Below, one piece after another: positions 1-43,413 of a stretch of DNA of 43,413 bases. Under the pieces are notes generated by a model that did not search any database, was not told where the DNA came from, and saw only the letters and a program-made list of their open reading frames with translations. The position numbers and the translations under genes were made by a program. How positions within the stretch are numbered: position 1 is the stretch's first letter; every line of letters begins with the position of its first letter. Origin of the DNA: Thiomargarita sp. (GTDB taxonomy: Bacteria > Pseudomonadota > Gammaproteobacteria > Beggiatoales > Beggiatoaceae); assembly GCA_020721045.1 (NCBI GenBank), contig DYNN01000015.1:1-43413 (forward strand), read 5' to 3'.

Positions 1-1227
1 AATGCAATGGCAGCCTACTATGGTGGCGATCTTCTGAAATTAAATCCATATAATTATGGTTATGCAACCGAAGTAAAAGTACTCAATGAGGCAGGCGATT
101 ATACTGTCACCAAACATCATGCGATGGGGCGTTTAGCCTTTGAATTAGCCTATGTATTACCTGATAAGAAAACCGTTTATTCCTCTGACGATGGTACTAA
201 CGTTAGTTTATATCTATTTGTTGCTGATCGGGAAATGGATTTAAGTAGTGGTACTTTATATGCAGCTCGTTGGAATCAAACGGGTTCTGAAAATGGTGGT
301 AGTGCAAATCTTGATTGGATCAACCTCGGACATGCAAATGATACTGAAATTAAAGCGTATGTTGACAAAGGTATCACTTTTGCCGACATTTTTGACAAAG
401 TAATTCCTAATGAAACAGGTACTTGTCCAGCAGACTATACTTCAATCAATGCCGGACATGAAGAAGATAAAGCGGGCAATTTCCATCAATGTTTAAAACT
501 CAAATCCGGTATGGAAAAAGTCGCTTCTCGATTAGAAACTCGCCGTTATGCCGCTATGATGGGTGCAACCACCGAATTACGTAAAGAAGAAGGTATTACT
601 TTTAACCCTGTCACCAAAACACTTTATGTAGGTATCAGCGAAATTTCCCAAGGTATGGAAGACATGCAGAAAAGTGGAAAAAGCAACGATAAATATGATA
701 TAGGTGGCTTTAATCGTATAAAACTTCCTTATAATTTATGTGGTGGTGTGTATTCATTAGATTTAGTAAGAGATGATGTAATTGGCAGTGATTATGTTGC
801 TAAGAACATGCAAGGATTAGTTGTAGGTCGCATGACAAAAGCCTATGATGAAAACAGTCCATTACCTGCTTATGAAGGCACTTTAGCGAGTAATAAATGT
901 GATTTAGAAGGCATTGCCAATCCTGACAACCTCACTTTCATTTCAGAGTATGACACTTTGATTATTGGTGAAGATACTGGTTCAGGTCATCAAAACGACA
1001 TGGTTTGGGCTTATAATTTAAAAACTAAATTACTCACTCGCATTCAAACAACGCCCTACGGTAGTGAAACAACTTCTCCTTATATTTATGAAAATATCAA
1101 TGGATTCGGTTATTTAATGAGTGTAGTTCAACATCCATTTGGAGAAGGTGATTCTGATCAGTTAACTGATGCCCAAGAAGCATTTGCTTACACTGGTTAT
1201 ATTGGACCATTTCCTGCATTAAAGTAA
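1..1227 (+). CDS. PhoX-family (DUF839) phosphatase, C-terminal part
   Basis: The reading frame is open from the first base of the window, so the true start lies outside. About 408 residues are visible. The blocks GRLAFELAYVLPDKKTVYSSD, LYLFVADREM, a Cys-rich middle, NPDNLTF...LIIGEDTGSG and NDMVWAYNL resemble the secreted PhoX alkaline phosphatase/DUF839 family, which hydrolyses phosphate esters in the periplasm or outside the cell using Ca and Fe. The family is usually 600-700 residues with a Tat signal, so roughly the N-terminal third is missing here because the window begins inside the gene. The protein ends in TGYIGPFPALK followed by TAA. A DUF839 protein without phosphatase activity cannot be excluded. 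The downstream neighbour is a decayed REP/transposase island. Confidence 0.75.
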   Translation, partial: NAMAAYYGGDLLKLNPYNYGYATEVKVLNEAGDYTVTKHHAMGRLAFELAYVLPDKKTVYSSDDGTNVSLYLFVADREMDLSSGTLYAARWNQTGSENGGSANLDWINLGHANDTEIKAYVDKGITFADIFDKVIPNETGTCPADYTSINAGHEEDKAGNFHQCLKLKSGMEKVASRLETRRYAAMMGATTELRKEEGITFNPVTKTLYVGISEISQGMEDMQKSGKSNDKYDIGGFNRIKLPYNLCGGVYSLDLVRDDVIGSDYVAKNMQGLVVGRMTKAYDENSPLPAYEGTLASNKCDLEGIANPDNLTFISEYDTLIIGEDTGSGHQNDMVWAYNLKTKLLTRIQTTPYGSETTSPYIYENINGFGYLMSVVQHPFGEGDSDQLTDAQEAFAYTGYIGPFPALK

Positions 1228-1287
1228 AATCTATAAGGTGCCATAGGTTATTTGCTGGGTTTCCTTTCGTCAACCCAGCCCGCGTAG

Positions 1288-1313
1288 ATTCGATTAGCGT
1301 AGCGTAATCGGAC
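1288..1313 (+). repeat. REP-like palindrome, left copy
   Basis: A near-palindrome centred on GCGTAGCG with arms ending in TAATCGGAC. Its part 1291-1320 is an exact inverted copy of 1519-1548 (30 of 30 bases). The left arm has three mismatches to a perfect REP. Together with the right copy it brackets a decayed REP-associated transposase. Confidence 0.8.
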
Positions 1314-1377
1314 GCATGTTTATCAGATTAATAATCTCACATTTCAAAACAAAAAAATCATTAAATCATGCCCAGTG

Positions 1378-1486
1378 GATTATGTGCATGTGAATCCTTT
1401 GAAACATGTGTAAAACGTGTAGCGGATTGCCGTATTCCACGTTTCACCAACATGTCGCGCAAGGTATTTATTTACCTTGTGGTGTG
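1378..1486 (+). pseudogene. Remnant of a REP-associated tyrosine transposase (RAYT, Y1_Tnp)
   Basis: In pieces of three frames the segment spells the C-terminal signature of RAYT/IS200-like transposases: DYVHVNPLKHV, then RVADC, then with one base inserted PYSTFHQHVAQGIYLPCG. The complete family motif is of the type HVNPVKHGL...DWPYSSFH. Stops (TAA, TAG) and at least one single-base loss break it, and no N-terminal HUH motif remains. It lies exactly between the two inverted REP copies, as expected for a RAYT and the repeats it acts on. It is non-functional. Confidence 0.7.
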
Positions 1487-1525
1487 TGATATAGATATTT
1501 CGGTTGGTGGCGGCGAATAACATGC

Positions 1526-1551
1526 GTCCGATTACGCTACGCTAATCGGAC
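1526..1551 (-). repeat. REP-like palindrome, right copy
   Basis: The arms GTCCGATTA and TAATCGGAC form a perfect 9-bp stem around CGCTACGC. The block 1519-1548 is the exact reverse complement of 1291-1320. Confidence 0.8.
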
Positions 1552-1646
1552 CTACGGTCTCTGAGCAATAATTGCTTAAAAAGCCTGTATTGCCATGTCA
1601 CATTATTTTTCATTGCATTTAATCTCCAAAAACAATGACTTTTCTG

Positions 1647-1680
1647 AAAAATAGGTACATCCCAAACCGGCGATGTACCT
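1647..1680 (-). terminator. Rho-independent-type terminator of the 1711-5919 gene
   Basis: On the minus strand AGGTACATC and GATGTACCT form a 9-bp stem followed by ATTTTTC. It lies 30 bp beyond the stop codon of the giant vWA gene. Confidence 0.65.
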
Positions 1681-1710
1681 AAACCTATCCACATCCTTGT
1701 TGTAAACGAC

Positions 1711-4700
1711 TTAGATGTTATTCCAAGAAGTTTGTCCTGAAGAAGTTGTGCAATCACCAGAAATCAACACGGTTAAGTTGACTTGTTTATCGCGTAACCG
1801 TTTGGCTAATGCCGCCATATCAGAACCTTCATAAGGCGAAGCATCAGTAATTAACACAATAATTCCACCGGGTAGTGTGTGATCAATCGCTAAATCTAAC
1901 GCTTCAGCCGATGCTTCCTGACAAAGTCCACCACCTTCTACTACAAAGTGTTGGATAATATCGAGCACTTGTTGCTCATCAGTCGTAAAAGCTTGTAGTG
2001 TCACATTATCTTTAAATTCAATCACGCTGATAATGGGTTTCACTGTGGCTTTCGCTTGTATTACAACAAATGATTGTAAGGCTTTAATGGTGCCATTGAG
2101 TTCTTCATTCATACTTTGAGTCGTATCCATGACTAATGTAATATTTGCCATTGCATCAGAGGGTACAACGACTTTGGTATGCTCTCTAATGGAATGAGCT
2201 GGATAGTTATCAGCAGACACTCTGGCTTCTTGAGTCAGCATTAATAAAGTGGCATCTGTAAGTGTCACATTTATATCTACCACAATACGACTGATACTGT
2301 CTGGAGTAGCAATACTCAAATCATCTAAGTCACATATCACAGTCGGATAATCACCAATGTTACAAATACCATGTTCTGTATTAACGTCTTTCAATTCAGT
2401 ACCTTCTGGTAATTGTAAGAACAGTTTTACACCAGTTGCTGTCAATTGTGGTGCTAATGGACTGAGTTCTATTTGAGCTTGCACATGTAATCCACTTTCC
2501 ATCACCACTGGATCAGGTGTATCAGTGATTGCAACCGACAAATAAGGCTTCACCTTTTTAAAGCTGGTTTGTATATCTTCAGGATACTCATTAGAAGTCA
2601 AAGTAGCCGTATTTTTCAACGATTGATTACCCTCATTATGTAACGTCAACTGTACTGTCGCACTGGCACCGGTATTTAAATCAGGTAATTGACAAACGAG
2701 CGTTTCCGCATCACAGCTACCACCGTATAACGCTTCAAATGAGACAACTGTGACACCTGCTGGTAACATTTCTGTTAAAGTTACACCCGTTGCTGTTTGC
2801 GCACCACCATTGAGAATAGTGAAAGTGTAAGTTAAGTCCTCACCTTGTGGAATATCTTCAAAAGTGCTAGGTATCGCAACTAATGTCAATGAAGACAACG
2901 GTTTTAACTCGACTTGTTGATGATAAATTTCATTACCTAATTCAACAACTTGTGGTGCAAAGACATAACCTTCTTTTATTGCAGTCAGGGTATATTCACC
3001 TTCCATAAAGTTAGGAATTTCCCAATTACCCGCTGCATCAGTAGTTGTCGTTTGGGCATTTATTTCTAATGTAACACCTTCAATAGGTTCACCGGCTTCG
3101 TTGGTGATGGTACCCATGACAGTATATTTTCCGGTACTGAGAATCATGTCGAGCAAGGCTTCTAAAGCGGCGGCATCAGTGGCTTCATCTCCAGTCATCA
3201 CGCGGAAAATACCACCCGTTGCACCGGCTAAATTTTGGTAAATTGACATGATTTCAGGATTTTCTTCATCGCATCCATGTGAAAATAAGACATGTACTTT
3301 CACTTTCTTTTGTTGCAATTGTTGAATCACAGCACTCATATCTTTGGTAGGCGCACTATCAACCGCTAAGAACATTTGCCCACCGACTTTAACATTAGTG
3401 AGTGAGTGTTCAATGGCTTCAACTGAAGTTAAATTACAAGTATCATCTTCTAACGTTTTGAAAGCACGGATTCTTCCAACTACATCACCCAAATTATCAG
3501 TGACAACGCGAGTCAGCACTGCTTGTTCAAAGGTAATCAATTCAATGATAGGCAGAGGTGGAGGATTTTTAGGTTGGAAACCTGAGATAAATTCGACATA
3601 GGCTTCTTTAGTAGGCGGATTGTCGTCATCAAATTGTTCAAACCACGCTTTCATTTGGTTATCAGAAGGCGAAATAGGACCTTTATCTTTCATCAATTTA
3701 ACCAATGTGTCAGCAATATCGTGTAACTTTTTACTGTGACGATAACCAATATCTAACAACATAGCGACTTCTGCTTGTCTACCATCGCGTGGTGTAATTT
3801 GTTCAGGATATTGCACACTGGCACGAATGACAACTTCTTGTTTTACTGAAGGATCAGATTGAGAAGTCACAGTCACAGTTAATTCACTTTCTTCATTGCC
3901 ACTCTTAGGTAATTGTAATTCAAGGGATAATCCTGAACGACGTAATCCACCAGCACTGATTTCAGTAGGATAAGGAGATAATAACCAACCTAAACTGTCT
4001 TTAGCTTCAATGGTGTAGGTATCTTCAGTAGGACCATTATTGAGTAAAGTCAAAGGTATAGATAAGAGGCTACCGGCTGCACCTTTGGCTTGACTGTCAT
4101 ACATCACGTCAACGGCATAAAGAATCTTGCTTGGATTTACTGATAATTCAGGTGCATCAACTAAATCTTCTAAAGTAACACCTTCATCTAGTAAAATATT
4201 ATCTGCAAATACTTCAACTTTTTCAGCCGCTTGAAAAACTTTACTTGTAACACCACGTAAGTCAATTGTGCTGTTTTGACCCACACTGAGTGTGATTGTT
4301 TTATAAGCTTGCACGGCATTAGGAGCGAGTTTACGTAAATCGACCTCAGCGTCATCACCGGCAACAATAACAATGTGATTGGCATTGACTAAGCGAGTGG
4401 TTTCGTCGACTTCTAATAGGGTAGGTTCAAATCTAATAACCTCTGCCATAACGGGTAGCTCTACTGCATGGTTGTTAGTTTGTCCTTCACAACCTTGAAT
4501 TAGACTACCTAAATGACTTAAATTAACACTAATACTGCCGCCTGCACCACCAGCAACATCAGATAGTTTATCAGCTTGTGTAACGGTGATAGAACGGATA
4601 CCAGTTAAAAATCCGTCTATCCAGCTATCTGGTTTTGCTACAACCTTTTGTATTTGGGTCCCTACTGCTTCAGCATAGCCACCACATCCAGCCACTACAT

Positions 4701-5919
4701 TACCAGAATTAATGCCAGTGATTTGGTTACCGAGTTTGCTAGAAATATGAACAGAACCTCCACGTCCTGCATAAGCATTACCAAAATGGAATTTTGCCCA
4801 ATTAATGAATACATCAGCGATTCCACCAGTACCAGCACTTATAGTACCATTATTCGTAAAATCAGTGCTGAAAATGCCTGTATGACCCCCATCACGTCCA
4901 CGTGCTTCTGTTGCTAAAGGAGTTTCTCCATTCCATAGTTGCTCTGGCTTACTAAATTCAATACCTTCTTTATCTGCTACCTCAGCAATATCATCATTAC
5001 CGCCTTTACCTTGTTTGATCACACCATCATTGATAATACGACCTGCAGCAAGACTGATAATACTACCACTTGTGGCTGTACCTGAATAACCATCTGAACC
5101 AGCAGCAGATTCAATAGTGCCTTTATTATGTATAACTGCTGCACTGATCATGGTGTAGTTATTACCAGTTGCATTGTGTGTTAATGTTGCACTTTTATCG
5201 ACACACAAGCCTGCAACTTCAAGATGAGTATTACCATCTGGTAACACAACCTCATGCCCATCTTTAATAAAGACGATGTCAGAACTTTCGAGAGTTTTAT
5301 ATCCTCCTGTTGGTGTTTTCCATTTCTTTTTAGTCCACAACATTGACGTACTACTAGAAATAGCTGTTGCATTATTGATATCACACACATCAACATTTGA
5401 CGACAGGAGTTCATTAGGAGCTACCATTACAGTAATATCTCTGCTATCTTGCTGTTCATCATTGGTGGTTACAACTAATGAACTATTGTAAATACCAGCT
5501 TTACCATAGGTAGGAATATTGCTTTTAGGAGCAGGGATACTAACAAGTAGATTATCTTTACCATCATTGAAATATCCATTACTGGTTAGTACGGTACCAG
5601 TATCTGCTGAACAATCACTCTCACTTCCAAAATCCCATTTATACTTGACAGAACTGCTTTGGATTTCATTGGAACTATGGTATTCGTCATGACAGCAGGT
5701 TGCTACCAAGTAACAACTTTCACAAATATGTTCACTCCAACGCCGCACATAACCTACACTGACACTGGCATTAGCATTTTTGAAACTACTAACGGGCATC
5801 CCTTCTGTACCAGCCATTTCTGCTGGACTATTAATTAATAACGCAAAAGCCGAATGACTGACCAAGGCACCAAGTAACAAAGGTACAGTCATAAGACGCT
5901 TTAACGAAGAAATTCTCAT
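1711..5919 (-). CDS. Giant secreted protein: PKD-like, solenoid-like, degenerate vWA, DUF11 repeats, C-terminal vWA
   Basis: 1402 residues with a cleavable signal peptide (about residues 1-26, SHSAFA). AGGAGAA precedes the ATG. Domains by eye: a Cys-rich PKD-like region (about 50-170); a Gly-rich region of short beta repeats (about 230-480); a block shared with the 14789-18775 protein (about 550-720); a vWA-like fold (about 715-930) in which the metal site is degenerate (LLDIGYRHS instead of DxTxS); a carboxypeptidase-regulatory-like domain (about 933-1005); two DUF11-type domains (about 1008-1255); and a C-terminal vWA with MIDAS DTTQS at 1265, EGGGLCQEAS and TDAS. The likely role is surface or matrix adhesion or sensing; no enzyme motif is seen. 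Unlike its paralogues in 14789-29968 it lacks the shared leader RNA, and its signal peptide is unrelated to theirs. Confidence 0.85.
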   Translation of the reverse strand: MRISSLKRLMTVPLLLGALVSHSAFALLINSPAEMAGTEGMPVSSFKNANASVSVGYVRRWSEHICESCYLVATCCHDEYHSSNEIQSSSVKYKWDFGSESDCSADTGTVLTSNGYFNDGKDNLLVSIPAPKSNIPTYGKAGIYNSSLVVTTNDEQQDSRDITVMVAPNELLSSNVDVCDINNATAISSSTSMLWTKKKWKTPTGGYKTLESSDIVFIKDGHEVVLPDGNTHLEVAGLCVDKSATLTHNATGNNYTMISAAVIHNKGTIESAAGSDGYSGTATSGSIISLAAGRIINDGVIKQGKGGNDDIAEVADKEGIEFSKPEQLWNGETPLATEARGRDGGHTGIFSTDFTNNGTISAGTGGIADVFINWAKFHFGNAYAGRGGSVHISSKLGNQITGINSGNVVAGCGGYAEAVGTQIQKVVAKPDSWIDGFLTGIRSITVTQADKLSDVAGGAGGSISVNLSHLGSLIQGCEGQTNNHAVELPVMAEVIRFEPTLLEVDETTRLVNANHIVIVAGDDAEVDLRKLAPNAVQAYKTITLSVGQNSTIDLRGVTSKVFQAAEKVEVFADNILLDEGVTLEDLVDAPELSVNPSKILYAVDVMYDSQAKGAAGSLLSIPLTLLNNGPTEDTYTIEAKDSLGWLLSPYPTEISAGGLRRSGLSLELQLPKSGNEESELTVTVTSQSDPSVKQEVVIRASVQYPEQITPRDGRQAEVAMLLDIGYRHSKKLHDIADTLVKLMKDKGPISPSDNQMKAWFEQFDDDNPPTKEAYVEFISGFQPKNPPPLPIIELITFEQAVLTRVVTDNLGDVVGRIRAFKTLEDDTCNLTSVEAIEHSLTNVKVGGQMFLAVDSAPTKDMSAVIQQLQQKKVKVHVLFSHGCDEENPEIMSIYQNLAGATGGIFRVMTGDEATDAAALEALLDMILSTGKYTVMGTITNEAGEPIEGVTLEINAQTTTTDAAGNWEIPNFMEGEYTLTAIKEGYVFAPQVVELGNEIYHQQVELKPLSSLTLVAIPSTFEDIPQGEDLTYTFTILNGGAQTATGVTLTEMLPAGVTVVSFEALYGGSCDAETLVCQLPDLNTGASATVQLTLHNEGNQSLKNTATLTSNEYPEDIQTSFKKVKPYLSVAITDTPDPVVMESGLHVQAQIELSPLAPQLTATGVKLFLQLPEGTELKDVNTEHGICNIGDYPTVICDLDDLSIATPDSISRIVVDINVTLTDATLLMLTQEARVSADNYPAHSIREHTKVVVPSDAMANITLVMDTTQSMNEELNGTIKALQSFVVIQAKATVKPIISVIEFKDNVTLQAFTTDEQQVLDIIQHFVVEGGGLCQEASAEALDLAIDHTLPGGIIVLITDASPYEGSDMAALAKRLRDKQVNLTVLISGDCTTSSGQTSWNNI

Positions 5920-6090
5920 CGTTGTTCTCCTAAAATTAATGTTTGATAGAACAGAAATTTACAGACAGTTCCATCCTATTTTTAAATTTCTAATTGCTCA
6001 GAACTCATTCAGCAAATAAAAATCACTCATTGTTGTATAATGCAATTGAACCACTTTGATTCACTTTTTCTGCTATGGTGAAAACACAAC

Positions 6091-6324
6091 ATGACGCACT
6101 TCATTGAACAAAAAGCGACTATCTCTACACCTGGTATACTAGAAATTCACTCACCAGAATTAAAATCTGGTATGCGCGTTGAAATCCGCATCCTTCTTAA
6201 AGATATGCCTCAAGTACCTTGTTCATCTCCGTTGCTCAGCTTTATGGGCGCAGGGCGTAATGCCTTTTCTACCCCTGAAGAGGCTGATGCTTTTCTGCGT
6301 CAGGAACGTGATTCATGGGAATAA
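6091..6324 (+). CDS. Antitoxin-like small protein of a PIN toxin pair
   Basis: 77 residues. The N-terminal half (TISTPGILEIHSPELKSGMRVEIRILL) looks like a short beta-rich DNA-binding or AbrB-like start. The C-terminal tail (STPEEADAFLRQERDSWE) is the acidic, helix-forming extension typical of antitoxins that wrap around PIN toxins. It overlaps the PIN gene by 10 bp, the coupling usual for toxin-antitoxin pairs. A TATAAT at 6036-6041 could be its -10 box. The family assignment rests mainly on context; the protein alone is not diagnostic. Confidence 0.7.
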   Translation: MTHFIEQKATISTPGILEIHSPELKSGMRVEIRILLKDMPQVPCSSPLLSFMGAGRNAFSTPEEADAFLRQERDSWE

Positions 6325-6773
6325 CAGATACGTTACAACCAATACAACCCATTTACCTGGATACTAACGTGTTCATTTACCTATTGGAAATGTACCCTAA
6401 GTTCGTTCCAGTATTAACTGACCTTTTTTCATTCATTGACAGTGGTCATTTACCTGCTGTCACCAGTGAATTAACTCTAGCGGAAACACTCGTTAAACCA
6501 ATGATGGATAATAACCTAGGTTTACAAAATATTTATCAAACCATCTTAAAAACGAGTGACATTCTTCAAGTAGTTCCTGTCAGTCGTCAGGTTTTACTTG
6601 AAGCCGCTAAATTAAGAGCGACCAGCCGACTTAAACTACCTGATGCTATTCATCTGGCAACGGCATTAACTAACCACTGTCAAGCCCTTATTACAAATGA
6701 TTCGTTGTTAAAAAACTTCACTGATATCAGAATTGTTTTGTTATCTGATTTTGTGATCAACGAAACATACTAA
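6315..6773 (+). CDS. PIN-domain toxin (VapC-like ribonuclease)
   Basis: 152 residues. PIN-domain acidic residues are visible in IYLDTNVFIYLLE near the start, in the TLAETLV glutamate, in LKLPDAIHLATAL and in ALITNDSLL, giving the usual D/E/D/D metal site of VapC-type RNases that cleave tRNA or rRNA. The length is slightly above the 130-140 of most VapC. The ATG lies inside the 3' end of the antitoxin gene (10-bp overlap), so the two are co-translated. The gene converges on the 6782-9430 gene with only 8 bp between stops. Confidence 0.85.
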   Translation: MGITDTLQPIQPIYLDTNVFIYLLEMYPKFVPVLTDLFSFIDSGHLPAVTSELTLAETLVKPMMDNNLGLQNIYQTILKTSDILQVVPVSRQVLLEAAKLRATSRLKLPDAIHLATALTNHCQALITNDSLLKNFTDIRIVLLSDFVINETY

Positions 6774-6781
6774 AGCGATGA

Positions 6782-9430
6782 TCAGTAATTAACACATGCC
6801 TTACTGAACACAGCAAGCCCTTCAACATCATCAAAAGGTACTTCAACATCTTGTGTCACAACTGCTTGACACGTTGCAGGATCAAACGCGTGAAGTTCAA
6901 AACCTACTTGATGAGAACCTAATAAGAGATAACCTTCTGTTGACAATGCGGTTGGCAATACAGTCAATGCTTCTGTCTTTCTAGGTAATCCACTACAAAG
7001 TAAAGTAGCATCGCCTGTTGCCGGCAGATATTGCCATAATTGAGCACCAATTGCCGCATACAACACTGAATTATCAGCACTCCAACTCAAATCTCCTACT
7101 TTAAATGAGAATTCTTTGATTAAAGTACCTTCACCAGTTTCTGGGTCAATTTGTCCTAGTCCTTGATGTTCAGCCCATGCCCATAACACAGCATTTTGGT
7201 CAAATGTAAGACTGGTCACTCCTTGGAAACCAGTAGCACCAATAGGAATTAATTCACCTGTTTCTGGATTCAGCTTGTATAAATAGCCTTTAGGATGTCC
7301 TTGAGCATCGTCACCTGATGCGACAAAAATATCTTGAGTGATGGGATGGATCGCCATTGCTTCGATATCACAACCTTTACAAATATTATCCATCGCTTGG
7401 GTAGTGTTTTGTAAAAAGTCATGAACAAAGAAATAGCTGTCGTTGAGAGCTTGATCTTGTACACCATATAATTGGTGGCAAACCGTCGCTTCGGGGATAT
7501 CTGTAATGATAGGTTGTACTTCAGCAACGAATTCTGTTTGTTGAACTGAAATACCTTCTGAATCAATACCTTCTACAATGTAATAGTAGGTTTGATTAGG
7601 TGCAATATTGTCATCAGTAAAACTATAAGTTGCGCCCCATTGTGCATCAGACTGAGCAGGAATCATTTCTCCATTGAGTTTAGTCAAATTAACAAACTGT
7701 CCGGCTTCATTTTTTCCTGTCGCACGCCAAACGTTAAATCCTTTGTTATCAAACTCTGTAACAGTTGCCCAAGTCAATACATTTTGGGAAGTTTGAGCAG
7801 CTCCAGTTAGGTAATCAAGTACAATACCCGGTGGTGTTGCACAATCATCTCCTTCTTGAGGTGTTGGAAATGAATCACGAGTACCGCGTCGAGTTGCTTT
7901 CTTGGTCTTAGGCTCTGTCAAAGCCGCAACAATATTGGCTCCTGTCTCAATTTTTCCTGCAATATCAATCGTTTTATCTAAAAATGTATTAATAGCAGGA
8001 GAGTAAGTGTCCAAAAAAACTGCAGCCGTACCAGTAAATGCGGATATCGTGAAGAAAAATGAAGAAATCGGTAACGGAAACGTCAGGAAACCAGCTAAAC
8101 CTGTAACTATAGATATACCTTTTAATATATTAGTAACAATTGGTAACGCTATTTTAATAAATTGTGCTACTTTTTTAACAAAAAATGCCACTTTAGCAAC
8201 AAATTTAGCAATTTTATTAATGAAACTACCAATTTTTTTCCAGAAAGAACCACGTACCTGAGGCACACCTAAGCAAGTGCCACTTTCATTATCAATGACA
8301 GTATAATTTCCTTGTTGATCAACTAAAACTGTAATATTTTCAACTGTGTCAAGGATTGCATAAGAACCATCATTAGGATTATAAACAGTTTCTAATTCTG
8401 GAAATTCTTGATCAGTAATAGAATAAGTTTCATCGTCATTGATAACTAACGCCATATCAGGAAACTCACCATCTACAACTGTTTGAGTACCATCAGCTCC
8501 AATTGATAAAACAGTGTCTGGATATTCTGTATCTGATACAATTAAATTACCACTACTATCTGCAGTGACTACATTCGTTGGAGACTCAGAATCGACAACA
8601 GTATAACTGCCATCATTTCCTACAGTAGTGCTAATAGTTGGATTTTGTGCATCTATAAAAGTAACACTACCATCTGGATTTTTAGTAGCCTTAAATGTTC
8701 CTTCTTCACCTGTAGCTGAAATATTTTTTCCTACAATGACAGAAAAATCATTTTGCCCATCACGTACACCTCTTTTAGTTGAATGTACGTCTACAGCAGG
8801 AGTGGAATAATTAGGAGAGAGAAAAACTTCAGAGACATTATTACGACCTACAAGTGTCTCATCAGCGATTTCTTGAATTTCAAATGAGGTAACAGTGCTG
8901 GCATCATAGCCTTCTGCTTTTGGAGAGACTCTTATGCCATAGTTTTCATTGTAAATAGCAATGCTATTATCCCGATTTTGTACAAATAAATCACCAATAT
9001 TATCAGAAAGACCAAAGTCAACTTGTACGATATTTCCCTGCTTAGCAATAGAAATTTTATGAGCTGGCATGACTTCATCGGCATAAAATGGTGCGGTTAA
9101 TTGCATTCCTTCTAAACCAATGCGAATTTCATAATTACCTACATAGGGCGCAAAAAATCCAAATTGCCCATTTTCATCTGTTTTCGCTCTATAGGTATTA
9201 TTACCTGCTATGTATTTCAACTCAACATTATGACCGGTCTTTAAAACATCGCCTTCATCATAAAAGCCATTTCCGTTGTTATCAAAAAAAACAAAACCAA
9301 CAACGTATGAATCAGCTGCACTTCCCACCATTGGGAAAGCACCGAGTATTAAAACAACTAGACTTAAGACCAACCATTGCCCAAACTCGCGTGGACAATC
9401 GAAGGCACGTTTTTTGCCTTTCGCAATCAT
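6782..9430 (-). CDS. Secreted multidomain protein: SdrD-B-like, 20-residue repeats, cationic hydrophobic segment, FN3, beta-propeller
   Basis: 882 residues with an N-terminal signal (hydrophobic core about 19-38). Domains by eye: an SdrD B-like fold (about 43-140, VGFVFFDNNGNGFYDEGD); seven imperfect repeats of about 20-21 residues of the type DGSYTVVDSE(F/Y)P (about 249-390); a Lys-spaced, very hydrophobic stretch (about 394-505) beginning SFWKKIGSFINKIAKF; a fibronectin III-like domain (about 540-640, NVLTW...YYYIVEG); and a C-terminal propeller-like region (about 660-882, repeated YKLNPETGELIPIG-type strands). Two dibasic motifs, TKRGVRDG (218) and TRRGTRDS (513), bracket the repeats plus the hydrophobic segment. 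The start has GGAAAG upstream. No enzymatic motif is seen; a surface or released effector is possible. Confidence 0.8.
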   Translation of the reverse strand: MIAKGKKRAFDCPREFGQWLVLSLVVLILGAFPMVGSAADSYVVGFVFFDNNGNGFYDEGDVLKTGHNVELKYIAGNNTYRAKTDENGQFGFFAPYVGNYEIRIGLEGMQLTAPFYADEVMPAHKISIAKQGNIVQVDFGLSDNIGDLFVQNRDNSIAIYNENYGIRVSPKAEGYDASTVTSFEIQEIADETLVGRNNVSEVFLSPNYSTPAVDVHSTKRGVRDGQNDFSVIVGKNISATGEEGTFKATKNPDGSVTFIDAQNPTISTTVGNDGSYTVVDSESPTNVVTADSSGNLIVSDTEYPDTVLSIGADGTQTVVDGEFPDMALVINDDETYSITDQEFPELETVYNPNDGSYAILDTVENITVLVDQQGNYTVIDNESGTCLGVPQVRGSFWKKIGSFINKIAKFVAKVAFFVKKVAQFIKIALPIVTNILKGISIVTGLAGFLTFPLPISSFFFTISAFTGTAAVFLDTYSPAINTFLDKTIDIAGKIETGANIVAALTEPKTKKATRRGTRDSFPTPQEGDDCATPPGIVLDYLTGAAQTSQNVLTWATVTEFDNKGFNVWRATGKNEAGQFVNLTKLNGEMIPAQSDAQWGATYSFTDDNIAPNQTYYYIVEGIDSEGISVQQTEFVAEVQPIITDIPEATVCHQLYGVQDQALNDSYFFVHDFLQNTTQAMDNICKGCDIEAMAIHPITQDIFVASGDDAQGHPKGYLYKLNPETGELIPIGATGFQGVTSLTFDQNAVLWAWAEHQGLGQIDPETGEGTLIKEFSFKVGDLSWSADNSVLYAAIGAQLWQYLPATGDATLLCSGLPRKTEALTVLPTALSTEGYLLLGSHQVGFELHAFDPATCQAVVTQDVEVPFDDVEGLAVFSKACVNY

Positions 9431-9842
9431 GTTGACACTTTCCTTTACACGAATATGTTAAACAATCGACTTTGCTGATTTTTCCGAGGAATCAGCAGAG
9501 TCACCTTACCTTAATAAAATACTCTCTACATTTACTTCACACATACTGACTTTTTTTCAATTATTAAAATACCTCCATTCATATTGATATTGAGTATCAC
9601 TAAAACAGCATAGTTTCGTTATTAGTGAAATTTTAGAATTTGATCATCATTATTAGTCTACCTATGATAAAATCTACCCGTAATAAAAATCAATGCAAGA
9701 ATGTTATTTAATTTATTGGATAAATCTTGTTTTTCTATGAAATAAATTTGTTAACATATTAAAATATTAGAAAAATTTTCTTGGTTTTTTCTTATTAGAC
9801 CTATGTAAGAAAAATTATTTGCTATTAATAGAGTAGGATTTT
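9431..9842. other. AT-rich intergenic region with one strong hairpin
   Basis: 412 bp between divergent genes. It contains the hairpin at 9468-9502; otherwise it is very AT-rich with no ORF, tRNA or recognisable repeat. It must hold the promoters of both the minus-strand secreted protein and the plus-strand NACHT gene. AGTAGGA before 9843 is a plausible ribosome binding site. Confidence 0.5.
9468..9502 (-). promoter_or_regulatory. Hairpin in the 5' leader of the 6782-9430 gene
   Basis: GACTTTGCTGATT and AATCAGCAGAGTC pair over 13 positions with one G-T wobble (loop TTTCCGAGG). It lies about 38-72 bp upstream of the minus-strand start codon. It is not followed by a T-run, so a leader element or operator is more likely than a terminator. 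Confidence 0.5.
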
Positions 9843-11522
9843 ATGATTCATCTAAACGTATTTGAGCAATACGAAATTGTCAGTGATAAAAATACTCTTC
9901 GTCGTTTTAGAACTGCTTGGCCTATTATGATAGTGGCTTATATTATTGTTGAACATAATAGAAAAATTGATATCAATCAATTATGTAATTTATTTTATCC
10001 ACTAGTGCCATTATTACCAAACGATTCTCTTCCTGTAAGTCAAGCTATTTATGAAAAATTATGGAATTATGTGGGCAAGAGAGAAGTCAATAGTGTTGAA
10101 ATAGAAAACACATTTATGTCTCAATTTTCTGATGATGACATTATTCATGCATGTGAACAATTAAAACAATACAGAATTATTCAAACCGTAGAACAACGAG
10201 ACAATTATTTTTTTTATACTTTGCCTGACAATTTACGTAAAGCTATTAATAGTTGTCATATTGATGCAGATAAAATATATAAAAATAAAAGAACAATATT
10301 GCAAAATATTGATTATATTAAAAAACATTTTCGTTTATATAGCAAATTGATTTATTCTCAGCATAATTTACTCGTTGTAATATTTGATAGTAATATTATT
10401 CAACTTGAAACCGCTTTATTAAATAATGATTTTGAAAAAATTAAAGAAATTTATCGTGGTCCCTTTTTACATAATATTGAAGATGATATACGAGCAACTG
10501 TTTGGCTTTCTCCAATGTTACATTGTTGGTTACAAAGTAAACGATGCTATTTCGCTGAAAGAGTTGCTACTGCTTTAGTAAATTTATTGACTAATAAATT
10601 GACTAATAATAAGTTATCAGAAAGGCAACGTTTAATTTTAGCAGAAGAAGTGAAGAATTTTTGTCAACAAAGTCAATTAAATAACACCTTGTTAAATAAT
10701 ACTATTCTTAATCTTCAAGCATCATCGTCTAACTCAGAAATTCAAAAATCAGAACAACCTAAAAAAATTCAGCCCATGGATCCTAAAAATGCGGAAGAAT
10801 CAATTTTCCCGCCTGAGCAAGATAAATATTTCGAGCGTATTTGTACCCATTTGACTAATAAAACTAATGATTATTGCGAATCTCAATTAAAATTGATTGC
10901 ACCGAACTTAATTGATTTACATCTCTCCATACAGAAACTAAATGGTGATTCTACTCAACAAACTTACTTGCTTTATAATACTGAACTATTACAGTTTATT
11001 CGGGATAAATGTTACAATTTAGCGATTTTATTGGGTGAAGCGGGTAGTGGGAAAAGTTTTGCGTTATATCATTTTGCAAAACAGTTAGTTGCGCAGAATG
11101 AACAATGGATTCCTTTGATTTTTCACTTTGCTGATTGGGCAAAACTTGATTTTGAAATGTGGCTTAAACATGAGTTAATTGAATTGGGTTTACCAAAAAA
11201 TAGTATTAATCAAGATTTTGAATTGTTGTTAAGATCAGGGCGTATTGTTTTATTGTTAGATGGATTTGATAATATACTTAATATTAAGCGTTTTTCTGCC
11301 TTACATGCAATTAATCATTTTATTAAAAGTTACGGTGAAATTGAGCTAAATTTCATTATTACGAGCCGTCCTGATGAATATTTTTTGTCTAAAGCAATAT
11401 TTATTAACGAAAATACTACACTACATTTTTATGCTGAAGCGACTATAAAAACTTTAGATCAGGCAAGAATTCGTGCTTATCTTCAACAATATTTCTCTAA
11501 TATTTCTCTTGTCAGCAGATAG
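9843..11522 (+). CDS. NACHT NTPase, N-terminal half of a frameshifted gene
   Basis: 559 residues. The N-terminal about 170 residues are helical and unrecognised. A STAND-type NACHT NTPase follows, with Walker A GEAGSGKS near residue 398, IFHFADWA, Walker B IVLLLDGFDN near 470, and sensor-like IITSRPDEYF. Such proteins act as ATP-driven switches, and some bacterial NACHT proteins defend against phage. The frame ends just after RAYLQQYFSN because 11 bp (AATATTTCTCT) are duplicated in tandem at 11488-11509. Removing one copy joins this frame to the next one in a natural way (QQYFSCQQIDNLF). Base composition is extremely AT-rich (line 10261 has 9 G/C of 60). Confidence 0.85.
   Translation: MIHLNVFEQYEIVSDKNTLRRFRTAWPIMIVAYIIVEHNRKIDINQLCNLFYPLVPLLPNDSLPVSQAIYEKLWNYVGKREVNSVEIENTFMSQFSDDDIIHACEQLKQYRIIQTVEQRDNYFFYTLPDNLRKAINSCHIDADKIYKNKRTILQNIDYIKKHFRLYSKLIYSQHNLLVVIFDSNIIQLETALLNNDFEKIKEIYRGPFLHNIEDDIRATVWLSPMLHCWLQSKRCYFAERVATALVNLLTNKLTNNKLSERQRLILAEEVKNFCQQSQLNNTLLNNTILNLQASSSNSEIQKSEQPKKIQPMDPKNAEESIFPPEQDKYFERICTHLTNKTNDYCESQLKLIAPNLIDLHLSIQKLNGDSTQQTYLLYNTELLQFIRDKCYNLAILLGEAGSGKSFALYHFAKQLVAQNEQWIPLIFHFADWAKLDFEMWLKHELIELGLPKNSINQDFELLLRSGRIVLLLDGFDNILNIKRFSALHAINHFIKSYGEIELNFIITSRPDEYFLSKAIFINENTTLHFYAEATIKTLDQARIRAYLQQYFSNISLVSR
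11488..11509 (+). repeat. 11-bp perfect tandem duplication that breaks the NACHT gene
   Basis: AATATTTCTCT occurs at 11488-11498 and again at 11499-11509 with nothing between. Because 11 is not a multiple of three it shifts the frame and creates the TAG at 11520-11522. The length equals the target duplication seen at both MITE copies in this window. Confidence 0.9.
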
Positions 11523-12949
11523 ATAATTTGTTTACTGTTCCGACTATCGAACTGTTTTTAAATACACCATTAAATTTAAATTTGTTTGTTGATAGTCGAA
11601 TTGATTTAACCCTCCTTGAATATTCTACTCAAGAAGTATTTTCTAATGCACTAATTACTACTTACGTTGAAAAACGTTTTGACGAAATTGAAAAGTCTTA
11701 TCATGAACACGAAAAAAATATACCCTATTCCAGACAACAAGTTAAAACATGGTTAAAACAAGTTGCGTGTTCTATTGGGATGGGACAAACATTTTTTGTT
11801 GAAGAATTGTCTCATCATTCACTAAATTATAGCTTACAATCCAGCTACCGATGGGGATTCACAATTTTATTTGGCATCATCTTTGGTCTCATATACGGTA
11901 GCATTGGTGGGCTACTTTTTGGCGAACAACTACCTCAACTCATTAATAAGGGAACAGCAACGATGCTCTTTCCTCATATGAATCTTGAGGAATCACCTCA
12001 TATTTTCAAACAAATTCATCTAACTTTATCGAAATGGGTTAATTATAGTAATCTGTTTATAGAAAAAATTTACATAATAATTATATATGCACTATTTAGC
12101 ATAATAATCAGTTTAACTGTAAGCGTAATAGCAATGGTATTGTTTAAATACATTAACATTTCTTTTTTTCTAGGCGGTTACTTAGCTTTATTTCTTGGTA
12201 CAACTGGTTGGATCGTAGATGGTTGGCAATGGGGATTATATGTTGTTGTAGTCTATGGTAGTCTGGGAATAGCGATTGGTCTGTTCCTTGACCGCAATAG
12301 TACTGATCCATTCCAAATAAATTTAAGCCAAAATATACAACTTGATTATCTTTCTTTTGTAAAACAGGCAACTAAATCAAAAAAGTGTTGGCTCTTACTA
12401 CCCTTTAGTATGTTTACGATGTGGGAATTTAGTCATCTTATTATACCCCATTTAAGTAGTGGACAGGCTTTATTTGAAGGATTTGTTATTGGATTAAGTT
12501 TTAGCGTAGGTTGCACTCTTTATTATTTAAGAAAACAATCAAAATGGCGAGAAACCACTTCTCCCAGTCAAAAAATTAAATATATTATTTTGAGGATTAG
12601 TTATATATTTATCATTACTGGTCTCTCTATGACTCTATTTGTGACTTTTTTAAGTATATTTCAATTAGGGTGGCCAGGCAATTTAAGTATTGGATTGCGT
12701 GTTGGTTTTCCTATTGCGCTAATTTTAAGCTTTATCTTCTGCGGGGGAAGTGAAGTTTTAAAGCACGTTACATTACGATGGGTGATGTACCGACATGGTA
12801 TTGCGCCTTGGCACTATAATTCTTTTTTGGAATATACCAAACAACTTACTTTCCTAAAACCCCAAAATAATGGATATCGTTTTAGACACGATTGGTTTCA
12901 AGAATATTTTAGAACGCTACCCATTAAAAAGCCTGCACTTAGAAAGTAA
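11501..12949 (+). pseudogene. C-terminal membrane half of the frameshifted NACHT gene
   Basis: The frame is open from 11501; the first possible initiator is TTG at 11528, giving 473 residues. It begins with the short helical continuation of NACHT proteins (IELFLNTPLNLNLF), then about 100 soluble residues, then seven to eight hydrophobic spans (for example GFTILFGIIFGLIYGSIGG and the segments around residues 180-260 and 310-400). It ends with a conserved tail (HGIAPWHYNSFLEYTKQLTFL...YRFRHDWFQEYF), like the GNIPWNYARFLDY...HRLLLEHF tails of membrane NACHT proteins. Without a good start or RBS it is probably not translated by itself. Joined to the upstream half it would be a protein of about 1030 residues. 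Confidence 0.75.
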
Positions 12950-12956
12950 CAGGCTT
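12925..12956 (-). terminator. Terminator of the 12999-14573 gene
   Basis: On the minus strand AAGCCTG and CAGGCTT pair over 7 bp and are followed by TTTTAAT. It lies about 45 bp past the minus-strand stop and overlaps the end of the convergent NACHT reading frame. Confidence 0.55.
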
Positions 12957-12998
12957 AAACTGACATCCTTGTAATATATTTCCTAATCACAAACGAAA

Positions 12999-14573
12999 CT
13001 ATTTCAATAAATAAACATTTACCATTCCAATACCCGCTGTACCATTTTGTGGACTCAATGCAATGGTATACAAGCCTTCATCTAATTCTAAAATTAAAGC
13101 CGCATCAGAATCCGTAAGTGGCATCTGTTTCCATTGTTTAACTTGTCCAGCCATAACAGGATCATCTTGCCAATCTTTCACGTAACCTATAACTTGACCT
13201 TCTGGATAAGTTTGCACTACCAATTGAGCATCTAACGCACTGGCTGCACCCAATTGATTCATTCCTTGACCAAAGCCTTGAATAGCTACTCTAACATGAC
13301 CTGTAACAGACAAACCTGCATAGGTATAATTTTCAGGTTTTGCGCCTACAAATGCCCGTGCACTGATACCCAATAATTCAGCTTCAGCCGTCGGTGCATT
13401 GTCAGCTACGTTAATAATTCCAATTCCACCCACATCTTTTGGAATCATTTGCATGGTATACAAACCTTCGTTTAAGCGTGTGATGACTTGGGTATCTAGG
13501 TCAGTTCTACTATTATCAACACTACCTGAGATAATTTCTCTATTGGGATAAGTACGAATTTCAACTTGAGGTGCTAATTCTGTCGACAAACCTACTAATG
13601 TTTGTAATATTTTACCTTGCGCTTGTACTAATACTTCTTTTCCAGCCGTAGAAGAACTGACTGTTACACCGGCAAATAAGTTATTTTCTGGTTGTGCACC
13701 GATTAAGGCACGTACAGAAAGTCCTGTAATACGACCAGTGGGTGGGTCTACGGTAAAGTAAGCAATACATAATTTGCTACTACTTAATGTTACTTTTCCA
13801 TCTGCACAATCGGTATGTCCTCCCCAACCGACAAAAGTAGAACCTGTCTTTGCGGTGGCAGTAAGATTCAGTGTTGAAGTCTTACTAGTGTAGGTTACTT
13901 CACATTTTTTACCATTACTACCTTCACAACTTAAATTTGTTGTATTGACACTATTTGTACTGACACTACCATTCCCTGTGCCTCCTATTTCTACAAATAA
14001 AGTTGGATTACTGGTGGAAGGTGAAGTACCAGTAGTTCCGCCACCAGTAGTCCCGCTACCAGTAGTCCCGCCACCAGTAGTCCCGCCACCAGTAGATAAC
14101 AATTCAAAATAAGCCAAACACAAAGAACTACCGGTATTTAATGTGACACTTCCATTTGCACAATCACCATCCCATCCCACAAATTTAGAACCGTTATTTG
14201 CCGTCGCAGTAAACGTTAATTGCGTGCCTTTAGGATAAGTTTTTTCACAACTGGCTTGTGTAGTGTTACAACTGAGTGAAGTATTTGTTACATTTCCTTG
14301 TCCAGTACCTTTAACTTTAACAATGACGGTAGGTGAAGCAGCTGCTTCTGTTAAAGCATTGACAACAGCGTCAACAAAAGCATTTTGCCATTCTTCACTG
14401 TCTTGTCCTGTAGAAGGTAAAGGCACACAAACACCTCCAGTGTCTTTTGCCAATTGACAGAATACTTCAGAACTTAAATCATCTGCATAACTACTATTGG
14501 ATAACATCGTCGCAAATACACCAATCAATAATTGATTTAGACGACTTAATTTAAAATGAGTCAATTTATTCAT
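12999..14573 (-). CDS. Secreted protein with two InlB-type B-repeats and a duplicated C-terminal domain
   Basis: 524 residues. Signal peptide about 1-30 (ending NSSYA); AAGGAGA lies 6 bp before the ATG. Two Cys-bearing bacterial repeats of the divergent InlB B-repeat type (about 82-157 and 190-272, G-x-G-x-V...LSC...T-F-x-G-W-x-G) are separated by a Gly-Thr linker encoded by 15-bp tandem repeats. The C-terminus is a duplicated domain of roughly 115-125 residues (280-395 and 397-524; LSVRALIGAQPEN / ISARAFVGAKPEN, E-I-R-T-Y-P / V-Q-T-Y-P, GIGIINV / GIGMVNV). I do not recognise that domain. The repeat kind is also present in the 14789-18775 protein, tying this gene to the giant paralogues next door. 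An extracellular or envelope location is inferred. Confidence 0.8.
   Translation of the reverse strand: MNKLTHFKLSRLNQLLIGVFATMLSNSSYADDLSSEVFCQLAKDTGGVCVPLPSTGQDSEEWQNAFVDAVVNALTEAAASPTVIVKVKGTGQGNVTNTSLSCNTTQASCEKTYPKGTQLTFTATANNGSKFVGWDGDCANGSVTLNTGSSLCLAYFELLSTGGGTTGGGTTGSGTTGGGTTGTSPSTSNPTLFVEIGGTGNGSVSTNSVNTTNLSCEGSNGKKCEVTYTSKTSTLNLTATAKTGSTFVGWGGHTDCADGKVTLSSSKLCIAYFTVDPPTGRITGLSVRALIGAQPENNLFAGVTVSSSTAGKEVLVQAQGKILQTLVGLSTELAPQVEIRTYPNREIISGSVDNSRTDLDTQVITRLNEGLYTMQMIPKDVGGIGIINVADNAPTAEAELLGISARAFVGAKPENYTYAGLSVTGHVRVAIQGFGQGMNQLGAASALDAQLVVQTYPEGQVIGYVKDWQDDPVMAGQVKQWKQMPLTDSDAALILELDEGLYTIALSPQNGTAGIGMVNVYLLK
14026..14100 (-). repeat. 15-bp tandem repeat encoding a Gly-Thr linker
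   Basis: Five units of the type CCACCAGTAGTCCCG (the first and last degenerate), read on the minus strand as GGGTT/GSGTT pentapeptides. Units are a multiple of three, so copy-number change would alter linker length without a frameshift. Confidence 0.85.
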
Positions 14574-14591
14574 AACAATCTCCTTGTACTT

Positions 14592-14751
14592 AGAGTTAGG
14601 GTCAATAGCATTAAATTAAGGAAATTTTGCTTCCCTCTTTACCAAAGGGGGATTGAGGGGGATTTTTTATATTTCAATTACTTAAATCCCCCCCTGCCCC
14701 CTTTACCAAAGGGGGAGAAACGCTTAACTTAATGGCATTGAAAGTTAGGGT
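14592..14751. mobile_element. MITE copy 1 with 11-bp target duplication
   Basis: The element runs 14603-14740 (138 bp), non-coding. Terminal inverted repeats start CAATAGCATTAAATTAAG and, from the other end, CAATGCCATTAAGTTAAG. The interior holds G-run/C-run hairpins (ACCAAAGGGGG). It is flanked by AGAGTTAGGGT (14592-14602) and AAAGTTAGGGT (14741-14751), 10 of 11 identical. It is the inverted counterpart of 43004-43139. It lies between the stop of one giant gene and the start of the InlB-repeat gene. Confidence 0.8.
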
Positions 14752-14774
14752 ACGTCATCACGTCTAACGTACCC
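14748..14774 (-). terminator. Hairpin after the 14789-18775 gene
   Basis: GGGTACGT and ACGTACCC pair over 8 bp about 15 bp past the minus-strand stop. Only a weak T-rich tail follows, so terminator function is tentative. One arm uses the MITE target-site sequence. Confidence 0.4.
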
Positions 14775-14788
14775 AAATTACTTACAAC

Positions 14789-17700
14789 TTATTGATTTAA
14801 TTCAGTTTTCGTATCATTCCAATGTGTAGCACCATCACCACAATCACCAGAAACTAACGCTTTTAACACAATTCCTTTGTCCTTAATCTGTGTTGTCAAA
14901 GCAGCCATATCCGCATCAGGATAAGGAGAAGCATCAGTTGAAAATACAATCACACCGCCTTCTTTAGTATGGCTAATCGCTAAATTCAACGCTTCAGCAC
15001 TGGCTTCTGGGCATAATCCACCGCCTTCTACGGTTAAACTACGCACCGCTTTCAGTAAAGTGTCCATGTTATCAGTGAAAGCCCGTAATACAACGTTGTC
15101 TTTAAACTCAACTAACGCCACTTTTGGCATAATGCCGCCTTTACCAGCTTGTTCTTGAATGAATTTTTCGATGGCAGCTATAACACCATTCAGTTCTTCA
15201 TCCATAGATTTAGTGGTATCGACAACTAACACGATGTCAGCAATCGCATTCGGTGGAATCACAATATTAGTGCGTTCTCTGTCAGTATGCGCAGGATAGT
15301 TGGTAGCAGAGACTTTAGCTTCATGAGTCAATATCAATAAGCCTTCATCAAGCAATTTAACGTTCATGTCAACAACCGCACGACTGATACTGTCAGGTGT
15401 TGCAACACTTAAGTCATTTAATTGACAGGTAATCACTGGGAAAGCACTGCTATCACAATTGCCATACTCAGTATTTACGTCAACCAATTCAGTACCTTTA
15501 GGTAATTGCATGGTTAAGTTAATACCAGTTGCAGTATCTTCAGGTGCAAGCGCACTCAACTCTACAACTGCTTGATAATGTAGACCACTTTGCATCACGA
15601 CAGGATCAGGTGTATCAACTAATGTGACAGATAAATGAGGCTTCACTGCTTTGAAACTTGTTTTAACATCAACAGGATATTCATTTGAAATTAAAGTTGC
15701 AGTTGTTTTTACGGTATTGGCTTGATCAGCACGTAAAGTGAGTTTAACTCTAGCAGTGTGACCGGTTGCCAAATCAGGTAAAGTACAGGTTAGTGTAGTA
15801 TTGTCACATTGTGCTTCAGCACTTTCTAACGCTACTAAACTCGTGCCTTCAGGTAATAAATTAGCTAATGTAACACCTGTCGCAGTTTGTTCTCCACCAT
15901 TAACAACATCAATGGTATACGTCAATGTATCGCTTTGAGCAAGTGCTGCATAACTACTGGGTTTAACTACCATTTTTAAGCTAGTGACAAGTTCACAATC
16001 GACTACTTGATGATAATCGTTGTTACCTAATTCAAAGTCAGTATTAAGGCAATTAAAGTTATCTTTGGTGGCAACGATGTCATATTTTCCTTCAAATAAG
16101 CCATCAATTGACCAATTACCCAATTCATCAGTCATAGTGGTTTTATCACCGACTTGGACAGTGGCATTAGCGATTGGATTACCGGCTTTGTCTTTCAATG
16201 TGCCAGCGGTGGTATAAGACCCTTGTGGTTCACTTAATACCATGATATCAACGGATTGAGTGGTATTTTCACCTTCTAACGTAATAGCAGCATTGGAGAA
16301 AGTATAACCTTCTTTAGTCGCTGAGAAAGTGTAGTCACCAATAGTTAAGTCATTGATTTCCCAATTGCCAGCGTCGTTAGTGGTAGCAGTTTTGTCATTG
16401 GTAGAGATGGTTACACCAGAAAGTGGTTTACCTGCTTTGTCAAGTAAAGTACCGTGTGTGGTGTAAAGGACGGCGGTAAATTGTGCAGAGCAAGATTTAG
16501 CAGCGTCCATTGTCAGCGTGTCAGTGGTACAATCTCCTGACCAGTTGGCAAATTGATAACCATTAGCGGGTGTTGCGGTTAATTTAACTTCAGTATTGAG
16601 TGTGTAATCTTCAGTGCAATCTTCACCACAATCAATGCCTTGTGCAGTGACAGAGCCTTCGCCTGATTTAGTAAGGGTTAAAGTTACTTTTTCAGGTTCA
16701 ACCACTTCTGCTTTTTCAACAGCCGCTTGCACTTGCGTGGTGGCGACTACGGTTGAATCTGCTTGAGAAGTGGCAGTCACCGTAATAACGTCGTTACCTT
16801 CTGTAGGCAAAGTGACATTGAGGTTCAAGTCAGCGCGTTTGAGTCCTTCAACCGTCACTGTTGCGGGCAAGCCATTGACAGTCGAACCGTTTTTACTGGT
16901 AACGGCGAACGTGTAAGTATCTGATTTGGGGCCGCCATTATGTAAGGTGAGTTGTATAGGCACCGTTTCGCCCACTTTACCAGTTACCCATTGAGAACCA
17001 GAGAAAACAGCATGGTAGATAATTTTGTTGCCACCACGCACGACAACACCGGAACTGACGAGATTCTCAATTGTAACACCTTTGTCCAAGACCAAGTTGT
17101 CAGCATAAATTTCAATCTTCCCGCCAGCTTTGAAGGCTTTGCTGGTGATACCACGTAAATCAATGGTTCCACCACTCCCAACAGCGAGAATGATATTTCT
17201 GCCGGCTGTGATCGCATTCTCTTGTAAGGTGGTCATTCTCAAGACGTAGTTGTCGCCACCAAAGATAACGACATCTTCATCAGCAGTAATTGTGGTGTTG
17301 CCAGAAATTTCTATCGTATCTGGTTCAACGTAAACTGAACTACCCTTCAGAGCAATCAAATTGCCGAGTTGGCTAACAATAACAGGGCTACCATTAACAA
17401 GTAAGGTGGATGTCAGTAATTCTAAATTGCCTCCATCACCGCCTTCGATCTCATTTACGCTCATGCAGTAAATGTCATTGAAATTAGTGTTATCAATGAC
17501 CACAGAACCACCCATACCTCCAGAAGAAGAGGATGAATTGCCGAGAGTGAGGGCACCTCCGCTTATCGTTGCATTACCAGCAAAATTTGATGGGGTAGCT
17601 AAACCTATAGTAGCGCCGGGTGCGTTCCCCGCATTGTGTTCCCATACCCACGCGGCATAACAATCAGAAAATCTGATTTCACTGCCTTGCCCTGCGAACA

Positions 17701-18775
17701 ATTCACCGTACTGGTAGGTGTTATCAGCAGTAATTGTTACGTTGCCCCCAAGCGACCAACTTTGAGAAAATGTTCCTGCCTCAGTGTTGTCGATATTGTG
17801 GGTAGAGGCGTTACCAGCTTGTATTGTTCCCAAGTTGACTGCCAAACTAGCACTCTGTAATGTGATAGAGGCACCGGGTTGGTTACTATCGGCAGGGGCA
17901 TCAGCCCCTATTATCTCGCCATCCTCAAAATTGGCGAAAACCCCCAAGTTCGAATCAAACTGTATCTTGACATCTTGATTACCGTCACTTACTAGAGTGC
18001 CGTGATTACATAATGAGGTAACTGTTGCCATGGTACCACTACTGAAATAGGAACTGACGGCAACTTTACCGTAAACAAACACTCTGTTACTAGCGAACAG
18101 AGCATGATTATTGCCCGGCCAAGGTGAAGTGAGGGAGTAGTTGTTGTAGTCACAGCTTATACCAGATGGTGGTGTCACTCCCGCACAAATAATTTTACGG
18201 TATGCAGAGTCAGTCACATCGCATTCTTGGCCTACGATAGGGGGAATTGGTAGTGATTGCCCAAAATCAGGAAAGGGGAAATCTATTTTGTTATTCACAA
18301 CGGCTGAACCAGTATCTGTCCAAGTGATTGTACTCCCTGCGACCGTAATTTTCAGCACCTGGTTTGAATTACCAGTATTGGCCCACTGAACGGTATTAAG
18401 CTGGAAAGTGGTCAATACCGCGGGGTCTGCAAACTGCCAGACTTCATAGTCACCATCTGGTAACACAATCGTATAGTTACCTCGAACAGGTGCTGTAAGT
18501 TGAGTCAACTGAGGATTGTTCAACAATTTGAACACGATATAGCTACGGGCAGTGTACGGGGGTTCAGGGTCACTATTCAATGGTGTGATGGCAAATGGTG
18601 TAGTATCAATAAATCTTTGCCCTTGCAACGTAGCAGCCCACGCACCCGCCGGCACCGCCACACACCCAACTAAAGCCAACGCCATTGCATAAGCCAAAGG
18701 CTTCTTTTGAAATCTGTTTGAGCGATTAGTCACTCGTTTTGTGGCACATGTTGTGCTAAACTTTTTAGTCGACAT
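14789..18775 (-). CDS. Giant secreted protein: beta-solenoid-like N-terminus, InlB repeat, regulatory-like and DUF11 domains, C-terminal vWA
   Basis: 1328 residues. Unusually long basic signal (about 1-48, MSTKKFST...PLAYAMALALVG...AWA), shared with the 25724-29968 protein. Residues about 180-580 are short beta repeats rich in Gly, Asn and Ser. Then follow an all-beta block shared with the 1711-5919 protein (540-690), one InlB-like repeat with Cys (697-768), two carboxypeptidase-regulatory-like domains (about 772-845 and 855-930), DUF11-type domains (932-1175) and a vWA with MIDAS DTTKS at 1186, EGGGLCPEAS and STDAS. The 3' end is identical to that of 25724-29968 over 156 bp (14855-15010), a sign of recent duplication or gene conversion. 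GGAGA precedes the ATG, downstream of the shared leader RNA. Role inferred: surface or matrix protein. Confidence 0.85.
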   Translation of the reverse strand: MSTKKFSTTCATKRVTNRSNRFQKKPLAYAMALALVGCVAVPAGAWAATLQGQRFIDTTPFAITPLNSDPEPPYTARSYIVFKLLNNPQLTQLTAPVRGNYTIVLPDGDYEVWQFADPAVLTTFQLNTVQWANTGNSNQVLKITVAGSTITWTDTGSAVVNNKIDFPFPDFGQSLPIPPIVGQECDVTDSAYRKIICAGVTPPSGISCDYNNYSLTSPWPGNNHALFASNRVFVYGKVAVSSYFSSGTMATVTSLCNHGTLVSDGNQDVKIQFDSNLGVFANFEDGEIIGADAPADSNQPGASITLQSASLAVNLGTIQAGNASTHNIDNTEAGTFSQSWSLGGNVTITADNTYQYGELFAGQGSEIRFSDCYAAWVWEHNAGNAPGATIGLATPSNFAGNATISGGALTLGNSSSSSGGMGGSVVIDNTNFNDIYCMSVNEIEGGDGGNLELLTSTLLVNGSPVIVSQLGNLIALKGSSVYVEPDTIEISGNTTITADEDVVIFGGDNYVLRMTTLQENAITAGRNIILAVGSGGTIDLRGITSKAFKAGGKIEIYADNLVLDKGVTIENLVSSGVVVRGGNKIIYHAVFSGSQWVTGKVGETVPIQLTLHNGGPKSDTYTFAVTSKNGSTVNGLPATVTVEGLKRADLNLNVTLPTEGNDVITVTATSQADSTVVATTQVQAAVEKAEVVEPEKVTLTLTKSGEGSVTAQGIDCGEDCTEDYTLNTEVKLTATPANGYQFANWSGDCTTDTLTMDAAKSCSAQFTAVLYTTHGTLLDKAGKPLSGVTISTNDKTATTNDAGNWEINDLTIGDYTFSATKEGYTFSNAAITLEGENTTQSVDIMVLSEPQGSYTTAGTLKDKAGNPIANATVQVGDKTTMTDELGNWSIDGLFEGKYDIVATKDNFNCLNTDFELGNNDYHQVVDCELVTSLKMVVKPSSYAALAQSDTLTYTIDVVNGGEQTATGVTLANLLPEGTSLVALESAEAQCDNTTLTCTLPDLATGHTARVKLTLRADQANTVKTTATLISNEYPVDVKTSFKAVKPHLSVTLVDTPDPVVMQSGLHYQAVVELSALAPEDTATGINLTMQLPKGTELVDVNTEYGNCDSSAFPVITCQLNDLSVATPDSISRAVVDMNVKLLDEGLLILTHEAKVSATNYPAHTDRERTNIVIPPNAIADIVLVVDTTKSMDEELNGVIAAIEKFIQEQAGKGGIMPKVALVEFKDNVVLRAFTDNMDTLLKAVRSLTVEGGGLCPEASAEALNLAISHTKEGGVIVFSTDASPYPDADMAALTTQIKDKGIVLKALVSGDCGDGATHWNDTKTELNQ

Positions 18776-18930
18776 AAAATGTCTCCATAAATGTTGATGT
18801 TTAAGTGTCTAAAAATGGAACGTCCTAGTTTCGTCCTGCTAAGATTTCGCTAGGTCGTTCCCCCTTCCTGCGTCCCACTTAAACTAAAAACGCAAGAAAG
18901 TTTAAAAATTCGGTTACCCTATTAAATGGA
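18776..18930 (-). ncRNA. Leader RNA copy A, candidate pseudoknot regulator
   Basis: Read on the minus strand. P1 is CTTTCTTGCGT (18900-18890) with ACGCAGGAAGG (18873-18863). The loop of P1 carries TTTAAGTG (18883-18876), which pairs downstream with CACTTAAA (18807-18800) to make a pseudoknot. Between them lies a hairpin, GGAACG-A-CCTAG with CTAGG-A-CGTTCC (18861-18817), with a 21-nt loop keeping GAAATC, GCAG and GAAA. The 3' strand ends 24 nt before the ATG, next to GGAGA. The similarity to other copies extends upstream to CCATTTAATAGGGTAAC. Confidence 0.7.
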
Positions 18931-18990
18931 TATATATAACGATACTCACTTAACTTAATAATATTATTAGCTTATTTTTTATTCACTATT

Positions 18991-19203
18991 ATGGACAAAA
19001 CCCTTTTAGCCATTGACACTACCTATTTGACTCCACTGGTAAAACTCAGTGGCTGGTCTGAACCACAAGTGGTTGAAACAGCATTACGCCTACTCTTCCA
19101 ACAATGGCAACCCACACAAGCCAATTTAGAATCAGTCAAAGAAACTCATCAAACGATATTATCTCAATACGATGAACTCTTTAAACGCTTGGCAGAACAT
19201 TAA
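18991..19203 (+). CDS. Small hypothetical protein, possibly an orphan antitoxin
   Basis: 70 residues on the strand opposite to its neighbours, wedged between two giant genes. No family is recognised. The first 35 residues (LLAIDTTYLTPLVKLSGWSEPQVVETALRLLF) look like a ribbon-helix-helix-type start and the rest is a long charged helix, a build common in antitoxins, but no toxin gene is adjacent. No clear Shine-Dalgarno is seen before the ATG. It may be a remnant of a toxin-antitoxin module like the three others inserted in this array. Confidence 0.45.
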   Translation: MDKTLLAIDTTYLTPLVKLSGWSEPQVVETALRLLFQQWQPTQANLESVKETHQTILSQYDELFKRLAEH

Positions 19204-19245
19204 TAAATGCCTGTATTTTTATCAACATAAGATTTCGCTAATAAT

Positions 19246-19283
19246 CTATAGGGCGCAATACGCTAACGCTATGTACCCTATAG
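19246..19283 (-). repeat. REP-like palindrome downstream of the 19312-24660 gene
   Basis: CTATAGGG and CCCTATAG form an 8-bp stem, extended imperfectly by GCAATACGC / GCTATGT. It starts about 29 bp beyond the minus-strand stop. Without a T-run it is more like a dispersed REP element than a canonical terminator, although it could stabilise the 3' end. Confidence 0.55.
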
Positions 19284-19311
19284 AACTTCTTACTTAAAAA
19301 CTACTTACAAC

Positions 19312-22300
19312 TTATTGACTTAATTCTGTTGCAATATCATTCCAAGCATCTATATTTGAACAGTTGCCTGATAATAAAGAAGTCAATTTGATTTGCTTAG
19401 CTTTCAATTTAGCCGCTAAACCATCAATATCCGCATCTTCATAAGGGGCTGCATCAGAAGCAAAAATCACAGCACCACCTTGTTTTAAATGAGGAATAAT
19501 TCTATCAATGGCTTCAACTGAGGCTTCAGGACAAGTGCCACCGCCTTCTGCGACTAAACCACTTAATGTCTTCTTCAATAAGGCTAAATCAGAAGTAACC
19601 GCTTGTACTGTCACAGAATCTTTAAAAACAACTAATCCAATCACAGGTGCTGCATTATTTCCTAATTTATCAATCAGTTGACTAATAGCCCGTACTGAAC
19701 CATTGATTTCTTCTTGCATACTACCGGTAATATCCAACACAATCGCTGCATCTACAGTTCCTTCACCAATGTTGACTACAGTCCGTTCGCGTGCTTTGTG
19801 AGTTGAAAATTCATTGCTGCTGACTCGTGCTTCATTGACAACCAATAATAAACCTGGATCGTCTAATGTAACACGAATACCTACTGTAACTCGACTGATA
19901 TCACCGGGATTTTCTATACTTAAATCGCTGATTTGACAAGTAATAGCTGGTAATTTACTGGTGTCACAAGTCGTATTTTCATCAGTTACCACTTCTTGGA
20001 ATGTCACATTGCTAGGTAAATAATCTACTAATGTTACACCCGTCGCTTTGGTTTTACTCATTTCAGCGGCATAAGCACTTAATTCAACAACCACGCTATA
20101 ATACAAACTAGAAGTTGGTAACACTGGATCAGGTGAATCTGTGATAGAAACAAATAAATAAGGATTCACGGTTGTCCAACTCTTCTTAGTAGATACTGGA
20201 TATTCGTTGGTCAGAAGTTCAAATTCATTCATTAAAGTGCCACTGCCTTCAGAATGTAAAGTCAGTTTGACCATCGCTTGTTGATTAATGCCAATATCTG
20301 ATAACGTACAAGTCAATAGATTATCTAATGGTTGACATTGTCCACCTCCTAATGCTTCTGCTGATACTAAGGTCATATCACTAGGAAGTTGATAACGTAA
20401 TACCACACCTGTTGCAGTCACTTCACCATAGTTACTGGCTGTAATAGTATGAGTGACGGTATCGCCTTGATAAATATTCCAATTATCTGAACGACTGTCT
20501 ACTACTAAAGAGGAAGTGGGTGTTTGCGTGGGTAATCTAACAACACCATTGATTGCAGTATTATTGCTGACAATTAAATCAACAGAATCAAATTTATATC
20601 CTGTTTTATCTAGGTTAAGTGTGTATTCTCCTTCATTTAACCCTTCAATTCTAAAGAAACAAGAGTTGTCTGAAAAAGCTAACTGTTCACCTGTGTCTAA
20701 TTGAACATCGGCAATAGGTGCACCGACTGCATCCAATATACAACCTTCTACACTGTATGGTCCTTTCGCAACGACTTCAAAACCTTCTAAAATCGAAGCG
20801 AATTCGTCATCGGTATACATGTAGATATCGGTTAAACCTAACACAGCTTCACTGTCAATTTGAATCAATGCCACCGCTTGCGTTGCACTGGTAATATTCA
20901 ATTTCAATACGTAGATGTCTTCTGTACCAAATCTTAATTCAGTCACATCTTGTACAAAGTGGGTATTAATGGCATCAATGGTGATTTCACGCACTGCGCC
21001 TTGTGTACCACGATTAGGCGTGACTTGAGTTAAATAAGGCACAGTCCCTTCTGTAAGATTAGGGGTAATTAATACTGCACCGTCTTTAGGTGACGCTTTC
21101 ATTGAACAATCAGTGCTGATTTCTACACCATTGGTTTTGATAGACATCTTGTGTGTGCCTAATTGGGCATTGCTGACATCTAAAGTCGCAGTGAGAGAGG
21201 TGACACTGTTGATTTTAATGCTCTTTACAACAATACCTGAGCCTGACTCAAAACTGAGCGTTGTACCCGCAGCCAATTGCGTATTTGCCATATTCACTGT
21301 GATTTCAGCATTGCCACCGCGCATAATGCTGTCAGGCGTTACGCTTAAAATAGTGGGTTGTGTTGAACTCGCCACGACTTCTACTACACCAATACCGGTT
21401 GCTGAGTCTGTGACTTCGCCATTGGTCGTAGCGACAGTTACATCATAAAATTTAACACTGGCATTGGAAGCTACACTGATATTGGCTTTCAATTTGGTTG
21501 GAGAAACCATTTCTACTGCATTAACTGTGATATCACTACCAAAAGATACTTCACTGTCTGCATTAAAAGCAACATTGGCTGCATTTAAAACAACATCAGT
21601 GGTCGTTCCTTGTGGAATCGCATTAGGAGTTACAGTCGTTACTGTGGGAGATACACTACTCTTGAGTAAATTAACTGCTACTTTTTGATAATAAGTCTTA
21701 CCGGTTGTAGAGTTATCGTTGACTTCAAACGGTGTGACAAATAAACCACCGGTTTCACTGGCAATGCGAGAGAAAGTATTAATTGCGCTAATGCTGTCTT
21801 TATTGGCTTCACCGGTATCAACACCACATAAACCCGTGCATTCTTCACCAGATAAAATGACATCAACTCGCACACCTTTAGCACGTAATGCAGTGATTAA
21901 GGTATCAACATCAACATCAGGATGACTAGATGCATCAGTAATCACAATCATGCGCCCGCCGACTTTGACTAAATCTTTAGCGGTATCTAAGGCTTTTAAA
22001 GAAGCTTCAGGACAATCTGCACCTCCATCGGCTCCTAATTGTTTAATACCCGTAATAAAATTACTGTATCCGTTGAGCAACCAATTCATATTGTTAGTGG
22101 CAGCTAATCCGCCGGAACTTCCTAAAATACGATTAGTGACATTGTCTTTAAAAGTGACTAAACCCACATTAGGTCCAGTTTGTCCAAAAAGTGTCATGTA
22201 TTCAGAAATGGCATCACCTAAAGCAGTCAATTCTTCGACCATGCTACCGGTATCATCAATGATAAACATCAAGTCTGCATCGCCAACAGGCATAGGAGGC

Positions 22301-24660
22301 GGTGGTGGAGGTAATGGAATAACGGAGAAAGTGTTAGAATTTTCTTCTAGAGGAATTGTTTGATCACTAGAAAGAATTAAAGTCAGTTTACCTTGCCCTA
22401 CTCGCACTGATTTAAGATTTAAATGTACTGAGATGCCTGTATTAGGTGGTAAAGTATCTAAGTAACAAGTTATGATTTTATCACTACTGATGCTGCACTG
22501 TTGTGATCGGTAACTATCACGAGCAGCTCTTCTAGCATTACTAGTTGATTCAACAGGAATAACTTCAGCAGATTCCAATTCAACGAGTTCAGGTAACGCG
22601 ATTTTGATGGTTGCATTAGTCACTGCTGTGGTTGCTATTGCGTCATTAATAGTAGTTAGTGTATAAGATGTTGTTTCTCCTAATTTTAATTGATTTTTTC
22701 CTTCAGTTTTATCTAAGTAAAATTTAGGTAGAACTTTAGTGATAGTAGTTAAAGGTTGTGATAATTTAACACCATCAATAACTGAATTAACGTTACACAA
22801 CCCATAATCTTCACACCCTATACCTGTTGCTTTAAAATTTAATGTCCAAGGCGGCAAAGTACCACTTCCTCCACCACAAGAAGCCACTGTTACAGCAACT
22901 TGCATTGTACAAGTTAAACCATCAGCAGTAGTATTGCAAGGTTGTTGAGAAGAATTTTCTTTCACTGAACGTCCTCCTAACATGATTAGAGAACCACAAT
23001 CTAATCTTGCGCCACCACATTGACTTGGAAAAATAAAAGGGGGGACGGTAGTAAACGAACCACTGGTAACATTAACAGCAGGATAAGGACCATTACACAT
23101 AGTTGAATTCAATTTTGGTATAGGTGAATCAATGACCTCAAGTTGTTGATATTGAAAACCACTAGGCAGAGCAGGATCAGCAAATAATCTTACGTTGTTC
23201 ACAGGACCTGCACCAAAATTTTCAATTTCTAAATAGAAAGTTTTACTTCCACCACTTACCATCTCATTGCCCAAGTCTCTTCTAACTTTTGGCTGTATCA
23301 ACTTCATTGAAACTTTTGGTGTAAAATCAAATGTTCCTAGTCCTGCTTGAACAACTCTGTCATTTACATTAATGGTTTTAATAACACTACCATAACCTTC
23401 TTTAGCAACACTCACGGCTATATCATATGCACCTGAGTTATATACACCTTTCAAAACAAAATTGCCTATATTATCAGGATGTGCTGTGGCAACTATAGCA
23501 CCAGTGGAATCTATTGCTTTAACCGTGATGTCAGATGGTTGAATGGCAGTATCTGCTAACTTGATATTGCCATATACATAGTAACCATCAGTATTAATCG
23601 CGAACATGGTCGGTGCTTGAATGCTAGGAGCAGTGTCACTTACAGCAGCAACAACAGAAACTTCTTTATAACCATTGTGTTTAATAGTTGGAATATGTGC
23701 GCCTGGTGCAGAAACCACCATTTGGTACTTACCAGTCGCATCAGTAATTGCAGAAACACTCCCATCCATTACTGTAATACCAGAAACAGGTTTATTATAA
23801 ACATCGTACACTAAACCATAGATAATATACCCATCTACCATGTAGAGAGTGTACATTTTATACAGTGGCTGAGTTTCAGTAAGTATTATAGAGTGTTCTA
23901 GCGTTTTACCATTTTTAGATAATTTAACAACTTGATTGCCTGTTGTTGTAATCCCTGAAACAGTATAATTACCACTACCATCTGTGGTTGCACTACGACC
24001 AGCAACTTGTACTGATACCCCAGCTAATCCTTGTCTGTTAATATCTTGTACCGTTCCTATCACCGTATATCCGGTGACAATCTGTGTGGAAATAGTTGCA
24101 CGTGGACTATTGTCATTAACACCAAATCCTCTATTAACTGCTAAATAACCCGATTTTTCAAACTTAAGCGTGTAAGAACTGGGTTCAGAGAAATTAATAA
24201 CATAGTTACCACTGGTATCAGTAGTCGTTGATCCCTTTTCAAAAGAAACGGTTACACCGGCTAAACTAGCTCCATTTTCATCTGTTGTGCGACCAGTGAC
24301 TTGATAACCATTAACCGTTTTAATCGCATAACGATATCCTTGATCATCACGAGGATGATTAGAACCTACATTGAAATTAACAGAAAATGGCTTGTAACCA
24401 TCAGTTGACATTGCCAAAGCGTAACTGCCTTCAGCTAAATCTGAAATGACGTAATAATTTCCGTCAAAACTAGCGGTTTTACCGCCGGCGGTGACTGTGA
24501 GGTTGCTCACAGGTTGACTTGATGTATCCAGAAAACGAATTTTAACTTCGTAGGCGAATACACTTGCTGATTGGACTAATATGCCTAGCATAAGCCATTT
24601 GATTATAATTTTGATAATATAATTGGCATTTTCTTTGCATAAATGTCTCACTGGTGTCAT
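19312..24660 (-). CDS. Giant secreted protein with tandem regulatory-like domains, two vWA domains and IPT/TIG-like repeats
   Basis: 1782 residues. Signal/anchor about 15-37 (YIIKIIIKWLMLGILVQSA). Then five or so tandem carboxypeptidase-regulatory-like beta domains (about 38-445; pattern G-x-V...ATTDGSGNYTVSG), DUF11-type domains (about 450-780), a proline linker, vWA-1 (794-1000, MIDAS DDTGS at 802), three IPT/TIG-like domains (1003-1300; VTPNAIPQG, VTPDSIMRG, VTPNRGTQG), one more regulatory-like domain, two DUF11-type domains (1385-1630) and vWA-2 (1632-1782, MIDAS DITGS at 1643). Both MIDAS sites look intact. The motif ARRAARDS (709) recalls the RG-x-RD motifs in two other secreted proteins here. 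Preceded by leader copy B. Probable surface or matrix protein; ligand unknown. Confidence 0.85.
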   Translation of the reverse strand: MTPVRHLCKENANYIIKIIIKWLMLGILVQSASVFAYEVKIRFLDTSSQPVSNLTVTAGGKTASFDGNYYVISDLAEGSYALAMSTDGYKPFSVNFNVGSNHPRDDQGYRYAIKTVNGYQVTGRTTDENGASLAGVTVSFEKGSTTTDTSGNYVINFSEPSSYTLKFEKSGYLAVNRGFGVNDNSPRATISTQIVTGYTVIGTVQDINRQGLAGVSVQVAGRSATTDGSGNYTVSGITTTGNQVVKLSKNGKTLEHSIILTETQPLYKMYTLYMVDGYIIYGLVYDVYNKPVSGITVMDGSVSAITDATGKYQMVVSAPGAHIPTIKHNGYKEVSVVAAVSDTAPSIQAPTMFAINTDGYYVYGNIKLADTAIQPSDITVKAIDSTGAIVATAHPDNIGNFVLKGVYNSGAYDIAVSVAKEGYGSVIKTINVNDRVVQAGLGTFDFTPKVSMKLIQPKVRRDLGNEMVSGGSKTFYLEIENFGAGPVNNVRLFADPALPSGFQYQQLEVIDSPIPKLNSTMCNGPYPAVNVTSGSFTTVPPFIFPSQCGGARLDCGSLIMLGGRSVKENSSQQPCNTTADGLTCTMQVAVTVASCGGGSGTLPPWTLNFKATGIGCEDYGLCNVNSVIDGVKLSQPLTTITKVLPKFYLDKTEGKNQLKLGETTSYTLTTINDAIATTAVTNATIKIALPELVELESAEVIPVESTSNARRAARDSYRSQQCSISSDKIITCYLDTLPPNTGISVHLNLKSVRVGQGKLTLILSSDQTIPLEENSNTFSVIPLPPPPPPMPVGDADLMFIIDDTGSMVEELTALGDAISEYMTLFGQTGPNVGLVTFKDNVTNRILGSSGGLAATNNMNWLLNGYSNFITGIKQLGADGGADCPEASLKALDTAKDLVKVGGRMIVITDASSHPDVDVDTLITALRAKGVRVDVILSGEECTGLCGVDTGEANKDSISAINTFSRIASETGGLFVTPFEVNDNSTTGKTYYQKVAVNLLKSSVSPTVTTVTPNAIPQGTTTDVVLNAANVAFNADSEVSFGSDITVNAVEMVSPTKLKANISVASNASVKFYDVTVATTNGEVTDSATGIGVVEVVASSTQPTILSVTPDSIMRGGNAEITVNMANTQLAAGTTLSFESGSGIVVKSIKINSVTSLTATLDVSNAQLGTHKMSIKTNGVEISTDCSMKASPKDGAVLITPNLTEGTVPYLTQVTPNRGTQGAVREITIDAINTHFVQDVTELRFGTEDIYVLKLNITSATQAVALIQIDSEAVLGLTDIYMYTDDEFASILEGFEVVAKGPYSVEGCILDAVGAPIADVQLDTGEQLAFSDNSCFFRIEGLNEGEYTLNLDKTGYKFDSVDLIVSNNTAINGVVRLPTQTPTSSLVVDSRSDNWNIYQGDTVTHTITASNYGEVTATGVVLRYQLPSDMTLVSAEALGGGQCQPLDNLLTCTLSDIGINQQAMVKLTLHSEGSGTLMNEFELLTNEYPVSTKKSWTTVNPYLFVSITDSPDPVLPTSSLYYSVVVELSAYAAEMSKTKATGVTLVDYLPSNVTFQEVVTDENTTCDTSKLPAITCQISDLSIENPGDISRVTVGIRVTLDDPGLLLVVNEARVSSNEFSTHKARERTVVNIGEGTVDAAIVLDITGSMQEEINGSVRAISQLIDKLGNNAAPVIGLVVFKDSVTVQAVTSDLALLKKTLSGLVAEGGGTCPEASVEAIDRIIPHLKQGGAVIFASDAAPYEDADIDGLAAKLKAKQIKLTSLLSGNCSNIDAWNDIATELSQ

Positions 24661-24790
24661 ACAATATCTCCAGTAAATGTTGATATTAAGTGTCGCTAAA
24701 ACGGAACGGCATAGTTTCGTCCTGCAAGATTCTGCTATGTCGTTCCCCCTACCTTAATGCTCCCACTTAATTTAAAAGCATCAGGTAGTA
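24661..24790 (-). ncRNA. Leader RNA copy B, the most diverged copy
   Basis: Same architecture as copy A but with different bases in the helices. P1 is CTACCTGATGCT (24788-24777) with AGCATTAAGGTAG (24761-24749). The pseudoknot is ATTAAGTG (24771-24764) with CACTTAAT (24692-24685). The hairpin is GGAACG-A-CATAG with CTATG-C-CGTTCC (24746-24703). Each change on one strand is matched on the other. The pseudoknot ends 24 nt before the ATG at 24660. Confidence 0.7.
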
Positions 24791-24803
24791 AACCACTTCC
24801 AAC

Positions 24804-24893
24804 TTATTGATTTAACTCTTTTTTCACATCATTCCAAGACGATTGTCCCGTTGTACAATCACCAGAAATCAACGCATTTAACACAATTCCTCT
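24804..24893 (-). pseudogene. 3' remnant of another vWA paralogue
   Basis: The minus strand reads RGIVLNALISGDC then TTGQSSWNDVKKELNQ and stop, matching the last residues of the 14789-18775 and 25724-29968 proteins (KGIVLKALISGDC...WND). Homology ends abruptly at about 24893, where the YoeB gene region begins, so the rest of that paralogue was deleted or replaced. Confidence 0.85.
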
Positions 24894-24909
24894 ACCCAAA
24901 ATAAAGATT

Positions 24910-25167
24910 TTATTCCTGATAGTGGTAACGACACTGGACAATAATTAATTCCTCTGTCATGAGGGTATAAACCAAACGGTGTTCATCATTAATTCGGCGT
25001 GACCACAATCCTGCAAATTGATGTTTCAACGGTTCCGGTTTTCCCAAACCCGAAAAAGGGGTCCGTTGGATGTCTTTAATCAAAGTGTTAATCCGTTTTA
25101 ACATCGATTTATCCGTTTGTTGCCAATACAAATAATCTTCCCAGGCGCGTTTTCGGAAACTAATCAC
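24910..25167 (-). CDS. yoeB: YoeB/Txe-family toxin (RelE-type mRNA endonuclease)
   Basis: 85 residues, the usual length. It has the family course FRKRAWEDYLYWQQTDK, INTLIKDIQRTPFSGLGKPEPLK, WSRRINDEHRLVY and the C-terminal CRYHYQE carrying the catalytic His-Tyr pair. YoeB cleaves mRNA on the ribosome and is neutralised by YefM. It starts with GTG overlapping the antitoxin stop by 4 bp (GTGA), so the pair is translationally coupled. It lies right next to a truncated vWA gene end, hence it was probably inserted into, or replaced, a member of the giant gene array. Confidence 0.92.
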   Translation of the reverse strand: MISFRKRAWEDYLYWQQTDKSMLKRINTLIKDIQRTPFSGLGKPEPLKHQFAGLWSRRINDEHRLVYTLMTEELIIVQCRYHYQE

Positions 25168-25433
25168 GAGTCTTCCTCAAGTAATTCTCGTCGGACTAGA
25201 GTTTGCCGGTCTTGAAGTTCCTGCATGGCTGACATTAAATCTTTAGCATTGGCGGGGGAACGGGTTAAATATGCCGTTTCTTGCCAAGCATTGAAGTCCT
25301 CTAAACTCATCATCACCACTGGTTGGCAATATTCACTGGTAATGACGAGAGGGACATGGTCATTGGTCACTTTAACCATCATGGTAGGTAAATTATTGAC
25401 AATCTCTGTATAATTAATGACTTCCATTTTCAC
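25164..25433 (-). CDS. yefM: YefM-family antitoxin
   Basis: 89 residues of Phd/YefM type. The N-terminal fold is INYTEIVNNLPTMMVKVTNDHVPLVIT then QPVVMMSLEDFNAWQETAYL, and the acidic C-terminal tail (RRELLEEDS) binds YoeB. AGAGGTG lies just before the ATG. The protein usually represses its own operon together with the toxin. The 4-bp overlap with yoeB and the gene order (antitoxin first) are typical. Confidence 0.92.
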   Translation of the reverse strand: MKMEVINYTEIVNNLPTMMVKVTNDHVPLVITSEYCQPVVMMSLEDFNAWQETAYLTRSPANAKDLMSAMQELQDRQTLVRRELLEEDS

Positions 25434-25461
25434 CTCTTTAGGCTAATTGGTTGAAGGTATA

Positions 25462-25555
25462 TTCCATTAGAAGTCAGAATCAGAATTTCCAGAATGCAAC
25501 CCCTAACCTATTCTGAAAATCCTAAAATCCTGTAAATCCTGATTCAGACAACAAT
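25462..25555. repeat. Short degenerate repeat cluster (TCCTGTAAATCCTGATTC type)
   Basis: Several overlapping copies of a 9-11 bp unit (TCTGAAAATCC, TAAAATCC, TGTAAATCC, TGATTC) lie between the antitoxin gene and the next giant gene. Such AT-rich periodic repeats are common in intergenic DNA of cyanobacteria and large sulfur bacteria. No coding potential is seen. Confidence 0.45.
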
Positions 25556-25573
25556 AGTTCATTTACCGCGAAT

Positions 25574-25699
25574 GATGGGTTTCAGCGCGATTAAGTTCTT
25601 CGTCAAACCGAATAATTTTGCCGCGCCTCTACCCATCCTACGAACTGCCAATTGGTTAAATAATACTGTAGGGTGTGCAACGCCTTTTTGTTGCACACC
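25574..25699. repeat. REP-like palindromes downstream of the 25724-29968 gene
   Basis: GATGGGT (25574) pairs imperfectly with ACCCATC (25631). A stronger hairpin is GGTGTGCAA / TTGCACACC (25672-25699, loop CGCCTTTTTG), 25 bp past the minus-strand stop. No T-run follows on the minus strand, so these look like dispersed REP elements that may also protect the transcript end. Confidence 0.6.
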
Positions 25700-25723
25700 G
25701 TTGGTAATAAAGTGTTTTATACT

Positions 25724-28700
25724 TTATTTCGCCTGTTTCTCCGCTTCAATGTCATTCCACGATTTTTCACCGTCTGTACAATCCCCAGAAATTAACGCTT
25801 TTAACACAATTCCTTTGTCCTTAATCTGTGTTGTCAAAGCAGCCATATCCGCATCAGGATAAGGAGAAGCATCAGTTGAAAATACAATCACACCGCCTTC
25901 TTTAGTATGGCTAATCGCTAAATTCAACGCTTCAGCACTGGCTTCTGGACATAATCCGCCACCTTCTACGGTTAAACTACGCACAGATTTCAGTAACGCA
26001 TTCATATCATTCGTAAAAGCTCGTAGTGTAACATTGTCCTTAAACTCAACCAAAGCCACTTGCGGCATCATACCACCTTTAACCACTTGTTCTTGAATAA
26101 ACTTTTCAATAGCAACGATAACACCATTGAGTTCTTCATCCATCGACTTCGTCGTATCAACCACTAACACAACATCAGCCACTGCATTCGGCGGTACCAC
26201 GATATTCGTGCGTTCTCTGTCGATATGAGCAGGATAATTGGCAGCCGATACTTTGGCTTCATGCGTCAAAATCAACAAACTCGCATCCGTCAATTTCACA
26301 TTAACATCAACAACTGCACGACTAATGCTATCAGGTGTTGCAATACTCAAGTCGTCTAACTGACAACTAACAACAGGATAAGCACTTGAATCACACTTAC
26401 CATATTTTGTAGTAACATCAACTAATTCCGTTCCTGTTGGCAATTGCAGAACGACCGCTATATCAGTGGCAATATTTTCAGGTGCAAACGCACTCAATTC
26501 TACGACCGCTTGATAATGTAGACCACTTTGCATCACGACGGGATCAGGTGTATCAACTAACGTGACAGACAAATGAGGTTTGACTGCTTTGAAACTTGTT
26601 TTAACATCAACAGGATATTCATTAGAAGTTAAAGTAGCAGTTGTTTTCAAAGTATCAGCTAAATCGTTATGTAACGTCAATGTAACAACAGCAGTTGCGC
26701 CTAGTGTTAGATTTGGCAAAGTACAAGTTAAAGTAGCCACATCACATGAACCTTCAATACTTTCCAAAGCCACTAAAGTCGCACCTTCTGGCAAAATATT
26801 ACTTAAAGTAACACCGGTTGCAGTTTGAGAACCGCCGTTGACGATTGTCATGGTATAAGTTAAGTCTTCACCTTGTTTGAGGTTCTCGTAAGTACTGGGT
26901 TTGACAAGCATTTTAAGCGCGATCAACGGGGTAATGGTCACTTCGGTCATGAGGGTTTCGTTGCCAATATCCACAGTCGTTGGGGCAAAAGTGTAGCCAT
27001 CTTTGCTAGCCGTGACGGTGTAAGTGGTTTCGTCCAGGAGACCGTTGATTTCCCAGTTTCCAAGGGCATCGGTGGTGGCGGTTTTGCCGTCGATGTCGAT
27101 GGTGACGCCGGCAATGGGGTTACCTTGGTCGTCATGGAGAGTGCCGTGGGCGGTGCGGTCGCCGGTAATCACTGGAGGAGGCGTAATGGTCACTGGTTCA
27201 ACCACAACGTTGCCGTCTTCACTGAGTGCCGTGACTTCTTCACCGCTGCCCGCAATCATCGTTTGACGGTCTTCGGTGGTGCTGAAAGCTAGGGTTTGTT
27301 CGCCGCCACTTTGGAGAAGAGTGAGTTTAATCGTCACTAATTCTACCGTTTGTGTCGGTGCCGGATTGTCCCACACGCCCGCCGCAAAGTTGATTTCGCC
27401 TTTGGTATTGTCAAAGGTGTCTTCCAAGGTGACATCAAACGATTGACCGGTCTGCAAGCCATTGACTTGCAATTGAGTGGGGTCAAAGTTGAGATAGACC
27501 GCCGCACCATCTGCCGCTTGTGCTTCGTTGGCATTGACTTGGATGGTGTAAGCAAAGGTGTCGCCTACTTTTAAGCCCGTAGGAAGAGTCGTTGCGCCAA
27601 GGGTAACGGTGTTGCGATTGCCATCACGGACTCCTTTACGGTACATTTTGGAAGTGGCATTCCATTTACACCCAGAAGGCTTTTTGTAGTTGGCCTTATA
27701 TAAAGCCAAATCAGCCGCGTCAACACACGAACTCACATTGAAGTCCGCTTGAGGGTCATACTTGGTACTTGCCGCGCCTTTGCATCCTTTGTGGTTAGTC
27801 AGGAAGGAGAAATCTAGCGCGTCCACGGTGTTGTTATTAGTCGCGTCCCCTTCTAACAAGGTTCTAAAGTCAACGGGATTGCCAAATGGTTGCACGACCT
27901 TGTTAGCTAGGGTGTGTGAGTTTTTCACGCAGATGTAATCACCCGTTGCCACTGGTTTGCTGAGTACTAACGTTCCCGTTCCGTTTGCCTGGCAAGTCGT
28001 TGGGTACTCTACGGCAGAGGTAGCACTTCCCAGAGAGACTTTTAAGTCCGTTACCCAAGAAGCATTGCCTATTGGGTTCGCCCGTTGCAAGTTGACCTTG
28101 TAATTCAAGCATTGGTTAAGCGTCAAGGTATTGTCGGTAGCCATGACGTTTATGGTTTCCCCGCCGGAAGTCAGCATGAGGCTGTCGTCGAGGAAGTCTA
28201 ACAGCGTCGTTCCTGCCGTACTGGATAAGGCTGTGAAGTTGATGGTGAATAAGTCAAAAGCGTCCGTGGGTGCTGGTTTATCCCAAGCCCCCGCACTAAA
28301 GTTGATGGTGCCGGTCGTGTTGTCATAGTCACTGGTCACAACGGTATCCATCACGCCGCTGTTGGTGACGCTATTGACTTTCAACTTACTCTTGTCAAAT
28401 TTGAGGACCAGTTCGGTACCGTCTATGGGTTGCTTGTCCTGTTTGTTGACACGAATGGTGACGTTGAAAGTGCTACCAGCGCATATAGAGGCGGGCGGGG
28501 TGGCAACGATTTCGGTTGAAGCACCTGTGTAGAGTTGCTTGATTTCGGCTTCGGTGAGGGCGCGGTTGTAGAGGCGGAGGTCGTCAATAACCCCTGGTGT
28601 ATAATCCACAGATTGACGACTCAGACTACCATGTTTTCCAATGAAAACATCAGTATTGTAGGAACTGATTGGGGAAGAGTTAGGCAAAGTCGTCGAAATC

Positions 28701-29968
28701 TTTTCTAACTTCCCGTTGACATACACCTTTAAAACGGTACCATCAAAAGATGTGGTAATATGATTCCACTTACCAACCACATCTGTTGTACCCATTTTTT
28801 TACCACCTGTTGTAAATGCAGTTGGTATGGCAGTACATCCATCAAAACTGAAGTTACCGCTGTTATTGTACTGATCACCTCCTACCCCAAGATGCCATTG
28901 ATAGTATGGGGGAGTATGACTTGTGTAGGGTTTGTGGATTATCACGTTATTCCCATCACCCGAAAAAGACTGGGTAGCAAAATACCAAGCACTGACAGTA
29001 ATCTGCTTCGGGTTCAGTGTGTCTGAGTTCTTGATGCGAATATAGTCATCTACTCCATCAAAACGATAAGCACTGTTAGTTTTTCCAAATCTATCGGCAG
29101 TCAAAGTAGCACCATTGACCGTGCCATTATTCCCATTCCCACTCCCATCATTCGCATTACCATCAAAGGGATAGCAAGCGACTAGGCCTTCCTTAACTAT
29201 ATCACAACTACTAACTTTGGGAGGAGGAATATCACAACCTTCCTGCCATGTTGTTAATCCCCATTGAGCTTTGCCGTTTCCACTTCCTATGGGCGTTCCC
29301 GCTCCTGTAGCAGTATTAATCTTTAACAACAATCCACTCTCTGTTACCCCATATAACACACCATCTTTAAAAGACAAACCATATACCGTTGAATATCCAA
29401 TAGCGCCAATCAAAGTAGCTTTTCCGGTGTTGACATCAACAGTTACCAATCTATCTCCACCGGATACTGTGGCATACAACTTACCATCACTATCAAATGC
29501 CAAATCACCACTGGAGTAGTATCCGTTCTCATAACTGCCGATTTTTGTTGCTGCTCCGGTTATTGGATTAATTTCAATGAAATCCGATCCCCCCGCAGCA
29601 TATAGCTTACCGCTAGATGATACTGCCAGCGCGTTCACAGAATAGCCAATATTACCGATTACAGTATTTTTTCCAGTCATTGGATCAACCCTGCTAAATG
29701 TTGACCAATTTACATTGTATAAGTTTGAACAATCAGACGCAATATCTGTTGATCCGCCAGTCGCTCCTATGAAGGAAGTTGCTCCAGAACTATGGTCAAC
29801 AGTATACAAATTACCACCAGAGTCAACTGTATATAATGTCCCTGCCCATACATTTATGGACACCACCGTCCCCGCCATCAACGCCAACGCAATCGCCCGC
29901 GCCAACGGCTTTCTGTTCTGTACCAACTTGACATTGGCACGTTTACTGCTAAACTTTTTAGTCGACAT
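25724..29968 (-). CDS. Giant secreted protein: propeller, LamG, cohesin-dockerin-cohesin-like, DUF11, C-terminal vWA
   Basis: 1414 residues. Signal about 1-42 (MSTKKFSSKR...AGTVVSINVWA). Domains by eye: a beta-propeller with YTVD / G-x-L-Y-A strands (45-245); a LamG/concanavalin-like domain (255-483, YPFDGNANDGSGNGNNG...YRFDG); a cohesin-like domain (490-618, FDKSKLKVNSV, INFSAGAWD); a dockerin-like pair of Ca loops (706-762, GDATNNNTVDALDF and ADFNVSSCVDAADLALYKANY); the dibasic motif YRKGVRDG (776); a second cohesin-like domain (798-925, INFAAGVWD); a regulatory-like domain (938-1010); DUF11-type domains (1018-1260); and a vWA with MIDAS DTTKS at 1271. The cohesin-dockerin part is markedly richer in G/C than its surroundings. 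Preceded by leader copy C. Confidence 0.87.
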   Translation of the reverse strand: MSTKKFSSKRANVKLVQNRKPLARAIALALMAGTVVSINVWAGTLYTVDSGGNLYTVDHSSGATSFIGATGGSTDIASDCSNLYNVNWSTFSRVDPMTGKNTVIGNIGYSVNALAVSSSGKLYAAGGSDFIEINPITGAATKIGSYENGYYSSGDLAFDSDGKLYATVSGGDRLVTVDVNTGKATLIGAIGYSTVYGLSFKDGVLYGVTESGLLLKINTATGAGTPIGSGNGKAQWGLTTWQEGCDIPPPKVSSCDIVKEGLVACYPFDGNANDGSGNGNNGTVNGATLTADRFGKTNSAYRFDGVDDYIRIKNSDTLNPKQITVSAWYFATQSFSGDGNNVIIHKPYTSHTPPYYQWHLGVGGDQYNNSGNFSFDGCTAIPTAFTTGGKKMGTTDVVGKWNHITTSFDGTVLKVYVNGKLEKISTTLPNSSPISSYNTDVFIGKHGSLSRQSVDYTPGVIDDLRLYNRALTEAEIKQLYTGASTEIVATPPASICAGSTFNVTIRVNKQDKQPIDGTELVLKFDKSKLKVNSVTNSGVMDTVVTSDYDNTTGTINFSAGAWDKPAPTDAFDLFTINFTALSSTAGTTLLDFLDDSLMLTSGGETINVMATDNTLTLNQCLNYKVNLQRANPIGNASWVTDLKVSLGSATSAVEYPTTCQANGTGTLVLSKPVATGDYICVKNSHTLANKVVQPFGNPVDFRTLLEGDATNNNTVDALDFSFLTNHKGCKGAASTKYDPQADFNVSSCVDAADLALYKANYKKPSGCKWNATSKMYRKGVRDGNRNTVTLGATTLPTGLKVGDTFAYTIQVNANEAQAADGAAVYLNFDPTQLQVNGLQTGQSFDVTLEDTFDNTKGEINFAAGVWDNPAPTQTVELVTIKLTLLQSGGEQTLAFSTTEDRQTMIAGSGEEVTALSEDGNVVVEPVTITPPPVITGDRTAHGTLHDDQGNPIAGVTIDIDGKTATTDALGNWEINGLLDETTYTVTASKDGYTFAPTTVDIGNETLMTEVTITPLIALKMLVKPSTYENLKQGEDLTYTMTIVNGGSQTATGVTLSNILPEGATLVALESIEGSCDVATLTCTLPNLTLGATAVVTLTLHNDLADTLKTTATLTSNEYPVDVKTSFKAVKPHLSVTLVDTPDPVVMQSGLHYQAVVELSAFAPENIATDIAVVLQLPTGTELVDVTTKYGKCDSSAYPVVSCQLDDLSIATPDSISRAVVDVNVKLTDASLLILTHEAKVSAANYPAHIDRERTNIVVPPNAVADVVLVVDTTKSMDEELNGVIVAIEKFIQEQVVKGGMMPQVALVEFKDNVTLRAFTNDMNALLKSVRSLTVEGGGLCPEASAEALNLAISHTKEGGVIVFSTDASPYPDADMAALTTQIKDKGIVLKALISGDCTDGEKSWNDIEAEKQAK

Positions 29969-30110
29969 AAAATGTCTCCATAAATGTTGATATTTAAGTG
30001 TCTAAAAATGGAACGTCCTAGTTTCCTCTGCTACGATTCGGCTAGGCGTTCCCCCTTCCCTCACTTCACTTAAACTTAAAATGTTGCGAAGGGTTAAAAA
30101 TTCGGTTTTC
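29969..30110 (-). ncRNA. Leader RNA copy C
   Basis: The pseudoknot is TTTAAGTG (30074-30067) with CACTTAAA (30000-29993). The hairpin is GGAACG-CCTAG with CTAGG-A-CGTTCC (30052-30010), loop CCGAATCGTAGCAGAGGAAA. P1 is shorter here (CCCTTC with GAAGGG). The pseudoknot ends 24 nt before the ATG at 29968, and GGAGA sits between. Confidence 0.7.
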
Positions 30111-30173
30111 TTAAAATAGATTAATAATCATTACGTTACCTTTAATGCTCTGACCTGCTTATCCTATGCCTGC

Positions 30174-30527
30174 TTAGGTATGAACCACTATCGTTGCACG
30201 GTTTAATTCCACAAAACGATGTGATTCTAGTAACTGGGCTAGTGTTTCAAAATGACTCAGAAATAACTTTTCTAAGTCAGCATTGCTGATATTCCCAGTC
30301 ACTACCAGCAGTAACCGATGTGGCTTGCCTGCGATTAAAAAGGAATTAACAAAGTCCTTATCTTTAGTGACCACAGTCCATTGTTCCGCCACTGATAACG
30401 CATTAATATCATGATCTTGAGTACGATTTCCCCCAGGCAACTCCAACGTATGAACCGCTTCATAACCAGCACTGCGAAGCCAATCAGCTAAACGACGTGG
30501 CAGTTGCGCATCAATCAAAAACTTCAT
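30174..30527 (-). CDS. DUF5615 PIN-like toxin candidate
   Basis: 117 residues when started at the ATG at 30527; an in-frame TTG lies directly upstream. The N-terminal KFLIDAQLPRRLADWLRSAG and VVTKDKDFVN are the hallmark acidic segments of the DUF5615/Mut7-C-like PIN family, whose genes sit next to DUF433 genes in presumed toxin-antitoxin pairs. The ATG overlaps the DUF433 stop by one base (TGATG). The pair follows a leader RNA and a 22-codon stub of a giant gene, so it occupies the place of a lost paralogue. RNase activity is inferred from the fold. Confidence 0.85.
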   Translation of the reverse strand: MKFLIDAQLPRRLADWLRSAGYEAVHTLELPGGNRTQDHDINALSVAEQWTVVTKDKDFVNSFLIAGKPHRLLLVVTGNISNADLEKLFLSHFETLAQLLESHRFVELNRATIVVHT

Positions 30528-30763
30528 CAAGCCACCAGCCCATGAATACTTTTCACCTGGAGTAGCTGTGTTGCGAAAGCCAGTGCGGCCAAAATATCTT
30601 CGGCTTCAAGGTCTTCATAATCGGCTAAAATCTCTGCCGGTTTCATTCCTGCACTCAACAGTTCTAATAGGAGTTCAACAGGATAACGTAGTCCCCGAAT
30701 ACACGGTTTGCCGTGACAAATCTGAGGGTCTATGGTAATTCGTTCTTGCCAAAACATTGTCAT
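30527..30763 (-). CDS. DUF433 antitoxin candidate
   Basis: 78 residues with the DUF433 signature: ERITIDPQICHGKPCIRGLR, then a helix-turn-helix-like segment (VELLLELLSAGMKPAEILADYEDLEAEDILAALAFA). Proteins of this family pair with DUF5615 proteins. GAGGAA precedes the ATG. It is translationally coupled to the downstream partner through a TGATG overlap. Confidence 0.87.
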   Translation of the reverse strand: MTMFWQERITIDPQICHGKPCIRGLRYPVELLLELLSAGMKPAEILADYEDLEAEDILAALAFATQLLQVKSIHGLVA

Positions 30764-30902
30764 TTCCTCGGTTTAAGTGGTTTTAAGCCCTTGTAAGACG
30801 CGTGTTGCCACACTTGTCAAAATTTCAACGTAATTTCACTGAGAATAGCTGGACTATTCTTTCCCGTTCTGACATCTGTTAGCCTCTACTTGCTATTACC
30901 TA

Positions 30903-30971
30903 TTATTGTAGCATTTTTCCATAATGAGAATTGCTGGTTCTTTTCAGTACCGACTTGACATTAGTTGACAT
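30903..30971 (-). pseudogene. N-terminal stub of a vWA paralogue behind leader D
   Basis: 22 codons beginning MSTNVKSVLKR and ending in TAA. The DNA AATGTCAAGTCGGTACTG matches the start of the 25724-29968 gene (AATGTCAAGTTGGTACAG), and the leader and RBS spacing are preserved (ATG 22 nt after the pseudoknot). Homology is lost after the basic start of the signal peptide. Confidence 0.7.
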
Positions 30972-31097
30972 AAAAATGTCTCCAATTAAGATATTTAAGT
31001 GTCTAAAAATGGAACGTCCTAGTTTCCTCTGCTACGATTTCGCTAGGCGTTCCCCCTTCCCTCACTCCACTTAAACTTAAAAGCGAAAAAAGGTTAC
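30972..31097 (-). ncRNA. Leader RNA copy D, orphaned
   Basis: The pseudoknot is TTTAAGTG (31075-31068) with CACTTAAA (31001-30994). The hairpin core is the same as in copy C (CCTAG/CTAGG, GGAACG/CGTTCC). P1 here is CCTTTTTTCGCT with AGTGAGGGAAGG, all 12 positions pairing if G-U is allowed. The gene behind it is only a 22-codon stub. Confidence 0.65.
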
Positions 31098-31103
31098 AGC
31101 TTT

Positions 31104-31502
31104 TCACATTTCCCAATCTTCAATATGAAGTTCTAAAATACGAGAAAACTCTTTAACATTATGAGTCACTAAAATCATTTGATACCGTAAAGCCACTGCT
31201 GCAATGAGCATATCATTCGCACCAATTAACTGTCCTTTTTTAGTAAGTCCTTCTCGTAATATTCCATAGTAGCTGGCACATTCATCATCAAAAACCAAAC
31301 TTTCTAATGGTTCGTAGAATTTGTCTAATAATTTCAAATTTTCTTCAACTTTTTGGCTATGATACGCACCGTATTCCAATTCTGCTTTGACCAGACTACA
31401 TAGTTTTATTTCATCAGTATGGCAAGATAAAAAGCGTTGTTTCACTGACAAACTGCGTCCTGTCAACAGTTGAATACACGTGTTAGTATCCAATAAATAC
31501 AT
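31104..31502 (-). CDS. vapC: VapC-type PIN toxin
   Basis: 132 residues from the ATG at 31502, chosen over an upstream in-frame start because MYLLDTNTCIQLLTGR is the canonical VapC N-terminus and the ATG overlaps the antitoxin stop (TGATG). Acidic metal-site residues are LLDTN, VKAELEYGAYHS, GANDMLIAAVAL and LVTHNVKEFSRI, as in tRNA-fMet-cleaving VapC enzymes. The length is normal. It is partnered with the small gene upstream. Confidence 0.92.
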   Translation of the reverse strand: MYLLDTNTCIQLLTGRSLSVKQRFLSCHTDEIKLCSLVKAELEYGAYHSQKVEENLKLLDKFYEPLESLVFDDECASYYGILREGLTKKGQLIGANDMLIAAVALRYQMILVTHNVKEFSRILELHIEDWEM

Positions 31503-31720
31503 CACCACATTATTCTCGTTTCTGGTGGTGTATCGACTTCCCGTTTTAATTCTCCCTGCCAACTTCCAAGTACTTGTGTTTTATATTCTTCTGTCCATAA
31601 AGTTAGTTTATGTTTTTCTTTATCTGTATAAGATAAGGTCTTAATTATTTTAAGAAGTTTATATAACTGAACTTCATCAAAAGTTTCAATTTCTTTTAAA
31701 ATGATATTTCTAACTGACAT
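31502..31720 (-). CDS. vapB: Antitoxin partner of VapC
   Basis: 72 residues, a helical N-terminal half (MSVRNIILKEIETFDEVQLYKLLKIIKTL) and a charged C-terminal tail ending PPETRIMW. It is not a clear AbrB or RHH family by eye; the call rests on size, order and 1-bp coupling to vapC. It follows the leader-E gene stub within about 30 bp, so its mRNA might include that leader. Confidence 0.7.
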   Translation of the reverse strand: MSVRNIILKEIETFDEVQLYKLLKIIKTLSYTDKEKHKLTLWTEEYKTQVLGSWQGELKREVDTPPETRIMW

Positions 31721-31749
31721 AACTTATCTCTAAGTGAATAATTTTTTAA

Positions 31750-31839
31750 TTAATTAATAAAATCATAATGTTGTAGGTCTGGAATCTTTCTACTAAACTT
31801 GACATTGGCATCTGTTCTGTTAGCATTCCCAGCTGACAT
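31750..31839 (-). pseudogene. N-terminal stub of a vWA paralogue behind leader E
   Basis: 29 codons (MSAGNANRTDANVKFSRKIP...) then TAA. The DNA GCCAATGTCAAGTT is shared with the start of 25724-29968, and the leader spacing of 22 nt is kept. The hydrophobic part of the signal peptide is absent, so no secreted product is expected. Confidence 0.65.
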
Positions 31840-31990
31840 AGAAATGTTTCCAATTAAGATATTTAAGTGTCTAAAAATGGAACGTCCTAGTTTCCTCTGC
31901 TACGATTCGGCTAGGCGTTCCCTCTTCCCTCACCTCACTTAAACTTAAAATGTTGCGAAGGGTTAAAAATTCAGTTACCCTACTAAATGG
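31840..31990 (-). ncRNA. Leader RNA copy E, orphaned
   Basis: The pseudoknot is TTTAAGTG (31943-31936) with CACTTAAA (31869-31862), and the hairpin is as in copy C. The upstream part CCATTTAGTAGGGTAAC is shared with copy A, so the repeat unit is at least 150 bp. It sits at the far end of the array, divergent from aroK. Confidence 0.65.
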
Positions 31991-32252
31991 GTAAAACTTT
32001 TTAAACGAATGCCTGTATTTTCCACTACGCACTATTAAATATAGTGACTTATTTAAGTAAATATAACACTTACTTGCGAAGTAGCGATCTATAAAATCAT
32101 TTAACACTAAAAGTTTTCTTTAGTCAATTTATATTTGTAAAAATATCCTTGATTCATCATATTTATCATTTGTTTATACAAGTAAAATTTTTAATCTTCC
32201 TTAAAATCATTTCTCATAAAAAATCCATCATCATCAAATACCAAAATTGCGC

Positions 32253-32258
32253 TATAAT
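32253..32258 (+). promoter_or_regulatory. Probable -10 box for aroK
   Basis: A perfect TATAAT 28 bp before the GTG start of aroK. No good -35 hexamer is seen at 17 bp; the region 31991-32285 is otherwise AT-rich without genes. Confidence 0.45.
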
Positions 32259-32285
32259 AAATCTCATCAAATGACATGAGGAACT

Positions 32286-32840
32286 GTGGTGCTGAAAATC
32301 CCTGCGCTCTCTACTAATATCTTTCTTGTCGGTCCCATGGGAGTTGGTAAAAGCACCATCGGACGGCAACTTGCGCTTATTTTTAATATGAATTTTAAGG
32401 ACAGTGATAAGGAAATTGAAGAACGTACGGGTGCTTCGATCTCTCTAATCTTTGAAATTGAAGGAGAAGTCGGTTTTCGGAAGCGGGAAAAAGCGATTGT
32501 TGCTGAATTAGTAGAAATACCTCATCTAATTTTAGCTACAGGTGGCGGTGTTATTTTAGATAAAGATAATCGCCAACGCTTGAAAATTAACGGACATGTC
32601 ATTTATTTACGTGCTTCGGTTGACGATTTACTTATCCGCACAGCACATAGCTGTAACCGCCCATTGTTAAAAACCGATAATCCACGCCAGCGATTGGAAA
32701 CTATTTTTCAACAAAGAGAACCGCTATATCAAGAAGTGGCGGATGCTATTGTTGAAACTGGTCCGTTTACGGTGACGCAAGTTGTTAAGAAAGTAATCAA
32801 ACAAATCAAGAAATTAGAAAAAAACACAAAGCAGACATAG
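32286..32840 (+). CDS. aroK: Shikimate kinase
   Basis: 184 residues. Phosphorylates shikimate with ATP in aromatic amino acid synthesis (cytoplasm). Walker A is GPMGVGKS, followed by the shikimate-binding DSDKEIE aspartates, GEVGFRKREK, the GGGVILD loop and the lid region with NRPLLKTDNPRQRL. Start GTG with GAGGA 4-5 nt upstream; a second GTG follows immediately. One base separates it from aroB, the classical aroKB order of gammaproteobacteria. Confidence 0.96.
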   Translation: MVLKIPALSTNIFLVGPMGVGKSTIGRQLALIFNMNFKDSDKEIEERTGASISLIFEIEGEVGFRKREKAIVAELVEIPHLILATGGGVILDKDNRQRLKINGHVIYLRASVDDLLIRTAHSCNRPLLKTDNPRQRLETIFQQREPLYQEVADAIVETGPFTVTQVVKKVIKQIKKLEKNTKQT

Positions 32841-32841
32841 A

Positions 32842-33930
32842 ATGATAACGCTACAAGTTGATCTCGGTAAACGAAGCTATCCTATTTATATTGGACAAGA
32901 TTTACTCGGCAAACCCGATTGGGTGCTACCACATATTAAAGCCAAACAGGTGTTGATTGTTACAAATGAGACAGTCGCACCGTTATATTTAGAACAAACA
33001 TTGACTGCTTTTCACAATTTCCAAACGATGACCGTCATTTTGCCCGATGGTGAAGTGTATAAAAATTTAACGGTGTTGAATCAAATTTTTGACACTTTAT
33101 TAACGCAACACTTTGATCGACATACAACTTTAGTTGCTTTAGGCGGTGGTGTTATTGGTGATATGACTGGATTTGCAGCGGCTTGTTATCAGCGCGGCGT
33201 GCCGTTTATTCAAATTCCTACGACTTTGCTGGCTCAAGTGGATTCTTCAGTGGGCGGTAAAACCGGTGTTAATCACGCATTAGGTAAAAATATGATTGGT
33301 GCTTTTCACCAGCCTCAGTGTGTAATTATTGATACTAATACTTTGAAAACATTGGAAAATCGTCAATTAAGTGCGGGTTTGGCTGAAGTTATAAAATATG
33401 GTCTTATCAATGATGCTGAATTTTTCGTTTGGTTAGAACAACATGCAGAAGCTTTGTTGGCGCGTGATTCTGCTGCATTGAGTTTTGCCATTGAACGTAG
33501 TTGTCGTGATAAAGCGGCAATTGTGGCTCAAGATGAAAAGGAAATTTCTGGCACGCGGGCTTTGTTAAATTTGGGACATACTTTTGGACATGCAATTGAG
33601 ACCGGTTTTGGTTATGGACATTACTTACACGGTGAGGCTGTCGGTGTAGGCATGTGTTTGGCAGCACAATTGTCGGCTAAAATGGATTGGTTGCAGCCAA
33701 TTGATCTTACAAGAATATTACAATTAACTGCAAAAATGTTACTACCTACTTGTGTGCCTAATCAAGTATCTGCGGAACAATTGCTTGAACTGATGAAAGT
33801 TGATAAGAAAGTACACAGTGGAAAACTGAATTTGGTGTTGTTACAAGGGATTGGTAAAGCGGTGCTAACTAGTGATTATCAACCTGATTTACTTCAACAA
33901 ACTATGTTTGAAGGAATTGTTACTTCATGA
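32842..33930 (+). CDS. aroB: 3-dehydroquinate synthase
   Basis: 362 residues, the family's usual length. Converts DAHP to 3-dehydroquinate with NAD and a divalent metal. Clear signatures: LPDGEVYKNL, ALGGGVIGDMTGFAAA, QIPTTLLAQVDSSVGGKTGVNH, KNMIGAFHQP, GLAEVIKYG and LNLGHTFGHAIE with metal-binding His and Glu. It starts one base after aroK and overlaps dgt by ATGA, so the three are co-transcribed and coupled. Confidence 0.97.
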   Translation: MITLQVDLGKRSYPIYIGQDLLGKPDWVLPHIKAKQVLIVTNETVAPLYLEQTLTAFHNFQTMTVILPDGEVYKNLTVLNQIFDTLLTQHFDRHTTLVALGGGVIGDMTGFAAACYQRGVPFIQIPTTLLAQVDSSVGGKTGVNHALGKNMIGAFHQPQCVIIDTNTLKTLENRQLSAGLAEVIKYGLINDAEFFVWLEQHAEALLARDSAALSFAIERSCRDKAAIVAQDEKEISGTRALLNLGHTFGHAIETGFGYGHYLHGEAVGVGMCLAAQLSAKMDWLQPIDLTRILQLTAKMLLPTCVPNQVSAEQLLELMKVDKKVHSGKLNLVLLQGIGKAVLTSDYQPDLLQQTMFEGIVTS

Positions 33931-35093
33931 AACCCTATGCTGCGCAAGATATTGCTTCTGAAGGTCGACAATATCAAGAATCAACTATAACAAAATATCG
34001 CAATGAATATCAACGAGATAGAGATCGTGTTATTCATTGTAATGCTTTCCGACGCCTTGCGTATAAGACTCAAGTTTTTATTAATCATGAAGGTGACTTA
34101 TTTCGTACTCGTTTGACACATTCGTTGGAAGTTGCACAAATCAGCCGCACAGTTGCTCATGCGATTGGTTTAAATGAGGATTTGACTGAAGCCATTGCTT
34201 TGGCACATGATTTGGGACATACGCCGTTTGGACATGCAGGACAAGAGTGTTTAAATCAGTGTATGCAGTCTTATGGTGGATTTGAGCATAATTTACAGTC
34301 TTTGCGGGTGGTTGATGAATTGGAGGAAAGATATCCTGATTTTCGTGGTTTAAATTTAACTTTTGAAACACGTGAAGGTATTTTAAAACATTGTTCTCAG
34401 AAACAGGCAAAGACGTTAGGTTCAGTGGCTACGCGCTTTTCGACTGAGGGACAACCTTCGCCGCCTAGTTTAGAGGCGCAAATTGTCGATTTATGTGATG
34501 AAATTGCTTATAATAATCATGATATTGACGATGGTTTACGGGCTAAATTTATCACGGTAAGACGTTTACGCGATTTTCGTTTGTTTAATGAACATTATAC
34601 TGCAGTGACTGATAAATGGCATAATTTATCGCAACGTCGTGTTATTTATGAAACAATTCGCCGTATGATCGATGAACAAATTAATAATGTGATTGATACG
34701 AGTTTGGCTCAATTGGATGCATTACAACCTAGTCATATCGATGAGATACGGATGGCTGACGAGCATTTAATTACGTTTAGTGCTTTAATGTATCAAAAGC
34801 ATTTAGAATTGAAACAATTCCTTCAATCGCAGTTGTATCAGCATTATCGGGTGCGTCGTATGTCGTATAAGTCGCATATGATTATTAAACGTTTATTTGA
34901 TGTTTTTATGAATGATCCGTATTTATTGCCGTTAGAAACGTTGGTTGAGGTGCAGCGATTACAAGAACAATTGGGTAATGATGCTGGGCGTGCGCGTGCG
35001 ATAGCCGATTATATTGCGGGTATGACAGATCGGTATGCAATTGTTGAATATGAGCGATTGTTTAATCCAATTTCTGGTTTTGAAAATGTGTAG
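33927..35093 (+). CDS. dgt: Deoxyguanosinetriphosphate triphosphohydrolase-like protein (HD domain)
   Basis: 388 residues. HD-superfamily dNTP triphosphohydrolase; enzymes of this kind split dGTP or other dNTPs into nucleoside and triphosphate. Visible: N-terminal RDRVIHCNAFRRLAYKTQVF, RTRLTHSLEVAQISRT, the HD pair in AIALAHDLGHTPFGHAG, then DEIAYNNHDIDDGL. The length fits the short type-2 Dgt family rather than E. coli Dgt (about 505). It overlaps aroB by 4 bp. Confidence 0.93.
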   Translation: MKPYAAQDIASEGRQYQESTITKYRNEYQRDRDRVIHCNAFRRLAYKTQVFINHEGDLFRTRLTHSLEVAQISRTVAHAIGLNEDLTEAIALAHDLGHTPFGHAGQECLNQCMQSYGGFEHNLQSLRVVDELEERYPDFRGLNLTFETREGILKHCSQKQAKTLGSVATRFSTEGQPSPPSLEAQIVDLCDEIAYNNHDIDDGLRAKFITVRRLRDFRLFNEHYTAVTDKWHNLSQRRVIYETIRRMIDEQINNVIDTSLAQLDALQPSHIDEIRMADEHLITFSALMYQKHLELKQFLQSQLYQHYRVRRMSYKSHMIIKRLFDVFMNDPYLLPLETLVEVQRLQEQLGNDAGRARAIADYIAGMTDRYAIVEYERLFNPISGFENV

Positions 35094-35102
35094 CTTAGTT
35101 TA

Positions 35103-35984
35103 ATGTTATATTTTTCTAATATGACACTTTCTTCTTTTTGGCGCATATTTATTAATTTTGGATTGATAGTGATTATTGGTTATCAAGTTGTTGTATGGGT
35201 GTCGCTTGAATCGCCAAAAATACCGAATTATCAAGCTGAAATTTTGTCTTCTCGGGTAGTTACGGCTGACGTGAGAGCGTTGGATGTGACACCGTTGATA
35301 AATGCACACTTGTTTGGCGAAATAATGACACCGGTGTCGTCAAATTCGGAGTTATCGCCACCAGAAACTAAATTATCTCTACGGTTACGTGGTATTTTTT
35401 TCGCACCTTTAGGTAATCGTTCTGCTATTATGGTGGCTGAAGATAAAGAAAAAAGTGTGTTATATAAGTTAAATGCGGTGTTGCCTGGTGGTGCGAAAGT
35501 AGATGAAATTCGTGAAAAAGAGGTGATTTTATTGCGAAATGGACGTTATGAAAGTTTAAAATTAGAGGGCAGTCAATTACCGCACATTGGGAATACGGAG
35601 GATTCATTTTCTAAGACAGTTGTTGTTGATTCAAAAGTTGATGCGGATGTCAATAACATGATACCGCCTGAGCAGTTGTTGGGTCAATTTCAGCAGCAAT
35701 TACAAACTGATCCGGTGGCATTGTCTCAATTGATGAAGGTCAGTCCAGTGGTTGAGGCGGGGCGTTTTATGGGCTATCAGTTAAGCCCGGGTAAGAATCC
35801 GGCGTTAATGAGTCAATTCAATTTGCAAGCGGGTGATATTTTGACGCAAATAAATGGTATCACGTTAGATTCTCCGTTAAAAGGATTGGATGCATTGCCA
35901 ACTTTGGCGAGCACTGATCGAGTCGATTTACAAATATTACGTAATGGACAATTGTTGACATTTTCTTTTCCAGTGCAACATTAG
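35103..35984 (+). CDS. gspC: Type II secretion system protein C
   Basis: 293 residues: short cytoplasmic start, one membrane span (about 10-32), a periplasmic HR domain (about 85-160, LSLRLRGIFFAPLGNRSAIM...GRYESLKL) and a C-terminal PDZ domain (about 200-290, GYQLSPGKNPALMSQFNLQAGDILTQINGITL). GspC links the inner-membrane platform to the GspD secretin. The start is uncertain: the first ATG has no obvious Shine-Dalgarno, and a second Met follows six codons later. gspD is not next to it here, since the following gene is convergent. The system could export the giant proteins of this window. Confidence 0.88.
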   Translation: MLYFSNMTLSSFWRIFINFGLIVIIGYQVVVWVSLESPKIPNYQAEILSSRVVTADVRALDVTPLINAHLFGEIMTPVSSNSELSPPETKLSLRLRGIFFAPLGNRSAIMVAEDKEKSVLYKLNAVLPGGAKVDEIREKEVILLRNGRYESLKLEGSQLPHIGNTEDSFSKTVVVDSKVDADVNNMIPPEQLLGQFQQQLQTDPVALSQLMKVSPVVEAGRFMGYQLSPGKNPALMSQFNLQAGDILTQINGITLDSPLKGLDALPTLASTDRVDLQILRNGQLLTFSFPVQH

Positions 35985-36497
35985 TTAAAATGTAACATTT
36001 GATTTTGGAATGATTTTAGCCGGTACACCGACGGCAATAGAATGTGACGGTACATCTTTAATTACAACGGCATTTGCGCCGATACTCACGTCGTCACCAA
36101 TAGTGATGGGACCCAAAATTTTTGCACCCGTCCCAATATCAACACGATTTCCAATCACAGGTGAGCCACGCATACCGGTGTGACGCAGTCCTACAGTTAC
36201 GCCATTGCGAATGATCACGTCATCGCCAAATATGGCATCTCCACTGATAATGATGTCGCCAAAATGTTCTATGGTAAATCGTTGACCTATTTTGACTTCA
36301 CAGGGTAGTTCAATTCCGGTCAAAATTTGTACTAAAACGAAAAGTAGTTTATATAAGAAGGAAAATGGTAAACGCAGCCAGCGTGATTTGATGGTATATC
36401 GCCATTGTCCAAAACGGTAAATTAGCATAACCCATAAACCTTGGCGGGTAATATCTCGTTGGTAATGGTGCCAATCGGCTCGTATATTGTCAAACAT
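35985..36497 (-). CDS. Serine O-acetyltransferase-like hexapeptide transferase
   Basis: 170 residues. N-terminal helical part NIRADWHHYQRD...GLWVMLIYRFGQW, then a left-handed beta helix of hexapeptide repeats (IGQRFTIEHFGDIIIS, IGNRVDIGTGAKILG, IGDDVSIGANAVVIKDVP) and the usual ending AVGVPAKII. This is the CysE-like short form, often found in polysaccharide or cysteine gene contexts, transferring acetyl from acetyl-CoA. Serine as substrate is not proven; a sugar acetyltransferase (EpsC-like) is the alternative. Its stop abuts that of gspC, tail to tail. Confidence 0.82.
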   Translation of the reverse strand: MFDNIRADWHHYQRDITRQGLWVMLIYRFGQWRYTIKSRWLRLPFSFLYKLLFVLVQILTGIELPCEVKIGQRFTIEHFGDIIISGDAIFGDDVIIRNGVTVGLRHTGMRGSPVIGNRVDIGTGAKILGPITIGDDVSIGANAVVIKDVPSHSIAVGVPAKIIPKSNVTF

Positions 36498-36654
36498 ATT
36501 GCCAATTTTTCCTCAGTTGAAACGTGAAATTTAAGTAAACTGTCCAAATTACTCTACGATCGGTGCATTATATATCATTCGATTTGGATTGAAAAATGTG
36601 AATTTTATTATATAAGTTGTTGTATTTTATTGATTTAATTTTTAATATTAGCTT

Positions 36655-36670
36655 TGGTATAGATTCTGCA
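36655..36670 (+). promoter_or_regulatory. Candidate sigma54 promoter upstream of the PrsR-like gene
   Basis: TGGTATAGATTCTGCA keeps the invariant GG, 10 bp, GC spacing of -24/-12 promoters with a fair match to TGGCAC-N5-TTGCA. It lies about 103 bp before the start of a sigma54-dependent activator gene, so self-activation is possible. Confidence 0.4.
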
Positions 36671-36772
36671 TAACCCTATATTTAAGACCACAAGCAAGGT
36701 TTTTTGAAAAGTGATTTGTTTTCATTAAAGCATTTGTTTGAACATTTATCTTCATGAAAAGGACTAGAAACT

Positions 36773-38176
36773 ATGGTAGACCTTCCAAGTTTATTGTTGG
36801 TGGATGATGATCCGCTGATTAGCGAATCGTTGGCGTTTGCATTGAGGGATAGCTTTGCTGTCAGTACGGTTGCGACGCGAGATGAGGCAAAACGTTTATT
36901 TCATAGTAGCCCAATATTACCCAATATTGCGTTGATTGATCTTGGATTGCCGCCCAGTCCACATAGTCCTGAAGAAGGTTTTACATTGGTGTCAGAATTA
37001 TTGACATTTAACCCCAAAATCAAAATTTTAATTTTATCAGGACAAGATGCATATGATAATGTCAGACATGCATTGACTTTGGGTGCAGTCGACTTTATTC
37101 CTAAGCCTTGTGATATACCATTGCTAAAAACTCGTTTGAAACACCAGTTGATGATTTTAGAAATAGAAGCTGACTCACGTAAACCGGCAATGCAACAAAC
37201 TGAATGTGATATGGTGGGGCAAAGTTTACCGATGGAAACGTTGCGTTCTCAGATTCAACAGTTTGCTGATTCTCCTTTTTCTGTATTAGTTCAAGGTGAA
37301 TCGGGTACTGGTAAGGAATTGGTTGCTCAGTGTTTACATACGCAAAGTCAACGTGCTGATGCCCTTTGTTTAACTGTCAACTGTGCGGCTTTTACGGCTG
37401 AACTTTTAGAAGCGCAATTGTTTGGACATGCAAAAGGTGCATTTACTGGAGCTGGTACTAGTCGTACTGGTTTTTTTGAAGAAGCCAATCAAGGCACATT
37501 AATTTTAGACGAAATTGGTGAAATGCCAATGCAGTTACAGTCTAAGTTATTGCGTGTCTTGGAAAATGGTGAATTTTATCGTTTAGGGGAAACTAAGGTT
37601 AGACAGTCACAAGCGCGAATTATAGCGGCAAGTAACCGTGATTTGCGTGAAGAGGTGCAAAAAGGACAGTTTCGCGCTGATTTGTACCATCGTTTGAGTG
37701 TGTTGACTATTAGAGTTCCGACTTTAAATGAACGATCAGGTGGAGATAAGTTATTATTATTAAATCATTTTAAACAACTTTATTCTCGCATGGGTACTAC
37801 CTTTGAATTAGATAAAGAAGCGGAAACTTCTTGGGAGTATTATAATTTTCCGGGTAATGTCCGTGAATTACGTAATATTGTGATTCGCTTAGGAATTAAA
37901 TATCCAGATAATAAGGTGACTAGAAAACAGTTAGAAGAGGAATTGGAACAAAATCTGATTAACCGACAATTCAATGAAGTGGATTCAGATGAAATGATTA
38001 TACGACAATTAAATGAAAGTAATTTTTCGTTAGATGAGACGTTATTGGAATGGGAACGTCGTTATATCAATGCCGCTTTAAAATCTAGTCAAGGTAATTT
38101 AAGCCAAGCAGCACGTACATTGGGGATTAATCGCACAACTTTGTATAGTAAAATGCAGCGTTTAATTCCTAAATGA
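36773..38176 (+). CDS. prsR: NtrC-family sigma54-dependent response regulator (PrsR-like)
   Basis: 467 residues in the order receiver, AAA+, helix-turn-helix. Receiver: LLVDDDPLIS with phospho-acceptor Asp56 (ALIDLGLP) and KP at about 123. AAA+: Walker A GESGTGKE (175-182), GAFTGA loop (about 222) that contacts sigma54, Walker B GTLILDEIGEMP. C-terminal Fis-type HTH (GNLSQAARTLGINRTTLYSKM). The receiver details and length resemble PrsR, the activator of exopolysaccharide/PEP-CTERM genes; a sensor kinase (PrsK) is not in the window and no PEP-CTERM tail was seen on the proteins here, so the exact regulon is unknown. Confidence 0.85.
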   Translation: MVDLPSLLLVDDDPLISESLAFALRDSFAVSTVATRDEAKRLFHSSPILPNIALIDLGLPPSPHSPEEGFTLVSELLTFNPKIKILILSGQDAYDNVRHALTLGAVDFIPKPCDIPLLKTRLKHQLMILEIEADSRKPAMQQTECDMVGQSLPMETLRSQIQQFADSPFSVLVQGESGTGKELVAQCLHTQSQRADALCLTVNCAAFTAELLEAQLFGHAKGAFTGAGTSRTGFFEEANQGTLILDEIGEMPMQLQSKLLRVLENGEFYRLGETKVRQSQARIIAASNRDLREEVQKGQFRADLYHRLSVLTIRVPTLNERSGGDKLLLLNHFKQLYSRMGTTFELDKEAETSWEYYNFPGNVRELRNIVIRLGIKYPDNKVTRKQLEEELEQNLINRQFNEVDSDEMIIRQLNESNFSLDETLLEWERRYINAALKSSQGNLSQAARTLGINRTTLYSKMQRLIPK

Positions 38177-38210
38177 TCGGTCATAATTAATCTATACAAT
38201 TGCTATTCCG

Positions 38211-38240
38211 CTCCCATATTTTACGTATGAAATGTGGGAG
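38211..38240 (+). terminator. Hairpin after the response regulator gene
   Basis: CTCCCATATTT pairs with AAATGTGGGAG (11 positions with one wobble), 35 bp past the stop. The tail is only modestly T-rich, so rho-independent termination is uncertain. Confidence 0.5.
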
Positions 38241-38353
38241 TGTGTGTTCTTAACAAATAATGTTGATATCAGTTTGGATAAATTCTAGTTAAGTAGGCTA
38301 GAAGCGCGTATAATTTACCAACTATTCATACACAACCCACGAGATATTTGTTA

Positions 38354-38884
38354 ATGAAAAAACCAGTAAGTTATGTTATTTCAACGATTTGTTTATTATT
38401 AACTGCAACTGCTTTTGCTGAAGATAAAGTAGATTCTAATAAAGAAGTAGCTGCACCTACCACAGAAACAGCACCTGCACAACTATTAGGTAAAATACCA
38501 GTTTTGGAATCCACCGTTGGTCAATATGTGTCAGCATGGCAAAAAGATGATTTCAAAACCATGTTGCGTTATGAAAATTGGGAAGGCGGTAGTGAACTCA
38601 ATGAAATCGCTTATATTCAATCCTTTGACGGTGGTTTTCATATTAGCGAGTGGAAAATTACCAAAGTGGAAGATTTAGGCAACGATCAGTACAAGGTGCT
38701 GGTTTTAATTACGCATACTCCGCCTAGCCAAGTGGCAAGTTTAATTCCAGAAGGTAGAATGGTGCGTTCTACCTTGGTGCAATTTTGGAAAAAGCAAGGT
38801 GAGCAATTTGTCCATCAATACAATGTAGAAAAGCAAGAATTGTGGGGACAATATCAAGATCAAATGCCAGCCCCCAAGCAATAA
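38354..38884 (+). CDS. Periplasmic hypothetical protein, possibly NTF2-like
   Basis: 176 residues from the ATG at 38354; a TTG two codons earlier is less likely because GAGATA is better spaced for the ATG. Signal peptide KKPVSYVISTICLLLTATAFA, then an acidic linker and one compact domain (about 45-165) beginning LESTVGQYVSAWQKDDFKTM, with alternating strands (YKVLVLITHTPP, STLVQFWKKQG). The W-x-x-x-D-F-x-x-M opening is reminiscent of NTF2-like folds. Single gene between the regulator and ispH; function unknown. Confidence 0.75.
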   Translation: MKKPVSYVISTICLLLTATAFAEDKVDSNKEVAAPTTETAPAQLLGKIPVLESTVGQYVSAWQKDDFKTMLRYENWEGGSELNEIAYIQSFDGGFHISEWKITKVEDLGNDQYKVLVLITHTPPSQVASLIPEGRMVRSTLVQFWKKQGEQFVHQYNVEKQELWGQYQDQMPAPKQ

Positions 38885-38980
38885 CCCTCTTGTCGATAAT
38901 TAGTTATCACTCGTTGCCAAGTCTTTGGTGACGAGTTCAAAAAAATTCGCAGACAATCATCGTTAAAGATTGAAATAAGT

Positions 38981-38986
38981 TATAAT
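38981..38986 (+). promoter_or_regulatory. Probable -10 box for ispH-purB
   Basis: A perfect TATAAT 44 bp upstream of the ispH ATG. The -35 region is weak. Confidence 0.4.
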
Positions 38987-39029
38987 CTAACAGCGATACT
39001 CACAATAATTAACTCATCACAAATACTTT

Positions 39030-41350
<2,321 letters not shown>

Positions 41351-41434
41351 CACTTCTTTTTGTTTTGAACTGTGATAAAAACAAATCGCAGTTCAAGTAA
41401 TTTTTACTGCAAATTATCTAAAAATCAAAGTATT

Positions 41435-42757
41435 ATGGGACGCAAACTGTATATTAAAACTTTCGGTTGCCAAATGAATGAATATGATTCTACACGCATG
41501 GCACAAGCACTGATCACCTCGCATGGATTAGAACTGACACAAGAGCCAGAACAAGCCGATGTTTTATTATTAAATACTTGTTCTGTAAGAGAAAAACCGC
41601 AAGAGAAAGTATTTTCCCAATTAGGCATGTGGCGTGAATTAAAAGCACAACGTCCAGAAATTATTATTGGCGTAGGTGGTTGCGTCGCCAGTCAAGAAGG
41701 TGATGCCATTCGCCAACGCGCCCCTTACGTTGATATTATTTTTGGTCCGCAAACTTTACACCGCTTACCAACACTACTAGATCAAACAAGGCAAAATCAA
41801 AAAACTGCCATCGACGTGAGTTTTCCTGAAATTGAAAAATTTGACTGTTTACCACCACCACGGGCAGAAGGCGCAACGGCTTTCGTTTCAATTATGGAAG
41901 GTTGCAGTCACTACTGTACTTTTTGTGTAGTTCCCTATACACGTGGCGAAGAAATTAGTCGCCCCTTTGAAGACGTACTTGCAGACATTATCATACTCGC
42001 AGAACAAGGCGTAAAAGAAGTTACTTTATTAGGACAAAATGTTAACGGTTATCGCGGCAAAATGGCAGACGGAGATATCGCCGATTTAGCCTTATTGATC
42101 ACCTATATCAATGAAATTCAAGGGATAGAACGTATTCGTTACACCACCTCACATCCGTTAGAACTTTCAGAATCACTGATCCAAGTTTATGCTGATATTC
42201 CTAAATTAGTCAATCACTTACATTTACCAGTCCAAAGTGGTTCTGATCGTATTTTAGCGCAAATGAAACGTGGACATACTGTAATTGAATACAAACAAAA
42301 AGTAAGACAATTACGTCGAATTCGTCCACAATTAAGCTTATCCTCTGATTTTATTATTGGTTTTCCGGGTGAAACAGAAGAAGATTTTGAAGCAACAATA
42401 GACCTAATTAAAGAAATCGGCTTTGATCATTCATTCAGTTTTATTTACAGTCCACGCCCGGGTACGCCAGCGGCTAGTTTACCTGATGATATTGATATAA
42501 ATGTTAAAAAACAACGTCTTGCACGATTACAAAATTGTATTAACGAAATGGCACAAGCAATTAGTCAAGCCATGATTCATACCGAGCAACGTATTTTAGT
42601 AGAAGGTGTTTCACGCAAAGATGAAGCTCAATTAGCAGGACGTACTGAAAATAATCGAGTAGTCAATTTCACAGCTCCAAAAAATCTGATAGGTCAATTT
42701 GTTACGGTGAAAATTACCGAGGCATTACCCAATTCATTACGCGGCGAATTGGTTTGA
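41435..42757 (+). CDS. miaB: tRNA-2-methylthio-N6-dimethylallyladenosine synthase
   Basis: 440 residues from the ATG at 41435; an in-frame GTG at 41372 would add 21 residues of non-conserved sequence, so the ATG before [18 protein letters not shown] is preferred. Radical SAM methylthiotransferase acting on A37 of tRNAs reading UNN codons. The auxiliary cluster Cys are in [17 protein letters not shown] and VGGCVAS; the radical SAM motif is [17 protein letters not shown]; a C-terminal TRAM domain follows. The length agrees with the family. Confidence 0.96.
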
Positions 42758-42992
42758 TTGATGGAATTTGATTAATGTGAGTTCGATGCACCAAAAATAT
42801 TGACATTAATGAGGTATGACGTTTCGCCCCACGTGAATTTACTCAAAATTATAAAGTGACATAACCATAACTTTTTTATTCAAGACTGGTTGTTAAAAGA
42901 TATTTTAACCATTTATCTAATTGGTAGGTTGGTAGATAAGCTATTTTTGAATTTATCATAAGCATTTCACATAAATACTCTTTTGCCTTTAC

Positions 42993-43150
42993 ATCCGTAT
43001 CATCAATGCCATTAAGTTAAGCGTTTCCCCCCTTTTTTAAAGGGAGCAAGGGGGATTTAAGTAATTGAAATATAAAAAATCCCCCTCAATCCTTCTTTGG
43101 TAAAGGGGGAAGCAAAATTTCCTTAACTTAATGCTATTGATCCGTATCAT
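42993..43150. mobile_element. MITE copy 2 with perfect 11-bp target duplication
   Basis: The element runs 43004-43139 (136 bp), the reverse-complement version of 14603-14740 with about 90 percent visible identity. Termini are CAATGCCATTAAGTTAAG and, from the other end, CAATAGCATTAAGTTAAG. ATCCGTATCAT flanks it directly on both sides (42993-43003 and 43140-43150). No transposase is encoded. Confidence 0.85.
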
Positions 43151-43363
43151 CCCATTCAAACGAAAAGTTAAATAATCTGTTAAAATCAAGTTATTCAATG
43201 CAGGCAAATAACGTTGTAATTGTTCGGTTTTTAAGGTTTTATCTAGCGAAACACCTATATCTTTTGCTTCAATAAAACCAATTTGGATATTATCTTTCTT
43301 GCTCAACGCTATAAAATCAAGCGATCCGCAAGCAATTAACCGATTCTTTTTACTTACTAAAAC
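43140..43363 (-). pseudogene. Fragment of a restriction-modification type DNA methylase (N-terminal nuclease part)
   Basis: In frame on the minus strand: RLIACGSLDFIAL, IGFIEAKDIGVSLDKTLKTEQ, LQRYLPALNNLILTDYLTFR. This is the N-terminal region of large Type IIG/Eco57I-like restriction-methylase proteins (typical IEAKDIG-x-x-L-D-K-x-E-K-T-E-Q-L-x-R-Y and NLILTDYLEFR). A stop (TAG at 43364-43366) lies directly upstream in frame and the MITE cuts the 3' side, where the reading frame runs into the element. Both ends are missing and the methylase domain is absent, so it is a dead fragment. Confidence 0.75.
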
Positions 43364-43413
43364 CTACCATGAGCAGATTTTAGCAACTGCGACAGAGCCC
43401 TTTGTTTGCGCTT

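Follow-up and report, generated by a model that had tools for sequence, protein, structure and literature searches.

A conserved cohesin-X-dockerin-cohesin cassette in a secreted protein of Thiomargarita sp., with possible calcium-dependent self-docking

The window, a stretch of 43,413 nucleotides from a Thiomargarita sp. contig, encodes on its minus strand a large secreted protein in which a dockerin lies between two cohesins. The features of the gene, from the amino terminus of the protein onwards, are the following.

25724-29968, minus strand: whole gene, secreted multidomain protein of 1414 aa (P0001; open reading frame and Pfam)
29843-29968, minus strand: long signal peptide, aa 1-42 (by eye)
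29234-29842, minus strand: head 1, DUF4394/propeller-like, aa 43-245 (PF14339; limits by eye)
28538-29059, minus strand: LamG/concanavalin-like domain, aa 304-477 (PF13385, Laminin_G_3, 1.6e-21)
28115-28516, minus strand: Coh1, first cohesin, aa 485-618 (PF00963)
27860-28114, minus strand: X domain, aa 619-703 (conservation within the cassette; CnaB/prealbumin-like by eye)
27671-27859, minus strand: dockerin, aa 704-766 (PF00404 and conservation)
27812-27847, minus strand: calcium loop 1, D708 to D719 (both invariant in 14 of 14 cassettes)
27710-27745, minus strand: calcium loop 2, D742 to D753 (both invariant in 14 of 14 cassettes)
27605-27670, minus strand: linker between dockerin and Coh2, with C767 and the basic motif RKGVRDG, aa 777-783 (alignment, motif search)
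27194-27604, minus strand: Coh2, second cohesin, aa 789-925 (PF00963, 34.5 bits, and model match)
26963-27148, minus strand: CarboxypepD_reg stalk domain, aa 941-1002 (PF13620)
26606-26890, minus strand: DUF11/CLIPPER-type stalk domain 1, aa 1027-1121 (PF01345)
26219-26578, minus strand: DUF11 stalk domain 2, about aa 1131-1250 (PF01345 in two stretches; limits by eye)
25760-26173, minus strand: C-terminal vWA, aa 1266-1403 (PF25106, 2.4e-21)

An earlier note on this DNA had described a two-loop dockerin-like segment flanked by cohesin-like segments, and all four motifs that it quoted are present: INFSAGAWD at aa 555-563, GDATNNNTVDALDF at aa 707-720, SSCVDAADLALYKANY at aa 746-761 and INFAAGVWD at aa 859-867. 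Its statement that LamG and vWA share the chain holds as well, with the E values listed above for PF13385 and PF25106. The interval in which it had placed all three modules, 27600-28520, does contain Coh1, X and the dockerin, but the second cohesin lies outside it, at 27194-27604, with its INFAAGVWD motif at about 27368-27394. Absent from that description was X, a domain of about 85 residues between Coh1 and the dockerin; the Pfam scan of the protein returned no match for it (aa 619-703).

Head 1 reached 30.1 bits with PF14339 in the Pfam scan of the protein, against a cut-off of 29.6. At the other end, the vWA is shorter than its profile, with positions 2-140 of the 169 in PF25106 matched. 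Both DUF11 domains (26219-26890, minus strand) seemingly lack, by eye, what we take to be the Asp and Asn of the CLIPPER isopeptide bond, and the first of them (26606-26890, minus strand) retains a short Cys-Cys loop, also by eye.

The gene is one of four paralogues in the window (1711-5919, 14789-18775, 19312-24660 and 25724-29968, all on the minus strand) that combine different fronts with the same CarboxypepD-DUF11-vWA tail. Over the last 328 residues, the other three are 61, 83 and 43% identical to the 25724-29968 protein, and a fifth relative at G000:C23 is 78% identical. In all four paralogues, the profile match of the final vWA stops at position 136-140 of 169, with the end of the protein soon after; the domain is likewise short in the relatives L033, L058 and L055. 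Between two of the paralogue genes, the stretch 24661-25723 presumably carries a Phd/YefM-like antitoxin and, after it, a partner with a broken frame (also by eye), together with a remnant of a vWA end at 24816-24902 (66% identity). Elsewhere on the contig, 9843-11522 (plus strand) encodes a NACHT-domain protein (PF05729, 2.2e-9) and is followed by an open reading frame that has no Pfam match.

The identity of the two cohesins was established by sequence profile, both copies exceeding the curated cut-off. In the protein scan, PF00963 scored 57.5 bits for the whole protein (cut-off 24.1, E 2.2e-15), and the genome profile search resolved this into 47.0 bits for Coh1 at 28148-28480 and 34.5 bits for Coh2 at 27206-27580. 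AlphaFold models were made of dockerin-linker-Coh2 (six alignment rows, mean pLDDT 53.8) and of the whole cassette (three alignment rows, mean pLDDT 48.7). In the former, block values of pLDDT for Coh2 were 60-88 across model residues 91-200 and 29-50 across the last 26. When the Coh2 model was compared with solved structures, the top matches were cohesins (Z 12.4, 2.8 A over 126 residues), as were the first 43 of the 50 matches listed (Z 12.4 to 10.0); in the last seven (Z 9.7-9.2), further cohesins were mixed with other proteins, among them the pilin SpaD and a CLIPPER (DUF11) domain. The presence of the latter two at these Z values indicates that Ig-like relatives are not far off. The Coh2 model shows the nine-strand cohesin fold, and Coh1 was seen in the low-confidence cassette model only. 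Foldseek with the cassette model gave four matches at E <= 0.001, namely three cohesin-dyad chains and one unrelated surface protein. Two cohesins do flank the dockerin, and neither a non-cohesin Ig fold nor a lack of paired loops, which the earlier note had named as counter-evidence, appeared, the dockerin itself being modelled at pLDDT under 50.

Type I dockerins contain two calcium loops with ligands at positions 1, 3, 5 and 12. Both loops are found in the window protein and are conserved across cassettes. PF00404 matched aa 707-758 with 22.1 bits in the protein scan (cut-off 22.9) and the dockerin with 26.9 bits, above the cut-off, in the genome search; pLDDT stayed below 50 in both models, so that neither fold nor docking is visible there. 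In an alignment of 14 cassettes, from which the near-identical L004 and the incomplete L048 and L040 were left out, positions 1 and 12 of both loops (D708, D719, D742 and D753) are invariant in all 14. Position 5 of loop 1 (N712) and positions 3 and 5 of loop 2 (N744 and S746) vary among D, N and S only. Exceptions to the type I pattern are position 3 of loop 1, which is T in the window protein and variable across cassettes, and L055 and L040, in which loop 2 is one residue short (17-row alignment).

The same order of modules recurs across the family. Cohesin matches at E <= 0.01 numbered 45 in 14 of the 42 family genomes, and dockerin matches at E <= 0.05 occurred in 15 of the 42. Nine of the 13 family dockerin matches at E <= 0.001 lie between two cohesins; one follows a cohesin at a contig end and three have no cohesin on the contig. 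By profiles built in this analysis, with two of the versions described below (B and C) read partly by eye, 40 of the 45 cohesin matches stand in the order Coh-Doc-Coh. Three of the five exceptions are truncated where a contig stops (G017:C226, G017:C374, G053:C138), one has X-Doc-Coh2 without Coh1 (G001:C538), and in one the dockerin is in another frame (G049:C742). Version A, which includes X, comprises the window's own copy and 14 further copies (that of L059 being truncated in Coh2 by the end of its contig). X is missing from version B (G053:C228, G049:C542, G052:C28, G020:C459 and G052:C58, the last with only its first loop fitting the calcium-loop pattern). Version C (G002, G056:C46, G056:C98) has X plus a segment that resembles a dockerin, carries three calcium-loop-like stretches and was given no match by Pfam. 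A chance motif was rejected in view of the Pfam support and the same module order in the 14 further copies. For 13 version-A relatives scanned as proteins at E 0.001, Pfam returned PF00963 in 10 cases and PF00404 in 4, two of the latter above the cut-off; our own profiles therefore carry part of the weight. The cassette profile finds 16 of the 42 family genomes, many of them sources of its rows, with several matches each in G053, G049 and G056. By eye, L038, L039, L052 and L053 have three-loop-like dockerin segments between cohesins that Pfam missed, and L038 carries a tandem Coh-X-Doc-Coh-X-Doc-Coh.

The cassette behaves as a unit, since the neighbouring domains vary widely between relatives. 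They include LRR (L059, L034, L051), Calx-beta (L034), subtilase (L061), RCC1 (L032), FG-GAP with LamG (L004), PKD with an SdrD-like domain (L037) and BACON with a pilin domain (L049); the CarboxypepD-DUF11-vWA tail also stands beside the cassette in L033, L058 and L055. The L049 protein (293-5782, minus strand) ends in the pilin domain (PF00114, 4.6e-8). A strict pattern scan of genome contigs, which reached other phyla too, returned two related loci, L004 in a Thiomargarita sp. (best segment 82% identical) and L005 in a Thiotrichaceae MAG (50%), in keeping with the sulfur bacterium that the earlier note had presumed. Between the window protein and that of L004, identity is 94% in Coh1, 81% in X, 51% in the dockerin and 93% in Coh2, as against only 35% in the LamG domains; the signal peptides are very similar, and the first heads differ, with FG-GAP repeats (PF13517) in L004 and a propeller-like head in the window protein. 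A comparison of L004 6186-10088 with window 25724-29968 thus suggests an exchange of heads between close relatives.

The own genome (3.39 Mb in 253 contigs, 99.92% complete) contains one dockerin at E 0.001, out of 10 candidates scored, and two cohesins, out of 6 scored; all three are in the window protein, and the cassette profile matches once only. The search for other dockerin proteins that the earlier note had proposed therefore yielded none over threshold, and no further profile-detectable cohesin was found in this genome. As the profiles found no separate partner in the genome, any pairing would be homotypic, with the protein itself or with its own copies. A cellulosome was rejected, no dockerin-bearing enzymes having been found and the only over-threshold dockerin of the genome sitting in the window protein.

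Beyond the family, a sample of the class had cohesins in 21 of 369 genomes (the own genome and a few family members included), and the cassette was absent from the 27 class-sample loci outside the own genome, inspected together with some 1.5 kb of flank to either side. Small proteins in G116 combine a single cohesin-like match with a single dockerin-like one. Among 398 genomes of a phylum sample, which may overlap the class sample, the full cassette profile matched in the own genome alone; three more matches covered 55-120 positions around the dockerin. Among the papers searched, none joined Thiomargarita or Beggiatoa with dockerin. Coh1-X-Doc-Coh2 is a real, conserved and unusual arrangement of known modules.

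Cysteines in and around the dockerin follow a regular pattern. In 17 aligned rows, C680 in X and C767 just after the dockerin occur together in 14 and are both missing from 3, never one alone, which suggests a disulfide that joins X with the dockerin's end. Two of the three rows without them (L034, L061) share a genus, and the covariation therefore amounts to about two independent losses. Inside the dockerin, C729 and C748 are both present in 11 rows, both missing in 5 and mixed in 1; in X, C623 and C667 are both present in 5 rows and both missing in 12. Known dockerins join their two ends by a clasp, according to PMC5934362, and by analogy the X-dockerin disulfide would be a covalent form of it.

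The linker from the dockerin to Coh2 is about 22 residues long, and C767 is separated from the Coh2 core (F805) by 35-45 residues in 15 of 17 rows and by 29 in two rows of genus g18. The peptide motif [KR][KR]GxRD[GS], present in this linker at 27620-27640, is seen also at 8756-8776, 7871-7891 and 22513-22533 (all on the minus strand, the last as RRAARDS). Large extracellular family proteins contain it repeatedly, in many cases within the linker between dockerin and Coh2, and one further copy lies in G000:C126 (L107). The looser pattern [KR][KR]..R[DNST] gave 16 matches in 30 proteins, compared with a mean of 1.1 and a maximum of 5 in 200 shuffles, the proteins being related and mostly picked for the cassette, so that matches are not independent. 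A DNA repeat behind the RRGxRD motif was rejected, as codons differ among the sites. As a DNA pattern, the motif showed no enrichment in the own genome, with 4 matches (HSGYRDG among them plainly false) against 9 for the reversed control.

We favour, with a probability of roughly 0.42, a reading in which the window protein, secreted or located at the surface, resembles an adhesin, with a variable head (propeller and LamG), a stalk and a vWA tail, and in which the stalk docks onto itself in a calcium-dependent way, mostly within one chain. The adhesin-like part fits because DUF11 is, according to PMC12617251, the CLIPPER domain of adhesin stalks. Two calcium ions would fold the dockerin, a disulfide between C680 and C767 would tie it to X, and it would dock on a cohesin of its own kind, most likely Coh2 of the same chain, since Coh2 comes after a short linker. 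Such docking would close this segment of the stalk into a rigid, calcium-dependent knob, and Coh1 would stay open and could accept the dockerin of a neighbouring molecule. Known cohesin-dockerin pairs bind with a Kd of 1e-9 to 1e-11, as quoted in PMC9705933. If the affinity here were similar, with Coh2 only about 22 residues away, docking would be expected within the chain unless geometry forbids it, in which case chains would form. We therefore consider intrachain docking at least as likely as the self-polymerisation proposed in the earlier note. Against self-docking, descent of the cassette as one block would likewise preserve the order of its modules; moreover, the dockerin is near the Pfam cut-off, and loop 2 is shortened in L055 and L040.

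A more elaborate version, in which the disulfide-stapled dockerin sits on its own chain's Coh2 and the [KR][KR]GxRD motif of the linker serves as a processing site, seems to us decidedly improbable. Were it true, head and tail would after cleavage be held together by the calcium-dependent cohesin-dockerin bond alone, and could be released or exchanged upon a change in calcium.

Chaining between molecules, with each dockerin inserted into Coh1 or Coh2 of the next to give extracellular chains or branched trees, is the main, though rather unlikely, alternative that the homotypic partners (the only ones found in the genome), the one socket in excess over plugs, the multiple cassette matches in G053, G049 and G056, and the tandem in L038 would all suit. 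With one plug per chain, however, n chains can form at most n bonds; one plug and two sockets would thus yield single rings or trees with branches but no cross-linked gel or matrix, and the shortness of the linker to Coh2 speaks for docking inside one chain, geometry allowing. It is less probable still that cohesins and dockerin have become structural spacers, Ig-like and EF-hand pieces of a stalk that have lost their mutual binding. Their position next to other stalk-type domains (CarboxypepD_reg, DUF11) points that way, as do the shortened loop 2 of two version-A rows and the single fitting loop of G052:C58, whereas all 14 aligned cassettes share the same outer calcium ligands and a plug and two sockets were kept together in three versions. 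We regard as very unlikely a heterotypic use, in which free cohesins hold dockerins of other organisms or own dockerins too divergent for Pfam. Dockerins could indeed have been missed, as Pfam missed the version C segments; yet when 10 dockerin candidates of the own genome were scored, that of the window protein alone passed E 0.001.

Calcium-dependent self-docking, the reading we prefer, would be of interest because plug and sockets are found nearly always on one chain and in one order in this lineage. As no other partner was found in the genome, self-docking is testable with one fragment of 441 residues. If the binding is real, the cassette would be a naturally self-clasping surface module, capable of calcium-controlled stiffening or linking of sulfur-bacterial surface proteins.

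Among known systems, the clostridial adaptor scaffoldins and CipA, with its order Coh9-X-Doc, likewise place cohesin, X module and dockerin consecutively on one chain, and the Coh2 model fits clostridial cellulosome cohesins (PDB 3kcp, 4fl4 and 3l8q among the matches) at Z 11-12. The window protein differs from these scaffoldins in the second cohesin that follows the dockerin, in the probable disulfide between X and dockerin and in what appear to be an adhesin-type head and tail; and, unlike in clostridial cellulosomes, no dockerin-bearing enzymes were found in the own genome. In the scaffoldin-like proteins of ANME archaea (PMC9012536, in a section that gives no module order), one dockerin is likewise combined with several cohesins, up to five, outside cellulose degradation, but ANME genomes have separate dockerin proteins (e.g. 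ABC substrate-binding), of which our profiles found none in the own genome. The proposed planctosome of Planctomycetes is another non-cellulosomal chain with dockerin and cohesin; its adaptor, as presented in PMC6461901, has a dockerin, a HYR domain and one cohesin, with peptidase binding proposed and no Coh-Doc-Coh order described in the passages on it. Finally, the noncellulosomal cohesin of Archaeoglobus fulgidus (PDB 2xdh) has the same fold as the Coh2 model (Z 10.8) and belongs to a cohesin-dockerin pair that is archaeal, unlike the window protein, and that PMC9705933 gives as validated for binding.
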